Shown in pieces: positions 1 through 64,000 of a DNA stretch of 64,000 nt. Source of the stretch: a virus; the IMG/VR virus record IMGVR_UViG_3300011115_000717, positions 43,929 to 107,928 of that record. One strand, written 5' to 3'. Under the pieces are notes generated by a model. It saw only the letters and a list, made by a program, of their open reading frames with translations, was not told the origin of the DNA and searched no databases. A program made the translations under genes and the position numbers. Within the stretch, counting starts at the first letter, position 1. Each line of letters opens with the position of its first letter.

Positions 1-1
1 T

Positions 2-832
2 AATCCAAACTTTAAATTGGAATATTATGATTTAAACGATGCATCTGCTTGTTACAAATATATAAATCAATACCAACCCAACGAAATTTATAACCTTGCA
101 GCTCAGTCTCATGTAAAGGTTTCTTTTGATATCCCAACTAACACAGTAGATGGAATTGTTCATGGTACATTAAATTGGCTTGAAGCAATAAGAAATACCA
201 ATACTTCTATTAAATTTTATCAAGCATCTTCTTCTGAAATGTTTGGTGATAGTCCAATTACAGAAGATACAGGATATAATGAAGATTCACCTTTAGTCCC
301 TGTCTCTCCATATGCGGCTGCAAAAGTATGTGCACATAACTTGGTGAATATTTACAGAAGATCATACGGATTACACGCCTGTTCGGGTATTTTGTTTAAC
401 CATGAATCCCCAAGGCGTGGTGAGACATTTGTTACCAGAAAGATTACTCTTGCTGCAGCCAAGATAAAACTTGGTTTACAAAACAAACTATATTTGGGTA
501 ATCTAACAGCAAAAAGAGATTGGGGATTTGCTGGTGATTATGTAAAAGCCATGCATCTTATGTTACAACATCATATTCCAGCTGATTATATAATTGCAAC
601 GGGAAAAACACATTCTATTCAAGAATTTGTAAAAGAAGTATTTGATTATGCTTCGTTAGACTATAATGAATATGTTGTGGTTGATTCAAAACTTTTTAGA
701 CCAATTGAAGTCCCTTATTTGCTTGGAAATTCAAGTAAAGCTCAAACCGATTTAGGGTGGAAACCTGTGATTGATATGAAACAATTAGCGCACATGATGT
801 ATGATGCAGATTTAAAATTATTACAGACTTGA
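2..832 (+). CDS. gmd: GDP-mannose 4,6-dehydratase, 5'-truncated by window edge
   Basis: The frame is open from the first bases of the window, so the N-terminal Rossmann nucleotide-binding motif lies outside and about 276 residues are visible (family usually about 340-375). This is a short-chain dehydrogenase of the extended family. The catalytic Tyr-Lys pair is seen in PYAAAK, preceded by the Ser-rich strand ASSSEMFG, and the segment NHESPRRGETFVTRKI is typical of GDP-mannose dehydratases. It would convert GDP-mannose to GDP-4-keto-6-deoxymannose, the precursor of fucose-type sugars. Sugar-nucleotide genes are common in aquatic T4-like phages and may alter host surface polysaccharide; a glycosyltransferase lies at 6.8 kb. 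It ends 30 bp before the gp55 gene, and the gp55 promoter begins inside its last codons. Confidence 0.93.
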   Translation, partial: NPNFKLEYYDLNDASACYKYINQYQPNEIYNLAAQSHVKVSFDIPTNTVDGIVHGTLNWLEAIRNTNTSIKFYQASSSEMFGDSPITEDTGYNEDSPLVPVSPYAAAKVCAHNLVNIYRRSYGLHACSGILFNHESPRRGETFVTRKITLAAAKIKLGLQNKLYLGNLTAKRDWGFAGDYVKAMHLMLQHHIPADYIIATGKTHSIQEFVKEVFDYASLDYNEYVVVDSKLFRPIEVPYLLGNSSKAQTDLGWKPVIDMKQLAHMMYDADLKLLQT

Positions 833-856
833 CATTTACACCATTTGTGGTATAAT
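829..856 (+). promoter_or_regulatory. Early sigma70-type promoter for gp55 (leaderless)
   Basis: TTGACA at 829-834, a 16-bp spacer and TATAAT at 851-856 with an extended -10 TG (TGTGGTATAAT). The gp55 ATG at 863 comes 6 nt after the -10 box, so the predicted start of transcription is at the ATG itself. Confidence 0.8.
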
Positions 857-862
857 TGACTA

Positions 863-1441
863 ATGGCAAAGGACAAAATAAAAAAATCAAAGAAACCAAA
901 AAGCAAAGATGGAGATTACGTTGATAACTCTGTCTTGTATCAAGAGTTAGTTGAATATAAAAAGAAAAAGAATGATGCAGAAAACTCTGGTAAAAAGAAA
1001 CCAAAGTTACCTGATTATGTTGGTGACGCAATTTTAAAAATTGCAAACCGATTATCTTTTCGCCCAAACTTTGCCAATTATACCTACCGGGAAGAAATGG
1101 TATCGGATGCAGTTTTAAACTGTGTTACCTATATTGATAATTTTGATCCAGATATTTCTAAATCCCCATTCGGATATTTGACCCAGATATGCTGGTTCTC
1201 GTTTGTTCGTATAATCAACAAAGAGAAAAAAGAAAAGTATATTCAATTTAAAGTTGCTCAAAACCAAAATAACCCAGAGTTTCATAGATGGTTTAATGAA
1301 ACTTTTTCTGGAGTCGAAAATGGGTTTAAGGATGCATTTGGTATTGGTGAACCAGAAGTAGAAAAAATGGATAAACTGCTTGAAGGTAAAAGAAAAGGTC
1401 GAAAGAAGAAGACCCAAGATGGAGGTTCCTTGAATGTGTAA
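863..1441 (+). CDS. gp55: Late-transcription sigma factor gp55
   Basis: The 192 residues match T4 gp55 (185 aa) in length. The segment around residues 73-118 (YREEMVSDAVLNCV, FDPDISKSPFGYLTQICW, then a basic KEKKEK run) is the conserved sigma region-2-like core used by T4-type phages to recognise TATAAATA late promoters together with the sliding clamp. The N-terminus is Lys-rich. It acts in the host cytoplasm by replacing host sigma70 on RNA polymerase. The ATG lies 6 nt after a strong host-type -10 box and has no Shine-Dalgarno sequence, so the mRNA appears leaderless. The stop overlaps the start of gp47. TATAAATA boxes elsewhere in this window are its expected targets. Confidence 0.93.
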   Translation: MAKDKIKKSKKPKSKDGDYVDNSVLYQELVEYKKKKNDAENSGKKKPKLPDYVGDAILKIANRLSFRPNFANYTYREEMVSDAVLNCVTYIDNFDPDISKSPFGYLTQICWFSFVRIINKEKKEKYIQFKVAQNQNNPEFHRWFNETFSGVENGFKDAFGIGEPEVEKMDKLLEGKRKGRKKKTQDGGSLNV

Positions 1442-2492
1442 AGCGATTATCTTGAATGATAGTCACTTTGGATTCAAAGGTGATTCCACTGTTGTAAACG
1501 AATACTTTATTCGGTTCTTTGAGGAACAACTGTTTCCTTATATCGAAGAACATAAAATTCAATATGTATTTCATTTGGGCGATTTGTTTGATCGCCGAAA
1601 GTATATTAATTTTAGAACTCTAAATCAAGTTCGAGAAAGAGTATTTGATGTCTTTGAAAAGTTGGGTACAGAGAACCACATTATCTGTGGAAATCATGAT
1701 ACCTTTTTCAGAAATAATAATTCATTAAATTCATTAACTGAAATGTTGTCCAAGTATAAAAACTGGACGGTATATTCGGAACCAACAGACTTACAGTTTG
1801 GTCCAAACAAAGAATATTCAGTAGCATTGCTTCCGTGGATCAATTCTGAGAATGAAGATCGATCAGGTACTTTTATCAAAGAAAGCAATTCTACGATCTT
1901 ATTGGGTCACCTTGAGTTAGCTGGCTTTCAAAGTATTCGTGGTGTCTTTATTGATGCGGGTTACGATCCCACATACTTTAGTCGTTATGAGTATGTGTTA
2001 ACCGGACATTATCATGTATCTTCTCGTAGAGATAATATTCATTATCTTGGTACACAATATCAAATGGCTTTCTCAGATGTATGGGAGAAAAAAGGATTCC
2101 ATGTATTTGATTTTGCAACCCGAGAACTTGAGTTCATTGAGAACCCAATGAAACTTTTTTATACCATAGACTATAACGAAGATGAGAAACTAAAATTAGA
2201 CTATGAAACATACAAAGATTCATATGTTAAAATCTTTGTAAAGAAGAAGACTAAACCACTTCCTTTTGAAAAGTTTATAGATAAATTTTATGAAGCCGGA
2301 GTTGCTGACTTATCTATCTCAGAAGAAGTTCCACAAACAACAGAAGCTCTTGATATTGATATAGAAAAAGATACTCTACAGTTGTTGTATGAAGAGATCA
2401 ACAACATAGAAGAGAAACTTGACAAAAACTTCTTACATGATATTATCACTACAACATATCAAACTGCACTCGTAGGTGACATAGATGATTGA
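1434..2492 (+). CDS. gp47: Recombination endonuclease subunit gp47 (SbcD/Mre11-like)
   Basis: A calcineurin-type phosphoesterase nuclease of 352 aa (T4 gp47, 339 aa). Metal-binding motifs appear in the expected order: NDSHFG near the N-terminus, HLGDLFDR, CGNHDT, and LTGHYH further on. With gp46 it forms the Mre11/Rad50-like complex that resects DNA ends for recombination-dependent replication and degrades host DNA. The ATG at 1434 overlaps the gp55 stop and has a GGAGG ribosome site at 1421-1425 with 8-nt spacing. The 3' end overlaps gp46 by 8 bp, which suggests translational coupling. Confidence 0.95.
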   Translation: MCKAIILNDSHFGFKGDSTVVNEYFIRFFEEQLFPYIEEHKIQYVFHLGDLFDRRKYINFRTLNQVRERVFDVFEKLGTENHIICGNHDTFFRNNNSLNSLTEMLSKYKNWTVYSEPTDLQFGPNKEYSVALLPWINSENEDRSGTFIKESNSTILLGHLELAGFQSIRGVFIDAGYDPTYFSRYEYVLTGHYHVSSRRDNIHYLGTQYQMAFSDVWEKKGFHVFDFATRELEFIENPMKLFYTIDYNEDEKLKLDYETYKDSYVKIFVKKKTKPLPFEKFIDKFYEAGVADLSISEEVPQTTEALDIDIEKDTLQLLYEEINNIEEKLDKNFLHDIITTTYQTALVGDIDD

Positions 2493-4206
2493 ATTCAAAA
2501 AAATACGTATTAAAAACTTTGGATCATTTGGTAACTCGTTTTCCGAGATTGAGTTGGATAACTATAAGTTAACTCTTGTAACAGGTACCAATGGACACGG
2601 TAAGTCATTTGCGTTTTTAGATTCAATAACCTTTGCACTCTTTGGTAAGCCATTTCGTCCTGTAAATATTCCTCAACTAATCAATAGTATCAATAATAAA
2701 AATTGTGTTGTTGAGATTGACTTTTTCAAGGGTAAGACCAAATATATGGTCAGACGGGGATTAGCCCCTAAAATTTTTGAAATCTATAAGGATGACATTT
2801 TATTAGACCAAAATGCCAAATCTAAAGATTATCAGGAGATGTTAGAGCAAAATATTTTAAGTTTTGGTTATGCTGCTTTTAAGCAGGTAGTTATTCTGGG
2901 GAAAAGCTCTTTTACGCCCTTCATGCAATTAACCCCCGCAGAGCGCAGAAAGATCATAGAAGGGCTCCTGGACCTCGATATCCTTGCTGAAATGGCAACG
3001 GTGGTGAAGGGCAAACTCTCAGATCTTAAAGGACACATTCAAACTACTCAAAGTTTGATGACCATTACGAATGAAAAATTAAAGTCCCAAAAAGAGATAC
3101 AAAAGCAGGTTAAACAAAATTACGATGATTTGATAGATCGAAATAATAATAAAATTGCAGAACTTCATGCAAAAGATAGTGTTCTGGTAGCCGCATATAA
3201 TACAGCAACCAGTACTTTAAATGATTTAAAGACTAAAAGTACGGAATTAGACAAAAAGATCTTTAAATTTAAGAATTTTGTTTCTATAGAAAGTAAATTG
3301 TCTGTACAATATGAGACGTTATGTGCAGAAATATTAACAACTGAATCACAACAGTCATGTAGTTGCTGTGGTCAAGATTTGACCGAAGCAGTTAAATGTG
3401 AAATTTTGAGTTCTAAGTATAGTAGACGAGACGAGTATAAAACGGCACTGGAAGAGGTTTCTGTAAAACTCAAAGAACTTACCGAATTGGAGGAAACAAA
3501 AGAGGAATTACAGACAGTGTTGAAGAAGGCAGTAATGGACCAGACCATGGCTACTAGGGAAAAGCAAATTCTCCAAAACCGTATTGAAGAATTAACGGAA
3601 GAAAATGCTGATCTTGAAACGAAGCATCTGGACAACAACGAAATTTATGATACAATCAAAACTACCGAGCAAGAGATTAAGAGTCAAACGAAAATTTATC
3701 AAACGGCAATCAAAGAGCAGATTCATTATGATGTTGTGTATGATCTTCTGCGTGATGGCGGCTTAAAAAGTAAGATCATTCGACACTATGTTCCGGTCAT
3801 CAATAATTTTGTTAATAAATATCTAGAGAAACTGAATCTATATGTTGATTTTAATTTGAACCAAGAATTCAAAGAAACAATCAAATCAAGATATAGAGAT
3901 GAGTTTTCCTATCTGTCCTTCTCAGAAGGAGAGAAGCAAAGAATTGATTTAGCAATTTTGATGACTTGGCGAGAGATAGCAAAGATGAAGAATAGTTTAA
4001 ACTGCAACCTATTGATATTTGATGAAATACTTGATTCATCATTAGATGCAACGGGAACTGAAAACTTCTTAAAGATACTGACCAAAATGAAAAACAAATG
4101 CTCAGTTTTTATCATCTCACACAAGAGTGATCAACTCATTGATAAATTTGATCAAGGAATACAGATAGAGAAGAAAAATAATTTCTCTAGAATAAAAACA
4201 ACGTAA
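2485..4206 (+). CDS. gp46: Recombination endonuclease subunit gp46 (SbcC/Rad50-like)
   Basis: A 573-residue SMC-type ATPase close in length to T4 gp46 (560 aa). The Walker A motif GTNGHGKS is at residues 34-41. A coiled coil is interrupted by a Rad50 zinc hook CSCCG at about residues 292-296, and Walker B LLIFDEILD is near residue 509, preceded by an SFSEGEKQR signature. It forms the ATP-driven clamp of the gp46/gp47 nuclease. It overlaps gp47 by 8 bp. A short stretch at about 2.93-3.0 kb looks richer in G and C than the rest of the gene, but the frame is intact. Confidence 0.95.
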   Translation: MIEFKKIRIKNFGSFGNSFSEIELDNYKLTLVTGTNGHGKSFAFLDSITFALFGKPFRPVNIPQLINSINNKNCVVEIDFFKGKTKYMVRRGLAPKIFEIYKDDILLDQNAKSKDYQEMLEQNILSFGYAAFKQVVILGKSSFTPFMQLTPAERRKIIEGLLDLDILAEMATVVKGKLSDLKGHIQTTQSLMTITNEKLKSQKEIQKQVKQNYDDLIDRNNNKIAELHAKDSVLVAAYNTATSTLNDLKTKSTELDKKIFKFKNFVSIESKLSVQYETLCAEILTTESQQSCSCCGQDLTEAVKCEILSSKYSRRDEYKTALEEVSVKLKELTELEETKEELQTVLKKAVMDQTMATREKQILQNRIEELTEENADLETKHLDNNEIYDTIKTTEQEIKSQTKIYQTAIKEQIHYDVVYDLLRDGGLKSKIIRHYVPVINNFVNKYLEKLNLYVDFNLNQEFKETIKSRYRDEFSYLSFSEGEKQRIDLAILMTWREIAKMKNSLNCNLLIFDEILDSSLDATGTENFLKILTKMKNKCSVFIISHKSDQLIDKFDQGIQIEKKNNFSRIKTT

Positions 4207-4211
4207 CCGTC

Positions 4212-4400
4212 ATGAACCCAGAAAATTTTGAAAAATTTAATAACCGTCCGAATCAGAAGATGTTTAAGTCACAAAACGGAAAGAAGCGCAATCAGCGTGA
4301 ACGCCGTAATAATCGGTATCAAGTAAAAAATATAATAAATGACTTGATTGTTAATGTGGATCCAGTGTATAATAAGCCTAATCATAATGACGAAAACTAA
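4212..4400 (+). CDS. Small basic hypothetical protein between gp46 and gp45
   Basis: The 62 residues are rich in Asn, Lys and Arg (for example KRNQRERRNNRYQ) and no fold is recognised. T4 and its relatives often carry one or two small genes at this position (the 45.1/45.2 interval), so the location supports a real gene although the sequence does not name it. It starts 5 bp after gp46 and overlaps the start of the clamp gene by 14 bp. Its basic character suggests nucleic-acid contact, which is inference only. Confidence 0.6.
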   Translation: MNPENFEKFNNRPNQKMFKSQNGKKRNQRERRNNRYQVKNIINDLIVNVDPVYNKPNHNDEN

Positions 4401-5049
4401 ATTAAAACTATCGCGTACCACACTCAGTATTTTAAAAAATCTAGCCGGAATCAATTCTAACTTATTGATTAAGCCGGGTAATGTAATCAAGACGGTTTCA
4501 CCAAGCAAGACTTTGTTTGTTGAAGCCCAAGTCGAAGAAGACTTTCCGGTTGAGGTTGCTATCTGGGATCTTGGACAGTTCCTTGGAGTAGTTAGCCTGT
4601 TTCAAGATCCAGAGTTTGAGTTTGATGACAATTGTGTAACAGTTCAATCAAATAACTCTGCAGTAAAGTATTTCTATTCTGCTCCTGCCCTACTAACTGT
4701 TCCTACAAAGAACTTGATCATGCCTGCAGTATTGTATGAGTTTCCACTCACACAGGCTACTTTTTCTGAACTAAGCAAGGCATCTGCAGTGCTACAAGTC
4801 AGTGATCTTGAAATGCGTGGAGAAGATGGTGTAGTCTCTCTTACCGTATCTAAGAAGAATGATCCTAGTTCCAACTCATATACAGTAAATGTAGGCAAAA
4901 CCGACGGTGATTTTTCTTATACTCTTGATATGTCAAATCTAAAGTTACTTCAGGGTGATTACACTGTATCTCTAACCGATACTGTTGTAAGTCGTTTTGC
5001 CCATGATACTATGAGTCTGAATTATTATATCGCCGTCGAAAAGAACTGA
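4387..5049 (+). CDS. gp45: Sliding clamp gp45
   Basis: The protein is 220 aa when started at ATG 4387 (MTKTKLKLSR). The longer open frame from 4348 would add 13 hydrophobic residues that look spurious. T4 gp45 is 228 aa. The N-terminal pattern LSRTTLSILKNLAGINSNLLIKPGN is characteristic of phage PCNA-like clamps; the rest is two beta-rich lobes. It forms the trimeric ring that tethers gp43 to DNA and also activates gp55-dependent late transcription. It lies directly before its loader genes gp44 and gp62, as in T4. Confidence 0.92.
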   Translation: MTKTKLKLSRTTLSILKNLAGINSNLLIKPGNVIKTVSPSKTLFVEAQVEEDFPVEVAIWDLGQFLGVVSLFQDPEFEFDDNCVTVQSNNSAVKYFYSAPALLTVPTKNLIMPAVLYEFPLTQATFSELSKASAVLQVSDLEMRGEDGVVSLTVSKKNDPSSNSYTVNVGKTDGDFSYTLDMSNLKLLQGDYTVSLTDTVVSRFAHDTMSLNYYIAVEKN

Positions 5050-5056
5050 GGTAACT

Positions 5057-6010
5057 GTGAGTAATGTTTCCGATATTTCGGATTTGATTTGGGTCGAAAA
5101 GTATCGTCCAAAATCAATAAATGATTGTATTCTTCCCCATAGCCTGAAAAGCACATTTGAAGGCATTGTAAAAAACAAGAAGATGCCCAATTTGATGCTA
5201 TGTGGTAAACCCGGTACAGGGAAAACCACAGTAGCACGGGCTTTGTGTAATGAATTGGATATTGACTATATTATCATCAACTGCTCCGAGCAGAATGGTA
5301 TTGATACCCTACGAACAACAATTCGTTCGTATGCATCAACCAAAGCATTGAATGGTAACAAAAAGGTTATTATTCTTGATGAGTTTGACTATGCAAATCC
5401 TCAGTCTATGCAGCCAGCACTACGCGGTGCAATGGAAGAGTTTGCAGTCAATTGTAATTTTATTTTGACATGTAATTACAAAAGTAGAATTATTGATCCG
5501 ATTCACAGTCGCTGTACTGTTATTGATTTTGTATTCCCACCCAATGACCGATCTGTAATTGCATTAAAAATGCTTGGTAGATGTCAGCATATACTAAAGT
5601 CTGAAAAGATCAAGGGTGAACCAGAAGTTTTGGCGAGTCTCATTGTCAAACATTTTCCCGATTTTAGACGGGTTATCAATGAGATGCAAAGATATTCGGC
5701 ACATGGTGAGATTGATATCGGTATTCTTACCAATACAGAAGACAGCGATATTAAAGAATTGATTGCGTTCATGCGCAAGAAAGACTTTGGTTCTTGTCGT
5801 AAGTGGGTTGCTACGAGTTCAGAAACAGGCTCTCCTGATTTTTATAGAAAGATCTATGATATCCTGTATAACTGTCTCAAAAAGCCTTCTATCCCATCAA
5901 TGATTCTGATTATCTCGGATTATCAATACAAATCTGCATTTGTGGCTGATCAAGAAATCAATAACATGGCAATGATTTGTCAGTTAATGATGGAATGTGA
6001 GTTTGAATAA
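5057..6010 (+). CDS. gp44: Clamp loader large subunit gp44 (AAA+)
   Basis: The 317 residues match T4 gp44 (319 aa). VEKYRPKS is followed by Walker A GKPGTGKT at residues 50-57, Walker B VIILDEFD near residues 104-111, a sensor-1-like LTCN, and SRC carrying the arginine finger. With gp62 it loads gp45 onto primer-template junctions using ATP. The start is a GTG at 5057; the upstream TGAGGT at 5047-5052 is a good ribosome site with short spacing, and the nearby ATG at 5064 is out of frame. The stop overlaps the gp62 start as TAATG. Confidence 0.95.
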   Translation: MSNVSDISDLIWVEKYRPKSINDCILPHSLKSTFEGIVKNKKMPNLMLCGKPGTGKTTVARALCNELDIDYIIINCSEQNGIDTLRTTIRSYASTKALNGNKKVIILDEFDYANPQSMQPALRGAMEEFAVNCNFILTCNYKSRIIDPIHSRCTVIDFVFPPNDRSVIALKMLGRCQHILKSEKIKGEPEVLASLIVKHFPDFRRVINEMQRYSAHGEIDIGILTNTEDSDIKELIAFMRKKDFGSCRKWVATSSETGSPDFYRKIYDILYNCLKKPSIPSMILIISDYQYKSAFVADQEINNMAMICQLMMECEFE

Positions 6011-6390
6011 TGCAATTAAAAGACTTTCTGAATAGTATCAATTCATCTAAAGAAAACCTATTAGATGCAGATGTCAAATCAGAAAAATTGTATTTACCGT
6101 TTATTGTAAATAAATGTCTATCATATTTTCCAGATACATTATTTACAGTAAATCAGATTAATCAGGTACCTCATATTGATAAAAAAATGCAATATGATTA
6201 TTTGTTATACTCTGTTCGAGCCAAGAAGCGATTTGCTCCTTGGATTAAAAAGGTAGAAGATTCTAAAATTGAGTTATTAAAACAAGCCTATCATATTTCT
6301 GAAAAGAAAGCCTTAGAGATAGCAGATTTGATTAATGAAGATCAATTAGCTGAAATCCTACAATCGCAGTATACTGGCGGACATAAATAA
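6010..6390 (+). CDS. gp62: Clamp loader small subunit gp62
   Basis: The 126-residue protein is shorter than T4 gp62 (187 aa) but sits at its exact position. It has the recognisable pattern MQLKDFLNSIN, then YLPFIVNKCLSYFPDT, then QYDYLLYSVRAKKRFAPW found in gp62 of marine T4-like phages. It joins the gp44 tetramer in the loader. The ATG overlaps the gp44 stop by 1 bp, giving coupled translation. The stop codon lies beside a perfect hairpin (6387-6410) that covers the ribosome site of regA. Confidence 0.9.
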   Translation: MQLKDFLNSINSSKENLLDADVKSEKLYLPFIVNKCLSYFPDTLFTVNQINQVPHIDKKMQYDYLLYSVRAKKRFAPWIKKVEDSKIELLKQAYHISEKKALEIADLINEDQLAEILQSQYTGGHK

Positions 6391-6410
6391 CTCTGTTACT
6401 GAGGAGTTAT
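6387..6410 (+). promoter_or_regulatory. Hairpin enclosing the regA ribosome binding site
   Basis: ATAACTC (6387-6393) and GAGTTAT (6404-6410) are perfect complements around a 10-nt loop. The Shine-Dalgarno GAGGAG at 6401-6406 is partly in the 3' arm, and the regA ATG follows at 6412. The stem could control regA translation, whose T4 counterpart is autoregulated. Confidence 0.55.
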
Positions 6411-6411
6411 T

Positions 6412-6834
6412 ATGTCGATTAATAATGATATATTTAAAGGGGTAGGTGTCCCTGTCAAACTTTTAAAACCAGATAATTATTTGGTAATCAAAGAAACACT
6501 TGAACGTATTGGGGTTAGCCCCAAAAATAAAAAGGTTCTTTATCAATCATGTCACATTCTTCATAAAAATGATAATTATATAATTGCGCATTTTAAAGAA
6601 TTATTTAAATTAGATAATTTAAAATCAGAAGTATCAGAAGAAGATATATCCCGTCGTAATGCTATTATTAATTTATTAGAAGAATGGGATCTGATTGAAG
6701 TTCTTGATGAAAGTTTGATGGAAAATATCATGCCAATTAATGGACTAAAAATTCTTCAGTATAGTGAAAGAGATACCTGGGATCTTATCCCAAAATTTAA
6801 TACAGGAACCCTTAGAAAATTTTTCTCGGAGTGA
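6412..6834 (+). CDS. regA: RegA translational repressor
   Basis: The 140 residues are slightly longer than T4 RegA (122 aa). Conserved blocks are ETLERIGVSPKNKKVLYQSC, HILHK, IAHFKELF, the EEDISRRN helix, LLEEWDLIE and WDLIPKF, aligned in order with the T4 protein. RegA binds initiation regions of early mRNAs and blocks ribosomes. The start has GAGGAG 5 nt upstream, inside a hairpin, which fits autogenous control. It follows gp62 as in T4. In T4 the polymerase gene comes next, but here a glycosyltransferase and a fibre module of about 9 kb intervene. Confidence 0.95.
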   Translation: MSINNDIFKGVGVPVKLLKPDNYLVIKETLERIGVSPKNKKVLYQSCHILHKNDNYIIAHFKELFKLDNLKSEVSEEDISRRNAIINLLEEWDLIEVLDESLMENIMPINGLKILQYSERDTWDLIPKFNTGTLRKFFSE

Positions 6835-6837
6835 ACA

Positions 6838-8118
6838 ATGCATAAAATTACACTGTGTATGATCGTAAAAAACGAATCGCATATTATTAAAGAATGTTTG
6901 GAGTCAGTTGCAAAGTACATTGATTATTACGTAATCTGTGATACGGGATCAACCGATGCAACCAAGACTATTATTAAAGAGTATTTTGATTCAGTCAATA
7001 TTCCCGGTGAAATCCATGACCACGAATGGGTTGATTTCGGATTTAATAGAACAAAAGCATTTGACCAATGTCGTGGAAAGACAAAATGGGTCTTGATGAT
7101 TGATGCTGATGATTATATTGAAGGTAATATGCCTACAAACTTTGATGATACTATTGATGGTTATTCCGTTAATATCATGAGAGGTAATTTTCAGTGGAAG
7201 CGTGTTCAGATTTTTAATCTTGATAACAAGCACTGGAAATACGAAGAACCAATTCACGAGTATCCAATTGCTGAACTGCCAATGAATGTACATCACTTGA
7301 ATGGTGAATATGCATTCCAAGTTCGTACAGCAGGATATCGTACAATTTCTTGTGCAACTCAACAAGAAAAATATTGGAAAGATTATCTTCTATTAGAAGC
7401 AGCCTTACTTAAAGATCCAACCTCTTTACGTAAACAATTCTACCTAGCACAATCTGCATTTGATTGCCAGAAGTTTGATTTAGCTGAACAAGCTTATCAG
7501 AAGCGTGTTGATATGGGTGGGTGGAATGAAGAAGTTTTCTTTTCTCAACTTCGTGTAGCCTTTTGCAGAGAACTGCAAGGTAAACCTGTTGAAGAAGTTG
7601 CAGATGCTTTTCTGAAGTCATGGGAAATTCGACCATCAAGAGCAGAACCTCTTTATCATCTATCTTGTGTCTATCGCAAACACGGAAGACCAGCCCCAGC
7701 GTTTATGGCTGCTGTTCAAGCGTTATCGATTCCAAAACCAGAAAATGATATTTTGTTTGTAGATTCAGATCCATATATTTGGGGAATTTTAGATGAAATT
7801 ACTTCTACTGCACACAGTGTAGGTAAATTCCATTTAGGGTTACAGGCTGCAGATAGACTATTAAATGAAAGTTTGATTCCACCGGATCAAATTGAAAGAG
7901 TTCAAAAGAATCGGCAAGCATACTACAATAAAGTTATTGAGATTCAGGCACACATTGCTGAACAAAATAAAGCTAAAGTAGAAGCACAAGCTAAAGTAGA
8001 TACTAAAGTAATTCCATCTACTACATTAAGTTTGACAAAACCAACTGTAAGTATGTCACCTCCAACAAAAGTATATGGGCAGGAACATAAATTCAAGAAA
8101 AAGAAAGTAAAAAAATAG
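6838..8118 (+). CDS. Family 2 glycosyltransferase with C-terminal helical repeat region
   Basis: The 426-residue protein opens with a GT-A fold: TLCMIVKNES, CDTGSTDAT, and the metal-binding MIDADDYIEG at about residues 87-96. A following helical stretch (LYHLSCVYRKHG and similar) resembles tetratricopeptide repeats, and the last 60 residues are Lys/Ala/Val-rich and probably disordered. It would transfer a sugar from a nucleotide donor; the acceptor is unknown. The ATG follows the regA stop by 3 bp with GGAG 9 nt upstream. Related enzymes in phages may modify virion proteins or the host surface. With gmd at the left edge it suggests a sugar-modification theme. Confidence 0.85.
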   Translation: MHKITLCMIVKNESHIIKECLESVAKYIDYYVICDTGSTDATKTIIKEYFDSVNIPGEIHDHEWVDFGFNRTKAFDQCRGKTKWVLMIDADDYIEGNMPTNFDDTIDGYSVNIMRGNFQWKRVQIFNLDNKHWKYEEPIHEYPIAELPMNVHHLNGEYAFQVRTAGYRTISCATQQEKYWKDYLLLEAALLKDPTSLRKQFYLAQSAFDCQKFDLAEQAYQKRVDMGGWNEEVFFSQLRVAFCRELQGKPVEEVADAFLKSWEIRPSRAEPLYHLSCVYRKHGRPAPAFMAAVQALSIPKPENDILFVDSDPYIWGILDEITSTAHSVGKFHLGLQAADRLLNESLIPPDQIERVQKNRQAYYNKVIEIQAHIAEQNKAKVEAQAKVDTKVIPSTTLSLTKPTVSMSPPTKVYGQEHKFKKKKVKK

Positions 8119-8146
8119 TATCTAGTACGATCTAAATATTATACTA

Positions 8147-8168
8147 AGCCATACATTTATGTATGGCT
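8147..8168 (+). promoter_or_regulatory. Perfect inverted repeat containing the start codon of the collagen-like fibre gene
   Basis: AGCCATACAT (8147-8156) and ATGTATGGCT (8159-8168) are perfect complements with a 2-nt loop. The ATG at 8163 lies in the 3' arm and no Shine-Dalgarno sequence is visible. As DNA it could be an operator; as RNA it could hide the start. Confidence 0.5.
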
Positions 8169-10349
8169 AGTTCTTTTAATACCATGAATGATATATCTAA
8201 ATCTATTAAACTAATTAAAGAGTGCCAATATTTAACTATTGGTTCTGATTATTTTATAGTAGATCATGTCTCCAATCCAACTACAATTAAAATAGGACAT
8301 GGATTCGGTGAGATCAAATTAAAAGATACCAAAAATAATGAATTTATTTTAAATGGTAATTTAAATAAAATTGGACAATTATTTAAACCAAATAATCTCT
8401 TTGAGGTTGTTGGTGGTTCGTCCTATATTTTAAAAACTAATATTGATACTTTTCAATTAAATAGCGAATGGAAAGAATTTCCTACAGCCACTTTGGTTGA
8501 ACAATTCATTGATGTTGGTGTTGGTGTTTCAAGTAAAATATTTGTTGAAAAGTCTTCAAATAAAGTTGTTAAATTTGTTGGTAATTTAAATAAAATAAAC
8601 AGTTTATTTGAAGAAATTCTTATTGCTCCTGTTACACCACATCCTGTTTTAATCGTAGAACAACAAAGATCCGTAAGAACTAAAACAATTCCCGGACCAA
8701 TTGGTCCAGTTGGTTTAGCTGGCGTTCAGGGTGAGATGGGTCCAACTGGTATTATTGGTACACCAGGTACCAAAGGAGATACTGGAGAAAAAGGAGACAA
8801 AGGTGACCAAGGAGACAAAGGCGATCAAGGAGAAATTGGACCCGTTGGTGAAATTGGTCCACCTGGTATACAGGGCATACAAGGAATACAAGGTCCACCT
8901 GGACAAGATGGTAGTGTCGGTCCTCAAGGTGATGTTGGACCTCAAGGATTGGTTGGTCCGCAAGGTATCCAAGGTAAACCAGGATCGAATGGACAGAATG
9001 GCAAAGATGGAATCCAGGGCGCGATTGGACCTCAAGGTCCGATGGGCGAAAAAGGAGATCGCGGCGAGAAAGGCGAAAAGGGAGATCGAGGCCAAAATGG
9101 TCTACAAGGAATCCCAGGAGTTGCCGGTACAGTTGGACAAAAAGGCGATAAAGGTGACAAAGGAGAGATAGGTCCTATAGGAATATCTCCTGTCATAACA
9201 GCCGAATATCCTGTTATATTAAAAGAAGGAAAAATTTCTTTTGATGCTCAAAAAATAACAGCACTACTTGATCAATTTAAAAATCAAGATATACAAAAAG
9301 CAATTGATAGTTTTGCAAAAACTGCTACACCAGGTGGTGGTGGTTTAGGTATTTTATTCCTAGGATCCAGAGTTTTAAAATCAGTTAATGATATTAATTT
9401 TACTGGTAGCGGTGTTACAGTTATACAACGTGGTAAAGGTGTAGAAGTAAATATTCCTGGTGGATCTGGTGGAGGTGGTGCAGTAAATAAAATTATTGCT
9501 GGTAGTGGAATTTTAGTTTCTCCTTCTGGTGGTACTGGTGATGTAACTATAACAAATCTGATATCTGTAAAGGCTACTGAAGGAACTATTCAAGTTGCTA
9601 ATGGTAGTGATTTATTTGGAGACTCGGGATTTAGATATAATTATTCGACAGATGGTTCGTTACAGACACCAAAATCTTTTAAATTGGGAACCCTAGATCC
9701 AGATAGTTTTTTACAGTTTCATGATGGATCACAACAATTTACAGCTGCCAACACCTTTACATATGGAACAACTGCATCACCTGGATTTACTCATGGTGAT
9801 CGGTGGATGTCTTCCGATACCGGTATTGAATATGTTTATGTCAATGATGGTAATACTCCGCAGTGGGTTCAGCCTACTAATACAAGTGGTGGGCAAGCAT
9901 ATTCTCCAGTATATGGTTCATTCTATGACACCACAACTCAAGGTGCTACTTTAGGTAATACTGGATATGCAATGACGTTTAATTCAACAGATTACTCAAA
10001 TGGGGTATCTATTGTAAGTAATAGTCGTATAACATTAGATTATACTGGAATATATAATGTTCAATTTTCTGCACAGTTGAATAAATCAACTGCTTCAAAG
10101 TCCCATATTGATATTTGGCTAAGAAAAAATGGAACAGATATATCAAATACAAATACTTCAATGTCTTTAGCCGGATCAGATGCTAAAACAGTAGCGGCAT
10201 GGAACTTTTTTGTAGGAGTGACTGCAGGAGATTATCTTCAACTTATGTGGGCTACAGATGATACAAATAGTAATATTTTATATCAGACCGCAACTTCTGT
10301 GCACCCAGCCACACCTTCCATCATTTTAACCGTAAATAAAACAAATTAA
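8163..10349 (+). CDS. Collagen-like tail fibre / adhesion protein
   Basis: The 728 residues have three parts. An N-terminal domain of about 175 residues has repeated motifs (LNGNLNKIGQLF, VGNLNKINSLF). A collagen-like Gly-X-Y region runs from about residue 178 to 342 and is rich in GPQG, GDKG and GIQG triplets. The C-terminal region includes Gly-rich linkers and ends in a beta-rich domain (about residues 580-728) that resembles a C1q/TNF-type jelly roll. The Gly-X-Y part should form a triple helix, making a rod with a trimeric head that may bind the host surface. Related proteins are known as phage fibres. The start codon lies in a palindrome. Confidence 0.85.
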   Translation: MASSFNTMNDISKSIKLIKECQYLTIGSDYFIVDHVSNPTTIKIGHGFGEIKLKDTKNNEFILNGNLNKIGQLFKPNNLFEVVGGSSYILKTNIDTFQLNSEWKEFPTATLVEQFIDVGVGVSSKIFVEKSSNKVVKFVGNLNKINSLFEEILIAPVTPHPVLIVEQQRSVRTKTIPGPIGPVGLAGVQGEMGPTGIIGTPGTKGDTGEKGDKGDQGDKGDQGEIGPVGEIGPPGIQGIQGIQGPPGQDGSVGPQGDVGPQGLVGPQGIQGKPGSNGQNGKDGIQGAIGPQGPMGEKGDRGEKGEKGDRGQNGLQGIPGVAGTVGQKGDKGDKGEIGPIGISPVITAEYPVILKEGKISFDAQKITALLDQFKNQDIQKAIDSFAKTATPGGGGLGILFLGSRVLKSVNDINFTGSGVTVIQRGKGVEVNIPGGSGGGGAVNKIIAGSGILVSPSGGTGDVTITNLISVKATEGTIQVANGSDLFGDSGFRYNYSTDGSLQTPKSFKLGTLDPDSFLQFHDGSQQFTAANTFTYGTTASPGFTHGDRWMSSDTGIEYVYVNDGNTPQWVQPTNTSGGQAYSPVYGSFYDTTTQGATLGNTGYAMTFNSTDYSNGVSIVSNSRITLDYTGIYNVQFSAQLNKSTASKSHIDIWLRKNGTDISNTNTSMSLAGSDAKTVAAWNFFVGVTAGDYLQLMWATDDTNSNILYQTATSVHPATPSIILTVNKTN

Positions 10350-10353
10350 TAAA

Positions 10354-10361
10354 GATAAATA
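10354..10361 (+). promoter_or_regulatory. T4-type late promoter GATAAATA
   Basis: The octamer differs from TATAAATA only at its first base. It lies 7 nt before the ATG of the next fibre gene, and no ribosome site lies between them. Confidence 0.55.
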
Positions 10362-10368
10362 TTAACAC

Positions 10369-12000
10369 ATGGCACTAGATTTCCCTACATCACCAGCACT
10401 GAATGAAATTTACACATATGGTGGTCGTTCCTGGAAGTGGAACGGAACTGCATGGGATGTTTATAGTACCGTAAGTGGTGATGTTGTAACAAAACTTAAT
10501 GGTTTGACTGGTGGTGTAACTCTTGCTGCTGGGTCAAATATTACTCTAACTCCAGTTGGTAATACCATTACTATTGCGTCTTCTGGTGGTGGTGGTACTG
10601 GTAGTGGTGCGACTGGTGCAACTGGAGCAACGGGTCCACAAGGAAACACAGGTCCAGTTGGAGATTATGTAAGCACATTCAATGGACTCACAGGTGCTGT
10701 AACTGGTGTAACTCTTGGTGGTGCAGCCTTTACAGGACTCGTATCTTCTACAGTTGGATTCTCTGGTCCTGGAACAAATCTCATAGGTAACGCATCTGGA
10801 TTGACTGCTGGTAGTGCTTCTAAAGTTCAAATTTCTGAAGCAGCAACAAGTACCGTGCATTATCTGGCTCTTGCAACTGGTACTGGTAACACTGGAATTT
10901 ATATTGATACATCTGCTCCAAGATGGACATATACTCCGAGTACAGGATTACTGACTACCCCAACAGGAATTTTAACAGCACCGACTATAAATTCTAGTGG
11001 CACTGTTTATACAAATAATATTAACACTTATGTTTATGGTAATCCAATTACTATTTCTAGTGATGGTGGAATTAATATAAATGAAACAAGTGGTACGGGT
11101 CTTGATGTGAATACCATTGGGACTATTCGTATGGGTGATATTTCTGGATTTGATAATGGTTATATTTTTGCTATAAATGAGAGTGCTGGAGAAGTAGACT
11201 TTAGTGGTATGAGCATAATAAATGCTGGAGGAGTAGTTACAACATTCAATGGACTATATGGTGCAGTTACTGGTGTCAGTAAATTGAATGGTCTTTCAGG
11301 TGGCGTAACTCTCGCAGCCGGTACAAATATCACACTGACTCCCGTAGGAAATACAATTACCATTGCGTCTTCTGGTGGCGGTGGTGGAAGTTCTGTATAT
11401 GGAGTTACTGCAAGTCTTGACTTCTCTGAAAATATTAATGGAATTCGATTGACGATTGGAGGAACTGGTAGCAATGGAACTGATCTTTCAGTAATAAATA
11501 AAGCAATTTCAATAGTTCCAACAATTTCTACATCGGGTGCAACATATTCATGTGTTTTTGTTTCTGCAACACCTTCATATTCCACCGCCACATCGCAGTG
11601 GGCTGCAAAATTAATTTTGAAACCACCATTTGGAACAGGTGTTACATCTGCCAGTACTATTATTGCTGCCCCAATAACACAAATTTCTTTATATGTTACA
11701 GGATTAACTGGAAATACATATACAGATAATTGGACAAATATTTCAGGATCTGATTTGTATCATCAAGACGCAACCTATGTAACTAAAACTCTCACAGGAA
11801 TTACATGGGTTTCAGATAGTATGTTCTTAAACTGCAAAGTTTTAGGACTCACATCAGCAGATCACACTCCAGAGGATGCAATTCTAGAGGGTGTTAATTT
11901 CGAGATAAATAATATACTGGGAGGCACAGGGTTCGACATAATCGGACATGCTCCCGAAGGCACATACGGTAAGTACACAATTAAATGTTTAGGTCAATAA
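10369..12000 (+). CDS. Tail fibre-like structural protein with internal repeat
   Basis: The 543-residue protein begins with FPTSPALNEIYTYGGRSWKWNGTAW, a module found at the N-terminus of many phage fibre proteins, probably for attachment to the virion. A segment of about 33 residues (KLNGLTGGVTLAAGSNITLT and the following Gly-rich run) occurs near residue 42 and again near residue 305, a clear internal duplication. A short collagen-like GATGATGPQGNTGPVG tract lies near residue 82. The C-terminal about 170 residues form a different beta-rich domain ending in CLGQ. It is preceded by a late promoter octamer and followed 10 bp later by the next structural gene. Confidence 0.75.
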   Translation: MALDFPTSPALNEIYTYGGRSWKWNGTAWDVYSTVSGDVVTKLNGLTGGVTLAAGSNITLTPVGNTITIASSGGGGTGSGATGATGATGPQGNTGPVGDYVSTFNGLTGAVTGVTLGGAAFTGLVSSTVGFSGPGTNLIGNASGLTAGSASKVQISEAATSTVHYLALATGTGNTGIYIDTSAPRWTYTPSTGLLTTPTGILTAPTINSSGTVYTNNINTYVYGNPITISSDGGININETSGTGLDVNTIGTIRMGDISGFDNGYIFAINESAGEVDFSGMSIINAGGVVTTFNGLYGAVTGVSKLNGLSGGVTLAAGTNITLTPVGNTITIASSGGGGGSSVYGVTASLDFSENINGIRLTIGGTGSNGTDLSVINKAISIVPTISTSGATYSCVFVSATPSYSTATSQWAAKLILKPPFGTGVTSASTIIAAPITQISLYVTGLTGNTYTDNWTNISGSDLYHQDATYVTKTLTGITWVSDSMFLNCKVLGLTSADHTPEDAILEGVNFEINNILGGTGFDIIGHAPEGTYGKYTIKCLGQ

Positions 12001-12010
12001 GGAGACTCTA

Positions 12011-13507
12011 ATGGGCGTTAATATCAAGGGCGGTAATAATTCAGCGGGTTTAGCAAATGTGAGTTCCACATACGAACTACAGGTGGTGACTCCTATAACT
12101 GAAGTCGATGCAGGTTTCGTACAGTTGAGTACGGAAATTGACGCGGGAGATGTCACAGGAACGCGTTCCGTGGTTGCACTTGAAGCCTCTGACGACTATC
12201 GCCTCCGTGTGGGTATTGACCAGACTGTGTTCAATGCTTCCTTTGAAGGCACAACACTCCTGACTACTACCTGGAGTCAGTTGCTAACTACAGCAACCAC
12301 TGCCCAAGCCAACGGATTTATGTCGCTTAACTCTACTCCAAGCACAGCCAGTGGTGCAGCAGCGTATGTGCGTACTCATCGACACTTTCCTACATTCGGA
12401 ACTTATCCCACCTACTGTGATATGTGGATTCGTGAAGCCAATACAGCGGCTACAAACTCCATCAGCGAATGGGGATTTCTGTATCTCACTGCACAGGCTA
12501 CACAACAACCCATTGACGGTATTTATTTCCGCCGCATTTCAGGCGGACAGTTGTACGCAGTAGTCACGAACAACTCCACAGATATTGCGTCAGCCGCCAT
12601 CACCACCACCAATGTGCCGCCCCGTGATGGTGTGGGTGCATTTGACGCAACAGAATCCAATCACTATATGCTTACCTACCACAATGATGTGGCTCGGTTC
12701 TGGATCAACGATGTCATCGTTGCAGAATTGGCTTGCCCTGCTGCTCAGGCACAGTTGACTTCTTCGTCCAATAATCCTGTTGGTTTCCGTGTTCTTAATA
12801 CGGGTGTTGCATCAGTTGGACGGCAACTTACTGTTGGATTTGTAAATGTAGGATTGGGTGATCAAAATGTCAATAAGCCGTGGTCTCATGCTCTCTGTGG
12901 TATGGGTAATGGTGCGTATCAGTTTGCAAACGGTAACACACCTGGTCCAACCGTGAAACGAACCGCTGGTACAAGCGGACACCCTGCAAGCGGAACTGTT
13001 CGTATTGCAGGTACATGGACTGCAACATCAGCACCCGCACTAAACGAACTTGGTGGATTGTGGACAACTCCTGCTATGTCAACACTAGCATCAGATGCTG
13101 ACTATCCTGTGTTTGCATTTCAGAATCCAACAGGTACGGCTGTACTGCCAGGTAAGACTCTGTATGTTACAGGTGTTCGTGTGGGTGAGGCGTTCGTCTC
13201 GGCTGCGGCTTCCACCAATGCCATGTTCCTGTCCTACATTATTGCGGTTGGAAACAGCGCATCGGGTACTGGCACAGCAGATGCAGCAACAACGGTTTCG
13301 GGTAAGTCTGTTACTATTGGTGGTCACGGATTCATTGCAACCGAAGTAGTAGGTAACTATAAACCAGGATTTGAAATGCGTTTTGATTCTCCACTAATGG
13401 TTCCTGCGGGTCAGTATTTTACATTCATTGTTCGTCCGTTTGGTACAGTAGCATCAAATACTCTTGTGATTACATGCAGTCTTGCAGTGAACGGATACTT
13501 TGAATAA
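12011..13507 (+). CDS. Structural protein, tandem paralogue 1
   Basis: The 498-residue protein is clearly homologous over its whole length to the protein at 13813-15315, sharing for example LEASDDYRLR, TVFN, FGTYPTY, SEWG, NVGLGDQN, NKPWSH and NGYFE at the end. No named family is recognised. Position after two fibre genes and the beta-rich, Gly/Thr/Ser-rich composition suggest a virion surface or fibre protein. The start has AAGGAGA 6 nt upstream. Codon use appears richer in G and C at third positions than in the downstream copy, which suggests separate histories. The stop overlaps the next ATG. Confidence 0.7.
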   Translation: MGVNIKGGNNSAGLANVSSTYELQVVTPITEVDAGFVQLSTEIDAGDVTGTRSVVALEASDDYRLRVGIDQTVFNASFEGTTLLTTTWSQLLTTATTAQANGFMSLNSTPSTASGAAAYVRTHRHFPTFGTYPTYCDMWIREANTAATNSISEWGFLYLTAQATQQPIDGIYFRRISGGQLYAVVTNNSTDIASAAITTTNVPPRDGVGAFDATESNHYMLTYHNDVARFWINDVIVAELACPAAQAQLTSSSNNPVGFRVLNTGVASVGRQLTVGFVNVGLGDQNVNKPWSHALCGMGNGAYQFANGNTPGPTVKRTAGTSGHPASGTVRIAGTWTATSAPALNELGGLWTTPAMSTLASDADYPVFAFQNPTGTAVLPGKTLYVTGVRVGEAFVSAAASTNAMFLSYIIAVGNSASGTGTADAATTVSGKSVTIGGHGFIATEVVGNYKPGFEMRFDSPLMVPAGQYFTFIVRPFGTVASNTLVITCSLAVNGYFE

Positions 13508-13788
13508 TGGCACTTCTTCAAATAATACAATCTCAAAATGGTGTTCCTGCCAATTATTGGAAAATTACATCTGTAGTTTTCAATTTGAGTGGATCGTGCA
13601 CCATAAGAGTTGATGGGTATTTTGATGAGACTGCTCGGAGAGATAATTATGATGCTATGAAGTATTTTTCCTACACAGTGGATTCTGCAAATATGGCAAC
13701 TGTATTTCCAACAGGATTCAATCTTATGGCTGCGTATGATTATGTGAAAACACAAGTAGAGTTTTCGTTTGGTTCTGTTGATGTGTGA
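13507..13788 (+). CDS. Small hypothetical protein between the two paralogues
   Basis: The 93 residues (MALLQIIQSQNGVPANYWK start) show a predicted beta-rich pattern with alternating hydrophobics and no motif I can name. The ATG overlaps the stop of the upstream paralogue as TAATG, so it is probably translated with it. Its location between two structural paralogues suggests a small virion or fibre accessory protein. The function is not known. Confidence 0.65.
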   Translation: MALLQIIQSQNGVPANYWKITSVVFNLSGSCTIRVDGYFDETARRDNYDAMKYFSYTVDSANMATVFPTGFNLMAAYDYVKTQVEFSFGSVDV

Positions 13789-13812
13789 TTATTTAATTGA
13801 GAAAGAATATAA

Positions 13813-15315
13813 ATGGGTATTAAACTTCAAGGTGGAAACGATTCAACTAATCTGACAAGTGTGGATGCTCTGAATCAACTCAGAGTAACTACACCATTAA
13901 CAGGAGTGTGTGCAGGATTTGTACAAGCCAGTGTTGAGAATGATGTGGGTGATGTGCTTGGATCTCGTGAAGTACTTGTACTTGAAGCCTCCGATGACTA
14001 TCGTCTTCGCAGTGGTCTAGATCAGACGGTATTTAATACTACCTTTGAAGGTACCGTTCTACACACTTCGATATGGTTTCAATCTTTGTCTGTTATGACT
14101 ACGGGAGTAGTCAATGGTTTTTTAACATTGAATGCTGGACTTAATACTGCTGCTGCTTCTGTTGCATATGTTCGTACCTACAGACAGTTTCCAGTCTTTG
14201 GAACTTATCCCACCTATGTTGATATGTGGGTTCGTGAATCTTTACCCGATACTACCAATTGTATTAGTGAATGGGGTCTGATCTATACAGTCGCATCTGC
14301 TACACAACAATTAACTGATGCTATATGTTTTCGCCGTACTTCAAGTGGTCAGTTACGAGTGGCTATTGTAAATAATAATATTGATGTAGAAGAAGAGGCT
14401 GTCAATGTGACAGGAGTTCCTTCTCGACATGGTGTTGGTATGTATGATCCATCACAATCTAATCATTATTTGATAACAGTCATGAATGATATAGTTCGGT
14501 TTTGGATTAATGATACACTCGTTGCAGAAATAAAATGCCCTTCTGCACAGGCAAATTTTTCATCTGCTTCTGCTCTGCCTGTTGGGTTTCGTGTCCTAAA
14601 TCTTGCTGCTACATCCACATCACGACAAATTTCAATAGGTTATGTGAATGTAGGCTTGGGAGATCAGAATACCAACAAACCGTGGAGTCATGTATTAAGT
14701 GGTATGGGTCAAGGCTCATATCAAGTACAACAGGGATCCGCAACAATTCTAGGAACAGTTACTCGCTCTGGTGCAGGATTAGCAGGACATCCAAATAGTG
14801 CAACTGTTCGTGCTGCTGGCACATTTACACAAAGTTCAGGTCCATCAACAGGTAGTCTTGGTGGACTGTGGACATCACCCGCAATGTCTACACTCACAAC
14901 AGAATTTGAGTATCCAATATTTTCTTATATAAATCCTGTGGGTACTGCTGCTATTCCAGGTAAGACTCTATATGTTACTGGAATTCGTATTGGTGAGACC
15001 AGTGCAACTGTGGCAGCAGCAGCGGGTGGTATGTTTCTATCTTACATTGTTATGCCTGAGTCATCAGGATCAAGTATGGCAACTACAGACTCAGTAACAA
15101 ACACATCGGGTAAATCTATAGTTATGGGTGGACAAGGATTTGCTTCAACTGATGTGGCGGGAACCATGAAGCCAGGATTCGATATGTCTTTTCCTTCTCC
15201 TCTTGTTATTCCTGCTGGTAAATATTTAATTATTGGAGTCCGTTTATCAGGAACTACAGCATTAAATACTCTTGTAGTAACGGGAAGCGTTGCAGTCAAT
15301 GGATACTTTGAATAA
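13813..15315 (+). CDS. Structural protein, tandem paralogue 2
   Basis: This 500-residue paralogue of the protein at 12011-13507 is collinear with it. By eye roughly half the positions match, including the start (MGIKLQGGND versus MGVNIKGGNN) and the end (VAVNGYFE versus LAVNGYFE). The duplication presumably gave two related fibre or decoration proteins. The start is preceded by GAGAAAG about 7 nt upstream. Its third positions look more AT-rich than in copy 1. It ends 35 bp before the dUTPase ATG, in front of a promoter for that gene. Confidence 0.7.
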   Translation: MGIKLQGGNDSTNLTSVDALNQLRVTTPLTGVCAGFVQASVENDVGDVLGSREVLVLEASDDYRLRSGLDQTVFNTTFEGTVLHTSIWFQSLSVMTTGVVNGFLTLNAGLNTAAASVAYVRTYRQFPVFGTYPTYVDMWVRESLPDTTNCISEWGLIYTVASATQQLTDAICFRRTSSGQLRVAIVNNNIDVEEEAVNVTGVPSRHGVGMYDPSQSNHYLITVMNDIVRFWINDTLVAEIKCPSAQANFSSASALPVGFRVLNLAATSTSRQISIGYVNVGLGDQNTNKPWSHVLSGMGQGSYQVQQGSATILGTVTRSGAGLAGHPNSATVRAAGTFTQSSGPSTGSLGGLWTSPAMSTLTTEFEYPIFSYINPVGTAAIPGKTLYVTGIRIGETSATVAAAAGGMFLSYIVMPESSGSSMATTDSVTNTSGKSIVMGGQGFASTDVAGTMKPGFDMSFPSPLVIPAGKYLIIGVRLSGTTALNTLVVTGSVAVNGYFE

Positions 15316-15316
15316 C

Positions 15317-15344
15317 TTGACTTTAATTTTCTTTATGCTATAAT
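15317..15344 (+). promoter_or_regulatory. Early sigma70-type promoter for dUTPase (leaderless)
   Basis: TTGACT at 15317-15322, a 16-bp spacer and TATAAT at 15339-15344 with extended TGC. The ATG at 15351 is 6 nt downstream. Confidence 0.8.
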
Positions 15345-15350
15345 AGTCAC

Positions 15351-15869
15351 ATGTTCTTAGACTACTTTAAAGTTTCTCCAAATATTCCAGATCCAAACTT
15401 TCAGACCAAAATGTCTGCCTGCTTTGATCTAGCCGCATATATTCCATCTACTGAAAAAGTAAAAATTTATGATGGAAAAAAGGAAAATTCCTTTCTTCCA
15501 GATCATGATGGAGAAAAAGGTCAAGATTACATCACCCTAATGCCTTCTGAAAGGGCTCTAATTCGCACAGGCTTGACTTTTAACGTGCCCCAAGGATATT
15601 CTGTCCGAATACACCCTAGATCAGGAATGGCTCTTAAATACGGTCTTACGCTTGCAAATTGCGAAGGCGTAGTCGATGAAGATTACACCTATGAGACCAA
15701 AATTATCATGATCAATACTAGCACAGATCCTGTCAGAATCTATAATAGAGATAGAATTGCACAGGCTGAACTCGTAAAGTATGAACAGCCAACGCTAATG
15801 GAAATTTATACAGAACCGAGTCTCAAGTCAGACCGTATCGGTGGGTTCGGTAGTACTGGAATCAGTTGA
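15351..15869 (+). CDS. dut: dUTPase (dUTP pyrophosphatase)
   Basis: The 172 residues show the trimeric dUTPase motifs in order: SACFDLAAY (motif 1), HPRSGMALKYG (motif 2), LANCEGVVDEDY (motif 3), RIAQAELVKY (motif 4) and the C-terminal RIGGFGSTG (motif 5). It hydrolyses dUTP to dUMP, keeping uracil out of phage DNA and supplying dUMP to ThyX encoded at 24.6 kb. An insertion of about 20 residues after motif 1 (DGKKENSFLPDHDGEKGQDY) is longer than in the minimal enzyme. It has its own early promoter and no ribosome site. The 3' end overlaps the convergent lipoprotein gene by 42 bp. Confidence 0.95.
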   Translation: MFLDYFKVSPNIPDPNFQTKMSACFDLAAYIPSTEKVKIYDGKKENSFLPDHDGEKGQDYITLMPSERALIRTGLTFNVPQGYSVRIHPRSGMALKYGLTLANCEGVVDEDYTYETKIIMINTSTDPVRIYNRDRIAQAELVKYEQPTLMEIYTEPSLKSDRIGGFGSTGIS

Positions 15870-16097
15870 TTTCTTTTTAGAAAATTTAATTGATTTAAAT
15901 TCTTTCCAGACTAACCAAACTACGAATACGACAACTGGAAAATACCAGAATGCCCATTCGGATGCTTTGTCTGGAGTATTGAAAAAAGAATTTTCAGAGA
16001 CTGTGTGAATATGTTCACCAGTCTTTGTCTTTAATGTGACAAATTCAGGACTAGTACATGAGGCGAGAAAGAGAATGATTGGAAGTAAATATTTCAT
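15828..16097 (-). CDS. Small lipoprotein with a membrane segment
   Basis: The 89 residues begin with a type II signal peptide: MKYLL, a hydrophobic run, then the lipobox LASC with the lipidated Cys at about residue 14. A second hydrophobic segment (WYFPVVVFVVWLVW) lies at about 51-64, followed by a Lys-rich tail. It overlaps the upstream membrane-protein gene by 4 bp (ATGA). The context of adjacent small membrane proteins suggests a lysis role (holin/spanin type), but the layout does not match a classical Rz1, so this is inference. The start has GGGAGC upstream. Confidence 0.65.
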   Translation of the reverse strand: MKYLLPIILFLASCTSPEFVTLKTKTGEHIHTVSENSFFNTPDKASEWAFWYFPVVVFVVWLVWKEFKSIKFSKKKSTDSSTTEPTDTV

Positions 16098-16525
16098 TTG
16101 TTGCTCCCTGCTGCTGAACCAAAGTAGAACCCAACAACGGCAAGTAGAACTTGACGATTTTCTTCTGCTAAGAAATATCCTGGAATTTCAATAAAGTATT
16201 TACGAGTTGTTTCTGGAATGAATCCAAAGATAGCATCTGGTTGTTTCTGTGAAATTTCTACAAAGGTAGGAATACCAAAGAACGGTAAGACGAATGGAGC
16301 AGCCACAACTGCAAATAGGCAAGCAAGTACAATAAGACGACGAACATTCTTACCTACATCTATTGGAACTCGTTGAACAGCCTTATCTTGATTTTCAGTA
16401 GTTTGAGTATTTGCTTTGAGCATTTGCTCAAACATCTCTTTTTGATCCTGAGCCCGTTGAGCCCAGTACTTGAAAAGAAACCCAGTAGCAGTTCCACCAA
16501 TTAATGATATGAGTTGTTCAGACAT
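16094..16525 (-). CDS. Membrane protein, possibly holin-like
   Basis: The 143 residues include a short N-terminal hydrophobic stretch (ISLIGGTATGFLFKYW), a charged helix (AQRAQDQKEMFEQML), a strong membrane segment at about 66-84 (LIVLACLFAVVAAPFVLPFF) and a C-terminal one (VLLAVVGFYFGSAAG). Proteins of this pattern in aquatic phages are sometimes labelled holins, but no diagnostic motif is visible. It has a TGAGGT ribosome site 8 nt before the ATG. It lies between a GAF-like membrane protein upstream and a lipoprotein downstream on the same strand. Confidence 0.6.
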   Translation of the reverse strand: MSEQLISLIGGTATGFLFKYWAQRAQDQKEMFEQMLKANTQTTENQDKAVQRVPIDVGKNVRRLIVLACLFAVVAAPFVLPFFGIPTFVEISQKQPDAIFGFIPETTRKYFIEIPGYFLAEENRQVLLAVVGFYFGSAAGSNK

Positions 16526-16533
16526 AATATACC

Positions 16534-17136
16534 TCAGTTCTTTTGATGTGAAAGTTGAATCTCAATCGACTCTTTGATAGCCTTAAAATGTTTCATTAAA
16601 ATTTCTTCTTCTAGTTGTGGCTCAAAGTCTTCATGCCATTGAAGTAAAATAAATCCAATATTAATACCTTTATTTTTTAAAGGAAGACATGCATAATCTG
16701 ATACATTTTCATCTTCAAAGAACCCTTTGGTGTAACTTTCAGGTAATGACCGAAGAGGATAAATTAAATTTTTATTATCTAAAACATGGACCAATAAGGG
16801 AATAAACATAGAACATAAACTTGCTTTTAATTTTATTACCTGTGAGTTGTATCCTTTATGAGAGGATTCATGTGTTACAGAAAATTTACGCATGGAAATT
16901 CCATCCATAAAATAATCTCCATTATGAAACTGTAAAATGCTTGCTCTCATGCACTTTGTGGTAACTCTAAGTTCTGTTAATAATTCGTGTATTTCTGTAT
17001 GAATTTCAATAAAATTATCTGTTTTTATTCTAGACTTTACAAATTTCATAATTCCATATACACCCCCGATCACACCTACCATAATAAGAGAAATAATGTC
17101 TATAAATTTGGTATAATCGATGAGAGATAACAGCAT
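16534..17136 (-). CDS. Membrane-anchored protein with GAF-like domain
   Basis: An N-terminal membrane segment (IDIISLIMVGVIGGVYGIM) is followed by a helix and a soluble domain with LQFHNGDYFMDG, YACLPLKNKGINIGFILLQW and a C-terminal helix, which resembles a GAF-type sensory fold. I chose ATG 17136 because GGAG lies 9 nt upstream. In-frame ATGs at 17160 and 17151 are possible, but the first would lie upstream of the start expected from the late promoter at 17164-17171. The function is unknown; it shares an operon with the holin-like protein and the lipoprotein. Confidence 0.6.
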   Translation of the reverse strand: MLLSLIDYTKFIDIISLIMVGVIGGVYGIMKFVKSRIKTDNFIEIHTEIHELLTELRVTTKCMRASILQFHNGDYFMDGISMRKFSVTHESSHKGYNSQVIKLKASLCSMFIPLLVHVLDNKNLIYPLRSLPESYTKGFFEDENVSDYACLPLKNKGINIGFILLQWHEDFEPQLEEEILMKHFKAIKESIEIQLSHQKN

Positions 17137-17163
17137 ATATTGAAACTCCATTGGGCGCATTAA

Positions 17164-17171
17164 TATTTATA
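17164..17171 (-). promoter_or_regulatory. T4-type late promoter TATAAATA, leftward
   Basis: A perfect late octamer on the minus strand just upstream of the leftward membrane-protein operon. It sits next to the rightward early promoter at 17175-17202, giving an early/late divergent pair. Confidence 0.65.
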
Positions 17172-17174
17172 TTC

Positions 17175-17202
17175 TTGACTATGGGGTGTAATGTGGTATA
17201 AT
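17175..17202 (+). promoter_or_regulatory. Early sigma70-type promoter for the Nmad1-like gene and polymerase
   Basis: TTGACT at 17175-17180, a 16-bp spacer and TATAAT at 17197-17202 with the same TGTGGTATAAT extended -10 as gp55. The ATG at 17210 is 7 nt downstream. Confidence 0.8.
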
Positions 17203-17209
17203 ATACACC

Positions 17210-17530
17210 ATGAATAAAGATGAATTGTTCCACCTACACGAAGACATTTGCCGTCGTGCCTTAGTTATAATGCGGGCAAAATCCGCCGATTACTCCTCTG
17301 GATCAGACCCTTTTGCTAACTTTAAGCGAGGAGAGATACTGGGGTTTGCGAGTGCCGAAGAGGGGTTAATGTTGCGAGTAGTCGATAAAATCTCACGTAT
17401 TTCCACTTTTCTTAAGAAGGGTGAACTAAAAGTGGGAAATGAGAGTGTTCAAGACAGTATTCTTGATGTTATTAATTATATGATTTTACTTCAGGGGTTG
17501 TTGACAGATAAAGAAACCAAATCATTATGA
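17210..17530 (+). CDS. Nucleotide-modification-associated (Nmad1/DUF1599-like) protein
   Basis: The 106 residues carry the pattern KSADYSSGSDPFANFKRGE followed by VVDKISRISTFLKKG and a helix with DSILDVINYMILL, typical of the all-alpha Nmad1/DUF1599 group common in phages and related in fold to MazG-type NTP pyrophosphatases. The exact substrate is not known. The gene has a strong early promoter and is probably leaderless. Its stop overlaps the polymerase start (ATGA), so the two are likely co-translated. Confidence 0.75.
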   Translation: MNKDELFHLHEDICRRALVIMRAKSADYSSGSDPFANFKRGEILGFASAEEGLMLRVVDKISRISTFLKKGELKVGNESVQDSILDVINYMILLQGLLTDKETKSL

Positions 17531-20034
17531 AATTTTATACAGCATGTGCTCTTAAAGGGAACAAGGTTCTTGTTCGTGGATATCGTAATGGTGCCCGTTT
17601 TACGGACACTGTTTCATTTAAGCCCTCGCTGTACGTTCGTACCGACAAACCAACCAAGTATACCACTTTGACAGGTGTCAAGGTTGGTCGTATTGAGTTT
17701 GAGACATTATACGAATGTCGTAAATTTCTTGACCAATACAGAGAACTAGATGATTGCCCGATTTATGGAAACACTGATTTCATTACTCAATATATCATGG
17801 AGACTTATGCGTCTGAGGTGGAATACGATCTTTCCAAGATCAAAGTAGCCTACTTGGACCTTGAATGTGAGACGGAAGGTGGATTCCCTAATCTTGATGC
17901 GCCTAATGAACGCATCAACTTGGTGACGATTCGTATCTCTGGTGTTAATTATGTTATCACCATGAAGCCCGTCAAACTTCCGGACTGTAAAGTTATTTTA
18001 GTTGCTTCTGAAAAAGAATTGATTAAAAAGATTTTTGATATTTTGAAACACTGCGACCCAGATATTTTGACTGGGTGGAATATCAAACTGTTTGACATGC
18101 CTTATATCATTGGTCGTGCAAAACTATTCTTTGATGAAAAAGAAATTCAAGGATGGATGCCATTTGGGCTGATGAAAATGCGTATTACTAATATTGGTGG
18201 TAAAGATTATACACTATATGAGTTTCCAGGATATACTATTCTCGATTACATGGATTTGTATAAGAAGTTTTCCGGAACTAACCAAGAGAGTTATGCCCTA
18301 AATAATATAGCAAAGGTAGAACTAGATGAACAAAAACTGGACTATACCGAGTATGGGTCATTGCGTGAGTTTTATACGCAAAACTTTCAAAAGTTTGCTG
18401 AGTACAATATCCAAGACGTGGTCTTGGTTGAGCGACTTGAGGATAAATTAAAGTTAATTGATCTTGCTGTTTCGATTGCATATGAAGCCAAGATCACCTT
18501 TGATACAGTCTTCTTTGCTACACGTATTTGGGAAACCATTTGTTGTGACTATCTTGCCAAACAAAACATTGTTCCACCACTAAAGACTAAGTACGCCAAG
18601 GACGAGCAGTTCATTGGTGCATATGTCAAGGATGTTATTCCGGGTCTGTATAAAAATGTTGTGAGTTTCGATGCAACATCTCTATATCCATCTATTATCA
18701 TTGGTTGGAACATTTCACCCGAGACATGTATTGTCAAGAATTCATCATTGAATGCGGATGACTTTTTGCGTAGCAAGCGCAAAGAGATTCCAGACATGAT
18801 TCAAGATGCTGTTGATCAGAATGCATGTTTGGCATGTAATGGTTCAGTCTTCTCAAATACTGTTAAGGGATTCATTCCTACTTTGATTGAGATTACTTTT
18901 AATCAGCGTCAGGAAGCCAAGAAGAAGATGATCAAGTTGGAGAAGGAATACGAGATCTCGAAAGATAAGAATCTTATTCCATTGATTGCTGCGCTTAAGA
19001 TTCGCCAATCTGTGAAGAAGATTTTGGCTAACAGTCTTTATGGTTGTCTCGGTAATCCTGCCTTCACATACTCATCACCAGAACTTGCAACAGCAGTGAC
19101 TGTTACGGGTCAGGTTATCATTCGCTCTGCTGAAGAACAAATGAATGCTTATATCAATAAGGTGATGAAAAATAAAATTACAAAGGATTATGTCATTGCC
19201 GTTGATACGGATTCTGTTTATCTAAATCTTGAAGATATTATTTTTAGAGTCTCAGAAGGTAGTCCTATTAAAGATGTCACTTCCTTCATCGATAATATTT
19301 GTGAAAACAATATTCAAAAAGAATTAAGTGGGAGTATGAGCCTACTTACAACTAAATTGAATTGTCTCTCTAATAAAATTGTATTTAAGCGCGAAGCAAT
19401 TGCATCAGTTGGACTGTTTGTTGCCAAAAAGAAATATGCATTGCTGTTAAATGATCTTGAAGGTATTCGTTTTAGTGAACCTAAGCTAAAGATCATGGGT
19501 CTTGAATCTGTTCGCAGTAGTACCCCGGGTATCGTTAGAGCAAAACTCAAAGAGTGTATCATGATTATTATGACACAGAATGAGGACAAGTTACGTAAGT
19601 ATGTGAATACATTTTACGATGAATTTATCAAGTTACCTATTGAGGATATTGCATCACCAAGAGGAGTTAAAGGTATTTCAAAGTACACGAGTAATGCTGA
19701 TATATATAAAGGTGGTACACCAATAGCAACAAAGGCAGCACTGTTACATAATGCATATGTCAAAAAAATGCATATCGATAAAACAGTTCCGTCTATCAAA
19801 GAAAATGATAAAATTAAATTTGTCTTTGTAAAGGTCCCAAACCCATATGGAACCAATGGCAAAGATGGTGTGATGGGATTCATCAATAAATGCCCACCAG
19901 AATTTGAATTGAAAAAATATATTGATTTAGAGAAACAGTTTGAAAAAACCTTTTATGAACCTCTTGACAATATTTTACAAGTTATTAAATGGTCGATCAG
20001 TAACAAAATTACACTTGAATCTTTTTTTGGATAA
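17527..20034 (+). CDS. gp43: DNA polymerase gp43 (family B)
   Basis: The 835 residues are slightly shorter than T4 gp43 (898 aa). Exonuclease motifs are visible: YLDLE near residue 110 (Exo I), DILTGWN (Exo II) and YNIQDVVLVERL (Exo III). Polymerase motifs are DATSLYPS near residue 382 (A), KKILANSLYG near 498 (B) and DTDS near 560 (C). The catalytic aspartates are all present, and a C-terminal clamp-binding tail ends SFFG. It is the replicative enzyme working with gp45. It overlaps the upstream small gene by 4 bp. No intron or inserted domain is seen. Confidence 0.97.
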   Translation: MKFYTACALKGNKVLVRGYRNGARFTDTVSFKPSLYVRTDKPTKYTTLTGVKVGRIEFETLYECRKFLDQYRELDDCPIYGNTDFITQYIMETYASEVEYDLSKIKVAYLDLECETEGGFPNLDAPNERINLVTIRISGVNYVITMKPVKLPDCKVILVASEKELIKKIFDILKHCDPDILTGWNIKLFDMPYIIGRAKLFFDEKEIQGWMPFGLMKMRITNIGGKDYTLYEFPGYTILDYMDLYKKFSGTNQESYALNNIAKVELDEQKLDYTEYGSLREFYTQNFQKFAEYNIQDVVLVERLEDKLKLIDLAVSIAYEAKITFDTVFFATRIWETICCDYLAKQNIVPPLKTKYAKDEQFIGAYVKDVIPGLYKNVVSFDATSLYPSIIIGWNISPETCIVKNSSLNADDFLRSKRKEIPDMIQDAVDQNACLACNGSVFSNTVKGFIPTLIEITFNQRQEAKKKMIKLEKEYEISKDKNLIPLIAALKIRQSVKKILANSLYGCLGNPAFTYSSPELATAVTVTGQVIIRSAEEQMNAYINKVMKNKITKDYVIAVDTDSVYLNLEDIIFRVSEGSPIKDVTSFIDNICENNIQKELSGSMSLLTTKLNCLSNKIVFKREAIASVGLFVAKKKYALLLNDLEGIRFSEPKLKIMGLESVRSSTPGIVRAKLKECIMIIMTQNEDKLRKYVNTFYDEFIKLPIEDIASPRGVKGISKYTSNADIYKGGTPIATKAALLHNAYVKKMHIDKTVPSIKENDKIKFVFVKVPNPYGTNGKDGVMGFINKCPPEFELKKYIDLEKQFEKTFYEPLDNILQVIKWSISNKITLESFFG

Positions 20035-20058
20035 TACATCAGAACGGAATGTTAAGAA

Positions 20059-20361
20059 ATGGTAAAGACCTTTAAATCTAGATATGGGGATGAACGAATC
20101 CTTAGAAAACGTAAAGACGGAAACTATACTCTCGAAGGTCACACCTTATTTTCTAGGAGTGGCGATGGTTTATTTGACTTTGAAGGTGGTCCATGCATTA
20201 TGGTTGGTGATAGACTACTTGACATTGTCAATGACGTAGATGACGTAATTATAGAATCAGTTACTATTGATGGCACTATAGTTGAAGAAAACTATATGCG
20301 TGTTATCATTACAACAAAACCTATTAAAAGAGGTAAGAATAAAAGTGACAAAAAAACCTAA
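20059..20361 (+). CDS. Hypothetical protein, paralogue of the 41.8 kb gene
   Basis: The 100 residues share a clear pattern with the leftward gene at 41773: SRYGDERILRK, LEGHTLFSR, FDFEGGP, a central VGDRL and a C-terminal strand pair. The other copy reads SRYHVERIIRK, LEGETLFTR, VDFEGGP. The fold looks like a small beta barrel. No function is known. It sits between the polymerase and uvsX genes, 24 bp after gp43, and overlaps the next gene. Confidence 0.65.
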   Translation: MVKTFKSRYGDERILRKRKDGNYTLEGHTLFSRSGDGLFDFEGGPCIMVGDRLLDIVNDVDDVIIESVTIDGTIVEENYMRVIITTKPIKRGKNKSDKKT

Positions 20362-20728
20362 AGTTACTATTACTAAAACTATTCCGTGGCAATATGAATA
20401 CAATATTTTAAAAGTTCCATATCAGGAATTTTTAGAATCTATTGAAGAGATGCCATTCGCAATGTTATTATATGAACATAGGTCTCATTGTGAATATAGA
20501 GGTCACAAATTAAAAAATCATCCAAACTTTGGTGATGACAATAATCGTGATTTATATAATAGAATTCATGCTATTGAAAATGCACTTAAAGCACATTACT
20601 ACAGACTTGGTGATGCTATAGAGGCATCACAGTATTGGGAAAACGAAAACTACAAACACACAAACAAGAAGAAAGAAGAGAATGTCAAAGTATCTAACAA
20701 ATCTACTAAGCAAACTAAACAATCCTGA
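20345..20728 (+). CDS. Hypothetical protein upstream of uvsX
   Basis: The 127 residues start at GTG 20345, chosen because AGAGGTAAG lies just upstream; an open frame reaching further left would overlap the previous gene by about 80 bp. The sequence has a helical centre (FAMLLYEHRSHCEYRGHK, DLYNRIHAIENALKAHY) and a Lys/Asn-rich charged tail. No family is recognised. It overlaps uvsX by 47 bp in another frame, suggesting coupled expression with recombination functions. Confidence 0.6.
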   Translation: MTKKPKVTITKTIPWQYEYNILKVPYQEFLESIEEMPFAMLLYEHRSHCEYRGHKLKNHPNFGDDNNRDLYNRIHAIENALKAHYYRLGDAIEASQYWENENYKHTNKKKEENVKVSNKSTKQTKQS

Positions 20729-21704
20729 TGCAGCCATCGTAGCCGATGGTATTGATGGTGCAGATGTCACAGGATTCATTGATACTGGGTCATATGTATT
20801 GAACGCTTTGTTATCGGGATCTATATATGGTGGACTACCTGCCAACAAGATCTCTTGTCTTGCGGGAGATCCCGCTACCGGAAAGACTTTCTATGCAATT
20901 GGAATCGCTACTCAATTCCTTAAAGACCACAAAGACGGTGTGGTCATATACTTTGACACGGAGCAAGCAATCACTTCAGACATGTTTGCACAACGGGGAA
21001 TCGATTCCAAAAGAATTGCAGTTGTTCCTGTTGCAACAATCGAAGAGTTCAAGAACCAGGCTCTCAAGATCGTCAATGACGTACTTGAAACACCTGAAGA
21101 AGACCGCAAGCCAATCTTTATGGTTCTTGATTCTTTGGGAATGTTATCGACAAACAAAGAAATGAATGATTCGGCTGAAGGTAAGGATGTGCGTGATATG
21201 ACCAAGGCACAACTTACTAAGGCTACGTTCCGTGTTCTTACGCTCAAACTTGGTAAGGCAAAGATACCGCTTCTTCTGACCAACCATACATATCAAGTTA
21301 TTGGTTCATATGTTCCTACCAAGGACCTTGGTGGTGGTACAGGTATTAAGTATGCTGCCAGTAACATTATTATGTTATCAAAGAGCAAGGACAAGACTGA
21401 TGAAGGTATCGTTGGTAACTTTATTAAGTGCACCAACTACAAGAATCGTTTTGTAAAAGAGAATATGCATGTACAAACCAGATTGAACTATACTTCTGGG
21501 TTAAGTCGATATTATGGTTTGACAGACCTTGCAATTGAGTATAATATATTCAAGAAGGTCTCAACACGAATAGAACTCCCAGATGGTAGTAAAGCATTTG
21601 AGAAAAATATTGATGAAGATCCTGAAAAGTATTTTACAAAAGAAATTTTAGACAAACTAGACATTGAAATTCAAAAAGGGTTTAAGTATGGACAAGGCAC
21701 TTAA
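20682..21704 (+). CDS. uvsX: UvsX recombinase (RecA-like)
   Basis: The 340 residues compare with 391 in T4 UvsX. Walker A GDPATGKT is at residues 62-69, Walker B-like IFMVLDSLGML near 145-155, and LLLTNHTY and the DLGGGTGIKYAAS loop follow. The protein coats single-stranded DNA and drives strand exchange for recombination-dependent replication, working with gp46/47 and gp41. The start codon follows AAGAAGAGA, a modest ribosome site. The N-terminal helix (SKYLTNLLSKLNNPDAAIVADG) corresponds to the oligomerisation region. The 3' end overlaps the next small gene by 17 bp. Confidence 0.95.
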   Translation: MSKYLTNLLSKLNNPDAAIVADGIDGADVTGFIDTGSYVLNALLSGSIYGGLPANKISCLAGDPATGKTFYAIGIATQFLKDHKDGVVIYFDTEQAITSDMFAQRGIDSKRIAVVPVATIEEFKNQALKIVNDVLETPEEDRKPIFMVLDSLGMLSTNKEMNDSAEGKDVRDMTKAQLTKATFRVLTLKLGKAKIPLLLTNHTYQVIGSYVPTKDLGGGTGIKYAASNIIMLSKSKDKTDEGIVGNFIKCTNYKNRFVKENMHVQTRLNYTSGLSRYYGLTDLAIEYNIFKKVSTRIELPDGSKAFEKNIDEDPEKYFTKEILDKLDIEIQKGFKYGQGT

Positions 21705-22053
21705 AGACGTTTATATTATATTAGATGATGCATCTGAATATATGACATTAGATACAGTACCAATTAAAATTATAGTTGATCCGTATCTTGATGTAGAATT
21801 TAGATTTCAAAAAATCAATATAAAAATGGAAGAAGAAAATTTAAATATTAATTTTAATGTTGAACTTTTGAAAAATCCAAATAATGTTGATGTTGAATTA
21901 AATAACCAAGAGTTCATTGACTTCTTGGGTAGAATCCTGTATGATATGCTTGTTAACCGAGACGATATTATAACGAAGACTCAGGCGGAACCTGAGCAAA
22001 TTGATCTCGAAGATGATGTGCACAGTGACTCCTATGGAAAAAATTATTCTTAA
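21688..22053 (+). CDS. Hypothetical acidic protein between uvsX and gp41
   Basis: The 121 residues begin at ATG 21688 with AAAAGGG upstream; an upstream start at 21664 would lie deeper in uvsX. The protein is acidic, with an alternating hydrophobic core (IIVDPYLDVEFRFQKINIKM) suggesting beta strands and a helix FIDFLGRILYDML. No family is recognised. It overlaps uvsX by 17 bp and gp41 by about 38 bp, so it belongs to the replication operon. In T4 the small uvsY-type or 40-type genes lie near here, but homology to them cannot be claimed. Confidence 0.6.
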   Translation: MDKALKDVYIILDDASEYMTLDTVPIKIIVDPYLDVEFRFQKINIKMEEENLNINFNVELLKNPNNVDVELNNQEFIDFLGRILYDMLVNRDDIITKTQAEPEQIDLEDDVHSDSYGKNYS

Positions 22054-23437
22054 GAATCTTGCCAAGAACGAAGAATTTGCACGTAAAGTACTCCCCTTTA
22101 TTAAGGAGGAGTATTTTACTTCTAGAGCAGAAAGAGTCTTGTACATTAATATCGAAAATTTTGTTACTAAGTATACTTCACTTCCAACTAAAGATGCTTT
22201 GATTCTTATGATCGAAAAGTATAAAGGAATCAGTGAAGAAGAATACAAAGGTTCACTTCGGTTAATTACAGAAATTTTTGATAGCAATGATCGTGAAGAT
22301 CAAGAGTGGTTACTTGACCATACAGAGAAATTCTGTAAGGAGAAGGCTATTCATCTTGCAATCATGAACTCTATCAATATTCTTGATGGTAAAGATACCG
22401 AGTACACAGAATCTGCTATTCCAGAAATTCTTAGTAATGCTTTGGCTATTAGTTTTGATACCCGAGTTGGTCACGACTTTATTGAAGATTCTGATATTCG
22501 TTATCAATTTTATAACAAGACCGAAAAGCGTATTCCGTTTGACCTTGAATATTTTAATACAATCACAGGCGGTGGGACTCCAACCAAAACTCTGAATATT
22601 GTAATGGCAGGTACAGGGTGCGGTAAGAGTCTTTTTCTGTGTCATCATGCTGCATCATGTTTGATGCAAAATCTGAATGTTTTGTATATTACACTTGAGA
22701 TGGCGGAAGAACGTATTGCTGAACGTATTGATGCCAATCTTCTTGATACTCCCGTACAAGATCTTGCAAGTATGCCAATTGCGTCATACAAGAAGAAGAT
22801 GGAGCAACTCAAGAAGCAATCAACCGGTAGACTTATTATCAAAGAATATCCTACAGGTGGAGCTAATTCAAATCATTTTAGAATTCTTTTACAAGAACTT
22901 CGTACAAAGAAGAAGTTTAAGCCAGATATCATTTTTATTGATTATCTGAATATCTGTTCGTCATCGAGAATGAAGCAGGGTGGTAACACAAACAGTTACC
23001 ATTACATCAAGGCTATTGCTGAAGAACTCCGTGGGCTCGCAGTCGAGTTTGATCTTCCGATCTTTAGTGCTACTCAAGTCAATCGATCTGGGTTTTCAAG
23101 CACGGACGTTGGTTTGGAAGATACATCAGAATCGTTTGGTCTTCCCGCGACTGCAGATTTCTTCGTTGCTTTGATTCGTACCGATGAACTTGATGACTCT
23201 AAGCAACTAATGGTCAAGCAACTCAAGAATCGTTATAACACAACTGCTGTTAACAGAAAGTTTGTTATTGGTGTAGAATTCAACAAGATGAAACTACATG
23301 ATGTTGACGAAGGTACGCAGCCCGTAATGGTTAGTTCTAACCAAAGCAGCAACAAGGATAAGCGTAACAACGAAGATTCTTATTACAAGAGTATCTCAGA
23401 GTCATCAAAGCAACTTAGTTCCGGATGGCAGATGTAA
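22016..23437 (+). CDS. gp41: Replicative DNA helicase gp41 (DnaB-like)
   Basis: About 473 residues, similar to T4 gp41 (475 aa). An N-terminal helical domain (MEKIILKNLAKNEEFARKVL) is followed by the RecA-like core: Walker A AGTGCGKS near residue 199, ITLEMAEERIAERID, Walker B-like IIFIDYLNI, and FSATQVNRS. It unwinds the fork 5'-3' and recruits the primase gp61. The start is uncertain: ATGs at 22013, 22016 and 22034 are all in frame, and the last matches the usual family N-terminus best. The 3' end overlaps the primase by 13 bp. Confidence 0.95.
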   Translation: MCTVTPMEKIILKNLAKNEEFARKVLPFIKEEYFTSRAERVLYINIENFVTKYTSLPTKDALILMIEKYKGISEEEYKGSLRLITEIFDSNDREDQEWLLDHTEKFCKEKAIHLAIMNSINILDGKDTEYTESAIPEILSNALAISFDTRVGHDFIEDSDIRYQFYNKTEKRIPFDLEYFNTITGGGTPTKTLNIVMAGTGCGKSLFLCHHAASCLMQNLNVLYITLEMAEERIAERIDANLLDTPVQDLASMPIASYKKKMEQLKKQSTGRLIIKEYPTGGANSNHFRILLQELRTKKKFKPDIIFIDYLNICSSSRMKQGGNTNSYHYIKAIAEELRGLAVEFDLPIFSATQVNRSGFSSTDVGLEDTSESFGLPATADFFVALIRTDELDDSKQLMVKQLKNRYNTTAVNRKFVIGVEFNKMKLHDVDEGTQPVMVSSNQSSNKDKRNNEDSYYKSISESSKQLSSGWQM

Positions 23438-24423
23438 TGCAGACTGTTGTCGATAAAAAATATATTAATATGGTTTCTCCTTCTCTTGAAAAATTCAAGT
23501 GGAAGAAAGATAACATGGCAGCGTGTCGGTGTTTTAAGTGTGGTGATTCACAGAAAAATAAAACAAAGACTCGTGGATATTTTTATGTCAACAAGGATCA
23601 GTATTATTACAAATGCCATAACTGTGGATTCTGCTGTACTGTAAAGACAGTTCTAGAAAACTTGTCCCCACAATTGGCAAAAGAATATTCATTAGAAACA
23701 TATAAAATGAATATTGGTCGTAATATGTTTATGACAGTGGAGTCTCCGGTAAAGGAACGCATTGTACCAGACTATATTGGAAAATGTATTACAGATCTTC
23801 CTAAAGATCATTACGCTAGAGAATACGTAATGAAGAGACAAATCCCAGAAGACAAATTACATCTCTTATATTTTACAGAAGATTTTTCTAAGATTGCAGA
23901 GAAGTTTTTTAAAACTTCATTTAGAGAACCAAGACTTGTAATTCCGTTTTTTGATGATAAGGATAGAGTTGTTGGTGTTCAGGGTCGTTCATTCGAAGTC
24001 AATGCAAAGATTCGATACATTACATACAAGAGCCCACACATTGAGCGTTTATGGTATGGGCTGAACAACATTAATGCTTTGAAGCCAGTTTACGTAGTGG
24101 AAGGCCCGATTGATTCATTGTTTCTATCGAATGCCATTGCCATGGTAGGATCTAGTTATCCAGACCCACTACCCACAAAAATTGAAAATAGTAAATTAAT
24201 TTTTGTATTTGATAACGAACCTAGAAATATTGTCTTACACCACATGATGGAAAGGGCAATAAACGAGGGTCATAAAATTGTAATTTGGCCTTCTATGCCT
24301 GAAAAAGATATTAATGAAATTTGTCTTAAATATGGTGTAGAGAAGATGAAACAAATGCTAGATAGTAGTACCTATTCGACAAATGCTGCCAGACTAAAAT
24401 TTGGTGCGTGGAAAAGATCTTAA
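23425..24423 (+). CDS. gp61: DNA primase gp61
   Basis: The 332 residues are close to T4 gp61 (342 aa). A zinc-ribbon is formed by CFKC (36-39) and CHNC (64-67), with a further C-G-F-C-C run. The TOPRIM core shows VVEGPIDSLFL near residue 225 and VFDNEPRN further on. It makes RNA primers for lagging-strand synthesis with gp41, with which it overlaps by 13 bp. An alternative start ATG at 23437 is possible. It is followed directly by a small gene and thyX. Confidence 0.94.
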   Translation: MADVMQTVVDKKYINMVSPSLEKFKWKKDNMAACRCFKCGDSQKNKTKTRGYFYVNKDQYYYKCHNCGFCCTVKTVLENLSPQLAKEYSLETYKMNIGRNMFMTVESPVKERIVPDYIGKCITDLPKDHYAREYVMKRQIPEDKLHLLYFTEDFSKIAEKFFKTSFREPRLVIPFFDDKDRVVGVQGRSFEVNAKIRYITYKSPHIERLWYGLNNINALKPVYVVEGPIDSLFLSNAIAMVGSSYPDPLPTKIENSKLIFVFDNEPRNIVLHHMMERAINEGHKIVIWPSMPEKDINEICLKYGVEKMKQMLDSSTYSTNAARLKFGAWKRS

Positions 24424-24424
24424 T

Positions 24425-24628
24425 ATGATAAAAGACAACTCAGACAATAATGATGGAATAGAAAAGAAAGTTTGCCAAGCTTTTTTACAGTTTAATAATT
24501 ATTTTAGTTTATATGTAAAAGAAGTAGATTTAGATTTATGGAATAGAGCAGTTGAGTTTGCCAAAGACAGCGTTGATGTCCCCGGTGTATCTTTAAAATT
24601 TATTGATAACGATAATACAGACGAGTAA
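24425..24628 (+). CDS. Small acidic hypothetical protein
   Basis: The 67 residues start at ATG 24425, 1 bp after the primase stop; the open frame extends a little upstream, but that part lies inside gp61. The protein is acidic with a central amphipathic helix (VCQAFLQFNNYFSLYVKEVDLDLWNRAVEFA, described by pattern only in part: aromatic residues every three to four positions). No family is recognised. It probably belongs to the gp61-thyX transcription unit. Confidence 0.55.
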   Translation: MIKDNSDNNDGIEKKVCQAFLQFNNYFSLYVKEVDLDLWNRAVEFAKDSVDVPGVSLKFIDNDNTDE

Positions 24629-24636
24629 TAAAAATT

Positions 24637-25356
24637 ATGAAACAAAGAATAACTGTCCTTGATAAAGGACACGTAGATCTTATTGATGTGATGGGTTCTG
24701 ATTTAACAGTCGCCAATGCAGCCCGAGTTTCTTTTAATAAAGAAAGTGAATGGGATACAGATCTTAATTGGCTTGATAAAACAATAGAGAAGACCTTATC
24801 CGCAAAAGATAAAAAATTAATTGCCTATCTTGCAAAACATAAACATTGGACACCTTTTGCTCACCCACAAATAACAGTAAGAATTAAGGCTCCTATTTTT
24901 ATTCGCACTCAACTTTTTAAACACAAAGTTGGATTTGTAGAAAATGAAGTAAGCCGTAGATATGTAACTGATACTCCAGAATTTTATATTCCAAGATGGA
25001 GATCAGCACCAACGTCCGGTGCAAAACAAGGGAGTACCGATTTTATTTTAGATTCTGTAGTTGAAGATAAACTGAATACAGAGTATAATATGGTAATCGA
25101 AGGAGCTTTGAAAACATATGAAAATCTTTTGGAACAGGGTGTCGCCCCAGAACAGGCGCGATCCGTCTTACCACAAGGCGCGTATACGGAGTGGTGGTGG
25201 ACTGGATCACTTGCGGGTTTTGCTCGGGTCTACAACCAACGAAGTGAGGCACACTCTCAATGGGAAGTACGTGAGTATTCCAATGCGATTGCCGCATCGA
25301 TTTCCCCGTTCTTCCCTGTATCTTGGGAACATCTGACTAGTAAGGACAACACATGA
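24637..25356 (+). CDS. thyX: Flavin-dependent thymidylate synthase ThyX
   Basis: The 239 residues contain the ThyX signature region in a variant form: FIRTQLFKHKVGFVENEVSR followed by RY, matching the RHR-x7-S family motif with the His and Ser positions altered. The C-terminal half has LPQGAYTEWWWTGSLAGF and RSEAHSQWEVREY, the FAD/dUMP-binding arginine-glutamine segment. It methylates dUMP to dTMP using methylenetetrahydrofolate and NADPH via FAD, using dUMP made by the phage dUTPase. The stop overlaps the nrdJ start (ATGA), so the two DNA-precursor enzymes are coupled. Confidence 0.93.
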   Translation: MKQRITVLDKGHVDLIDVMGSDLTVANAARVSFNKESEWDTDLNWLDKTIEKTLSAKDKKLIAYLAKHKHWTPFAHPQITVRIKAPIFIRTQLFKHKVGFVENEVSRRYVTDTPEFYIPRWRSAPTSGAKQGSTDFILDSVVEDKLNTEYNMVIEGALKTYENLLEQGVAPEQARSVLPQGAYTEWWWTGSLAGFARVYNQRSEAHSQWEVREYSNAIAASISPFFPVSWEHLTSKDNT

Positions 25357-27239
25357 CAAATTTATCACCATTTCAAGAATTTATTTTTATCTCTCGTTAT
25401 TCACGTTGGATCAACTCACAAAATCGCAGAGAGACGTGGACAGACTGCGTAGATCGTTGGTGGGATTACTTTACCACTAAAGTTCCATCGTTACTCGAAC
25501 GTCCCGATGTACGTGAAGCAATTCTAGCACTCGAAGTACTACCTTCCATGCGTAGTCTCATGACTGCAGGGAAAGCACTAGATCATGATAACACATGTCT
25601 TTATAATTGCTCGTACCTTCCTATTGATTCTATTGATTCATTTGCGGAACTGTTTGTTATTCTCATGAATGGTACAGGTACCGGGTATTCTGTTGAAAGA
25701 CAATACACAGATAAACTTCCAACTGTTGCCAACAAGATTGTAAAGAATTTTGATAAGGTAATCGTTGTTGAAGATTCAAAGGAAGGTTGGGGAGATGCAA
25801 TTAAAACATTATTCAGCGATCTCTATGCTGGTAAGCATCCTAAATGGGACTTGTCAAAAATTAGAGCATCTGGTGCACGACTTAAAACTTTTGGTGGTCG
25901 TGCTTCTGGTCCTGCTCCATTAGACAATTTATTCAAATTTATAGTAAAGGTCTTCTACAACGCACAGGGACGCAAACTTTCGGCTCTTGAGTGCCATGAC
26001 ACATGCTGTGCCATCGCTAATGCCGTAATCGTGGGTGGAGTCCGTAGATCAGCCATGATCTCTCTCAGTGATCTGGGAGACCGGGAAATTGCCCTGTGCA
26101 AGAGTGGCGCATGGTGGGAGCAAGCCGGGTTCCGGTCTTACGCCAATAACTCAGCCGTGTATCGCGGAAGACCCCCCATGGGACAGTTTCTTGAGGAGTG
26201 GACCTCTCTGTACAACTCCCACAGCGGAGAACGCGGTATGATCAATCGTAGGGCACTTCAAGAGCAAGCAGCGAAGTGTGGGAGAGACCCGGATTGTGAA
26301 TATGGTACCAATCCGTGTGCAGAAATTATTCTGAAACCTTTTGAATTTTGCAATCTTTCAACTGTGGTAGTTCGTACCGATGATACCGCAGCCAGCCTCA
26401 AGAAGAAGATTGAAATTGCCACTATTATTGGGACTGTGCAGTCTACTTTTGTGAAATTTCCTTATCTTCGTCCTGAGTGGAAGAAGAACTGTGAAGAGGA
26501 AAGATTGCTTGGTGTTTCCATGACAGGAATTTTTGATAATAAACTTACCAGTGGTCTTGAAGGTAAGCCAAAATTAGTTCGACTTCTTGAGAATCTTCGT
26601 GACCATGCAACGACAACGAATCTCAAATGGGCAGAGAAGTTGGGTATTAATCCTAGCAAGTCCATTACTTGCGTCAAGCCAGAAGGCACTACTTCTTGCT
26701 TGGTGGATTCTGCTTCAGGTTTACATCCACGCTATGCGGATTACTATTTCCGCAGAATCCGATTGGACAAGAAAGATCCTTTGTATAACTTGATGAAGGA
26801 TCAGGGAGTCCCGTGCGAGGATGATGTGATAAATCCAACTTCTACTGCCGTATTTACTTTTGCAATGAAGGCTCCTCGTGGTACTGTTACTACAGAAGAT
26901 CTTCGTGCACTTGACCATCTTGATCTGTGGAAAACATATCAAGAACATTACTGTCATCACAAGCCTTCTGTTACCGTCAACTATAAGGACAGTGAATTCC
27001 TTGAAGTAGGCAATTGGTTATGGGAGAACTTTGATATGGCAACAGGTATTGCATTCTTACCGGGTGGTGACAATCATACATACGCTCAGGCACCATTTGA
27101 GCAAATTGATTCTGCAACCTATGCAGCCCACCCAAAGGTCAAGGTTAATTTTAATGATCTCATGAAATATGAGATGGAAGATAATACAGAATCTGCTAAA
27201 GAATTTGCTTGCAGTGCAGGTGGTTGTCAGGTAGTATAA
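25353..27239 (+). CDS. nrdJ: Adenosylcobalamin-dependent (class II) ribonucleotide reductase
   Basis: The 628 residues resemble the monomeric class II enzyme of the Lactobacillus type (about 739 aa) but are shorter. NCSYLPIDS carries the first redox Cys. GTGTGYSVER, TNPCAEI with the catalytic Cys and Glu, FCNLSTVV and KPEGTTSC form the active-site barrel. The C-terminal CSAGGC holds the shuttle cysteine pair. It reduces ribonucleotides to deoxyribonucleotides and needs coenzyme B12, so it depends on host cobalamin; a CobS-like/CobT-like pair lies at 57-60 kb. It overlaps thyX by 4 bp and is followed by tRNA-Asn. Confidence 0.93.
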   Translation: MTNLSPFQEFIFISRYSRWINSQNRRETWTDCVDRWWDYFTTKVPSLLERPDVREAILALEVLPSMRSLMTAGKALDHDNTCLYNCSYLPIDSIDSFAELFVILMNGTGTGYSVERQYTDKLPTVANKIVKNFDKVIVVEDSKEGWGDAIKTLFSDLYAGKHPKWDLSKIRASGARLKTFGGRASGPAPLDNLFKFIVKVFYNAQGRKLSALECHDTCCAIANAVIVGGVRRSAMISLSDLGDREIALCKSGAWWEQAGFRSYANNSAVYRGRPPMGQFLEEWTSLYNSHSGERGMINRRALQEQAAKCGRDPDCEYGTNPCAEIILKPFEFCNLSTVVVRTDDTAASLKKKIEIATIIGTVQSTFVKFPYLRPEWKKNCEEERLLGVSMTGIFDNKLTSGLEGKPKLVRLLENLRDHATTTNLKWAEKLGINPSKSITCVKPEGTTSCLVDSASGLHPRYADYYFRRIRLDKKDPLYNLMKDQGVPCEDDVINPTSTAVFTFAMKAPRGTVTTEDLRALDHLDLWKTYQEHYCHHKPSVTVNYKDSEFLEVGNWLWENFDMATGIAFLPGGDNHTYAQAPFEQIDSATYAAHPKVKVNFNDLMKYEMEDNTESAKEFACSAGGCQVV

Positions 27240-27246
27240 ATCATGT

Positions 27247-27320
27247 TCCTTGGTAGCTCAGTTGGTAGAAGCGCGAAACTGTTAATTTCGATGTCGCTGG
27301 TTCGAATCCAGCCCGAGGAG
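27247..27320 (+). tRNA. tRNA-Asn (GTT)
   Basis: The acceptor arms TCCTTGG (27247-27253) and CCGAGGA (27313-27319) pair with one G.T, and the discriminator is G. The anticodon stem CGAAA/TTTCG encloses the loop CTGTTAA with anticodon GTT. The T arm has GGTTCGAATCC. CCA is not encoded. It sits between nrdJ and a membrane-protein gene. Confidence 0.93.
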
Positions 27321-27328
27321 TTTAAATT

Positions 27329-27661
27329 ATGTTTGGATTGATTCTATTATCATTGATCGGTATCAGTATAGCAAATTGGATCTATGCTGATATATGCTAT
27401 TCTAAAGCATATGATGATAAGCCTTGGGTAGTTTATGGATTATGTATGTTGGCTGCATTCATTAGTACCAATGGTTGGTATTTTTTAATACGTAACATTA
27501 AAACCCCTAAAGATCTTTTGATTACAAATATTATATGGGATGTTGGTGCTACAATATTATGTGTTGTATTCCCGATCATGTTATATAACGTAAAATTTGA
27601 TATGAAAACAATAATAGGATGTATGATTGCAATCATTGGATTACTTATTGCAAAAATATAA
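27329..27661 (+). CDS. Small multi-spanning membrane protein
   Basis: The 110 residues have four predicted membrane helices: residues about 1-16 (FGLILLSLIGISIANWIY), 34-54 (VVYGLCMLAAFIST), 68-85 (ITNIIWDVGATILCVVF) and 92-110 (IIGCMIAIIGLLIAKI). The size and topology resemble small multidrug-resistance/EamA-like half transporters, but no conserved charged residue confirms this. The gene starts 8 bp after tRNA-Asn and ends 3 bp before an HNH gene. A role in the host membrane during infection is inferred from topology only. Confidence 0.65.
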   Translation: MFGLILLSLIGISIANWIYADICYSKAYDDKPWVVYGLCMLAAFISTNGWYFLIRNIKTPKDLLITNIIWDVGATILCVVFPIMLYNVKFDMKTIIGCMIAIIGLLIAKI

Positions 27662-27664
27662 ATC

Positions 27665-28099
27665 ATGGCAAAGAAACAAGTAAAAAAATTATGTATCACC
27701 TGTAAAAAAGATAAAGCACAGAAACACTTTAGAAAAAAAAGAGGTGCTTGTAGATCATGTGAAGCATATACTGCTAGACTTAGACGATACGACAACCCAA
27801 TTCGTTCTCTACTCATAGGCGCAAGAACTAGATCAAAGCGTAAAAATATAAAATTTGATATTGAGGAATCTGATATTATTATTCCCGAGGTATGTCCTGT
27901 TTTAGGAATACCGCTTATTCTTTTTGGTCCGCCTAATTCGCCACATCTACCATCTATAGATCGAATTGATAATAGTAAAGGCTATGAGAAAAACAATATT
28001 GCTATTATTTCTTTTAAAGCTAATACTTTAAAATCGAATGCTAGTTTAAACGAATTAAAACAATTAGTCAAATATTGCGAAGACCACACAAATAAATAA
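27665..28099 (+). CDS. HNH-type endonuclease with zinc ribbon (homing-like)
   Basis: The 144 residues begin with a Cys-rich module (CITCKKDKAQ, CRSCEAYTARLRRY) and continue with the common phage HNH pattern: VCPVLGIPL, SIDRIDNSKGYEKNN, IIS, ANTLKSNAS and ELKQLVKY. The Asp-Arg-Ile-Asp block and the Asn of AN form the metal site in this family. Such genes are usually free-standing homing endonucleases that cut related phage genomes. No interrupted target is visible next to it, although the adjacent RuvC-like gene might lie near one. Confidence 0.8.
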   Translation: MAKKQVKKLCITCKKDKAQKHFRKKRGACRSCEAYTARLRRYDNPIRSLLIGARTRSKRKNIKFDIEESDIIIPEVCPVLGIPLILFGPPNSPHLPSIDRIDNSKGYEKNNIAIISFKANTLKSNASLNELKQLVKYCEDHTNK

Positions 28100-28104
28100 A
28101 TTAA

Positions 28105-28125
28105 CATCCTATAAATAATAGGATG
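28105..28125 (+). promoter_or_regulatory. Late promoter inside a perfect hairpin at the resolvase start codon
   Basis: CATCCTAT (28105-28112) and ATAGGATG (28118-28125) are perfect complements. The late octamer TATAAATA occupies 28110-28117, and the ATG at 28123-28125 is the last three bases of the right arm, 5 nt after the octamer. The predicted transcript would begin at the ATG. Confidence 0.65.
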
Positions 28126-28683
28126 TTTCATACAATTGTTGGTATCGATTATTCAATGAACTCTCCATGTATCTGTATGTTTGATACAAGGAGATCTTTT
28201 TGTTTTGAAAATTGTCAATTTTATTTTTTAACTGATGTTAAAAAATATGCAAATACATTTTTAAATAATATTCATGGTGAACCTTTTTGTGACTACAATT
28301 GTGACACAGAAAGATTTGATACAATATCATCATGGGCTTTAAATCTTTGCATAGGTGCAGCTGAAGTTTCCTTAGAAGGTTATGCATACAACTCAACAGG
28401 AAGAATCTTTAATCTAGCCGAAAATGTTGGTATACTAAAACACAAACTATACAAGAATGCTATTCCTCTTAGTGTTATAGAACCAAGTCGGGTAAAGAAA
28501 ATCGCAACCGGTAAAGGTAACGCAGACAAACAAATGATGTTTGATTGTTTTGAAGCCGAAACTAGAGTTGATTTGAAATCTGTATTGTCACAAAAAACAC
28601 TATCTAATCCTGTTACGGATATTATAGATAGTTTTTATATTGCCAAAATTTTGGCAGCAACCAAACTCAATCAAGAATCTTGA
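28123..28683 (+). CDS. RuvC-like Holliday-junction resolvase
   Basis: The 186 residues show an RNase H-like nuclease fold. GIDYSMNSPC carries the first catalytic Asp, VSLEGYAYN the Glu, and NPVTDIIDSFYIAK the C-terminal acidic pair; PSRVKKIATGKGNADKQ is the usual lysine-rich segment. Comparable RuvC-like proteins occur in many T4-like aquatic phages, where they may replace T4 gp49 in trimming branched DNA before packaging. It has a late promoter with the ATG at the predicted start of transcription and no ribosome site. The 3' end overlaps the convergent gene at 28667 by 17 bp. Confidence 0.85.
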   Translation: MFHTIVGIDYSMNSPCICMFDTRRSFCFENCQFYFLTDVKKYANTFLNNIHGEPFCDYNCDTERFDTISSWALNLCIGAAEVSLEGYAYNSTGRIFNLAENVGILKHKLYKNAIPLSVIEPSRVKKIATGKGNADKQMMFDCFEAETRVDLKSVLSQKTLSNPVTDIIDSFYIAKILAATKLNQES

Positions 28684-29050
28684 CTGTGAATGATTCGACT
28701 AAAGGTGCTGGTAGGGATTTCTGGATCTCATAGTTTCCCCAATTCTCCTTCAATACTCCATCTTTTACCAGTTTGGCAAGTGTTGCATCTAGCTTTTTGT
28801 CTTTATTGCTAAATGATATATGTTTTTTGCCATTATCTAATGCTAGTTTGATTGCCATAGCAACGCTTTCCCCATAGGGATAATCGTCAAACTTTTTATT
28901 TTTAACATCTGGTAGGATATAGTGAAGAAATCCAGCTATGTCTGCTTTTGGAACGATAGCAGAATGTCTCATAGCACATGATGAAGATCCCATGTTAAAA
29001 ACACTGTGATCTTCCATAACATATTTTTCTATGATAAATCTGTTTCTCAT
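28667..29050 (-). CDS. Hypothetical protein, late, leftward
   Basis: The 127 residues contain YGESVAMAIKLALDNGKK, closely similar to the YVGESVAMAVDATI of its upstream neighbour at 29072-29359, so the two may share a short common motif or ancestor. The C-terminal part (LVKDGVLKENWGNYEI) looks like a small winged-helix or beta hairpin. No family is recognised. A late promoter variant CATAAATA lies 8 nt before the ATG. Confidence 0.6.
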   Translation of the reverse strand: MRNRFIIEKYVMEDHSVFNMGSSSCAMRHSAIVPKADIAGFLHYILPDVKNKKFDDYPYGESVAMAIKLALDNGKKHISFSNKDKKLDATLAKLVKDGVLKENWGNYEIQKSLPAPLVESFTVKILD

Positions 29051-29058
29051 TACGTAAA

Positions 29059-29066
29059 TATTTATG
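29059..29066 (-). promoter_or_regulatory. Late promoter variant CATAAATA, leftward
   Basis: A minus-strand octamer with one mismatch to TATAAATA, 8 nt before the ATG at 29050. No ribosome site lies between. Confidence 0.5.
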
Positions 29067-29071
29067 TTTTA

Positions 29072-29359
29072 TTAATTACCCCTACGCTCAGTAGCCGCAT
29101 CTAGATTGCGTCTAAAGCGTTTGGGCATTCCGGGCTTCATCTTAGCCATTAATTCGTTCCAAGCTCCCCCAGTGGCTTTATTGGCACTTATAGTGGCATC
29201 CACAGCCATCGCCACACTCTCACCAACATAATTTCTTACTATTTTCTTCTTCTTGCATTTTGGGCAAGGATTGCTCAATGGAACTGTATTATCTTTCATA
29301 GATAATGTTTCATCAAAAGTATGTTTGCACGATTCACAGACAAAAGCATAGATTGGCAT
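29072..29359 (-). CDS. Zinc-ribbon protein (FmdB-like)
   Basis: The 95 residues start MPIYAFVCESCKHTF and have CPKCKKKKIVR, giving the CxxC...CxxC zinc ribbon of the FmdB group of putative regulators. The C-terminal half (ESVAMAVDATISANKATGG, then MKPGMPKRFRRNLD) is less conserved. The ESVAMA segment recurs in the next leftward gene. The function is unknown; zinc ribbons of this kind are frequent in phages and often bind nucleic acid. It overlaps the HNH gene stop by 1 bp. Confidence 0.75.
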   Translation of the reverse strand: MPIYAFVCESCKHTFDETLSMKDNTVPLSNPCPKCKKKKIVRNYVGESVAMAVDATISANKATGGAWNELMAKMKPGMPKRFRRNLDAATERRGN

Positions 29360-29853
29360 TATTTGGTTCTCATAAAAAATTTGATAGCATCTTCAAACAT
29401 AAAATTACGTGTAGGTTCTTTCGGTGTGTTTTCCAAAATCATATTTGCTTCTTTTGGTAACTTACTACCTTTATAAAGATTACACTCTCTGCAACATGCT
29501 ACCATGTTCACCCAAGTACTTCCTCCACCTTTATGGCGTGGAACAATATGATCTACAGTAGCAGATTTATTTGTGAGTTCAATATGGCAGTATTGACATA
29601 CATATTTATCACGTTTGAGAATATTCTTTTTACTCGGGAAACACTTTTTATTTGGTGTCTTCACATAGTACTTTAAAATCAAAACTCTTGGAATTTTGAT
29701 GGTTTCTCTTGCAGAAACAAATTTTAAGATTGATGTATGATTTTCTTCGTAATAGACTTTGTTCTTTCTCATCAAAGACAAAGCTCTGCGCATCGAAATA
29801 ATATTCAATGGGGATTGATCGTAATTCAGAAGAAGTACGGAAGTTTCAAGCAT
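29359..29853 (-). CDS. HNH endonuclease (McrA-like)
   Basis: The 164 residues start at ATG 29853, which fits the usual N-terminus of this group (LLLNYDQSPLNII, RRALSLMRKNKVYY). The HNH site is classical: CQYC, then ATVDHIVPRHKGGGSTWVNM, then CRECNLYKGSK, with the His, Asn and zinc cysteines present. The enzyme probably cuts DNA, either as a homing endonuclease or in DNA processing. The start codon overlaps the end of a 50-residue gene in another frame, which supports this start over the longer open frame. Confidence 0.85.
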   Translation of the reverse strand: MLETSVLLLNYDQSPLNIISMRRALSLMRKNKVYYEENHTSILKFVSARETIKIPRVLILKYYVKTPNKKCFPSKKNILKRDKYVCQYCHIELTNKSATVDHIVPRHKGGGSTWVNMVACCRECNLYKGSKLPKEANMILENTPKEPTRNFMFEDAIKFFMRTK

Positions 29854-29998
29854 CTTGGTTGTCAATGGTAAAAAACATGACACTATGCTTTTCTTGTGTT
29901 TGACAACAATATTTTTTATTTTTATACCCATAACTACCTAAAATACGTTCACTGACTGGGTTTGAGATAATCCACGGTACTTTGGGGGAATTGATCAT
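29846..29998 (-). CDS. Small hypothetical protein upstream of HNH gene
   Basis: This 50-residue gene starts at ATG 29998 and ends at TGA 29846, overlapping the start of the HNH gene by 8 bp. The sequence (MINSPKVPWIISNPVSERIL, then GSYGYKNKKYCC) resembles no family I know. A perfect late octamer lies 7 nt before its ATG. The promoter and the tight overlap with the next gene support expression. Confidence 0.5.
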   Translation of the reverse strand: MINSPKVPWIISNPVSERILGSYGYKNKKYCCQTQEKHSVMFFTIDNQDA

Positions 29999-30005
29999 TC
30001 ATTAT

Positions 30006-30013
30006 TATTTATA
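30006..30013 (-). promoter_or_regulatory. Late promoter TATAAATA, leftward; divergent from a weaker rightward one
   Basis: A perfect octamer on the minus strand. CCTAAATA at 30018-30025 on the plus strand lies 8 nt before the ATG at 30034 and may serve the rightward gene. Confidence 0.6.
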
Positions 30014-30033
30014 GAATCCTAAATAATTTAAGT

Positions 30034-30243
30034 ATGAATCCTGTCATTTTAGCCCATTTGAATAATCTATGTCTTAAAGCTACCCAAAATACAGCAGGTA
30101 CTAATACCTACTACAAACCCGTTTCTCCCTTTTGTACCAACAAAGTACAGAAAATAAACGAAGAAACTAAGCTCAATACCTCTGAATCATTCCCGGAATC
30201 AATATTTAAAATTTATGAAAAATTTCAACCAACTCGTAAATGA
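30034..30243 (+). CDS. Small hypothetical protein
   Basis: The 69 residues (MNPVILAHLNNLCLKATQNT start) form a short N-terminal helix followed by a polar region and a C-terminal helix (ESIFKIYEKFQ). No family is recognised. A late promoter variant lies upstream, and the 3' end overlaps the next large gene by 29 bp in another frame. Its late class and neighbour suggest a virion-related protein. Confidence 0.5.
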   Translation: MNPVILAHLNNLCLKATQNTAGTNTYYKPVSPFCTNKVQKINEETKLNTSESFPESIFKIYEKFQPTRK

Positions 30244-33200
30244 ATCCTCTGGATTAAAGCTAACAAGAGATTATAGCAGGTTTCTGTTGGAACAACAAGC
30301 TTTTGTTGCCAAGAAAACATGTGCTATACTTTTTGGTGAAGAAACCGATTATGATGGATCAGATGACAAATCAAATGATCCTCCATTTACTTCACACCTA
30401 AGTGGACAATTCTATGTTCATATTAACCTCGATGGTCGTAGAAAAATTAAAACTGCCAATACTGCACAAGAAGCAGCCTTGTTAACCAAAGATTATCCTG
30501 GTTCTGTGATTTATAATTTTAAGGGAGATGAAGTCGATCCGAACCAAGTTAAAATGACAGAATCTGTTGAAAGATTTAATATTTTTGAGGATGAGGCATA
30601 TGATTACACAAAAAGTGAATCAAAGAAAAGAGCACCAGAAGATGAAAGCGGAATTTTGAATTCCATTGCTAATGCATGGAGATCAAAAGAAAAAGGTGCA
30701 GCCGTTGCTATGGCAAACAATAATAGTTTCATAGCCCGTAATTTACAGAATCTACAAAATGCATTAACAGGAATTGGGGCTTTTGGTGCGGATCGTACAC
30801 CAGAACAAACCATGCAAGAAAGAGATGATGAAGTTAAAAAATTACGTGATAAATTAGATGCATATGAAATGGAACAACGTGGTAAAGGTTTTAGAAACGT
30901 AGAAGATATCCCATTATCAGATGAAGAGACAAAAGATGTTCAGACTTTTATAAAACAAAGACAAGAGCAACAAGATCGTGTAGGTCCAATGATGCCCGGT
31001 GTAACAGAGAGAGTTGTTGGATTACCAAGAGAACAACTCAAAGCTTATAAAGATTTTTATAAAACTGCAACAGCATATCAAGGCAAAGCTTTACAAGATT
31101 ATTATGATCAGAATCCAGACAAATATTCTGCCCATGAACCATATATGGATACCAAAACAGCTGTAGCTTTAAAACCTATATCTAGAAGCGAAGATGAAGG
31201 CTCATCTATGCCCGGGCGGTTAAAAGGTACATCATTCGATTCTGCTGCGAAAGTAGTTGCTGGCTTACCAGAAACTGCAGCTATGTTGGCTGCGGGTATT
31301 GTTGCACCAGAATTGGTTGGTGGCTTAGTTGGTGGAGCAGGAAGAATAGTTCCAGCGATTGCTAGAGTATCATCTGGTGCTGCAGCAAAGGCTGCAACAG
31401 CCCAAGCTATTAATACTGCAGTAGGGCTCGCTGGAGTAGATAAATTAGCAAATGCAAAAGATGTTGTTCAAGGTGCAGAAGGTGCCGTAATGGCTGCTGC
31501 TATTGGTGATCCACTTTTTAAATCAACATCACCAAATCCAGCAGCACATAAAAATGCTATAGATTTATGGAATGCAAAATTAAAAGCTGAACGCACTAGC
31601 ACTCTTGCTGGACAAAAAGGTGCATATGAAACAAGTGCAATGATTCGTAGAGAAGTACCAACTGGAGCAAAAGAAGGCGCAAAACGTACTGGCCCAAGAG
31701 GAGAATATCCAAAAGTAGCTGAGACACCACCAACAACTGAGTGGCCCGGTGTCAACACAAACCCAAGAACTATTGAAACCGGTGGTAAAGCTTCTGAGAC
31801 CGCTGGGCAAGTCGCTAACGAAGAAATTCCATTGCTGTTAAGAAATTTAGAAACAAGAGCGTGGCGTGACTATGAAACATTTGATCCAGCAGTTGTCCGT
31901 CAGGCTGCTAGAGATAGAGTAGCAGGTAGATTAGGAAGTGGACAACCTGAAGTTCCTGGAACACGCCCTAGTGTCCCAAGTGAAAATCCACCAGCTGCCA
32001 GAGAAACAGTACCATTGAGATTAACTGATACTGGGACATACAAAGAGCGAGAAAAAGAACGCAATAAAGCAGAAAATAAAGAAAAAGAAAGAATCGAAAC
32101 AGAAATGCGAAAGGGGCGAGTTAATCCTGAACAGACTTCTTCTCGTCCAAGTTTTGCTGATACAGTAGATGCACTCAAAGGAACAGTACAAAAAGCGGGA
32201 ACAGAGTTGGTAAATTGGATGAAACCAAAACCAGGAACTTCTGTTCAACGCAGATCACTGACACCTTCATCAGAACTAGCCTTATACCCAAAAAGAACAG
32301 CCAGTGAAGTTTTAGCTGACACAAAGTATGCAACTGAAAAACCACTTGGTGTGCTACGTCAAGCAGCAAAAGATATTTCTACTGGAGTGAAAGAAACCGG
32401 AATAGGAAAAACTACAGCACAAGTAGCCGCTGTGGCAACACAAGCTGCCCCTGCTGTTATGCCGGACTTAGCAACACCACCTGCTATTCGGGCAGCAGCA
32501 CCTGATGTCTGGAAACCATCAAGTAACATGGATCTAATGACTTCGCCCGAGCCAATAAAGGCACCAAGAGCAACGGCAAATCCTGAACCAATTAGTGTTA
32601 CACCTCAAGGGGAAGTAATTAGAGTTACACCAGAACCAAAACCTGTTGATCGCACTGCCATTGACAATTTATTAGTAAAACTTATTCCTACAGCGGCTAA
32701 TAGACCAGCTCCAGCACGTGATTCATGGAAACCAGCACCAAGTATAGCGCCAATGACGGTATCGGGTGATGGTGCACCTCCACCACAAACTAGATCCCCT
32801 GAAATATTTCAAAAACCAGAGAACTTTAGAGTTACACCAGAACCAACACCAGTTAATCGTGCTGCCATTGATTCTTTTGTAAAGTCTTTACTACCTTCTG
32901 CGGCTAATAGAACTACATCTACTCAACCCACTAACAATGTACCGCCACCAACAACAGCACCGTCAACACCAAGTGATACACCATCAGTTGCGACACCATC
33001 TAAGGTAAATGTTACAACGACAGCACCAACAACAGTTCCAGCACCAGCATCTTCAACAACCACATCTACAAGTACTGCACAAGCACCGGTAACAGCGCCA
33101 ACAGTAGCTCCAGCAAAGGCGACAGTAGATACTCCAGACACAGCTCCAGTAACTAATCCAGTAAATAATATTGCTCAAACTCTTATAGCAGCAGCTATTG

Positions 33201-33400
33201 GTGGGGGTTCCAAATTCCTTCCAGGTAAAAAGGGTGGTGGTGGTGGCGGCGGTGGCGGGGCTGGTGGTGGTATGGGAGGCGGTCCAGGATCTCAAGAAGA
33301 ACTTAAACGCCAACAACAAGACATGGAATCCAAAGCTAAAAATTGGGATCTCTTGGTAAAGAATATTTGGGGAAAGAATGTAGAAACCTTGACTAAATAA
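30215..33400 (+). CDS. Large low-complexity protein with capsid-targeting-like leader
   Basis: The 1061-residue protein begins MKNFNQLVNES, which resembles the T4 capsid-targeting leader with a potential prohead-protease site after V-N-E. Residues about 350-420 form an Ala/Gly-rich hydrophobic stretch (AGLPETAAMLAAGIVAPELV and on). Long Pro/Thr/Ala-rich repeats follow, including two or three variants of RVTPEPKPVDRTAIDNL, and a poly-Gly tract (33237-33270) precedes a charged C-terminal helix. It is probably an internal head protein ejected with DNA; the hydrophobic stretch could insert into the host membrane. No enzymatic motif is seen. Confidence 0.65.
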   Translation: MKNFNQLVNESSGLKLTRDYSRFLLEQQAFVAKKTCAILFGEETDYDGSDDKSNDPPFTSHLSGQFYVHINLDGRRKIKTANTAQEAALLTKDYPGSVIYNFKGDEVDPNQVKMTESVERFNIFEDEAYDYTKSESKKRAPEDESGILNSIANAWRSKEKGAAVAMANNNSFIARNLQNLQNALTGIGAFGADRTPEQTMQERDDEVKKLRDKLDAYEMEQRGKGFRNVEDIPLSDEETKDVQTFIKQRQEQQDRVGPMMPGVTERVVGLPREQLKAYKDFYKTATAYQGKALQDYYDQNPDKYSAHEPYMDTKTAVALKPISRSEDEGSSMPGRLKGTSFDSAAKVVAGLPETAAMLAAGIVAPELVGGLVGGAGRIVPAIARVSSGAAAKAATAQAINTAVGLAGVDKLANAKDVVQGAEGAVMAAAIGDPLFKSTSPNPAAHKNAIDLWNAKLKAERTSTLAGQKGAYETSAMIRREVPTGAKEGAKRTGPRGEYPKVAETPPTTEWPGVNTNPRTIETGGKASETAGQVANEEIPLLLRNLETRAWRDYETFDPAVVRQAARDRVAGRLGSGQPEVPGTRPSVPSENPPAARETVPLRLTDTGTYKEREKERNKAENKEKERIETEMRKGRVNPEQTSSRPSFADTVDALKGTVQKAGTELVNWMKPKPGTSVQRRSLTPSSELALYPKRTASEVLADTKYATEKPLGVLRQAAKDISTGVKETGIGKTTAQVAAVATQAAPAVMPDLATPPAIRAAAPDVWKPSSNMDLMTSPEPIKAPRATANPEPISVTPQGEVIRVTPEPKPVDRTAIDNLLVKLIPTAANRPAPARDSWKPAPSIAPMTVSGDGAPPPQTRSPEIFQKPENFRVTPEPTPVNRAAIDSFVKSLLPSAANRTTSTQPTNNVPPPTTAPSTPSDTPSVATPSKVNVTTTAPTTVPAPASSTTTSTSTAQAPVTAPTVAPAKATVDTPDTAPVTNPVNNIAQTLIAAAIGGGSKFLPGKKGGGGGGGGGAGGGMGGGPGSQEELKRQQQDMESKAKNWDLLVKNIWGKNVETLTK

Positions 33401-33401
33401 G

Positions 33402-33430
33402 TTGTAATGTTACGTGTGTTTTGCTATAAT
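33402..33430 (+). promoter_or_regulatory. Early-type promoter for the exonuclease gene
   Basis: TTGTAA at 33402-33407, a 17-bp spacer and TATAAT at 33425-33430 with extended TGC. The in-frame GTG at 33441 is 10 nt downstream. A TTGACT at 33389 is too far away (30 bp) to be its -35. Confidence 0.6.
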
Positions 33431-33440
33431 AGAGATACAA

Positions 33441-34115
33441 GTGTTACCTGTTAAAAAATTTATACATAATCGTTTAGACATTAATGGTAGTCTTCAGGAA
33501 GAAACAACTCGCACTGGTCGCTCTTACAGCACACCAGAAGGAGTTTTTCCATCTGTGACTACTGTTGTTGGTTTTGAAAAACAAAAGTTTTTTGCTAAAT
33601 GGCGAGCAAATAATGCAACTGAAAGTTTGCGTGTAACTACACGGGGAACAGATTTTCATGGTATTATTGAAGACTACATGAATAATAAAGAGATTGACTT
33701 TGATAAAATGATGCCAAATATGGTAGATATTTTTATTAAAATTCAACCTTTGTTACACAGAATTGATAATATTAGATTACTCGAAGCTCCTCTATGGTCA
33801 TCTTTACTGGGTTTAGCCGGAAGAACAGATTGTATTGCTGATTTTGATGGTGAGTTATCTATTATCGATTTTAAAGCAAGCACCAAAACAAAAAGATCAC
33901 AAGACATTGAAAATTACTTTCTACAAGCAACAGCCTATGCTATGATGCTACAAGAAAGAACCTCAATTAAAGTAAATAAATTTTCTATTTTAATTGCCTG
34001 TGAAAATGGAAGTAGTCAAGTCTTTGAAGGCAAACCGATTACTTATGTTAAAAAATTAAAAGAAATTATAGATCGATATAAGGAACATCAATATGTACAG
34101 AACCAGAATAGTTGA
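33441..34115 (+). CDS. PD-(D/E)XK exonuclease
   Basis: With the GTG start at 33441, downstream of the promoter, the protein has 224 residues; the open frame extends to 33414, but that start lies inside the promoter. Motifs fit the RecB/Cas4-like nuclease fold: a helix with TDFHGIIEDYM, GLAGRTDCIADFDG with the catalytic Asp, LSIIDFKAST with the D...(D/E)xK core, and a Gln motif QATAYAMML. It probably degrades DNA ends, in host DNA breakdown or recombination. The 3' end overlaps the NUMOD-like gene by 23 bp. Confidence 0.8.
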   Translation: MLPVKKFIHNRLDINGSLQEETTRTGRSYSTPEGVFPSVTTVVGFEKQKFFAKWRANNATESLRVTTRGTDFHGIIEDYMNNKEIDFDKMMPNMVDIFIKIQPLLHRIDNIRLLEAPLWSSLLGLAGRTDCIADFDGELSIIDFKASTKTKRSQDIENYFLQATAYAMMLQERTSIKVNKFSILIACENGSSQVFEGKPITYVKKLKEIIDRYKEHQYVQNQNS

Positions 34116-34725
34116 GATAGAAGAACGAGTAAACAAAAAGAATACCAAACTTTGGTTCATGATGAATGAAAATTCTCGTGCACCTTTACACAGACAACAA
34201 TTCGTTACTGAAAATGGTGGACTATTCTACCAAAATGACAGAGGCGATTGGATGTGGAAAAATGACTTTATTGTGAAGAACGGTTACTGGTTACGTAAAC
34301 GTGAAACTGGTAAAGAAGTATTTTTTGAAAATATGAGTGAATTTTGCCGGTTACATGACTTGTCTATAGTTAAGATATGTGAAGTCATGAATGGCAAGCG
34401 TAAGAGTTATAAGGACTGGGAAGCAGTAGAAGTTCGTCCTGTAAAAGACGGTCCTGGGGGCAAAAAGAACGTTGGAGAAAATCCAGAAAACCGCCCTAAA
34501 TTTGAAACAGTTACACAAACGGCTATCTTTAAAAACTGGAAAACCAATGAAATTGTATTGGTGACTAACATACCTCAATTTGCTGCTCGTATCAAGGGTC
34601 AGGAGAAAGAACTGTATCAAGTAGCCCGAGGACAGAAAAAATTCTATAAAGAATGGACTTTGGCTACATCTACTACTCCCCCTGCCTGTATGCTTCCTAA
34701 AAAAGCTCCCAAGAAGGAATCCTAA
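34093..34725 (+). CDS. Protein with two NUMOD1-like DNA-binding repeats
   Basis: The 210 residues contain two related segments of about 45 residues. The first, near 68-110, has KEVFFENMSEFCRLHDLS, a helix, and GKRKSYKDWEAV. The second, near 145-190, has NEIVLVTNIPQFAARIKG and GQKKFYKEWTL. These resemble NUMOD1-type helix-turn-helix modules normally attached to homing endonucleases. No GIY-YIG or HNH catalytic site is seen, so it may be a DNA-binding remnant or a regulator. It overlaps the exonuclease gene by 23 bp. Confidence 0.65.
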   Translation: MYRTRIVEIEERVNKKNTKLWFMMNENSRAPLHRQQFVTENGGLFYQNDRGDWMWKNDFIVKNGYWLRKRETGKEVFFENMSEFCRLHDLSIVKICEVMNGKRKSYKDWEAVEVRPVKDGPGGKKNVGENPENRPKFETVTQTAIFKNWKTNEIVLVTNIPQFAARIKGQEKELYQVARGQKKFYKEWTLATSTTPPACMLPKKAPKKES

Positions 34726-34737
34726 ATATTATGACAA

Positions 34738-37125
34738 ATGGATTTCAAACATCAATTATTAAAATATATCGCTGAAGCCAATGCACCCGCTACTCCTAAA
34801 ATAGGAGAGAGTATTCGCAAAGAAACTGCAACAGGTAGCGCAGGGTCTGCTAGAGAAAAAGATAGAAACCGTAAAAAAGTTGCACGGGCAAATGCACCAA
34901 AAAGAGACCAACTTCCTCAAGTAGAAATCCTTAAGCAGATTATTGCTGTAAAAACCACTGATGGTAAAACAGAACTAATTTATAAAGATTCGTTTAATAA
35001 TAGTTACCATGAAGTTCTGAATCCAGAAAAAGATTTATCAATAGAAGATGCCAAGGGACTTACTAAAGATCCGGCATTCACCCAAACACAAGCATCACAA
35101 CAATTATTTGGTGACCTTACTAAAAAGGCAGAATCCAAAGAATACTTTGGATCCAAAGAAAGAAAACGTGCAGCAGCCGAAACTGGTGGTAAAGCTGAAG
35201 GCGAAGAGGGTGTTGAAGATTTAGGTCCAGAAGTAGAGAAGAAAAAATTCATTAAACCCAAGAAAATGGGTATGCAAGATTTGTTAGCAAGTATGGCTAC
35301 CATGGATGGCACTCAACTTGGGTCAATTCCATTTGATTTGCGTCAAGAATTCTTTATGCAGAATCGTGATCCGATGGCAGCAAAGGATTTTGATGCCTTG
35401 ACATACGACTCTGTTGCAACTAAATTTGGTATAAGTGAGGTTGACATTCCATATAATGAGCAAGTTAAAAATGCTCTTATTATGATCTCTCGTTTGAAAG
35501 CTGGAGCATCTGATTCTGAATTAACCTTTGTAACTAATCTTAAGGGTGGAGCATTCACACAATTCGGAAGAGAAGCATTCGAGCAAGCAAAGAAAATTCT
35601 TTCTAAGGTTGGTGATGAGTGCATTCAAATGATGGTATCTGCATCGGAAGCTGGTCTTGCTGGTATTTCTGCCGAAGGTAAGACAGACTTTAAATGCGGT
35701 AATGTTAAATTTGCAGTAAATTCCCAAGGTGAAATTTCTTTATCCAGTGGTGATATGACCCAACTAGGAAAAGGAATAAAGAAAACTATTCAACGTAGTA
35801 TTATTCAAACTATGCAGGACCCAAGTCTTGCTGGAAAAGATCCAATATATAATACAGCGATTAATCAAGTCAATGATATTATGGCTAGTTCTGGGACAGG
35901 TTTGATGAGCGATGAATCATTTGCACAAGCAACCAAAGATCCATCTGTTCTAGCATTCATGCAGTCAGAACCAGTTATCAGTCCTACTGGTGAAAATCTT
36001 GGACCAATGGCTTTTCCAAATGGACAATTAAATCCTGCTATTTCCTTCAAGCAATTTGAAGATAATATGACACGAACCGTTGATAAGTTTATTGCACAAG
36101 AAAAAAGCAAGAAAGCACCTTTCATGCAATCTTTGATTCGCAATACAGTTGCTAATCATTTACGTGGTGATGGTGCAGTTGATCCAGAATCAGCTCCTTC
36201 TCATTTAGTAACAAACAATGGCATCTTTCCGATGAGTGATGATTACTTTGCAGATATTGCCGCAAATAGTGATATCACAATAGAGAGAACCAATAAGTCC
36301 TATTATAACAAGGCTAGCCGTATCGATAAATATAGTGTTGTTGTTGAGGATGCTGCCATGGTAGATCCATATCAACAGATTCGAGATATGGTTTCTGGTA
36401 TGTTGGTTCCTACTGGAAATTCACCGATTGAAGTCTTATCTAACACTTTAAATAAAAATTATAATTTTGATATGAATGTTAGTTTGTTACCAGGTATCAA
36501 ACCAAATGAAATTCATGGTGTAGAATATAATCTTTTAAGTGTTCAAGGTAAACGATATAAAATTCCTGTACTAAGAGACCAGGAACTAGTTGCAGCTAGC
36601 TTCGAAGAAAGCTATGTTGCAGCTAACAGTATTTTGCTTGAGAGTTTAACCAATGATGATGTTATTCGTGCATTATATGAAACAAATCTAATCACATATG
36701 ATGATGCAGAATGTATTGTTTATTCTCGTTATAATGATATGACAGTAGCACAACCAGTTTTGATTCCTATTTTACAAAGACTTGCCGAAAGTATTCACAG
36801 AGATCCCTCTCTTATTCAAATTTGTAAAACCAATTTGATCGAAGCAAAAGAACGTGTTAGAGATTATAAGCGTGAATATAAACTGTTCCATAGTAAACCA
36901 TCACAGATTAAAAATAGAACTGCCCGTACAACTGCTCGTCGAAGAGCAATTAAAAAAGGTAAAGTTCGTATCGGTGATAATAAAGATATAGATCATAAGA
37001 AGCCATTACGTAATGGTGGAAGTAATAAAGAGAGCAATCTACGTGTTAGAGATCGAAGCGCAAATCGTTCCGATAATGGTAAATATAAAGGACAGGCTCC
37101 AGATAAGCCACGCACCGACAAATGA
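34738..37125 (+). CDS. Virion-associated protein with capsid-targeting-like leader and C-terminal HNH-like domain
   Basis: The 795-residue protein starts MDFKHQLLKYIAEAN, with a plausible prohead-protease site after I-A-E. A charged, low-complexity region to about residue 180 is followed by a large folded region with no recognised family. The C-terminal about 75 residues are basic and end in an HNH-like pattern: KDIDHKKPLRNGGS, KESNLRVRD and SANRSDNGKY, resembling the DH...GG...NL...N core. This suggests a nuclease carried in the capsid and delivered with the genome, which is inference. A CTAAATA late element lies upstream. Confidence 0.6.
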   Translation: MDFKHQLLKYIAEANAPATPKIGESIRKETATGSAGSAREKDRNRKKVARANAPKRDQLPQVEILKQIIAVKTTDGKTELIYKDSFNNSYHEVLNPEKDLSIEDAKGLTKDPAFTQTQASQQLFGDLTKKAESKEYFGSKERKRAAAETGGKAEGEEGVEDLGPEVEKKKFIKPKKMGMQDLLASMATMDGTQLGSIPFDLRQEFFMQNRDPMAAKDFDALTYDSVATKFGISEVDIPYNEQVKNALIMISRLKAGASDSELTFVTNLKGGAFTQFGREAFEQAKKILSKVGDECIQMMVSASEAGLAGISAEGKTDFKCGNVKFAVNSQGEISLSSGDMTQLGKGIKKTIQRSIIQTMQDPSLAGKDPIYNTAINQVNDIMASSGTGLMSDESFAQATKDPSVLAFMQSEPVISPTGENLGPMAFPNGQLNPAISFKQFEDNMTRTVDKFIAQEKSKKAPFMQSLIRNTVANHLRGDGAVDPESAPSHLVTNNGIFPMSDDYFADIAANSDITIERTNKSYYNKASRIDKYSVVVEDAAMVDPYQQIRDMVSGMLVPTGNSPIEVLSNTLNKNYNFDMNVSLLPGIKPNEIHGVEYNLLSVQGKRYKIPVLRDQELVAASFEESYVAANSILLESLTNDDVIRALYETNLITYDDAECIVYSRYNDMTVAQPVLIPILQRLAESIHRDPSLIQICKTNLIEAKERVRDYKREYKLFHSKPSQIKNRTARTTARRRAIKKGKVRIGDNKDIDHKKPLRNGGSNKESNLRVRDRSANRSDNGKYKGQAPDKPRTDK

Positions 37126-38153
37126 ATTTTAAACGTGCTTTAAAAGAATTAGTTTTAGAGAAAGTCTTTAGTTCCTCTGATACGAGCAAAACCAAAGACC
37201 GTTATGACGTAAATGGTAAAAAACTTGGAAAATGTGGTGAAGGTAAACCAGGTTCACAATTTAATGTTTGCATCGATAAACAAAAAGCCGAAACGCTTGG
37301 TAAAAAAGGTATTGCTAAGTTTGTAAAAAGAAAACAACTAGCCACAAATAAATCTAATACCAACAAGAAATCTAAACTCGAAGAATCATTCATACCGGAT
37401 GTTTTTGTTGTAGAAAATTTTGGTGGAACTAAAATTAGTTATCCAACTGTAACATCAGCAGATGCAGAAGCATATGATATTTTTATTACAAAAAACGGAC
37501 AGTTGTTTGAGATAAATGATATTAATGATAATGATGGCATCATCACAATGGACATCAAATATCATAATGGAATCAATGAAGGTTACGATGATCGCATTGA
37601 ATTTAAAATCAATGAAGAATTTGGTCTAGTTGGAGAAGGTCGATCTGGTTTTATTAATGAATACGGTGAATTAGAAGAAGCTTCCCAGATGGCTGGTAAA
37701 AAAGTTAAGCTTAATAAAATTATGCGTGGTGATGTAAAGAAATACAAAGTTTACACCAAGAATGATAAAGGTAATGTTGTTAAAGTAAACTTTGGTGACC
37801 CAAATATGGAGATTAAACGAGATGATCCTGCACGACGAAAGAATTTTCGTGCCAGACATAATTGTGAAGATCCAGGACCAAAATGGAAAGCCAAATATTG
37901 GGCTTGTAAAACTTGGAGTACAAAATCAGTATCATCTATGTTAAAAGAAGAAACAGACCCAACCATTACCAGAGAGTATAAAAATAAAAAGGGTAAATGG
38001 AATAAAGTGGCTGAAAACTTTATGAATAGCATATCTACCAATAGCCTATTGACAGAGTCAATAGCCATTAAACAGATAGAAAATACACTAGATGTTAACA
38101 AAATTGGGGTAAATCAGTCAATCGCGTACCTGAAGCAGTTTTTCTGCAAATAA
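37122..38153 (+). CDS. Hypothetical virion protein with Cys-containing basic domain
   Basis: The 343 residues start MNFKRALKELVLEK, a possible short leader. Near residues 26-50 is NGKKLGKCGEGKPGSQFNVC. At about 215-272 is a compact domain with KVNFGDPNMEIKRDDPARRK, FRARHNCEDPG and YWACKTW, a pattern recurring in proteins of many large phages and usually of unknown function. Its cysteines and His may bind metal. The start overlaps the stop of the previous gene by 4 bp. The C-terminal region is helical. Confidence 0.6.
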   Translation: MNFKRALKELVLEKVFSSSDTSKTKDRYDVNGKKLGKCGEGKPGSQFNVCIDKQKAETLGKKGIAKFVKRKQLATNKSNTNKKSKLEESFIPDVFVVENFGGTKISYPTVTSADAEAYDIFITKNGQLFEINDINDNDGIITMDIKYHNGINEGYDDRIEFKINEEFGLVGEGRSGFINEYGELEEASQMAGKKVKLNKIMRGDVKKYKVYTKNDKGNVVKVNFGDPNMEIKRDDPARRKNFRARHNCEDPGPKWKAKYWACKTWSTKSVSSMLKEETDPTITREYKNKKGKWNKVAENFMNSISTNSLLTESIAIKQIENTLDVNKIGVNQSIAYLKQFFCK

Positions 38154-38156
38154 ATA
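38149..38156 (+). promoter_or_regulatory. Late promoter variant AATAAATA
   Basis: The octamer overlaps the stop of the upstream gene. The next ATG at 38170 has its own AGGAA ribosome site, so this transcript has a short leader. Confidence 0.5.
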
Positions 38157-38169
38157 GAATAGGAATCAA

Positions 38170-38694
38170 ATGAAATTTAAAGATCTTCGCAAAAAAATAC
38201 AAAAACTCGTAGAATACTCAGGTGAAAGTTCAGAAGGCGGAAGCATTCAGGGAGGCGATCCACGCGGTGGACGTGTCTCTGCATTGTCTGACTTCGGTAC
38301 TCACCGTATTGAGCACGAAGCGATGCTTGACCGCATCAATGCATTCTTACATGCATATAGCGGTAAAGAGTTCCTAGACCCAGATGGTGCCATTAATATC
38401 ATCAAAACCAAACTTAATATCATTGGGTTTGATTTTAAACCAATGAAACTTGTTCCTGGTATGAATATTCTGAAGCTTTATCAATATGGTTCTCCTGGCA
38501 TGGGTGTCTTTGGTGTGTCCAAAGATCTCAAATGGGATGGAACAAAAGATAGTTTCAGTGCCACATCCGGTATCGATCCAGATTTTGACTACAACCTAGT
38601 AATCAACGTCACCAAAACCCCAAGCTATCTTATCAAATTTGATATGAAAGTTGTACATGGAGGCGAAGAAGTTGACTGTGGTTGCGAACATTAA
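38170..38694 (+). CDS. Hypothetical virion protein with short leader
   Basis: The 174 residues start MKFKDLRKKIQKLVEYSG, which looks like a capsid-targeting helix ending in L-V-E. A Gly/Ser-rich linker follows, then a folded domain with GTHRIEHEAMLDRINAFL, an amphipathic helix, and beta strands (YLIKFDMKVVHGGEEVDC) ending in CGCEH. No family is recognised. The ribosome site AGGAAT is upstream. It overlaps the next gene by 23 bp. Confidence 0.6.
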   Translation: MKFKDLRKKIQKLVEYSGESSEGGSIQGGDPRGGRVSALSDFGTHRIEHEAMLDRINAFLHAYSGKEFLDPDGAINIIKTKLNIIGFDFKPMKLVPGMNILKLYQYGSPGMGVFGVSKDLKWDGTKDSFSATSGIDPDFDYNLVINVTKTPSYLIKFDMKVVHGGEEVDCGCEH

Positions 38695-39103
38695 AGTTAA
38701 AATCAAAGTGATCAATGACGAAGATGATGATGCTTTCTTAATTTTTGCCAAGAAACATTATTTTAATCCACATTGTACATCAAACAGTGAATTCTTTGAA
38801 GATCTCAAAAGAATAAAATATGTAAAACGATTGTTATTTCGTTTTCACAAAGCACGTAGTTTGAAGTCTATCAAGGAACGTCTTATCATTAACCACTTAA
38901 TAGTTTTAAGAAATGTATTTGGTGATCAACCAGCTGCTGAAATGTTATTCTTAAAGCATGAAGTTAAATTTCATAGTTATTTAAAAAGTTTTTTAGTTTT
39001 CTTAAATTTTAAACTTACGCCTATTGTAAATGTAGATTATCCACAGTTATCATGTGATCCAAGAATTGATAGAAAATTATCACTAATCACGGAAAAACAA
39101 TGA
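38672..39103 (+). CDS. Conserved T4-like hypothetical protein
   Basis: The 143 residues include FLIFAKKHY, EFFEDLKRIKYVKRLLFRFH and ERLIINHLIVLRNVFG, a pattern I recognise from marine T4-like phages where the protein is of unknown function. The TTG at 38672 is preferred because GGAGG at 38659-38663 lies 8 nt upstream; a GTG at 38678 is also possible. The protein is helical and basic. The stop overlaps the next ATG. Confidence 0.6.
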   Translation: MTVVANIKVKIKVINDEDDDAFLIFAKKHYFNPHCTSNSEFFEDLKRIKYVKRLLFRFHKARSLKSIKERLIINHLIVLRNVFGDQPAAEMLFLKHEVKFHSYLKSFLVFLNFKLTPIVNVDYPQLSCDPRIDRKLSLITEKQ

Positions 39104-39903
39104 ATCCATTAAATCTTATAATCCAACCATCAACAGTATACCATTTTGCTGAACTATTGAATAAACCATTTAATCAATATTCCGCATATACATCTGGTCT
39201 TATTGATAATAATGGTCAGATTACTAAAAAGAATGGTAGTATGGACGGTCTAGAGTACATTGCTATTCGTATGAAGTCTTTTCTAAAAGATCTTATGCCT
39301 GGTTCTACTAAATTCTTTTTACAGAGTTTATCGGGAACATTGAAGTTGTTTAACGAAGAGTTAAATCAAATGGGTATCGATAGAGATTCTGCAAATATGG
39401 TTTTAGAATGCTATCTTTTAGGCACCACAGAAGGTAAAGTTAGTTACCTTGATTATCTATTAGAAGAAGCTCAAGTAAGATATATCACAGAAGAGATGAG
39501 TGCAGGTGCTGCAGGTGGTATGGCATCTCCAGCACATACTAATTTACAAGGTGGTATTGGTGGAATTGATCGCCCCATGGGATTGATGTTTAATCGTAAG
39601 CGTCGAAGAAAAAGAAAATCTGCTAGAATTGTTGAAGCAAATATGGAATCCCCACAACAAAAGGCCAACCCTTATCTTCCGATTCAGGTTGACCCTTTGT
39701 ATTATGATGAACTAACGAGATCTCTTGCACCAGGTGGTGAACTTGACTTTGATCAAATTACTACACCAGAATTACAAAAATACTTAAAACGTCTTGGTGA
39801 GAGATCAAAGAACAAAACTGTATATGTGGTTGGAAATAACACACAACCACCTATGCAACTGAATCTTAATCGCTCAAGAAAGTCTTCGAAGAAACCTTCG
39901 TAG
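39100..39903 (+). CDS. Hypothetical protein, probably structural
   Basis: The 267 residues have an N-terminal helical domain (about 1-130), a Gly/Ala-rich linker (SAGAAGGMASPAHTN), a very basic patch RKRRRKRKSAR near residue 166, and a C-terminal region with DELTRSLAPGGELDFDQIT. The basic patch suggests contact with nucleic acid or with an acidic scaffold. No family is recognised. The stop is overlapped by a convergent early gene and by a hairpin that may terminate both. Confidence 0.5.
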   Translation: MNPLNLIIQPSTVYHFAELLNKPFNQYSAYTSGLIDNNGQITKKNGSMDGLEYIAIRMKSFLKDLMPGSTKFFLQSLSGTLKLFNEELNQMGIDRDSANMVLECYLLGTTEGKVSYLDYLLEEAQVRYITEEMSAGAAGGMASPAHTNLQGGIGGIDRPMGLMFNRKRRRKRKSARIVEANMESPQQKANPYLPIQVDPLYYDELTRSLAPGGELDFDQITTPELQKYLKRLGERSKNKTVYVVGNNTQPPMQLNLNRSRKSSKKPS

Positions 39904-40114
39904 ACTCTTGATATAACGGATGCCCAGATAGATAAGATTTAGTCATTAAAGAGCTCTTCTCTTTTTCTATAATATCTTTGTGACAATCATTATATCCTTG
40001 TTGATATTCTTCCTGAAGACTCTTGAGTTCATTAGGAAGTGTTCTGATGCCACGACCAGTCATACGGTCATCCCAACCTTCACGATATAACTTTCCTGGA
40101 ACATAATCAATCAT
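39866..40114 (-). CDS. Small early hypothetical protein
   Basis: The 82 residues include YREGWDDRMTGRG and EYQQGYNDCHKDI, a pattern of paired aromatic/Gly-Tyr segments seen in small phage proteins of unknown function. It is the last gene of a leftward early operon that starts at the promoter near 41340. It overlaps the upstream gene by 4 bp and the convergent late gene by 38 bp. Confidence 0.6.
   Translation of the reverse strand: MIDYVPGKLYREGWDDRMTGRGIRTLPNELKSLQEEYQQGYNDCHKDIIEKEKSSLMTKSYLSGHPLYQESTKVSSKTFLSD
39875..39910. terminator. Convergent hairpin, likely bidirectional terminator
   Basis: AGTCT-T-CGAAG (39881-39891) pairs with CTTCG-T-AGACT (39896-39906), and CAAG/CTTG extends the base. 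There is no strong T run. It spans the overlap of the convergent genes ending at 39903 and 39866. Confidence 0.5.
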
Positions 40115-40476
40115 TTGTTGTTTCTTTCTGCCATTGAAGCAAGAATCTTATCAATAGTACCAACGTACTCTGGATAATTGTTCATCTTAAAAAAGCCACG
40201 CATCTCTAATAGATGCTCATAATCCTTTTCAAAGATAACTACAAGACCACCGGAACCTGCTCCAGAATTTTGTAATTTATCTTGAAAATCATCAACCATT
40301 TTATGCCACTCTTGTTTTGAGATATTGGTCTTGTGTCTCTTCATGAACTCATCAAACTGATCATTAGTATCCATATCTGTATCCTTTAAATATTGTTTAA
40401 TTCGATTAATGTGCTTATACTTTTTATTATTATTAAACTCATCCCATGGTGACATATCATGATTGGGCTTTGACAT
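40111..40476 (-). CDS. Hypothetical early protein
   Basis: The 121 residues are polar and helical, with a Gly-rich turn GAGSGG near the centre. The C-terminal helix-strand part reads VVIFEKDYEHLLEMRGFF. No family is recognised. It overlaps both neighbours slightly (20 bp upstream, 4 bp downstream), as expected in a compact early operon. Confidence 0.6.
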   Translation of the reverse strand: MSKPNHDMSPWDEFNNNKKYKHINRIKQYLKDTDMDTNDQFDEFMKRHKTNISKQEWHKMVDDFQDKLQNSGAGSGGLVVIFEKDYEHLLEMRGFFKMNNYPEYVGTIDKILASMAERNNK

Positions 40477-40786
40477 TTTTATCTTTCTGTGTAAGATCGA
40501 AGAAATTCTCGTAAATCACAGTACCATCAGATGTGGTAGCAGAAAGATATCTGATATGCTGATTGAGAGCTTCTTTGAGAGTTAAGGGGTGATTAACACC
40601 AAAAGAAAAGTTCTTGATCCATGCTGGGCAACCACCCAATGTTATACGAACTTCTGTTCCATCAAGTGAGTTACCATAAAAATCAAAACTAGAATTATCA
40701 CCATCATAATAGGTAAAGAAACATTCAATGTTTTGATATTTGACTTTTAACGAATCCAAATCAATGGATTTAAACGATTTCTTCAT
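40457..40786 (-). CDS. Hypothetical early protein
   Basis: The 109 residues have a beta-rich N-terminal half (VKYQNIECFFTYYDGDN, VRITLGGCPAW) and a helix near HPLTLKEALNQHIRYL. No family is recognised. The start overlaps the stop of a 54-residue gene as ATGA, so translation is probably coupled. Confidence 0.6.
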   Translation of the reverse strand: MKKSFKSIDLDSLKVKYQNIECFFTYYDGDNSSFDFYGNSLDGTEVRITLGGCPAWIKNFSFGVNHPLTLKEALNQHIRYLSATTSDGTVIYENFFDLTQKDKNVKAQS

Positions 40787-40947
40787 AGTCTAGCTTTCTG
40801 TACGACAAATGGAAGCTTTCCTTCACCAAGAAGAACCTTCAATGTTGACTTTTTAGCATCCATCATGCTTACTATACGATTGCGACGTAAACGTTCTTTA
40901 CGATTTTTGTGCTTTTTACTAGTAAGCCTTTGTTTCGAATTAGGCAT
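40783..40947 (-). CDS. Small basic protein (54 aa)
   Basis: The 54 residues are strongly basic at the N-terminus (KQRLTSKKHKNRKERLRRNR), then a more neutral helix (MDAKKSTLKVLLGEGKLP). AAGGAT lies 6 nt before the ATG at 40947, a good ribosome site. The stop overlaps the next start (ATGA). A DNA- or RNA-binding role is plausible from charge but unproven. Confidence 0.55.
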   Translation of the reverse strand: MPNSKQRLTSKKHKNRKERLRRNRIVSMMDAKKSTLKVLLGEGKLPFVVQKARL

Positions 40948-40992
40948 ATAAATCCTTTATATAAAACTTTTAAAAACTAACAACTCTGTCTA

Positions 40993-41325
40993 TTATTTAT
41001 CTTGTGCAGCAAGCTTACATTCCAAATCAACAAGACGATCTAATAGTTCAGATAATGTATCACTGTCAAAAGTTTGTAATTTTTCTTCGAGTGATACAAT
41101 TTTATTTTCAAGATTTTGAATTTTAGTAGTAAATTCTTTGCATTTATCGTGAAAATATTGTATAGCGTGTTTATTATAATGATCTGGGTCAAGACCTTGT
41201 TTGTAATAATTATATTTGTCAGAAGTTTTGGCGACATATGAATTTGTCATTATCTTCTTTACGATTTCTTTGGCTTCTGTGTCTTCTATTACCAAATCAT
41301 TAATTGTAAGGTCAGTCTCGTTCAT
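40993..41325 (-). CDS. Early coiled-coil hypothetical protein
   Basis: The 110 residues have an acidic N-terminus and a C-terminal coiled coil (FTTKIQNLENKIVSLEEKLQ, then DTLSELLDRLVDLECKL) with clear heptads. It is the first gene of the leftward early operon. It has a strong early promoter and an ATG 7 nt after the -10 box, with no ribosome site. No family is recognised. A multimeric adaptor is possible. Confidence 0.65.
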   Translation of the reverse strand: MNETDLTINDLVIEDTEAKEIVKKIMTNSYVAKTSDKYNYYKQGLDPDHYNKHAIQYFHDKCKEFTTKIQNLENKIVSLEEKLQTFDSDTLSELLDRLVDLECKLAAQDK

Positions 41326-41332
41326 ATGTTAT

Positions 41333-41360
41333 ATTATACACGATATATTATAGGTGTCAA
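41333..41360 (-). promoter_or_regulatory. Early promoter, leaderless, for the 110-aa gene
   Basis: On the minus strand TTGACA (41360-41355), a 16-bp spacer and TATAAT (41338-41333) are followed after 7 nt by the ATG at 41325. The -35 box lies just downstream of the tmRNA terminator. Confidence 0.8.
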
Positions 41361-41363
41361 TAA

Positions 41364-41389
41364 CAAAGCCCTGCTTTCACAGGGCTTTG
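41364..41389 (-). terminator. Terminator hairpin after the tmRNA
   Basis: CAAAGCCCTG (41364-41373) and CAGGGCTTTG (41380-41389) form a perfect 10-bp stem with a 6-nt loop. In the leftward direction it is followed by TTATT. It ends the tmRNA transcript before the next promoter. Confidence 0.75.
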
Positions 41390-41390
41390 G

Positions 41391-41685
41391 GTCGATTCAG
41401 ATGCGGGAGACCAAACCCCACTGCTTTAAGCAGCCATTGCTAATTGGTTAGCAATCATGGTTTGCAACTGTTTATTTGCGTTTCTTGTTACCCGAAACGG
41501 ACATCTCCTTCATCACTACTACTTGCCAATCGATACCTTAACGGGCCCTTAAGAAATGCCCCACTGCGGCGAGGACTTGGTTCGGCTTATCAGAAGTCGC
41601 AGAACATTCTGAATACACCTAATGGACCCGAGGGGAGTCGAACCCCTGTGTTGTGCAACTCTCGTTCCGATATCAACAATGTCAA
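41391..41685 (-). ncRNA. ssrA: Permuted (two-piece) transfer-messenger RNA
   Basis: Read leftward, the 3' tRNA-like half comes first: T arm AGGGG-TTCGACT-CCCCT (41647-41631), acceptor strand CGGGTCC (41630-41624) and discriminator A (41623), with no CCA. After an intervening segment of about 75 nt, the 5' half begins GGGCCCG (41548-41542). These strands pair over 7 bp with a G3.U70 wobble, the alanine identity element. GGTATCGATTGG follows, like the D-loop region of tmRNA. A resume codon GCA (41479) would begin the tag ANKQLQTMIANQLAMAA, stop 41428-41426. GC-rich possible pseudoknots and a terminator follow. Tag start and outer ends are inferred; the permuted order and paired stem are direct. 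It should rescue stalled ribosomes. Confidence 0.85.
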
Positions 41686-41768
41686 TGCAAGAGGAGGGAT
41701 TCGAACCTTCGTAGAAATAAATCATCACATTTACAGTGTGACCTCGTTGACCGCTTGAGTACTCTTGC
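41686..41768 (-). tRNA. tRNA-Tyr (GTA)
   Basis: The acceptor arms GCAAGAG and CTCTTGC pair perfectly, with discriminator A. The anticodon stem TCACA/TGTGA encloses CTGTAAA with anticodon GTA. A long variable arm, as expected for bacterial tRNA-Tyr, precedes a T arm with TTCGAAT. CCA is not encoded. It abuts the tmRNA and lies 4 bp after a protein gene, so all are probably co-transcribed. Confidence 0.9.
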
Positions 41769-41772
41769 TTAA

Positions 41773-42081
41773 TTATTTAACAGTAATTTTAACTATGGCG
41801 TAATTCTTTTTATCTGATTCAACAAACATCAAAGAATCAATAATTCTATTGTCGGGAATAGATGCTTCTCTTGCTGACATACCAACTTCAAGATATGGTC
41901 CACCTTCAAAGTCAACCATAGTATTATCCGTAGTTCCTCGTGTAAACAAGGTTTCACCTTCAAGAAGGTAAGTGTAGCTATTCACCTTTCGAATTATTCT
42001 TTCGACGTGATAACGGCTTATGCTTCTTGCTATTACTGGATTTTCTTTTTGTGGCTTTAACATCTTTTTTAAAAATTTCAT
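41773..42081 (-). CDS. Hypothetical protein, paralogue of the 20.1 kb gene
   Basis: The protein has 102 residues if started at ATG 42081; ATGs at 42105 and 42063 are also in frame. The patterns SRYHVERIIRK, LEGETLFTR, VDFEGGP and VGMSARE match the protein at 20059-20361, which proves that the homologous part begins inside the region also used by the 59-residue gene in another frame. It is beta-rich and unnamed. It ends 4 bp before tRNA-Tyr. Confidence 0.65.
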   Translation of the reverse strand: MKFLKKMLKPQKENPVIARSISRYHVERIIRKVNSYTYLLEGETLFTRGTTDNTMVDFEGGPYLEVGMSAREASIPDNRIIDSLMFVESDKKNYAIVKITVK

Positions 42082-42157
42082 CCCAATTTTTACACCAGGA
42101 TGCATAATTCACATGTCGATATGAATCGCCTTTACCTGCACCATGGGTTCCTTCCAT
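41978..42157 (-). CDS. Small early protein of the GKGD-type (59 aa)
   Basis: The 59 residues read MEGTHGAGKGDSYRHVNYAS, then WCKNWDEIFKKDVKATKR and a basic tail. The pattern GKGDxYRxVxxxxWxxNWDxIF is familiar from small phage proteins of unknown function. It has an early promoter with the ATG 7 nt after the -10 box. Its second half overlaps the next gene in a different frame for about 100 bp. Confidence 0.65.
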   Translation of the reverse strand: MEGTHGAGKGDSYRHVNYASWCKNWDEIFKKDVKATKRKSSNSKKHKPLSRRKNNSKGE

Positions 42158-42164
42158 GATGTAT

Positions 42165-42192
42165 ATTATATACTATAACTCTTAAAAGTCAA
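42165..42192 (-). promoter_or_regulatory. Early promoter, leaderless, for the tmRNA/tRNA-Tyr operon
   Basis: TTGACT (42192-42187), a 16-bp spacer and TATAAT (42170-42165) on the minus strand; ATG 42157 follows after 7 nt. It probably drives the two overlapping genes, tRNA-Tyr and the tmRNA. Confidence 0.8.
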
Positions 42193-42195
42193 GAG

Positions 42196-42426
42196 TTAAT
42201 TTAATTCGTATACAGCCATAGTACCAGTATTAGTAAAGGACTTTACATATACTGGAAAAATTGAATTTCCGACACCAAGAGCCAAAACAATTGTTGTGGT
42301 TGCCCCAGTAGCATCAATACAAGTAAAAGTAATTGATCCAGCCACAGTACATGTAACTAAAACACCTTTATTTGCGGGACTGCTTACACCTGACGATAAT
42401 GCTTTAATACGGCGATATGTTCTCAT
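42196..42426 (-). CDS. Small hypothetical protein, probably structural
   Basis: The 76 residues start MRTYRRIKALSSGVSSPANK and continue with beta-strand patterns rich in Thr, Val and Gly (VLVTCTVAGSITFTC, TTTIVLALGVGNSIFPVYV). This composition resembles small phage head or tail decoration proteins. It is the second gene after a leftward late promoter near 42840 and ends just before an early promoter. The function is not known. Confidence 0.55.
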   Translation of the reverse strand: MRTYRRIKALSSGVSSPANKGVLVTCTVAGSITFTCIDATGATTTIVLALGVGNSIFPVYVKSFTNTGTMAVYELN

Positions 42427-42438
42427 TTGTTATGTTCC

Positions 42439-42828
42439 TTAAAAGAAGACGTGAATTTTACAATTAGTGCCAACTGTATGATCTGGATATGCTGGGTCAG
42501 CGGCTACAAGTAACATAGGATAAAACGTAGTAGTTATAACACCTGCATTAGATAGTAATATCGAATTATCTTCTAATATACCTATACCAGCATTTAACCC
42601 CGCAGCAGATAAATTATATGAAGGATCAAAAGTACTAATAGCTTTATGTGCTACATTTGATTCAGTCCCTGTTGGACTTAAAACTGTTAAATTTAATGTA
42701 GCTTGGTTTCCACTACCATCAATACCAGGAACAACTAAAAAACCCTTCATATTGGGTTGTGTTATTCTAGTAAGTGTTGAAAAACTATATGTCTCTACTC
42801 TACGAAAGTATGATTCTTCTTCGTTCAT
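42439..42828 (-). CDS. Hypothetical protein, probably structural
   Basis: The 129 residues start MNEEESYFRRVETYSFSTLT and are rich in Thr, Ser, Gly and Ala, with beta-strand patterns (GFLVVPGIDGSGNQATLNLT). A late promoter variant lies 8 nt before the ATG, so the gene is late. With the following 76-residue gene it forms a small late leftward unit, likely for virion surface proteins. No family is recognised. Confidence 0.55.
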   Translation of the reverse strand: MNEEESYFRRVETYSFSTLTRITQPNMKGFLVVPGIDGSGNQATLNLTVLSPTGTESNVAHKAISTFDPSYNLSAAGLNAGIGILEDNSILLSNAGVITTTFYPMLLVAADPAYPDHTVGTNCKIHVFF

Positions 42829-42836
42829 TGCACTAA

Positions 42837-42855
42837 TATTTAGCGATTATAAATA
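42837..42855. promoter_or_regulatory. Divergent late promoters
   Basis: GCTAAATA on the minus strand (42844-42837) lies 8 nt before ATG 42828. TATAAATA on the plus strand (42848-42855) lies 5 nt before ATG 42861, placing that ATG at the predicted start of transcription. Confidence 0.7.
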
Positions 42856-42860
42856 ACTTC

Positions 42861-43193
42861 ATGGATCCATTCATTAAACAATACCAAGATCAAATTAACG
42901 AACTCAATGAACAAAATTTAGAGCTTGCAGAAGCTCTTGAAATTTATGATCAAATTTTAGAGTACATGGACCCCGTGTCTGATGCGATGTTAATCAACGA
43001 GGCGAATGACGAGAAACATAAATTTAAAGCCAAATCTAAGAAAAATGCTAAGATGGAAGAGGCTTTAAAGGATAAGAAAAAAAATCCTGTTGATTCAGAC
43101 AAACTCGAAAAGGCATCTAAGAAGAGTGGCAAAGTTGGTCGCAGAGCCAAACTCGCTCAGATGCTGAAGAACTTCTCTAAGAACAAAAAGTAA
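42861..43193 (+). CDS. Small charged coiled-coil protein, late
   Basis: The 110 residues begin MDPFIKQYQDQINELNEQNL, a coiled coil, then a very Lys-rich C-terminal half (KKNPVDSDKLEKASKKSGKV). The N-terminal helix recalls the YYKNL-type N-termini of other late genes here. A perfect late promoter is 5 nt upstream. The basic tail could bind packaged DNA. No family is recognised. A strong terminator hairpin follows. Confidence 0.6.
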   Translation: MDPFIKQYQDQINELNEQNLELAEALEIYDQILEYMDPVSDAMLINEANDEKHKFKAKSKKNAKMEEALKDKKKNPVDSDKLEKASKKSGKVGRRAKLAQMLKNFSKNKK

Positions 43194-43201
43194 TATAACA
43201 A

Positions 43202-43223
43202 CAAGGCCCCGTAAGGGGCCTTG
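43202..43223. terminator. Hairpin terminator between convergent genes
   Basis: CAAGGCCCC (43202-43210) and GGGGCCTTG (43215-43223) are perfect complements with a GTAA loop. T-rich sequence follows on both strands (GTGTTT rightward, TTGTTATATT leftward), so it may work both ways. Confidence 0.75.
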
Positions 43224-43228
43224 AGTGT

Positions 43229-43435
43229 TTAAGAGACGTTGGCGATTGCTCGGTTTATAGCCGAAGAAATTCGACACAACTCTTCTTTAGAGCCAGTAAT
43301 AAAAACAACGTTCTTTCCTTCACCTTCAATAACCAAGTCAAACATGGTTTTATTGTCGTATGAAGGTTTCACTGAAACAATAAAAAGTTCTTCTGTGGTG
43401 TGAATTGCACTGCAAGTAGTAATAGTATTAGCCAT
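43229..43435 (-). CDS. Small early hypothetical protein
   Basis: The 68 residues start at ATG 43435 (MANTITTCSAIHTTEELF) with AGGAAA upstream. The pattern is an alpha/beta mix with VIEGEGKNVVFITGSKEELC and a C-terminal helix. No family is recognised. It follows the early gene at 43504 on the same strand and ends at a terminator. Confidence 0.55.
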   Translation of the reverse strand: MANTITTCSAIHTTEELFIVSVKPSYDNKTMFDLVIEGEGKNVVFITGSKEELCRISSAINRAIANVS

Positions 43436-43503
43436 TGGGAATTTTCCTAGAGTCAAGAAACATAACAAAGTAAAACCGAACGATAAACGAAAGTTTGTTA
43501 AAT

Positions 43504-43752
43504 TTATTTTTTATTGTTTTTATCATTGTGTGTAAGCCATGCTTGTGACTCCCAAAATTTTTCAAGAGGCAGTTGTTTGTCATTTGGGCTATTGTGCCAT
43601 ATGCACCGCATTATACCCCCTACATCACATAATACCATGGCACACCAATCATCACAGTATCCATATTTGTTGATTTGTACCTGTAAATTATGTTTAGAAA
43701 CTTCCGTTTTAAAAGTTTCATACATTGGCGGAATTGTCTTTTTTCTTGCCAT
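43504..43752 (-). CDS. Early hypothetical protein (82 aa)
   Basis: The 82 residues start MARKKTIPPMYETFKTEV and include YGYCDDWCAMVLCDVGG, CIWHNSP and FWESQAWL. The three or four Cys and one His could bind a metal. It has a perfect early promoter and an ATG 7 nt after the -10 box. No family is recognised. Early timing suggests a role in taking over the host. Confidence 0.6.
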   Translation of the reverse strand: MARKKTIPPMYETFKTEVSKHNLQVQINKYGYCDDWCAMVLCDVGGIMRCIWHNSPNDKQLPLEKFWESQAWLTHNDKNNKK

Positions 43753-43759
43753 AATGCAT

Positions 43760-43787
43760 ATTATAACAGAATTCTTCTATGTGTCAA
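43760..43787 (-). promoter_or_regulatory. Early promoter, leaderless
   Basis: TTGACA (43787-43782), a 16-bp spacer and TATAAT (43765-43760) on the minus strand, with ATG 43752 after 7 nt. A rightward late element CTAAATAA lies immediately beyond it, at 43792-43799. Confidence 0.8.
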
Positions 43788-43818
43788 TACACTAAATAAT
43801 CATAAAGAGGACCACTTC

Positions 43819-46356
43819 ATGGACCATATGGCGAAATATTATAAGAATCTATCTGAGAACCTTTTAAACCAAAGAGATAATTTGGTTAGATTGTTAAATG
43901 AGAAAAGTGCTAGAACCAAAAAACAGTCCACAGAAACTGACGATCAGTTTAGGGAGCGTGTGTGGAATGATCCTGGCTCGGGGTTAAGTAAATTTGACGT
44001 AGATCCAAGATATGGTACCTATGATGCTCCCACAAATCCATCTGAGCCAGGTCCCAATGACCTAATAGATCCACCATCAGAGAACTACTCACCATACGCA
44101 AGAGCATCTGGTCAACGTGGTTTATTTAGACCAAGAACGAGTACTTCAACTCAAAGTCCAGCACCAATTCAAAGTGCACCTGTTCAAAATTATAATAGTC
44201 CAGTTATCCCACCACTATTAAACCAACCAGATTTGTTGACTCCAAATGGTCCAGAACCAATTCAACCACAACAACCACCACCTAATTACGTTACCAAACC
44301 TGATCCAAATGAAGTTCCTGGTTTGATTGGACTAGGTGAACCAGGTTCACCTGGTGTAGCTCCACTCCCACAAGATCCTAGAGATCTTCCAACATCACCA
44401 CCACCACCACCAGAAGACCGTAGTGCAGACTCTAGAGAAAATAATAGAGGCAAAGCACCTATTGCTCCAAATACGGAACAAGGTGATTATGAATCTGCAA
44501 GACGAGCTTATTACACAAAAAGAAATCAACAAACAAGAGATGAAGCAGCAGAAAATCTTGCACGAATGGGTGCACTTAACCCAAGCTCAAGTGCATCAAC
44601 AAATGCAGCTAGAGCTGTAAGTCAATTACGTTCTCAGAGAGCACTGAAGCAAGGTAATGATAAATTTAATCAAGCTGACATTGACAGAATGGTAAAGAGT
44701 GATTCAAAAGAACGCTTTATGAGTCAAGCAGATAAAGATGCACGAAAAGCCAGAGATGCATCAGCTGTTGCTGGATTAGAAAAAGCCGGACACGAGAAGA
44801 TGGGGCATACTCAAAACGCAAGAGGCGAATGGGTTGATGCACAAGGAAAGCCTGCTTCGCTTGCCACAACAATTGACAGATTGGGACCAGATACAATAAT
44901 TCAAGGAACGAGTATGACTCGTGGTGAATTTGAAAGACAAACTGGTCGTAAGTATAATGCATTAAACAAAGAAGACAGCACCCTGGTAAGTAGACTTGCA
45001 GGAGCTGGAAGATATGGTTCAGAAGCAGCAAGACAGGGAGCTCTTAGTTCTGATGCAATGAATCAAAAATATGGTGAAATAAATACCGATTGGGCAAAAA
45101 GAATTGGACAAAGTACACGAGACGTTGATGCAGCACAAATTGAGTTAGATCGTTTTAAAAATGATTCAAAATATCGTGAAAGCCAAAGAAATTTGGATTC
45201 AAAAGGTAATCCAATTAGGACTCCAGAACTTGAAGCTCAAATTGCTGCTGAAACAGAACGAGATGTTCAAGGTATTAAACAGAAACGTGCTACAGCTGGC
45301 ACAAATGCTAGGGTCAATCAAGCAGCAGAAGTCAATGCAGCTTTAAGAGCACAAGAACGTCTAGATGCAACACCAGCAGAAGTAGCTAAAAGAGCAGCTG
45401 CTGCAAAACGACAAGAAGCATTGGATGACAAAAATGCAAGAATTCAAAGTGGCAATGAACCAGGATTATCTGATACAGCAGCTGGACCAGCGGCTCCAGG
45501 TTTTCAAGAACTTGCTGCTGATAAACAAAGAGAGACTATATACAAAGAAAAAGAACTGGCTAAAGAAATGGAACAGCTTGGGTTGGATTCAAATGGCAAC
45601 CCTAAACCAACAACAGGTGGTCAGGTTACAAAAGCTGCAGCCAATATGACAACTGCTCCAGCTGCAGAACCTATTGCTTCGAGACAACAACCAATTGCTT
45701 CAGTACAGCAATCTGTAAGTACTGGTGGAATGAATCAACCGATGGATATTAATGATTTTCCAGAGGAAGAAAAACCACAGACAACACTACCACCTGTGAG
45801 TGGTGGTCAAGTTACAAATGCTGCCGCAAACATGACAACACAACCAGCAAAACCAACTCCAGCTGGAGCGAATAGTGCTGTTGGTCAACCACAGTTACAA
45901 ACAAGACAGGCAGCACCACCACCGGCATCAGCTCCGACATCTGTTGGACCACCAAGTTCTACAGGAACTCGGAATACAACTCCAGCAACGCAACCTACTA
46001 CAAGCCCTGTAAGTGGTAATCCTAACCCAGTGAAACCAACTGTCGCCCCTGCACGTAATGCAACAATCCCACAACCTACTGCAACACCAGCTCGACCACC
46101 CGTTCCGGCTGCACCACCAGTAGCAGTTGGGTCATCAGTAACAGCAAAAGCAGCAACAATGACTACCAAACCACAATTGGCTAGTGCTGGTGCTCCAATT
46201 GATCCACAACAAACAGGTGGACCAACTGCACAAAATCGAGGAATTCCAATTCCATCAGCCAATCCAATGGCTGATGCACAAGCAGGACCTCTGGGTGCCC
46301 CACTGAAGAAGAAACTAGTAACCACTACTGGTAGAACCCCTAACATGAGAGCTTAA
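43819..46356 (+). CDS. Large low-complexity late protein with YYKNL-type N-terminus
   Basis: The 845 residues start at ATG 43819 (MDHMAKYYKNLSENLLNQRD) with AGAGGA upstream; a longer open frame to the left is not used. Residues about 60-220 are Pro/Gln-rich, about 220-620 are charged and helical (many Ala, Arg, Glu), and the rest is Pro/Thr/Ala-rich with three repeats of the type GGQVTKAAANMTTAPA. No enzyme motif is seen. It resembles the 1061-residue protein at 30 kb in composition and is probably packaged or structural. It ends in the start of the next gene. Confidence 0.6.
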   Translation: MDHMAKYYKNLSENLLNQRDNLVRLLNEKSARTKKQSTETDDQFRERVWNDPGSGLSKFDVDPRYGTYDAPTNPSEPGPNDLIDPPSENYSPYARASGQRGLFRPRTSTSTQSPAPIQSAPVQNYNSPVIPPLLNQPDLLTPNGPEPIQPQQPPPNYVTKPDPNEVPGLIGLGEPGSPGVAPLPQDPRDLPTSPPPPPEDRSADSRENNRGKAPIAPNTEQGDYESARRAYYTKRNQQTRDEAAENLARMGALNPSSSASTNAARAVSQLRSQRALKQGNDKFNQADIDRMVKSDSKERFMSQADKDARKARDASAVAGLEKAGHEKMGHTQNARGEWVDAQGKPASLATTIDRLGPDTIIQGTSMTRGEFERQTGRKYNALNKEDSTLVSRLAGAGRYGSEAARQGALSSDAMNQKYGEINTDWAKRIGQSTRDVDAAQIELDRFKNDSKYRESQRNLDSKGNPIRTPELEAQIAAETERDVQGIKQKRATAGTNARVNQAAEVNAALRAQERLDATPAEVAKRAAAAKRQEALDDKNARIQSGNEPGLSDTAAGPAAPGFQELAADKQRETIYKEKELAKEMEQLGLDSNGNPKPTTGGQVTKAAANMTTAPAAEPIASRQQPIASVQQSVSTGGMNQPMDINDFPEEEKPQTTLPPVSGGQVTNAAANMTTQPAKPTPAGANSAVGQPQLQTRQAAPPPASAPTSVGPPSSTGTRNTTPATQPTTSPVSGNPNPVKPTVAPARNATIPQPTATPARPPVPAAPPVAVGSSVTAKAATMTTKPQLASAGAPIDPQQTGGPTAQNRGIPIPSANPMADAQAGPLGAPLKKKLVTTTGRTPNMRA

Positions 46357-46886
46357 TGAGTAAATATTTAAAATACTTTACAGAAACTAATGATCCAGGA
46401 AAAGAACCGAGTGTCTATCCAGGGGTAGATACGATTGACAGTGGTATTCCTGGTATGGGTGGATCCAATGTTTTTACGGATATCGTTGTTCGTAATCCAG
46501 CAGGAAAAGGTATTTCACCAACATCAACGACAGTAAAAAAACCTAGCTTTGGATTGGGTTTTGATCTCAGCCCATCTCTTGCTGTACAGGTTATGAATGT
46601 TATGCGTGCCCATGGTGATAAAGAAGCTAAAACTCGACTTGGGTTGAATGGTGATACTAATGATACAGAAAACCAATCTGATGAATTTGCTACCTGGCAA
46701 GATGTAAATCAGGCTATTGGAAACTACGTCAGAACGAGAGTAAATACTGATCTAAAACCCTATAAATTAGGGGCAGTTCCACTAAATCCAGTATCTGAAT
46801 ATGATGGTTTAAACACAACAAAAATGGGACTTATTGCTACCAAAAAAACAAAAGCAAAAGTAAAAATTAATCCTGCTAAATACTAA
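46356..46886 (+). CDS. Hypothetical late protein with short leader
   Basis: The 176 residues start MSKYLKYFTETNDPGKEPSV, a possible capsid-targeting leader ending F-T-E. It contains GLGFDLSPSLAVQVMNVMRA and DVNQAIGNYVRTRVNTDLK; the segment QDVNQAIGNYV resembles QDTNKSVSNYVGKQV in the protein at 50104, so the two share a C-terminal module. The ATG overlaps the previous stop (TAATG). The function is unknown. Confidence 0.55.
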   Translation: MSKYLKYFTETNDPGKEPSVYPGVDTIDSGIPGMGGSNVFTDIVVRNPAGKGISPTSTTVKKPSFGLGFDLSPSLAVQVMNVMRAHGDKEAKTRLGLNGDTNDTENQSDEFATWQDVNQAIGNYVRTRVNTDLKPYKLGAVPLNPVSEYDGLNTTKMGLIATKKTKAKVKINPAKY

Positions 46887-46924
46887 TACTAAAGTACTAT
46901 AGACTTTACACAAAGGAAAAAATA

Positions 46925-47512
46925 ATGAATTATCTGACACAATATTACAAAAATCGTTGTGACCAACTACAAGAACAAATTTCACAAATCAATAATGGAC
47001 TTCGTAATTTATCGGAGTACGCTGTTGCACAAGATATAGGCGTAGCCAAGCCAGGTCAATCCACCGGATCAGTTTATGGTGGTGGTGGACCTTCCGCTGA
47101 CGTTATTTCAGACTTCATGAGTCGCTGGGGTCAACCCGGTTATGATGGAGAAGGTCTGGGTCGTTTACTCGGTAGCATGGTCCAAGGTAACGATCAAACA
47201 GGCGAAGCACAAACCTCTGGTGGTAATGGTGTAGGTGCTGCTGCCCAAAGAATTATGGCTGGCAAGAACCCTGCTAGTATGTCACAAGCTGGTGGCGGAA
47301 ACGATGTTGATAAGTTCTTTGGTCAAATTGCTTCACAGGGTCAAGGTGGAAATGGTTCCGCATTCAGTGGTGCAGCTCTTGGTCAAATTCTTGCTGCTCA
47401 AGGTGGAGCCGCAGGTCAGGCATATGCAAATCAATTTGCAGCAGGTCAAGCTGGTAAGGGAATTCCACAAACCGCTGGATTCCGCCCTGGTGATAAACGC
47501 AGACGCGTCTGA
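46925..47512 (+). CDS. Gly/Gln/Ala-rich late protein with YYKNR N-terminus
   Basis: The 195 residues start MNYLTQYYKNRCDQLQEQIS, a short coiled coil of the same type as the proteins at 43819 and 54670. The rest is rich in Gly, Gln, Ala and Ser and likely flexible, ending in a basic DKRRRV. AAAGGAA is upstream. A perfect terminator follows. A virion role is inferred from context. Confidence 0.6.
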   Translation: MNYLTQYYKNRCDQLQEQISQINNGLRNLSEYAVAQDIGVAKPGQSTGSVYGGGGPSADVISDFMSRWGQPGYDGEGLGRLLGSMVQGNDQTGEAQTSGGNGVGAAAQRIMAGKNPASMSQAGGGNDVDKFFGQIASQGQGGNGSAFSGAALGQILAAQGGAAGQAYANQFAAGQAGKGIPQTAGFRPGDKRRRV

Positions 47513-47698
47513 TCACAAAAACAATTTAGTTTTACTTTTGAAGAGCTCATCAAAAATCTTGGTGAGCTCTTCTCTTTTTTTGCAACATTGGTTATACTCT
47601 TTTAACGTTTCTTTTCCATCAGTTTCAAGCCTACCAAGTTTATACATGACAGAACCAAATTCATAAATTTGTTCTTCAAGTTCTTTGTTTGACATCAT
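47513..47698 (-). CDS. Small early hypothetical protein
   Basis: The 61 residues start at ATG 47698 (MMSNKELEEQIYEFGSVMYK), 6 nt after a TATAAT box; a second ATG follows at once. It is a charged helical protein whose last 20 residues are read through the rightward terminator hairpin. The stop abuts the stop of the convergent gene. No family is recognised. Confidence 0.55.
   Translation of the reverse strand: MMSNKELEEQIYEFGSVMYKLGRLETDGKETLKEYNQCCKKREELTKIFDELFKSKTKLFL
47540..47582 (+). terminator. Rho-independent terminator, rightward
   Basis: GAAGAGCTCA (47540-47549) and TGAGCTCTTC (47563-47572) pair perfectly with a 13-nt loop and are followed by TCTTTTTTTG. It lies inside the coding region of the convergent gene at 47513. 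Confidence 0.85.
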
Positions 47699-47704
47699 AT
47701 GTGT

Positions 47705-47733
47705 ATTATACCCCAGAATTACCTTTAATCCAA
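47705..47733 (-). promoter_or_regulatory. Early promoter, leaderless
   Basis: TTGGAT (47733-47728), a 17-bp spacer and TATAAT (47710-47705) on the minus strand, then ATG 47698 after 6 nt. Confidence 0.65.
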
Positions 47734-47736
47734 CAG

Positions 47737-47744
47737 AATAAATA
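47737..47744 (+). promoter_or_regulatory. Late promoter variant AATAAATA
   Basis: It lies 5 nt before ATG 47750, so the ATG is at the predicted start of transcription. It lies 3 bp from the early -35 box of the divergent gene. Confidence 0.6.
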
Positions 47745-47749
47745 GATAT

Positions 47750-50071
47750 ATGAGTGACCATGTTAATAAGAATTTTATATCCAGTATAACTGGTAAGCAT
47801 CTATTGACTGAATCAGATAAACGTTTAATTCTTAAAAAAGAAAAAGAAGCTGCTGAAATTTTACGTCTTCAACAAGTAAAACTTCAAGAGGAATCAAATA
47901 AACAAAGATTCATAGCAGCTCATTATGAAAAATTAAGAAATCCTTATATTCCATCATTAAATAAAAATTTTGCAAAATCTTTAAATGCATCTTTAGGAAG
48001 GCATTTTTCTAGATTACCTAAGCATCTACATGAACAAGTATCTGATCCTTCAGAGTGGATTCCACACACTACTCCTGTTGGGATATTTTATGTAAATAAA
48101 ACTACTGGTGAATGGATGAATTCTTTTGGTCATGTAGCACACAGTTTAGAAGATTTATTACATGCTACTGGTGAAGACATGCACTCTGATGTATCTCAAA
48201 GATCTACATCATCAGATATTATTCCAGATACAATATTACCAGAACCAACTTCTGCTTTAGATTATGCTGTATGGGCAACCACATTTGTAAATAGCCCAAC
48301 ATGGCAAACAGATACTAATTTTGCTGTAGTTCCGATGATTGCATTGAGTGGAAATAATAACAATGGTTTTAGATTAGCAAATGAACAAAATGCATCTAGT
48401 GTTGATTTGGCTTCATTAGTTGGTCAAATAACATTAGTTCCAGATACTCGTAGAGTTGTAAGTGTTTATTATCTGTGGGATGAAATGAGTTCATGGACGA
48501 TTGATAAACACAATTATTATAAACAAACTGCAGATGGATTTACTTATTCTAATGGTCGATTTTTAAACCCATGGACTGATGTTCAATATGAAGATGTAAA
48601 ACAAGCAGTTGTTTCTGTGTTAAATTATGCAAATACACAGAATGTTAATATTAATTATTTTTGTGATGACCATGAAACTACCGATCCTTTATATGGATTA
48701 CAGGGATACAATACTGGATATGGTTTAGTTAAACCAACTGATTTTGATGTTTCTGGTAACCCAATTCGTAATTTTCCATCAAGTGGTGGATGGACTTTAG
48801 ATGCCAGAATTATTCCAGCTTACATGCATGATCCAAGATTTAATGATTTTATAAACCCACAAAATAATAAATCCGTTGCCGAAGCTTTCTTAGATTACTA
48901 TAAAACATTTACTGTTCAACCTGGTTTGTCTGCAACAGCCGAACAAGTATTACAATTATGGTATGGTATAACACATCCAGGAGATTTTGAAATTGCTGGT
49001 CTTGACTATTATAGACAGTTTAGTTTTTTTGGTCCCAGTGGTCCAAAATCCCAAGCTGTAAAAACTGACGAAATCTATATTCGTGCTGCCATAGATGGTG
49101 CATTACATGAATTGGTAAATGGATATTATTCTACACGAGCGTTTACAGAAGCATTTGCTTCAATTCCTCGTTTTCAAAATAGTATTTATTCAAATTATGA
49201 AAATTATCCAATTGATGAAATCGAAGGGGAATATGCAAGAGACTCCAATGACAATGTATTTTTAAATCCTACATTTACAGCATGTAGTGGAGGCAAAGGT
49301 TTTTATGGTAATAATGGTAATATAATATGGAACTCTGGTGATAAAAATTATATATCTGGTTACATATCAAACCCAACAACAGACAGAGAACGATATAGTT
49401 GGTGTGGACACAATCAACTGACATATACTGGACCTGGTACTCTTGTTCGATATGCTAATGATAATAGTGATCCATTATGGGGTTCAAAAGTAGCACACAA
49501 ACAATTTATAGATGATGTAAAATGGGTGCGACATATGTTTAGAACAGATCCATCTTTTTGGCAAACACATACACCGTGGTTTGGTCCAGGGATGGGTTAT
49601 AGTACAAACAACAGTGGTAGATATTGGTATGAATTTTTCTATCATACAGTTCTCCATGGAGTTTTGTATACCATATTATTCCAGTATCCATATAGTGCAT
49701 TTTATACACTAAGACTTCAAGCTGCATTAGATGCATGGCGTGTAATAAGCAATGATTCAAAAGCTAGAGCATGTTCTAATAGTACAGGTGATATAAATTC
49801 TGTTGTAGATAGACTTGTATTGGCTGATGCCGTTCAAGGTATTGTGAAAAGTGGTGGAAAATTATTAAAATCAAATAAGTATCTTTGGAGGTTGACTGCA
49901 TCACATGCTCATGTTCGTACTAATAATACAATTGTATTCCAACGAGTAGGATCAGATTCTGATATTCCTGCACAAGTAATAGTTGACTGTAGCGATCAAA
50001 TGAATGGATATGGTATGTGGATAAAACGTAATATTTCCACTCCACCACAATACGTCATTGTACCAGAATAA
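47750..50071 (+). CDS. Large late protein of unknown function, possibly hydrolase-like
   Basis: The 773 residues begin with a basic, Glu/Lys-rich helical region (to about 90), then a large aromatic-rich globular part with many Tyr, Trp and Asn. Segments such as VVSVYYLWDEMSSW, NINYFCDDHETTD and GGWTLDARIIPAYM resemble the strand-loop pattern of a glycoside-hydrolase barrel, but no catalytic pair can be assigned with confidence. It is not low complexity, unlike its neighbours. It may be a virion enzyme or adhesin. A late promoter is 5 nt upstream. Confidence 0.55.
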   Translation: MSDHVNKNFISSITGKHLLTESDKRLILKKEKEAAEILRLQQVKLQEESNKQRFIAAHYEKLRNPYIPSLNKNFAKSLNASLGRHFSRLPKHLHEQVSDPSEWIPHTTPVGIFYVNKTTGEWMNSFGHVAHSLEDLLHATGEDMHSDVSQRSTSSDIIPDTILPEPTSALDYAVWATTFVNSPTWQTDTNFAVVPMIALSGNNNNGFRLANEQNASSVDLASLVGQITLVPDTRRVVSVYYLWDEMSSWTIDKHNYYKQTADGFTYSNGRFLNPWTDVQYEDVKQAVVSVLNYANTQNVNINYFCDDHETTDPLYGLQGYNTGYGLVKPTDFDVSGNPIRNFPSSGGWTLDARIIPAYMHDPRFNDFINPQNNKSVAEAFLDYYKTFTVQPGLSATAEQVLQLWYGITHPGDFEIAGLDYYRQFSFFGPSGPKSQAVKTDEIYIRAAIDGALHELVNGYYSTRAFTEAFASIPRFQNSIYSNYENYPIDEIEGEYARDSNDNVFLNPTFTACSGGKGFYGNNGNIIWNSGDKNYISGYISNPTTDRERYSWCGHNQLTYTGPGTLVRYANDNSDPLWGSKVAHKQFIDDVKWVRHMFRTDPSFWQTHTPWFGPGMGYSTNNSGRYWYEFFYHTVLHGVLYTILFQYPYSAFYTLRLQAALDAWRVISNDSKARACSNSTGDINSVVDRLVLADAVQGIVKSGGKLLKSNKYLWRLTASHAHVRTNNTIVFQRVGSDSDIPAQVIVDCSDQMNGYGMWIKRNISTPPQYVIVPE

Positions 50072-50079
50072 AGTATAAC

Positions 50080-50087
50080 GATAAATA
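50080..50087 (+). promoter_or_regulatory. Late promoter variant GATAAATA
   Basis: The octamer is followed by AAGGAA and ATG 50104, so this late transcript has a short leader with a ribosome site. Confidence 0.55.
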
Positions 50088-50103
50088 AGAAGGAATCAAA
50101 ATT

Positions 50104-50361
50104 ATGCTAAAATTTTCTCAGTTTATCAATGAATATGTTCAACCACCAAAGAAGAAAGATACTGCTTCTCAACTTGGTTTAGCGATTGAACCAGAAGAAG
50201 AAGAAGAATATTCAAATATTGTAAATTCTAATATTGATGATCCTAATACACCAGAAGTAGAAGCACAAACTGGAGATTTAAGTTGGCAAGATACCAATAA
50301 GTCTGTTAGTAATTATGTCGGTAAACAAGTTGCTGATATGAAACGAAAGGCTGGACTATGA
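50104..50361 (+). CDS. Small late protein with capsid-targeting-like leader
   Basis: The 85 residues start MLKFSQFINEYVQPPKKK, with a plausible prohead-protease site after I-N-E. The C-terminal module SWQDTNKSVSNYVGKQVADM resembles that of the protein at 46356. The ribosome site AAGGAA is upstream. The stop overlaps the next gene (ATGA). It is likely an internal head protein, by inference. Confidence 0.6.
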   Translation: MLKFSQFINEYVQPPKKKDTASQLGLAIEPEEEEEYSNIVNSNIDDPNTPEVEAQTGDLSWQDTNKSVSNYVGKQVADMKRKAGL

Positions 50362-50879
50362 ACAACGACATTTACAGTGAATTGGGTTTAGATGCACATT
50401 CTTTGTATGAAGGATTAAAAAGAACCTTGCGTCGTTTAAAATCAAACAAAGATGAAGGTGCTCTTGATGCAGCTGAAAGAGAAGTAAAGCGTCAAGGTCA
50501 TAGATCCGGAAGAATAAAACATAACAAAGATACTCGTAAAGAATATGAATTTGATAAAGGAATTAAAACATCTTTACCAAGACATGAACTTAAACGAGAA
50601 GAAGAAAGTCTACGGGCTCTTAAATTCAATAGACAAGGAATTGCTCTAGCGGCATATCCAAATATTCCAGGTGATAGATTTGATCATTTCAATATGTCAG
50701 CGAAGTTAGATAGAACTGAATTATCTAAAATGGGTAAAGCTGCTGAAAGCAGAACTACAGCAGCAGCACGAGCAGAAGATATTTACAACGAACAACCTGT
50801 AGTGAAAGCCCAAGATGACAAAGCAAAAAACAATTGGCTTAAAACTATATTAAAGATGAAAGATTTAGGTCTTGCCTAA
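50358..50879 (+). CDS. Basic helical late hypothetical protein
   Basis: The 173 residues are rich in Lys and Arg and mostly helical (LYEGLKRTLRRLKSNKDEGA, RHELKREEESLRALKFN). There is no leader motif and no known family. It is coupled to the upstream small gene by a 4-bp overlap. The basic character would suit packaging with DNA. Confidence 0.55.
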   Translation: MNNDIYSELGLDAHSLYEGLKRTLRRLKSNKDEGALDAAEREVKRQGHRSGRIKHNKDTRKEYEFDKGIKTSLPRHELKREEESLRALKFNRQGIALAAYPNIPGDRFDHFNMSAKLDRTELSKMGKAAESRTTAAARAEDIYNEQPVVKAQDDKAKNNWLKTILKMKDLGLA

Positions 50880-50881
50880 AT

Positions 50882-51049
50882 TTATTCTTCTGTTGCTTTT
50901 AATTCTGATACCACATAGCCGACGATTGCGCCAACTGTAGAACCTATAAGAGCACCCATTGTGTTTAGTGTGTATAGATAACCTAACAGATTAAGTAAGC
51001 ACAAGAAACCAAACACTAATAAAATTTTTAAAGAGAAAAGACTTTTCAT
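50882..51049 (-). CDS. Small membrane protein (55 aa)
   Basis: The 55 residues start at ATG 51049. A membrane segment (LKILLVFGFLCLLNLLGYLY) is followed by a second Gly-rich hydrophobic stretch (GALIGSTVGAIVGYVV) and a charged tail. The start overlaps the stop of the upstream gene (TAATG). No family is recognised. Confidence 0.55.
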   Translation of the reverse strand: MKSLFSLKILLVFGFLCLLNLLGYLYTLNTMGALIGSTVGAIVGYVVSELKATEE

Positions 51050-51468
51050 TATTTTGTTTCTTTCATTTTAATAAATTCTTCATCACACAGAGTAACTATA
51101 GGAATTTGTTTGGAACGAAGTGTTCCATGTTTTCCTGTTATCTGACATACATCATATGATTTATCTTCGTATTCCTGAATTATAGCATTAGCCTTGCCCC
51201 ACAGATCAGCATCTTCTGTGAGAAAACTACAATAGAATCGAAGACCACCAAACTTTTCTTTGATTTGATCAATAGTGATACCAATCATATAGTCTTCTTC
51301 ATTGGGTGGATGATTGGCATATGACTCAACAAGCAGAGGAGTCAATTTAGAACATAGTTCATCAACAAGATTCACCCAACCATCAGGAAGATCAGAGTAT
51401 GCTGCTTCTGACATATTAGCAAACACAAGTGGATGCTTCTCTGCAAGTTTTTTAATATTATCACTCAT
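51049..51468 (-). CDS. Conserved phage hypothetical protein with KFGGLRFY motif
   Basis: The 139 residues start at ATG 51468 (MSDNIKKLAEKHPLVFANMS), which overlaps the stop of the upstream gene; a longer frame to 51495 is less likely. IDQIKEKFGGLRFYCSF and a C-terminal CQITGKHG are a pattern seen in many tailed-phage hypothetical proteins. The conserved Gly-Gly-Leu-Arg-Phe suggests a structured small domain. The function is unknown. Confidence 0.65.
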   Translation of the reverse strand: MSDNIKKLAEKHPLVFANMSEAAYSDLPDGWVNLVDELCSKLTPLLVESYANHPPNEEDYMIGITIDQIKEKFGGLRFYCSFLTEDADLWGKANAIIQEYEDKSYDVCQITGKHGTLRSKQIPIVTLCDEEFIKMKETK

Positions 51469-51646
51469 CAATGCCTTTACCCCATCCTGTTCCATGTTTA
51501 TAATGATTAATGATATCTTCTGTATACTTGCCAGTGGCTTTTAATACTCGAATTTCTTCAGCAGCATCACGACAAATATCGTAAACCTCTTGATTTACTG
51601 TGCGCCATTTATCCGCCATATTTCTTAGTCGTGTTTCTATATCCAT
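51461..51646 (-). CDS. Small early hypothetical protein
   Basis: The 61 residues start at ATG 51646 (MDIETRLRNMADKWRTVNQE) and are helical and charged, ending HYKHGTGWGKGIDE. The open frame extends upstream, but that part overlaps a small membrane-peptide gene in another frame. No family is recognised. It overlaps the next gene by 8 bp. Confidence 0.5.
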   Translation of the reverse strand: MDIETRLRNMADKWRTVNQEVYDICRDAAEEIRVLKATGKYTEDIINHYKHGTGWGKGIDE

Positions 51647-51647
51647 T

Positions 51648-51755
51648 TTAATTATCCGTTGGTAGTAGCATAAGACATAGTATGTATACAGTAAATCCAA
51701 CAGCAACCAATACATCTATACTTAAAATAATTATTCCGATTGTTGTGTTACTCAT
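51648..51755 (-). CDS. Very small membrane peptide (35 aa)
   Basis: This 35-residue reading frame starts at ATG 51755 and consists of one membrane helix (IGIIILSIDVLVAVGFTVYI and on). It begins 4 nt after the 3' end of tRNA-Glu, whose acceptor strand AAGGAT could act as its ribosome site. Its last codon is 1 bp from the next gene. Expression is plausible but unproven. Confidence 0.4.
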   Translation of the reverse strand: MSNTTIGIIILSIDVLVAVGFTVYILCLMLLPTDN

Positions 51756-51759
51756 TCAG

Positions 51760-51834
51760 TGATCCTTACGGGATTTGAACCCGTGTTATAGCCTTGAAAG
51801 GGCTGTGTCCTTGACCGGGCTAGACGAAAGGACC
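51760..51834 (-). tRNA. tRNA-Glu (TTC)
   Basis: The acceptor arms GGTCCTT and AAGGATC pair with one G.T; the discriminator is A. The anticodon loop CTTTCAA gives anticodon TTC. The T arm has ACGGG-TTCAAAT-CCCGT. CCA is not encoded. Confidence 0.88.
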
Positions 51835-51836
51835 AA

Positions 51837-52079
51837 TTAGCTATTCATTTGTCTATTATATTGTTTTTGATACTGTTTATTTATTCTCATCATATCATCA
51901 ACTTGATTACGTGTCAACTTAGTTATATCTTGATTAAATATTTGTTTTACATCATCAGGCATAATAGCAAAATGTGGAGGATCAGGAAAATCTTTAGGAT
52001 TAGCAGGAGTTTGAAACTCTCGTCTATCTTTAAAGTCTTTCCAAACTTTTCCTTTTCGTACAGATCTATATCTTCCCAT
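51837..52079 (-). CDS. Small basic early protein
   Basis: The 80 residues start MGRYRSVRKGKVWKDFKDRR, are basic at the N-terminus, and have a C-terminal region with FNQDITKLTRNQVDDMMRIN. No family is recognised. It ends 3 bp before tRNA-Glu and is part of the leftward early operon starting near 54.2 kb. Confidence 0.55.
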   Translation of the reverse strand: MGRYRSVRKGKVWKDFKDRREFQTPANPKDFPDPPHFAIMPDDVKQIFNQDITKLTRNQVDDMMRINKQYQKQYNRQMNS

Positions 52080-52081
52080 TT

Positions 52082-52351
52082 TTATTCTCTAGGAGGACAT
52101 TCACTTACGTGCATAGCCTCTTTGGCTAGATACAACTGATTTCGTTCTTCTCTCTCTGCATCTTTGGCATAGAATGTCATCTTCATCTCAAAGAAATCTC
52201 GTTCCTTGGTAAGAAACTGAATTCTGTCTGATGCTTCGCGCAACAGATCCCGTATTACTTTATTGGCAAAGTCAGAGTGTTCCTCTAAACGAGCCACAAG
52301 AGTAGTTGCATCATTTATCGGTGCATTATTATTTGTTGGTGGTATTATCAT
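52082..52351 (-). CDS. Small coiled-coil early protein
   Basis: The 89 residues are helical with a long charged coiled coil (LLREASDRIQFLTKERDFFEM) and a C-terminal CPPRE. It overlaps the upstream gene by 23 bp. No family is recognised; proteins with this Ser-Asp-Arg-Ile-x-x-Leu pattern are frequent among small phage early genes. Confidence 0.55.
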   Translation of the reverse strand: MIIPPTNNNAPINDATTLVARLEEHSDFANKVIRDLLREASDRIQFLTKERDFFEMKMTFYAKDAEREERNQLYLAKEAMHVSECPPRE

Positions 52352-52577
52352 TGATATTTTCTTTGCGAAACTTATTCATAAATTCACATTTACAATGCTT
52401 AAACTCAACGTCATCTCTGTGAATGAGAAGCCCGTCCCATGCATCACACCAATGCCACCCATTTTTGAGTTCATCTGCTGTGAGCATGACAATAAAATCT
52501 TCATCATCAAATGGCTGCATCAGAAAGTCAAATCGTTCCTGAGTCATTCCGTGTTTTATAAATTCTCCATCAGCCAT
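52329..52577 (-). CDS. Small early hypothetical protein
   Basis: The 82 residues contain MTQERFDFLMQPFDDEDFIV, then GWHWCDAWDGLLIHRDDVEF and CKC. The Trp/Asp/His-rich centre is a recognisable pattern in small phage proteins but has no known role. It overlaps both neighbours slightly, in a tightly packed operon. Confidence 0.55.
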   Translation of the reverse strand: MADGEFIKHGMTQERFDFLMQPFDDEDFIVMLTADELKNGWHWCDAWDGLLIHRDDVEFKHCKCEFMNKFRKENINDNTTNK

Positions 52578-52905
52578 TGATTTTATCTTCCTGTGCTAAC
52601 TTTTCAAAAAGATCTTTATGTTTGGTAGCAATCTTTTTGTAACTATTTGCTACAGATTCACTGCGTTGATCTAATGATTTAAAGCAATCCCAGTCATTGT
52701 CATTGGCATAATCTTCTGCTTTCATTTGGCAACCTGTTGGCTGTGTTCGTGTGTACATATCGCAAAGATTTACTCTAGCCTCATCACGTTGCTGAGTGAG
52801 TTGAATCACATCTTGACGAAGTTTTGTAATCTCTGCCCATAACGTAACGGACAAAGGAATACCTGCATTACCATGATCATTATCGCCTACGAAGTTAATA
52901 GCCAT
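52570..52905 (-). CDS. Hypothetical early protein
   Basis: The 111 residues start at ATG 52905 (MAINFVGDNDHGNAGIPLSV), 11 bp inside the phosphoesterase stop. A helical heptad segment (LWAEITKLRQDVIQLTQQRDE) and a Cys/Asp-rich part follow. No family is recognised. An open frame reaches 52950, but the shorter start fits the neighbouring gene. Confidence 0.55.
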   Translation of the reverse strand: MAINFVGDNDHGNAGIPLSVTLWAEITKLRQDVIQLTQQRDEARVNLCDMYTRTQPTGCQMKAEDYANDNDWDCFKSLDQRSESVANSYKKIATKHKDLFEKLAQEDKING

Positions 52906-53452
52906 TATTTTCCTTTGAGTAAAGTTTAGCAACACGATTGCGTATCTCATCGATACTTATAGGAGTATACCCGATTCTCTCCACACAGCAAGAGAAATAT
53001 CTCAGATCTGTCACACCTTCGGCAAGCATCACTTCTTCGGCATGAAGATGTGCATGAATATTTAACCAAGAAGTATTTCTCTTGGCTCTCCACAGAGACA
53101 CAGGATGAAGAGGAATATGCGAAAGAATTTCATTGTCTAACTTATGATATGCACGAACATCACGAAAATACTTTGCATATTTTGAGAGTTCTAGAGTATC
53201 ATGGTTGCCCTTTATAAGAATTTTTGAACCATTGAGTGATTCAAGAATTTTTAAATCTTTTGGTGTGAATGCAACATCACCCATGACATAAACTTTGTCA
53301 CCTTTGGAAACAGTCTTGTTCCAATTCTCCACCATGACAGCATCACCTTCTTCGGCTGATGCATATGGACGAACCTTCTCGCCATTTGCACGAGTGAAGC
53401 GATACATTGCTTCGTGTCCAAAGTGTGGGCAACCAATGAAGTATGTACTCAT
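52895..53452 (-). CDS. Calcineurin-like metallophosphoesterase
   Basis: The 185 residues show the phosphoesterase motifs FIGCPHFGH, VMGDVAF, IKGNHDT and NIHAHLH in order. In the first motif the usual metal-binding Asp (D-x-H) is replaced by Cys, so one metal site may differ. Homologues in phages are small phosphodiesterases or phosphatases of unknown substrate. It lies in the early operon, with the start overlapping a small membrane gene. Confidence 0.8.
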   Translation of the reverse strand: MSTYFIGCPHFGHEAMYRFTRANGEKVRPYASAEEGDAVMVENWNKTVSKGDKVYVMGDVAFTPKDLKILESLNGSKILIKGNHDTLELSKYAKYFRDVRAYHKLDNEILSHIPLHPVSLWRAKRNTSWLNIHAHLHAEEVMLAEGVTDLRYFSCCVERIGYTPISIDEIRNRVAKLYSKENNGY

Positions 53453-53571
53453 GCGTTTCCTTGAAAGGCGCGAATAGCAATGGATAAAACAATGGCAACG
53501 ACAATAGATAGTAATGCAAGTCCAATTATAAGCGTAGCCATGATAGCAATAAAACTTACAAAATTAGTCAT
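53449..53571 (-). CDS. Small membrane peptide (40 aa)
   Basis: The 40 residues are nearly all one membrane helix (FIAIMATLIIGLALLSIVVA and on), with a short basic end (RAFQGNA). The stop overlaps the phosphoesterase ATG (ATGA), and the start overlaps the stop of the next small gene (TAATG), which supports real translation in a coupled series. Confidence 0.5.
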   Translation of the reverse strand: MTNFVSFIAIMATLIIGLALLSIVVAIVLSIAIRAFQGNA

Positions 53572-53729
53572 TAGAATCCAATTTTATGGTAGAAGCACAG
53601 GCTGTTGAAGATTACGCAAAAGACAACTACCTTTGCAACAAAGATTGCTGCATCTATCCCAATAACAATCCAATCTTGTGTAGTATCAGTGTGCAAAAAT
53701 TTGTATAATATTTGAGTTAACTTATTCAT
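53571..53729 (-). CDS. Small membrane protein (52 aa)
   Basis: The 52 residues have a polar N-terminal part (MNKLTQILYKFLHTDTTQDW) and a membrane helix (IVIGIDAAIFVAKVVVFCVI). It is linked to the next gene by a TAATG overlap. No family is recognised. Confidence 0.5.
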   Translation of the reverse strand: MNKLTQILYKFLHTDTTQDWIVIGIDAAIFVAKVVVFCVIFNSLCFYHKIGF

Positions 53730-53732
53730 AGT

Positions 53733-53921
53733 TTACTTTCCAACAGTAATGGTAATCTTCTGACACAGTTGCAAACTCATGAGAAACAATGTACTGGCAG
53801 CAAACGTGAGCATGGCTAGAATAGCCAAGTCAAGCAGTACAGAGAATGCACCCGGTGGGGGCATGAGAGAAAGAATGTAACGCTTAGGGGCAGGCTTAGT
53901 GATTTTCTTTTTAGTAGTCAT
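53733..53921 (-). CDS. Small membrane protein (62 aa)
   Basis: The 62 residues start at ATG 53921 (MTTKKKITKPAPKRYILSLM). A basic N-terminus is followed by a membrane helix (VLLDLAILAMLTFAASTLFL). A longer open frame upstream lies over another gene. It is one of a run of short membrane proteins in this early operon; functions are unknown. Confidence 0.5.
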   Translation of the reverse strand: MTTKKKITKPAPKRYILSLMPPPGAFSVLLDLAILAMLTFAASTLFLMSLQLCQKITITVGK

Positions 53922-53922
53922 G

Positions 53923-54159
53923 TTATTTCCAATTCTTGTTAATAAAAGTATAGTGCCCGTCATTACGAATGAACTTAAGAATGTCATCAGCAAACTTCTT
54001 GTTACCATCAAAAAGAATGGTAAAGGAATCTTCAAGCCTAATGTAGTTGTATTCAAACTCAGGCTTCACCTTATACATCCATTCAATGAACATATATTCA
54101 TTGCCGCTAAAGGTGGCATGGTTACTCCCAATCTTTGATGTCTTGGTTGTCGTGTTCAT
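53923..54159 (-). CDS. Early hypothetical protein, first gene of operon
   Basis: The 78 residues start MNTTTKTSKIGSNHATFSGN, with FIEWMYKVKPEFEYNYIRLE and FADDILKFIRNDGHYTF, a mixed alpha/beta pattern. It has an early promoter with the ATG 6 nt after TATCAT and no ribosome site. It heads the leftward operon to 50.9 kb. No family is recognised. Confidence 0.6.
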   Translation of the reverse strand: MNTTTKTSKIGSNHATFSGNEYMFIEWMYKVKPEFEYNYIRLEDSFTILFDGNKKFADDILKFIRNDGHYTFINKNWK

Positions 54160-54165
54160 ATGTAT

Positions 54166-54193
54166 ATGATACCTTGTTTAAACCAAATGTCAA
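54166..54193 (-). promoter_or_regulatory. Early promoter, leaderless
   Basis: TTGACA (54193-54188), a 16-bp spacer and TATCAT (54171-54166) on the minus strand; ATG 54159 after 6 nt. Confidence 0.75.
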
Positions 54194-54621
54194 GCAATTC
54201 TTTGTCTTTTTAAGAAACATAGGGCAGCGATACCAAGTATCACTAGAACGCCCGGAGATGGCACAGGAGGGGCATTACCCACCAATGGCATGGTTTGGAT
54301 TGCCCCCATACAAACGCTCTCTACACGATCATACATTATTGGAATAGCAAACTGTTGATCAACCATTTGAACTGTCTTAACTAGCACTCCACCATTGTAA
54401 AGTTTATAGACCCATAGCCCATCAGCAGTTCCCATGAACAAATTTGATGAAAAGTTTGTAACAGCAACTGTTGGAGGTTCAATGGCATTACCCAATGGTT
54501 CCATCATGGTATATGCAGAATCAAATTTTAAAATATCTTTATATGAAACTTCAACATACATAGAACCCTGATACACAGAATCATGAAAGATTTGCCCAGC
54601 AGAGTATAAGGTGGAGATCAT
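54190..54621 (-). CDS. Secreted/envelope-type protein with PEP-CTERM-like tail
   Basis: The 143 residues have a beta-rich middle (MYVEVSYKDILKFDSAYTMM and on) and a C-terminal sorting-like signal: PPVPSPGVLVILGIAALCFL followed by KRQR. This is the tripartite layout of PEP-CTERM proteins (motif, membrane helix, basic tail). It lacks a clear N-terminal signal peptide. A host exosortase might process it, or it may simply be tail-anchored. The early promoter ends 6 nt before the ATG. Confidence 0.6.
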   Translation of the reverse strand: MISTLYSAGQIFHDSVYQGSMYVEVSYKDILKFDSAYTMMEPLGNAIEPPTVAVTNFSSNLFMGTADGLWVYKLYNGGVLVKTVQMVDQQFAIPIMYDRVESVCMGAIQTMPLVGNAPPVPSPGVLVILGIAALCFLKRQRIA

Positions 54622-54627
54622 TTGTAT

Positions 54628-54656
54628 ATTATACCATTAAGGACATCTAGAATCAA
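54628..54656 (-). promoter_or_regulatory. Early promoter, leaderless, overlapping a late promoter
   Basis: TTGATT (54656-54651), a 17-bp spacer and TATAAT (54633-54628) on the minus strand; ATG 54621 after 6 nt. Its -35 overlaps the rightward late octamer by 2 bp. Confidence 0.7.
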
Positions 54657-54662
54657 TAAATA
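54655..54662 (+). promoter_or_regulatory. Late promoter variant AATAAATA
   Basis: It lies 7 nt before ATG 54670 with no ribosome site between. It overlaps the -35 box of the divergent early promoter. Confidence 0.55.
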
Positions 54663-54669
54663 TTATACT

Positions 54670-54897
54670 ATGAATCATATAACTCGTCATTACAAAAATT
54701 TAGCGGAACAACTCGAAAACCAATTAAACCAATTGATTGAGGGTATCAAAAAAGTAAAGAAGCAACTTGACCCAGTAGGCAAGGAAGATCAAGATATTGA
54801 CAACGATGGTGAACGAAACGACAAAGAGGATAAATTTATAGCACAACGTCGCAAAAAGATCTCTCAGGCAATAAGACTTCGTGGTAGAAATAAATGA
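54670..54897 (+). CDS. Small charged late protein with YYKNL-type N-terminus
   Basis: The 75 residues start MNHITRHYKNLAEQLENQLN, matching the N-terminal pattern of the proteins at 43819 and 46925, and continue with a Lys/Asp-rich region (EDQDIDNDGERNDKEDKFIA). It ends in a basic RRKKISQAIRLRGRNK. The open frame begins at 54622, but the late promoter favours ATG 54670. The stop overlaps the next gene. Confidence 0.6.
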   Translation: MNHITRHYKNLAEQLENQLNQLIEGIKKVKKQLDPVGKEDQDIDNDGERNDKEDKFIAQRRKKISQAIRLRGRNK

Positions 54898-55298
54898 AAA
54901 AATTTAAAGAATTTTTAGCCGAATCTAGTGACCTTTATGAAGAGAAGGATGCCTGTTACAAAAAGGCAATGGCTTCATATGGTAAGTGGTCAGCAAGAGC
55001 AGCCCAAGCAACGGCAAAATGTCGTAAAGGCAAGGGCAAGGTTAAAAAGTCTAAGGCAGGGGCAAACTTAAAGAGATGGGAAGCAGAAGATTGGGTAGAC
55101 ACCAAGTCAGGTAAAGATTGTGGTGCAGGGGGAAAGAATGAATATTGCAGACCAAGCAAGAGAGTCAGTAAGAAGACTCCAAAGACAGCCTCAGAGATGT
55201 CTTCCAAAGAGTTAAAGAGTAAGAAGGCAGAGAAGTCAAGAGTCGGAATGCAGGGAGCAGGGGGAAACAAAGTTTCACCCACACAGAGAAACACATGA
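54894..55298 (+). CDS. Basic phage protein with capsid-targeting leader and Cys motif
   Basis: The 134 residues start MKKFKEFLAESSDLYEEKDA; K-x-F-x-x-F followed by L-A-E-S is a close match to the T4 capsid-targeting leader and its cleavage site. The body includes WVDTKSGKDCGAGGKNEYCR and PSKRVSKKTPKTASEMSSKE, a small basic domain common in large phages (known as a DUF, function unknown). It is very Lys-rich, suiting packaging with DNA. It overlaps both neighbours by 4 bp. Confidence 0.75.
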   Translation: MKKFKEFLAESSDLYEEKDACYKKAMASYGKWSARAAQATAKCRKGKGKVKKSKAGANLKRWEAEDWVDTKSGKDCGAGGKNEYCRPSKRVSKKTPKTASEMSSKELKSKKAEKSRVGMQGAGGNKVSPTQRNT

Positions 55299-55588
55299 AA
55301 AGTTTTAAAGAATTTTTAGAAGAATCTGGTGCATGGCAACGCAAAGAAGGAAAGAACCCTGAAGGGGGACTTAACAAAAAGGGTGTTGCTGCATATCGTA
55401 GAGAGAACCCAGGTTCCAAACTTCAAACTGCTGTAACCACAAAGCCATCAAAATTAAAGCCTGGGTCAAAGGCAGCAAAGAGAAGAAAGTCATTCTGTGC
55501 AAGAATGGGTGGAATGCCTGGACCAATGAAGGATGAAAAGGGAAGACCTACAAGAAAAGCCTTATCACTACGAAAGTGGAACTGCTAA
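55295..55588 (+). CDS. DUF6321-like basic protein with capsid-targeting leader
   Basis: The 97 residues start MKSFKEFLEESGAWQRKEGK; the leader matches MKxFxxFxEE with a potential cut after L-E-E. The body contains NPEGGLNKKG, KRRKSFCARMGGMPG and GRPTRKALSLRKWNC, a highly conserved pattern found across many phages and environmental sequences (the DUF6321 group, as I recall). The function is unknown; the Cys and basic residues suggest nucleic-acid contact. It is coupled to the next gene by TAATG. Confidence 0.75.
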   Translation: MKSFKEFLEESGAWQRKEGKNPEGGLNKKGVAAYRRENPGSKLQTAVTTKPSKLKPGSKAAKRRKSFCARMGGMPGPMKDEKGRPTRKALSLRKWNC

Positions 55589-55776
55589 TGAAGAATTTTA
55601 TTAATTTTGTAAACGAAAGCAAAGTATGGAAAGCAACAGTCAAGGTATCGAAAGATGGAAAGACTGTAGAGATTCCTGTAGAGTCAGGAGAGAGCATTCG
55701 TAAGGCAGTACATGGTAAGGTAGCAGAGTTGAGTAAAGAGGGGTATAAACTTGAGAAAGTTGATTACGAACAATGA
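55588..55776 (+). CDS. Small late protein with capsid-targeting-like leader
   Basis: The 62 residues start at ATG 55588 (MKNFINFVNESKVWKATVKV), again an MKxFxxFxxE leader with V-N-E before Ser. The rest is a small beta-rich domain (KDGKTVEIPVESGESIRKAV). The longer open frame from 55576 lies inside the previous gene. It is the last rightward gene of this late cluster. Confidence 0.65.
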   Translation: MKNFINFVNESKVWKATVKVSKDGKTVEIPVESGESIRKAVHGKVAELSKEGYKLEKVDYEQ

Positions 55777-55915
55777 AGAAGTGAGTGGGGGTAAATGGGG
55801 TATGGAAGGGATGGAGAGAGGGTAAAAGGAAACTTTGGAAAATTTTTGAATCCTGTCCTACAAAAACATATAGTAGACCCTCTCAGACTCGTTTACAACA
55901 GCCCTGAGAGCCTCT

Positions 55916-56059
55916 CTAAGCCCTTTTAGCCCTCAAAGGCACTCTACAGACCTTCAAGACCCTCCAAGAGCCTATAAACGATTCTACTGAGACAATCTCT
56001 ATACAAAATTTATCATATTTTTTGAATCCTGTCCAATGCCCCCCTCCAAGAGGGCTCAC
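55916..56059 (-). CDS. Small early hypothetical protein, GTG start
   Basis: The 47 residues start at GTG 56059, 7 nt after a TATAAT box on the minus strand (MSPLGGGHWTGFKKYDKF when read from GTG). The open frame extends upstream, but that part precedes the predicted start of transcription and includes repeat copies. The rest is hydrophobic and basic. Coding is plausible; it may be only a leader. Confidence 0.4.
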   Translation of the reverse strand: MSPLGGGHWTGFKKYDKFCIEIVSVESFIGSWRVLKVCRVPLRAKRA

Positions 56060-56066
56060 AACGTAC

Positions 56067-56094
56067 ATTATACCACAGTATTTTACCAAATCAA
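56067..56094 (-). promoter_or_regulatory. Early promoter
   Basis: TTGATT (56094-56089), a 16-bp spacer and TATAAT (56072-56067) on the minus strand with TGTGGTATAAT extended -10; GTG 56059 after 7 nt. Confidence 0.7.
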
Positions 56095-56105
56095 TACAAT
56101 TTTTC

Positions 56106-56417
56106 TTAAATACTGTCCATATTCTTACAATCCTGTCCTTTTTGAATCCTGTCCGTGTCTTTTGTGATATCTGCTGTTGCATTCACGTGCATACGTATCT
56201 GAGAGGATTGAAAGTGCATTATTCTTCCACCGTCCTTTAAAGCCACACACCAAATGTCATTGGCGAATGTGCCACCGTCCCTTACGTATACCGTCCATCC
56301 ATCTCCCATAGGTGTTACTACTGGGAGTGGATATCGAAATTCATTAAACATTTGAATTCTGTCCGAGCCGATAGGCTGATAGTACATTGGCTGATAATAC
56401 ATCTGTTCTCTGCCCAT
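56106..56417 (-). CDS. Small early protein with GWTVYV...NDIWCV domain
   Basis: The 103 residues start at ATG 56417 (MGREQMYYQPMYYQPIGSDR), where GAGAGGG lies just upstream. GDGWTVYVRDGGTFANDIWC and VALKDGGRIMHFQSSQIRMH form a compact beta domain with a pattern I recall from small aquatic-phage proteins. The tail is encoded by three copies of the 14-bp repeat. It overlaps the upstream gene by 74 bp in another frame. Confidence 0.6.
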   Translation of the reverse strand: MGREQMYYQPMYYQPIGSDRIQMFNEFRYPLPVVTPMGDGWTVYVRDGGTFANDIWCVALKDGGRIMHFQSSQIRMHVNATADITKDTDRIQKGQDCKNMDSI

Positions 56418-56604
56418 GGATACCCTCTCGGATACCGTCCACAGGAGTTTCAATATACACCAAGGTATCAAGTGATACCATGGGCAGAGGCAGATGCGCC
56501 GAAGTAGCAGAAGATTGGTCTTGCAGAACTCTAGAGAGTTCTGGGTTCACGCTCTCAAGCCCAGACTGCGAGGGGCGAGAGGTGGTTGGTCTGGTAACAC
56601 TCAT
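56344..56604 (-). CDS. Small early hypothetical protein
   Basis: The 86 residues start at ATG 56604, 7 nt after TATAAT; an upstream start at 56652 lies before the promoter. The sequence is Ser/Arg/Gln-rich (TTSRPSQSGLESVNPELSRV) with a C-terminal VYIETPVDGIREGIHGQRTD. No family is recognised, and disorder is likely. It overlaps the next gene. Confidence 0.45.
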   Translation of the reverse strand: MSVTRPTTSRPSQSGLESVNPELSRVLQDQSSATSAHLPLPMVSLDTLVYIETPVDGIREGIHGQRTDVLSANVLSAYRLGQNSNV

Positions 56605-56611
56605 ATACCAT

Positions 56612-56639
56612 ATTATACCACATATCAAACTTATTACAA
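56612..56639 (-). promoter_or_regulatory. Early promoter, leaderless
   Basis: TTGTAA (56639-56634), a 16-bp spacer and TATAAT (56617-56612) on the minus strand; ATG 56604 after 7 nt. A better TTGACT lies 7 bp further upstream but at the wrong spacing. Confidence 0.55.
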
Positions 56640-56696
56640 TAGTCAAGGTCAAACTTTAGGTTATCACAGATTTTTTTAAATTGTTTCTGATATAGT

Positions 56697-56719
56697 ATTA
56701 TTGGACGCGACCTATCGGC
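56697..56719 (-). promoter_or_regulatory. GCCGATAG / GTCCAATAAT element, copy in leftward orientation
   Basis: On the minus strand GCCGATAG (56719-56712) is followed by GTCCAATAAT (56706-56697). It lies about 20 nt downstream of the promoter at 56743-56771. A partial rightward copy (GCTGATAG 56818-56825, GTCCGATAAT 56832-56841) lies nearby. Confidence 0.5.
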
Positions 56720-56742
56720 TTTTTGGGGCGTGCAGTAACTAT

Positions 56743-56771
56743 ATTCTACCATATGGGGAGTGCTGTGTCAA
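56743..56771 (-). promoter_or_regulatory. Early promoter reading into the GCCGATAG element
   Basis: TTGACA (56771-56766), a 17-bp spacer and TAGAAT (56748-56743) on the minus strand. No reading frame begins at its start; transcription would cross the element and enter the gene at 56604. Confidence 0.6.
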
Positions 56772-56861
56772 GGTCCAAATTTTAGTTATCACAGATTTTT
56801 TTGTTGATAGGCTGGGGGCTGATAGGACAACGTCCGATAATTATTATTTTTTTATTGGAAA

Positions 56862-56926
56862 CACCCAGGCGCTCTCCCTGGGTGGAGATAAAATAAAACC
56901 ACCTAGACTCTTGACAGTCTAGGTGG
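56862..56926 (-). terminator. Terminator after the VWA-protein gene
   Basis: CCACCTAGACT (56899-56909) and AGTCTAGGTGG (56916-56926) are perfect complements; leftward they are followed by TTTTATTTTAT. A second GC stem, CCCAGG...CCTGGG, lies at about 56865-56883. Confidence 0.85.
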
Positions 56927-56953
56927 CGAACCCTCTACGGTTACTGTGTATCT

Positions 56954-59140
56954 CTACCGCTTGCCCTTCTTGGGCAGATGACCTGCCACAAGGTTGGCGA
57001 AGCGGTTCAAGAAGACTCGACTGACCATACGATTGGTCATGCTCTTGATGAAAGTATTGCGAATCTTGGTAAGTGTCCCGGTCAATTCAGGCATGACATC
57101 AGCAGCAGGACGCAAAGGACGAACGATGTAATACTCATGGAAACCCGGAGTCAACTCAGGAAGAGCAGGATAGAAGTTGTCCGTGTTGTACTCACGGTTG
57201 ACCTCTGACACCTCTGCCTTCTGTGCTTCCGCATAGTCCTTGCGTGACATATTGCTTGGGTAGACCTTCTTGGGATTACGAATCAATTTCGTATACAACG
57301 ATGCACCCACGCCCGTCATACCACCGATGGAGAACCCGATGGTAGTAACACCCATCTTCTGAATCTCCGATGCCATGAAGTATTGCAACTGAAGCCCAAG
57401 ACTGTCCACGCCCGTGCGAGTATCCGATGGCATGGTGACCGTCCGACCTGTTGCCATGTGCTGAATACGCAATCCCTTGACTGCATTGTATGACCGCTTG
57501 CCCGTGATACTCTGATGATTCGGTTCACCGTCCGTGACCAAGATCAGCGAAGTGATCTGTGATCCGGTCTTGTTGATGAACTTCGGCAGGTAGTCGTGCA
57601 GAATCATCATGGCTTCCACCGTAGGCGTTCCACCCATGTGCAATGCTGACGGCATCACTTCATTGATTGCGTAAGTGTAGTTCGTACGATTGCTGCTGCT
57701 ACCACCTGCCAACCACAGCAATTTTTCCATCTCCTTCTGCTCTGCATCCGTCATGGTGCTGCTGAGAACCTGCACCAAATTGGTATGAACAAAGTTTAGG
57801 GAATCCTTCTCATCCTTTGCATTACCAAAGGTGGAATGACGAGAAGGGTGGTTTGGATAAATCTTTTTATAAATCTCTGCCTTCTCTGCTTCCATACGAG
57901 CAGTCTCCACAGCACCGGGAATCTTCTGTGTCTTGTCCTGAACATCGGTGTACAGGAACACTTCGTATGGAATCTTGACCTTACGGCAGAAGCCAACGAG
58001 CAGCAGAGTCTGCCGAAGCACATTGTCTGAACAGCAGGACATACTGCCTGACCAATCAATCAGGAACACCATGCCATGCTTCTTGCCTTCAAACTTCACA
58101 AGATTGCGAAGGAAGATATCGTCATGGGTACGGTACTGATGCAGACGATCCGGATTCAGGTTTCCGCTCTCCTTCATGCGCTCATTGCGAATCTCTGCTG
58201 CTGCCTTACGGCGTTCAAACTGAGCAGCCAATTCCTTGATGCTCTTGTCCACTTCCTTGCGGAAGGTTGACAATTCAACCTCTGTGGAGGCGATCATGGT
58301 ACGAACCTCTGAGATCCAATCCTTGTTCTTGCGTGGATTGTCCGTGAGTCTTTCCATCTTGAAGGCATGGTCATCAATGACCTCCTGAAAGCCAACGATG
58401 CAAAGCGATGAATCCACCTTGGGTAGCGAGTACGACATATACGGAAAGTCTTCACGCTTTGTGCTGTACGCATCAGCGTCCGTCAAATCCTTGCCATCAC
58501 GCATGAACTTCTTGTCCATCAATTCGCCAAGATCATTGGATGGGGATGAATCAGGCTTCTCGTCCATCTCATCCTTTGCCAACATGAACAGATCGTCTGC
58601 GATCTTGACCACTTCGGCATAAGTCTTGACAGTCGCTACGCGATCAATGATCTTCTGTTCAGCAGGGCTGAAGTCAAAGGACATCAGACCGAAGACTCCA
58701 AACTTGAAGTACAGGTTGATGCGATCAATGATCGACATCGTGCTGACCGGAGTATCCTTCAGTTCAAAGATGTCAAGGGCGAGAATCTCCTTGTAGCCTT
58801 CAAAGAAGTCACGCCGACATCCGGGGAACTTCTCCTTGATCATGCGCTCGATACGAGCATCCTCGATACTGTTGATACAGGCTTTGTATCCTTGGGGATG
58901 AAGTTTGCGCTCCCTTGCGTTGTCGAGCGAGGCAAGGAACTCCTCTGCGGGAGTGTACAGGGCATGACCGACCTCATGGGCGATGATCATATCCTTGAGT
59001 GCTTGGGATGTCTTCCAATCCGGAATGGTCAGAGTACGACTCTCCATATCGAAGGAGGCGGTAGGGGCAGCGGTGTCGAGGTTGACGAAGATGTTCTCGC
59101 TTGCGAGGGCACGAGCGAACAATGATGTAGAGGTGTTCAT
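56954..59140 (-). CDS. CobT-like VWA-domain protein with HExxH motif
   Basis: The 728 residues start at ATG 59140 (MNTSTSLFARALASENIFVN), 7 nt after TACCAT; an open frame upstream lies before the promoter. HEVGH at residues 55-59 is a zinc-metalloprotease-type signature, followed by EDARIE and a helical region. The C-terminal half is a von Willebrand A domain with MIDAS motif DWSGSMS and later a TDGEPNH loop. VWA proteins partner with MoxR/CobS-type AAA+ ATPases, and such an ATPase is encoded just upstream. Whether it cleaves proteins, inserts cobalt or remodels a host complex is not known. Confidence 0.8.
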   Translation of the reverse strand: MNTSTSLFARALASENIFVNLDTAAPTASFDMESRTLTIPDWKTSQALKDMIIAHEVGHALYTPAEEFLASLDNARERKLHPQGYKACINSIEDARIERMIKEKFPGCRRDFFEGYKEILALDIFELKDTPVSTMSIIDRINLYFKFGVFGLMSFDFSPAEQKIIDRVATVKTYAEVVKIADDLFMLAKDEMDEKPDSSPSNDLGELMDKKFMRDGKDLTDADAYSTKREDFPYMSYSLPKVDSSLCIVGFQEVIDDHAFKMERLTDNPRKNKDWISEVRTMIASTEVELSTFRKEVDKSIKELAAQFERRKAAAEIRNERMKESGNLNPDRLHQYRTHDDIFLRNLVKFEGKKHGMVFLIDWSGSMSCCSDNVLRQTLLLVGFCRKVKIPYEVFLYTDVQDKTQKIPGAVETARMEAEKAEIYKKIYPNHPSRHSTFGNAKDEKDSLNFVHTNLVQVLSSTMTDAEQKEMEKLLWLAGGSSSNRTNYTYAINEVMPSALHMGGTPTVEAMMILHDYLPKFINKTGSQITSLILVTDGEPNHQSITGKRSYNAVKGLRIQHMATGRTVTMPSDTRTGVDSLGLQLQYFMASEIQKMGVTTIGFSIGGMTGVGASLYTKLIRNPKKVYPSNMSRKDYAEAQKAEVSEVNREYNTDNFYPALPELTPGFHEYYIVRPLRPAADVMPELTGTLTKIRNTFIKSMTNRMVSRVFLNRFANLVAGHLPKKGKR

Positions 59141-59147
59141 GTTGTTT

Positions 59148-59175
59148 ATGGTATCAGAATTGGAATGCGGGTCAA
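59148..59175 (-). promoter_or_regulatory. Early promoter, leaderless, for the VWA gene
   Basis: TTGACC (59175-59170), a 16-bp spacer and TACCAT (59153-59148) on the minus strand; ATG 59140 after 7 nt. Confidence 0.65.
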
Positions 59176-59235
59176 GAGGGGAGAGCAGAAAATTATGATA
59201 ATTTCTACTCTCCCCACCGCGAAGCAATCAGAGGA

Positions 59236-59514
59236 TCAGACGGATGCTGCTGTACTGGCAGCGATCAGGGCGGACATATCGTACATCTTGGCACCTCGTG
59301 AGAGGTTGGTGATGTCAGTAGCGCAATCTTTCAGAACCCATGTTGGAACACCCTTCATACCAATCTTGTTGGCGATGGCAAGCAGTTCCCACTTCTCGAA
59401 CAGGTAACTTGCAGGTTCATTGCGTGCGATACGACCCGGACTAGTGGGACGATTGTTCTCCGCGAAAGACTTTGCGGCTGCGATATAACGATTTCTCTTG
59501 TTGACATACGGCAT
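59236..59514 (-). CDS. Hypothetical protein between the AAA+ and VWA genes
   Basis: The 92 residues start MPYVNKRNRYIAAAKSFAEN with AAGGAG 9 nt upstream. The pattern FEKWELLAIANKIGMKGVPT looks like a small helical or SAP-like DNA-binding fold, which is a weak suggestion. It lies between the CobS-like and CobT-like genes and may belong to the same system. No family is recognised with confidence. Confidence 0.6.
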   Translation of the reverse strand: MPYVNKRNRYIAAAKSFAENNRPTSPGRIARNEPASYLFEKWELLAIANKIGMKGVPTWVLKDCATDITNLSRGAKMYDMSALIAASTAASV

Positions 59515-59529
59515 GGTAGTGACTCCTTA

Positions 59530-60498
59530 TTAGATACTGACTGTAGTAGGCATGGTGGTTTGCTTAACCACTTCTTCGATGACCGGGGCAGACGGAACGA
59601 CCTCTGCCACCGGGATTGGATTGATCGTTGGATCAATCTTTGTGTAAAGATTCCAAAACGCTTCCTGAGTGTCTCTGTCGAACCGATTCAGGGACAGGCG
59701 AACAGCCTTCTCCTTGTCGTGGAACACAGCGTAACCCTTCACGATTCCAAGCAGACGGCGAGTGGAGACGATCTTGTCCAAGGCACCTTCCGCATACCCC
59801 TTACGAATGGTTTCAGCCCACTTCGTAAGGTAGTTGGCGAAATCGTCATCCCGACAGTTGCGCTCGGACATCATCCGAATCACAATGCGAGTCTCGACTG
59901 CACGAGGAGCGTACTCCTGCTCGTAGGTGTAATCGAACCGATCCAAGAACGCTTCGTTCTGAACCCGTGTTCCCACGAACATATCGTCCCCACCACCGTC
60001 ACCCTTAGTATTGGCAGTTGCCACAATCATGAACCCCGGAGCAGGGCGCACGAACTCCGAAATCTTCTTGATGAAGATACCCTTGCCCTCCAAGACTGGC
60101 TGCAAGCACATGATGCGCTCAGAGGCGAGATCGACCTCATCCAAGAGGAGAACAGCCCCACGCTTCATTGCTTCGATGGCAGCACCGTACACGAACACGG
60201 TCGAACCATTGTGAAGACGGAAACCACCGATGAGATCGTCCTCGTCAGTCTCTGCTGTGATGTTGGCACGAATGCACTCACGATTGGCATTGGCACAGGC
60301 TTGCTCAACCATAGTGGTCTTACCATTACCGGACAGCCCGGTAACATACAGAGTGGTAAAGTCGTTGTTGCGGACGAACTTCTCTACATCATCGAAGTGA
60401 CCCCAAGGTACATACGATGGCGTGATGGCGGGAATCAGGCTTCCCTTCTCTCCGGTCAGGTTGCTGTTCATTGCGAGATTGATCTGTGAGTCTGTCAT
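59530..60498 (-). CDS. cobS: CobS-like/MoxR-type AAA+ ATPase
   Basis: The 322 residues start at ATG 60498 (MTDSQINLAMNSNLTGEKGS), with AAGGAAC upstream; the first 9 residues of the longer frame look spurious. Walker A GLSGNGKT is near residues 54-61, Walker B VLLLDEVD near 110-117, the ATANTKG sensor and NEAFLDRF follow. The layout matches CobS, the ATPase of aerobic cobaltochelatase, known in marine T4-like phages. Its partner VWA protein is two genes downstream. It could support cobalamin-dependent NrdJ or act as a general remodelling ATPase. Confidence 0.85.
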   Translation of the reverse strand: MTDSQINLAMNSNLTGEKGSLIPAITPSYVPWGHFDDVEKFVRNNDFTTLYVTGLSGNGKTTMVEQACANANRECIRANITAETDEDDLIGGFRLHNGSTVFVYGAAIEAMKRGAVLLLDEVDLASERIMCLQPVLEGKGIFIKKISEFVRPAPGFMIVATANTKGDGGGDDMFVGTRVQNEAFLDRFDYTYEQEYAPRAVETRIVIRMMSERNCRDDDFANYLTKWAETIRKGYAEGALDKIVSTRRLLGIVKGYAVFHDKEKAVRLSLNRFDRDTQEAFWNLYTKIDPTINPIPVAEVVPSAPVIEEVVKQTTMPTTVSI

Positions 60499-60641
60499 AC
60501 GGTTCCTTCTGTTGCTTCGGCACAAGGACGATCCTCGTGATGTGTATATGGTAACCGAACTTGCACAAGATTGCTAGTCAATACCTCGCAATATTGTCAA
60601 GATTCATAAAAAAATATATTTGAAATCCGAGGAGATTTTTC

Positions 60642-60669
60642 TTGACATCTGTGTGCTTTGTGGTATAAT
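60642..60669 (+). promoter_or_regulatory. Strong rightward promoter of the hairpin element
   Basis: TTGACA (60642-60647), a 16-bp spacer and TATAAT (60664-60669) with TGG extended -10. No rightward gene follows; the transcript would cross a hairpin and an AT-rich stretch. Confidence 0.75.
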
Positions 60670-60775
60670 GCGCCATCCTGGCCTATCGGCGTTGCTCCGC
60701 AACATTTTAGCCGATAGTACGTCCGATAATAAAAATTAATAATAAATTAATATAAAATAATTTTAAATAAAATAA
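60670..60775 (+). ncRNA. Candidate small RNA or R-loop origin: hairpin plus AT-rich tract
   Basis: CTATCGGC (60683-60690) pairs with GCCGATAG (60710-60717), with an inner GTTGC/GCAAC stem. GTCCGATAAT (60721-60730) follows, then about 45 bp almost entirely A and T up to 60775. A promoter leads in, and the leftward-operon terminator lies beyond. The whole gap 60499-60827 has no convincing gene. The hairpin is nearly identical to that at 63969-64000. Confidence 0.5.
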
Positions 60776-60807
60776 CCCCACACCGACTCTGACTTCGGTG
60801 TGAGGGG
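60776..60807 (-). terminator. Terminator of the tRNA-Ile / membrane-protein operon
   Basis: CACACCGA (60779-60786) and TCGGTGTG (60795-60802) pair; CCC/GGG extends the stem past a bulged A. Leftward the hairpin is followed by TTATTTTATTT. It may also stop the rightward transcript. Confidence 0.75.
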
Positions 60808-60827
60808 AAAGCGGGAGTTGAACAACC

Positions 60828-61091
60828 TTACGAAGGGTATTCGTTCATGCAGCATGAACTCTTTTCGCATTGTTCGCTCATACGAACCAGAGTGTTCTCG
60901 ATTCGATTAAAGCGTTTGTCATTCGTCAAATGATTATGCTCTAATTCACGACTGAGTCCCAGGTCAATTTCCTCAACGCGCTGAAGAACCTCTGACCGAA
61001 AGTTCTTTGCCATCGACTTGATGTAGTACGCTACGAACACAACAACCATCAAACCTGCAACAATCCATCCAATGTTATCTGCTGTAACCAT
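60828..61091 (-). CDS. Small membrane protein with cytoplasmic coiled coil
   Basis: The 87 residues start at ATG 61091, after AAAGGAG with 5-nt spacing. A membrane helix at about 9-25 (WIVAGLMVVVFVAYYIKSMA) is followed by a charged coiled coil (VEEIDLGLSRELEHNHLTND) and a Cys-rich end (CEKSSCC). The shape recalls small phage membrane regulators, but no family is recognised. It follows tRNA-Ile and is ended by a good terminator. Confidence 0.6.
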   Translation of the reverse strand: MVTADNIGWIVAGLMVVVFVAYYIKSMAKNFRSEVLQRVEEIDLGLSRELEHNHLTNDKRFNRIENTLVRMSEQCEKSSCCMNEYPS

Positions 61092-61129
61092 AGTGTCTCC
61101 TTTGTAAAAGTAAGTAACTCAATCACGAA

Positions 61130-61205
61130 TAGAAGGGGCGGGAGTTGCACCCACATATTCGCGCTTATAAGGCACGCGCTCTAACTACAATTCAGCCACC
61201 CTTCT
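61130..61205 (-). tRNA. tRNA-Ile (TAT)
   Basis: The acceptor arms AGAAGGG and CCCTTCT pair perfectly; discriminator A. The anticodon stem CGTGC/GCGCG encloses CTTATAA with anticodon TAT, reading AUA. The T loop is TGCAACT, an unusual variant of TTCAAAT. CCA is not encoded. Confidence 0.8.
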
Positions 61206-61337
61206 GTATGACACTACTCTTACGGCGAGTGTCCAACCGGGCAACCATAGGTTACCTCTATACGGTTCCTAACCCGCTTCACGCTTGTCAGTTATGCCGT
61301 CAACCCGAATAAAGTATTATATTTTTTGTGGTGATAT
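61206..61337 (-). ncRNA. Candidate structured leader upstream of tRNA-Ile
   Basis: Between a promoter and tRNA-Ile lie about 130 nt with no reading frame but several complementary segments: ACACT/AGTGT, ATAG/CTAT, GGTT/AACC and ACGGC/GCCGT. This could be a structured RNA or a processed spacer. No known family is recognised. Confidence 0.4.
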
Positions 61338-61344
61338 ACATTAC

Positions 61345-61373
61345 ATTGTACCCTCTCCTATGTTGAAAGTCAA
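61345..61373 (-). promoter_or_regulatory. Early promoter for the tRNA-Ile unit
   Basis: TTGACT (61373-61368), a 17-bp spacer and TACAAT (61350-61345) on the minus strand. The -35 touches the 3' end of tRNA-Arg. Confidence 0.6.
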
Positions 61374-61374
61374 G

Positions 61375-61448
61375 CATTCCCGGTTGGACTCGAACCAACG
61401 ACATACAGATTAGAAATCTGTTACTCTATCCAACTGAGTTACGGGAAT
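61375..61448 (-). tRNA. tRNA-Arg (TCT)
   Basis: The acceptor arms ATTCCCG and CGGGAAT pair perfectly; discriminator G. The anticodon stem ACAGA/TCTGT encloses TTTCTAA with anticodon TCT. The T arm has GTTGG-TTCGAGT-CCAAC. CCA is not encoded. Confidence 0.9.
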
Positions 61449-61453
61449 AGAAG

Positions 61454-61526
61454 TAGCGCGGGTGGGACTCGAACCCACACTTGACAGATTTTAAGTCTGT
61501 TGACTCTGCCGTTGGTCTACCGCGCC
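61454..61526 (-). tRNA. tRNA-Leu (TAA) with short variable loop
   Basis: The acceptor arms GGCGCGG and CCGCGCT pair with G1.T72; discriminator A. The anticodon stem ACAGA/TCTGT encloses CTTAAAA with anticodon TAA. The variable loop is only about 5 nt, whereas bacterial tRNA-Leu has a long arm. The T arm has GTGGG-TTCGAGT-CCCAC. Confidence 0.8.
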
Positions 61527-61531
61527 ACACA

Positions 61532-61795
61532 TTATACCAATTCGTACTCGATTGGTTCCCACTTCTTGATGGTGGTCAGAATCACGCTTCGCCACTCACC
61601 GATGTCAAGATCGTAGATTCGCTGAACACCGGGCGAGTCTGCCTTCTTGTTGTCCTTCGATGGGTGGTCAACCTTGGGAACCTTCTTGAGATCGGTGGTT
61701 CCGTTCAGAGTGCGAGTGGTTCCGTCCTTCTTACGAAAGACAACCTTGACGATCAGCCCGTCATTCAATGCTTTGACAAATCCCGATGATGGCAT
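61532..61795 (-). CDS. DUF2693-like small protein
   Basis: The 87 residues start at ATG 61795 (MPSSGFVKALNDGLIVKVVF), with GAGGA upstream; the longer open frame overlaps the previous gene and looks wrong. VKALNDGLIVKVVFRKKDGT with TRTL, and a later QRIYDLDIGEWRSVILTTIK, fit a small SH3-like domain seen in many phages (the DUF2693 group, as I recall). The function is unknown. The stop codon lies in a TATAAT sequence in front of tRNA-Leu. Confidence 0.7.
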   Translation of the reverse strand: MPSSGFVKALNDGLIVKVVFRKKDGTTRTLNGTTDLKKVPKVDHPSKDNKKADSPGVQRIYDLDIGEWRSVILTTIKKWEPIEYELV

Positions 61796-61796
61796 C

Positions 61797-62072
61797 TTAG
61801 TCCTCCGTGCGGTAGTAGTCAGCGTCTTCTTGGTGACTGATTTGGTGCGAGATGATGGCTTCCGTGGCTTCTTCTTCGTCTGCATAGGTTTCGACATTCT
61901 CAATTTCTCCGCTAAGGTGGTTCTGAAAGATAACAAGGATCTCCTCGTTACCAAGGGTGTACGCCGTGGCAAACATATCTCCCAAGTCTACTTCGCCCAT
62001 ATCCCACTTGTCAGCGAGATCAGGGTTTGCGAGAATGTCTTCAGCCAATTCAAACAGGTCGATCTCTTTCAT
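61797..62072 (-). CDS. Small acidic early protein
   Basis: The 91 residues start MKEIDLFELAEDILANPDLA and are very acidic, with helices and IENVETYADEEEATEAIISH. It has its own early promoter with the ATG 6 nt after TATCAT and no ribosome site. A DNA-mimic role could be imagined from the charge, but this is speculation. No family is recognised. Confidence 0.6.
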   Translation of the reverse strand: MKEIDLFELAEDILANPDLADKWDMGEVDLGDMFATAYTLGNEEILVIFQNHLSGEIENVETYADEEEATEAIISHQISHQEDADYYRTED

Positions 62073-62078
62073 ACGAGT

Positions 62079-62107
62079 ATGATATCCGATTTAGGGGTGA
62101 ATGTCAA
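62079..62107 (-). promoter_or_regulatory. Early promoter, leaderless
   Basis: TTGACA (62107-62102), a 17-bp spacer and TATCAT (62084-62079) on the minus strand; ATG 62072 after 6 nt. The -35 overlaps the end of the upstream gene. Confidence 0.7.
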
Positions 62108-62400
62108 CGAATAATTGGAAAAGTTTTGAAATGTTCGATCAGGGGTTCAAGGTAGTCGAAGTACTCTTCGCTCAGGTAACTCTCTGTGCCTCGCAGCCCA
62201 ACAGAGACACAACTGACATCTTCAAAGATTGGAAGATTGTCCTCACCAAACCTACAGTCAATGCAGAGGTCACTACCGCTGTTCAGAATGAAGTAGTAAA
62301 ACTCACCCACACGCTTCCAACTGTACTCTGTCTCTCCTTCGGTGTAGTCACCCTTGAGCGGAATGTCGTAAACGATTTGTGTTGTTTCTTTGTCTGTCAT
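62104..62400 (-). CDS. Small acidic early hypothetical protein
   Basis: The 98 residues start MTDKETTQIVYDIPLKGDYT with GGAG upstream. It contains FYYFILNSGSDLCIDCRFGE, with a C-x-x-C pair, and ESYLSEEYFDYLEPLIEHF, a C-terminal helix. It is acidic and unnamed. It is part of the leftward unit that also carries tRNA-Lys. Confidence 0.55.
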   Translation of the reverse strand: MTDKETTQIVYDIPLKGDYTEGETEYSWKRVGEFYYFILNSGSDLCIDCRFGEDNLPIFEDVSCVSVGLRGTESYLSEEYFDYLEPLIEHFKTFPIIR

Positions 62401-62404
62401 TGTG

Positions 62405-62614
62405 TTAACTCCGTTCCATGTAGCAGCAGAAGGAACACATCACGGCGGGTGATCCTGCGGGCTTTCCATCACGAATACCCTCCGCAGCGGGAATGTCGCG
62501 AGAAAGTTTGGCGATCTTATTGCTGGTCTTCTCCGTCAACGTCTGCTGGCAGTAGTCGCACTTCAGTTTGGCGGTCGGGTTTGCTACGATTGTGAATACT
62601 GGGAATACTGACAT
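62405..62614 (-). CDS. Small zinc-finger-like protein
   Basis: The 69 residues start at ATG 62614 (MSVFPVFTIVANPTAKLKCD) after AAGGAGACACT, a ribosome site shared with several neighbours. CDYCQQ and a later CSFCCYM give two Cys pairs that could bind zinc. The middle is basic (KTSNKIAKLSRDIPAAEGIR). No family is recognised. Confidence 0.6.
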   Translation of the reverse strand: MSVFPVFTIVANPTAKLKCDYCQQTLTEKTSNKIAKLSRDIPAAEGIRDGKPAGSPAVMCSFCCYMERS

Positions 62615-62624
62615 AGTGTCTCCT

Positions 62625-62792
62625 TTAGAATCCAATGGCGAACTCGCCATCCTTATCCATTTTAGTGAGTTGTTTACTAGCCCAATGATGAATGTCGTTT
62701 GCTGAATCGTAGATGACTACGGGACGATACCGTAGATCCGGATCCTTGTCGATTGCTTCATTGATTATTTTTAATATTGTGTCGTATGTCAT
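62625..62792 (-). CDS. Small early protein (55 aa)
   Basis: The 55 residues start at ATG 62792 (MTYDTILKIINEAIDKDPDL), with TAAGGAG upstream. A helix is followed by RYRPVVIYDSANDIHHWASK and a short end. It lies between tRNA-Lys and the zinc-finger-like gene and is spaced by standard ribosome sites. No family is recognised. Confidence 0.55.
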   Translation of the reverse strand: MTYDTILKIINEAIDKDPDLRYRPVVIYDSANDIHHWASKQLTKMDKDGEFAIGF

Positions 62793-62805
62793 TGTATCTC
62801 CTTAG

Positions 62806-62878
62806 TGGGATCGGTGGGGCTCGAACCCACGACCAAGAAATTAAAAGTTTCCTGCGCTACCAACTGCGCTACGATCCC
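62806..62878 (-). tRNA. tRNA-Lys (TTT)
   Basis: The acceptor arms GGGATCG and CGATCCC pair perfectly; discriminator A. The anticodon stem GGAAA/TTTCT encloses CTTTTAA with anticodon TTT. The T arm has GTGGG-TTCGAGC-CCCAC. CCA is not encoded. Confidence 0.92.
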
Positions 62879-62879
62879 A

Positions 62880-63030
62880 AACTTGGAGACCCTGTTTCAG
62901 CCGGGTCTCCACCCGCTCACCTGCTTTGTACGGCTCACTAGGATTTTAGTGGCTACGGTTGCCCTGAATACAGTCTTCATTTCGAGCATCTACTGCGCTC
63001 TAGTTTAACTGACTTACATCAAGGCTAGTG
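62880..63030 (-). ncRNA. Candidate structured RNA upstream of tRNA-Lys
   Basis: About 150 nt without a gene. GGAGACCC (62885-62892) and GGGTCTCC (62903-62910) form a perfect 8-bp stem; CACTA/TAGTG and GAGC/GCTC stems lie further along. It occupies the same place relative to tRNA-Lys as the structured spacer before tRNA-Ile. No known family is recognised. Confidence 0.4.
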
Positions 63031-63032
63031 GT

Positions 63033-63335
63033 TTATGCGCCCTCCACCATGATTGCCAACTGACCCAATGCCATCAGGTTGATGATCAACGCCTTCTCGA
63101 CCGGAGTGAACATATCCGGAGTGTTGTCCTCCATCATCTTGTTGATGGAGCGAAGAATCAGTTCGCGGCACTCAGCATCCTGATACCAAACCATGCCACT
63201 CTCGTCCACGGCGGACAGAACTGCGTACTGAATGGAGGCGAGGATCTCGCTGATCTGTGGCTTACGGTTGCTGTTTGCTGCTGCTACGATTGTCGATTGC
63301 AACTGTGCAATCTCGCTGTCACTTAGAATCGGCAT
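63033..63335 (-). CDS. Hypothetical early protein
   Basis: The 100 residues start MPILSDSEIAQLQSTIVAAA after AAGGAGACACT. It is helical, with WYQDAECRELILRSINKMME and a C-terminal PVEKALIINLMALGQLAIMV. No family is recognised. Its neighbours on the same strand are a 47-residue acidic protein upstream and tRNA-Lys downstream. Confidence 0.6.
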   Translation of the reverse strand: MPILSDSEIAQLQSTIVAAANSNRKPQISEILASIQYAVLSAVDESGMVWYQDAECRELILRSINKMMEDNTPDMFTPVEKALIINLMALGQLAIMVEGA

Positions 63336-63344
63336 AGTGTCTCC

Positions 63345-63488
63345 TTAGTCGTTGTCGAGGTTATCAATCAGGGATTCAATCTCATCGTCTACGGGTTCCC
63401 AACGCCCCTGTAGACAGGCTTCGTCTTCGATGTGGTCTGTGTCTTCGTCGTCATCGTCCCAATCCATTGCTACTTTGGTGATCTTCAT
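63345..63488 (-). CDS. Small very acidic early protein (47 aa)
   Basis: The 47 residues start at ATG 63488 (MKITKVAMDWDDDDEDTDHI) and are dominated by Asp and Glu, ending EIESLIDNLDND. The early promoter ends 6 nt before the ATG. The stop is followed by AGGAGACACT and the next gene. A DNA-mimic or inhibitor role is possible from charge alone. Confidence 0.5.
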   Translation of the reverse strand: MKITKVAMDWDDDDEDTDHIEDEACLQGRWEPVDDEIESLIDNLDND

Positions 63489-63494
63489 GGCGGT

Positions 63495-63523
63495 ATGGTA
63501 TCCTATGTAAGAGGTTTGTTCAA
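63495..63523 (-). promoter_or_regulatory. Early promoter, leaderless
   Basis: TTGAAC (63523-63518), a 17-bp spacer and TACCAT (63500-63495) on the minus strand; ATG 63488 after 6 nt. Confidence 0.6.
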
Positions 63524-63548
63524 CAACAATATCGAAACTTTGTAAGAT

Positions 63549-63836
63549 TTATCCACGGTTCAGGTAGCGTTCGTAGGATGAATCATCCATCGATTCACCT
63601 GTACCGCTGTAGTAGCGGTCATCACGACCTTCATCTTCAGGTGGTTCTAGTGTACCTGCTGCCTCTGCTGCTAGGTATTTTTTGGTTCGAAACAAATCAC
63701 GCAAGCGTTTAGGTTGTAGGTCAGCGGCTCGGTCTGCGGCTTCGATGCAGCCCGGGCACAGCCCGTCTACATATGCTTCAAAGGTTGAGCAGGTGCATGG
63801 CATTTCATCGGCGGGGGTTGTTGGGGTGATGTCCAT
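63549..63836 (-). CDS. Small Cys-containing early protein
   Basis: The 95 residues start at ATG 63836 (MDITPTTPADEMPCTCSTFE). CTC and CPGC near the N-terminus could form a zinc-binding site; a basic helix (LQPKRLRDLFRTKKYLAAEA) and an acidic tail follow. The ATG is 6 nt after TACCAT, and an upstream in-frame ATG at 63854 lies before the expected start. No family is recognised. Confidence 0.55.
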   Translation of the reverse strand: MDITPTTPADEMPCTCSTFEAYVDGLCPGCIEAADRAADLQPKRLRDLFRTKKYLAAEAAGTLEPPEDEGRDDRYYSGTGESMDDSSYERYLNRG

Positions 63837-63842
63837 GCGAGT

Positions 63843-63870
63843 ATGGTAACACAATTCAAAGTAGAGTCAA
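63843..63870 (-). promoter_or_regulatory. Early promoter, leaderless
   Basis: TTGACT (63870-63865), a 16-bp spacer and TACCAT (63848-63843) on the minus strand; ATG 63836 after 6 nt. Confidence 0.65.
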
Positions 63871-63926
63871 TACTATTCTTCAATATTCGATCAAAAAGAT
63901 TTTCTATAAATCTTGGCGGAATTGTC

Positions 63927-63954
63927 TTGACATCCAAACTTAAGTGGGTATACT
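63927..63954 (+). promoter_or_regulatory. Rightward promoter of the terminal hairpin element
   Basis: TTGACA (63927-63932), a 16-bp spacer and TATACT (63949-63954). Same arrangement as at 60642. Confidence 0.65.
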
Positions 63955-63968
63955 CCCATCCCGCGTCC

Positions 63969-64000
63969 TATCGGCGTTGCTTCGCAACATTATAGCCGAT
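63969..64000 (+). promoter_or_regulatory. GCCGATAG hairpin element, cut by the window end
   Basis: ATCGGC (63970-63975) pairs with GCCGAT (63995-64000), with an inner GTTGC/GCAAC stem. It differs from the copy at 60682-60715 at only two visible positions. Confidence 0.6.

Follow-up and report, generated by a model that had tools for sequence, protein, structure and literature searches.

Folded single-stranded DNA sites such as integron attC sites, IS200/IS605 ends and REP hairpins share an architecture in which conserved feet enclose a variable inner stem and a foot has a distal partner. Hairpins are likewise part of promoter early stem-loop (PeSL) elements, which are recognized by a strong sigma70 promoter driving the adjacent early gene, a stem-loop acting as terminator, and recombination joints at cassettes. 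PeSLs are described as small composite promoter and stem-loop units that are repeated in the plastic early regions of T4-like phages and are tied to gene shuffling (PMC4503421).

The element described below resembles PeSLs in occurring in many copies within the plastic region of a T4-like phage, in its place, and in combining a promoter with a stem-loop. The DNA analyzed here, referred to as the window, is a 64,000-nt stretch (positions 43929–107928) at the right end of a 107,928-bp virus record that stops within the second of two hairpins.

Promoter-Hairpin Units in the Window

The original prediction pointed to nearly identical hairpins at 60682–60717 and 63969–64000, each following a TTGACA promoter, and we found both as claimed; a third copy lacking the left arm, beside the promoter at 56743–56771, and a degenerate fourth copy at 56818–56841 are also in the sequence. 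The features in this region are as follows.

56697–56719, minus strand: third copy, without left arm (GCCGATAG at 56719–56712, GTCCAATAAT at 56706–56697)
56743–56771, minus strand: leftward promoter (TTGACA-17-TAGAAT) adjoining the third copy
56818–56841, plus strand: degenerate fourth copy, CTGATAGGACAACGTCCGATAAT
56954–59140, minus strand: CobT-like gene (phrog_459 "peptidase"), 728 aa, here termed VWA
59530–60492, minus strand: MoxR/CobS-like AAA ATPase gene, neighbor of E1
60642–60669, plus strand: E1 promoter TTGACA-16-TATAAT, a TG preceding the −10, pointing away from genes (12/12 match)
60683–60717, plus strand: E1 hairpin, outer stem CTATCGGC/GCCGATAG, inner stem GTTGC/GCAAC, bulge ATTTTA (DNA fold z −3.0)
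60721–60730, plus strand: E1 box GTCCGATAAT
60776–60805, minus strand: terminator hairpin of the leftward gene ending near 60828
63843–63870, minus strand: divergent leftward promoter TTGACT-16-TACCAT, ATG 6 nt past the −10, apparently leaderless
63927–63954, plus strand: E2 promoter TTGACA-16-TATACT (11/12 match)
63968–64000, plus strand: E2 hairpin, truncated by the contig end, with complete copies in L004 (3917–3950) and L005

The sequence at 60682–60717 reads C-CTATCGGC-GTTGC-TCC-GCAAC-ATTTTA-GCCGATAG, from which 63967–64000 differs by TTC and ATTATA, with the contig end falling within its 3′ arm. At both hairpins (60683–60717 and 63968–64000) the stem starts 12 nt past the end of the −10, and the E1 promoter has the top score within 56–64 kb. 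A 14-mer is present as two exact copies within the 64 kb, which is far beyond chance; the computed chance figure for the 14-mer scan refers to 3 mismatches, not to exact copies. Since the genes around both hairpins all point leftward, the two near-perfect sigma70 promoters, which point rightward, are directed away from those genes, an arrangement that the original prediction does not mention.

The repeated GTCCRATAAT element named in the original prediction is real, but the wording that it always lies next to a promoter was too strong, since the window also holds one copy within a gene (12766). Across nine related records, the pattern GTCCGATAA has 24 sites, compared with 3 for the reversed pattern, and is limited to the MoxR/VWA early module; its extended form is GTCCVATAAY. 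Because the box is present even in relatives that lack the hairpin (G009 and G010), it seems to be the older part. The possibility that GTCCNATAAY serves as an antisense −10 box was rejected, as antisense scores hardly exceed those of shuffles.

Further Copies in the Same Phage Group

Copies beyond the window were sought with a pattern scan, which led to three contigs of the same phage group, and with additional scans, which led to a fourth; these neighboring contigs hold at least seven copies (E1–E7). Their layout is TTGACA-16-TATACT/TATAAT/TACACT, 4–14 nt, the hairpin, and the terminator of the next leftward gene, the exception being E6 of G004, where the −35 is TTGCAT. The eight-pair outer stem is intact in all 19 aligned E copies, and a search for compensatory changes found one: in the three E6 rows of this alignment, both arms have changed so that a single outer-stem G-C pair is replaced by A-T. 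E3–E7 carry a third segment that repeats the arm (e.g., CGCCGAT, CGCTGAT), making two alternative hairpins possible. The proposal of a shared function thus stands in that every copy occupies the same place and stem pairing is kept with compensation, while the mechanisms listed for it (an sRNA family, an antitermination site, a protein-binding RNA or an origin) are not favored.

The element series ends at P8 (L013 4587; L021 2495), a promoter that shares the upstream block and the GTCCGATAATATTAT box and has no hairpin. The neighboring contig G001 ends at the same second-hairpin position as the record of the window, probably because the repeat broke the assembly. Contig breaks lie within or right at hairpins at window 64000, L003 10547, L021 1 and L160 1520, so assemblies of this phage group are probably cut at repeats.

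Related Dyads Between Operons

Relatives with 65% MoxR identity carry CTACTATC...GATAGTAG pairs at the corresponding boundaries. A dyad scan found these in about 20 contigs, many of them multi-copy, giving 59 distinct elements built as CTACTATC, a 12-bp hairpin, a linker and GATAGTAG, at nearly every operon boundary of the MoxR/VWA module. When dyads were collected at long loci without the hairpin filter, 57 of 60 distinct dyads satisfied it. Both the MoxR and the VWA gene are flanked, and relative to them the dyads have a single orientation per contig, in every contig.

Read in gene direction, the series opens with the terminator hairpin that belongs to gene B; then come CTACT, a perfect ~12-bp hairpin based on ATCAG/CTGAT, a linker of 3–45 nt (frequently TTTTATTGGACG), TGATAGTAG, in many cases GGACGTTATNGGACGC, AT-rich DNA, a promoter and an ATG. 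The CTACTATC element thus follows the terminator of one operon and precedes the next operon's promoter. The feet CTACT/AGTAG are invariant, while stem sequence and linker length are free, arm-to-arm distance varies without phase, and the element lies 30–144 bp from the −35. E1–E7 and the CTACTATC elements probably form one family, a grouping supported by place, box and core and not by sequence that can be aligned.

For 37 of 48 downstream promoters, 6 nt separate the −10 from the ATG, which implies leaderless mRNAs, and leaderless operon starts may hint at the host group. First-gene promoters in the window (59148–59175, 62079–62107 and 63843–63870) and at related loci have the ATG 6–7 nt past the −10.

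Among isolated phages the element has no exact relative, the nearest isolates being cyanophages with 27% identity in the VWA protein, and distant MoxR relatives (45–56%) lack both the hairpin and any comparable hairpin family. Three matches in bacterial genomes were judged to be chance, and a covarying "slip" between TCAG segments was discarded as inconsistent from copy to copy.

Covariation Nearly Without G-T Pairs

Pairing and G-T statistics refer to the CTACTATC elements only, the E copies of the window being too few to be analyzed in this way. In 48 distinct arm pairs, the inner stem was Watson-Crick paired at 521 of 528 positions, compared with 294 in shuffles, and an alignment of 23 copies contained 69 cells changed on both sides and 0 changed on one side. 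G-T pairs made up 2 of 716 pairs in the element stem versus 35 of 442 in adjacent terminators (p = 3e-13), and stems were perfect in 56 of 60 elements versus 17 of 37 adjacent terminators (p = 2e-7). Stem length was 12 bp in 37 of 60 elements; the filter, which demands six consecutive perfect pairs, biases only the lower stem, and most stems are perfect across the full 12 bp. The adjacent hairpins, which are the terminators of gene B, had 35 G-T and 2 A-C cells, the usual RNA signature.

Because covariation on both sides occurs nearly without G-T pairs, unlike in the adjacent terminators, we conclude that the two strands are under equal constraint, which places it at the level of DNA, with copying between elements as a possible contributor; the low G-T content could be due in part to recent copying of this kind. 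Covarying arms with hardly any G-T pairs suggest an undescribed folded-DNA boundary element and not an ordinary RNA hairpin. More generally, G-T-free pairing can tell DNA-level from RNA-level hairpins.

Cassette Swaps Beside the Element

At orthologous boundaries, entire hairpins have been swapped between identical or near-identical flanks (L175:5444, L180:3770). E6 is common to three contigs that differ on one or the other side, a cassette swap beside a (nearly) unchanged element, and one-sided likeness was also seen for G015 6848/G019 5278 and G011 15159/G019 6366. Homology breakpoints fell at elements in 12.4% versus 9.5% (p = 0.10), which is not a significant enrichment; any role in recombination is thus tentative, and the element was not retained as a recombination hot spot.

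Discussion

The element departs from PeSLs in several respects. The strong sigma70 promoter in the window points against the genes, whose own promoters adjoin; the stem-loop and the terminator are distinct, and the former lacks the G-T signature of the latter; and the element has conserved boxes and arms. With regard to termination, a separate terminator usually precedes the element and a T tract follows in only part of the copies, and with regard to recombination, individual joints were seen at elements without significant enrichment. The best reading of this comparison is that the element works like a PeSL cassette but fails parts of the PeSL definition; because its strong promoter does not drive the adjacent early gene, and a terminator function and a role in recombination are no more than possible, we do not file it as a PeSL. 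Intrinsic terminators are similar in that many related elements have a T-rich stretch past the hairpin in gene direction, but the missing T tract in some copies, the usual presence of a terminator hairpin ahead of the element, the nearly fixed stem length and the missing G-T pairs set the element apart from them. With integron attC, IS200/IS605 and REP hairpins it shares conserved feet, a variable inner stem and a distal foot partner, whereas the attC core sites RYYYAAC/GTTRRRY are absent, the feet being CTACTATC/GATAGTAG.

Our best reading, which we put forward tentatively and at somewhat less than even confidence, is that in uncultured T4-like phages the early MoxR/VWA module carries a DNA hairpin as part of a cassette found at its operon boundaries. 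This reading draws on observed position, repetition, compensated pairing, stems with almost no G-T pairs, and restriction to the module. Each copy sits past one operon's terminator and ahead of the promoter that follows, and consists of inverted arms (core TATC/GATA) that hold the hairpin, plus one or more GTCCNATAAY boxes. The hairpin would act as DNA, as a cruciform or a single-stranded hairpin, probably bound or cut by a phage protein that recognizes the boxes as well, and would keep neighboring operons separate and exchangeable. In the phage of the window, a strong divergent promoter is fused ahead of the hairpin, where it would either open the hairpin or produce a short antisense RNA that runs into the end of the following operon.

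A rival explanation is a family of short antisense or trans-acting RNAs, which would start at the divergent promoter, begin with the hairpin and end at the terminator hairpin of the next operon; the near-consensus sigma70 promoters of the E copies, whose predicted start coincides with the hairpin or slightly precedes it, fit this explanation, as does the predicted 135-nt E1 RNA, which folds better than shuffles (z −4.3). We nevertheless consider it unlikely: antisense promoter signal is almost lacking in the related elements (7.5 versus 6.8 in shuffles), these elements lie outside the transcribed unit in gene direction, the element stems are free of the G-T signature, no rightward terminator was found past E1, and eight loci searched against Rfam 15 at gathering thresholds matched only tRNAs and no described RNA family. 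For the divergent promoter of the window itself, an sRNA product is still conceivable. About equally doubtful as the RNA family is a folded-DNA site recognized by a single-strand nuclease or recombinase (HUH, resembling IS200/IS605 ends, or attC-like) that mobilizes the gene cassettes lying between elements. A stem of measured length and free sequence, invariant feet, a free linker, one orientation, and swaps at single elements would all be expected of such a site, but breakpoints are not enriched at elements, and neither a tyrosine integrase (PF00589) nor a Y1 (HUH) transposase (PF01797) was found in any of 20 records, all possibly fragments. A broader version, to which we give slightly less credence, is an integron-like system without a known integrase, in which folded-DNA sites with a measured stem, read by a phage enzyme, would delimit and mobilize early-gene cassettes.

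We find it rather improbable that the locus is an operator array, with a phage regulator acting on GTCCNATAAY and TATC/GATA boxes upstream of early promoters. The boxes are limited to one module and occur also in hairpin-free relatives, as such an array would predict, yet arm spacing and the distance to the −35 vary freely, and a binding site leaves the covarying free stem sequence unexplained. A replication origin or primer site, composed of a promoter, a hairpin and an AT-rich stretch, is very improbable: A/T-rich DNA does follow the hairpin in E1–E4, but it is absent in E5–E7 and corresponds to the tail of the leftward terminator, and seven or more copies in one genome arm would be unusual for origins.

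If the DNA reading of the boundary cassette is right, a structure-reading phage enzyme is still to be found. Sequence drift means that families of repeated non-coding phage elements are seldom recognized; the present family marks operon boundaries in a large group of uncultured phages.

Additional Observations

The phage is T4-like, encoding a DNA polymerase, a replicative helicase and an SbcC/gp46-like protein. Several proteins start with what we take to be a T4-like capsid-targeting motif (MKKFKEFLAES, MKSFKEFLEES, MLSFKQFLEE), with such starts located at window 54894–55776 and at L021 2879, 3994, 4420 and 11004; these are perhaps internal head proteins. Repeated AAAAATGGGTCCCC words lie between the leftward early arm and the rightward genes (L021 2515–2850, L005 1–300) in an origin- or terminus-like arrangement. 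L021 also encodes an IMP dehydrogenase/GMP reductase domain protein (9501–10535; PF00478, E 1.5e-68), and in the window, ARAGORN identified a permuted-type tmRNA gene at 41335–41715 that overlaps a tRNA-Tyr.
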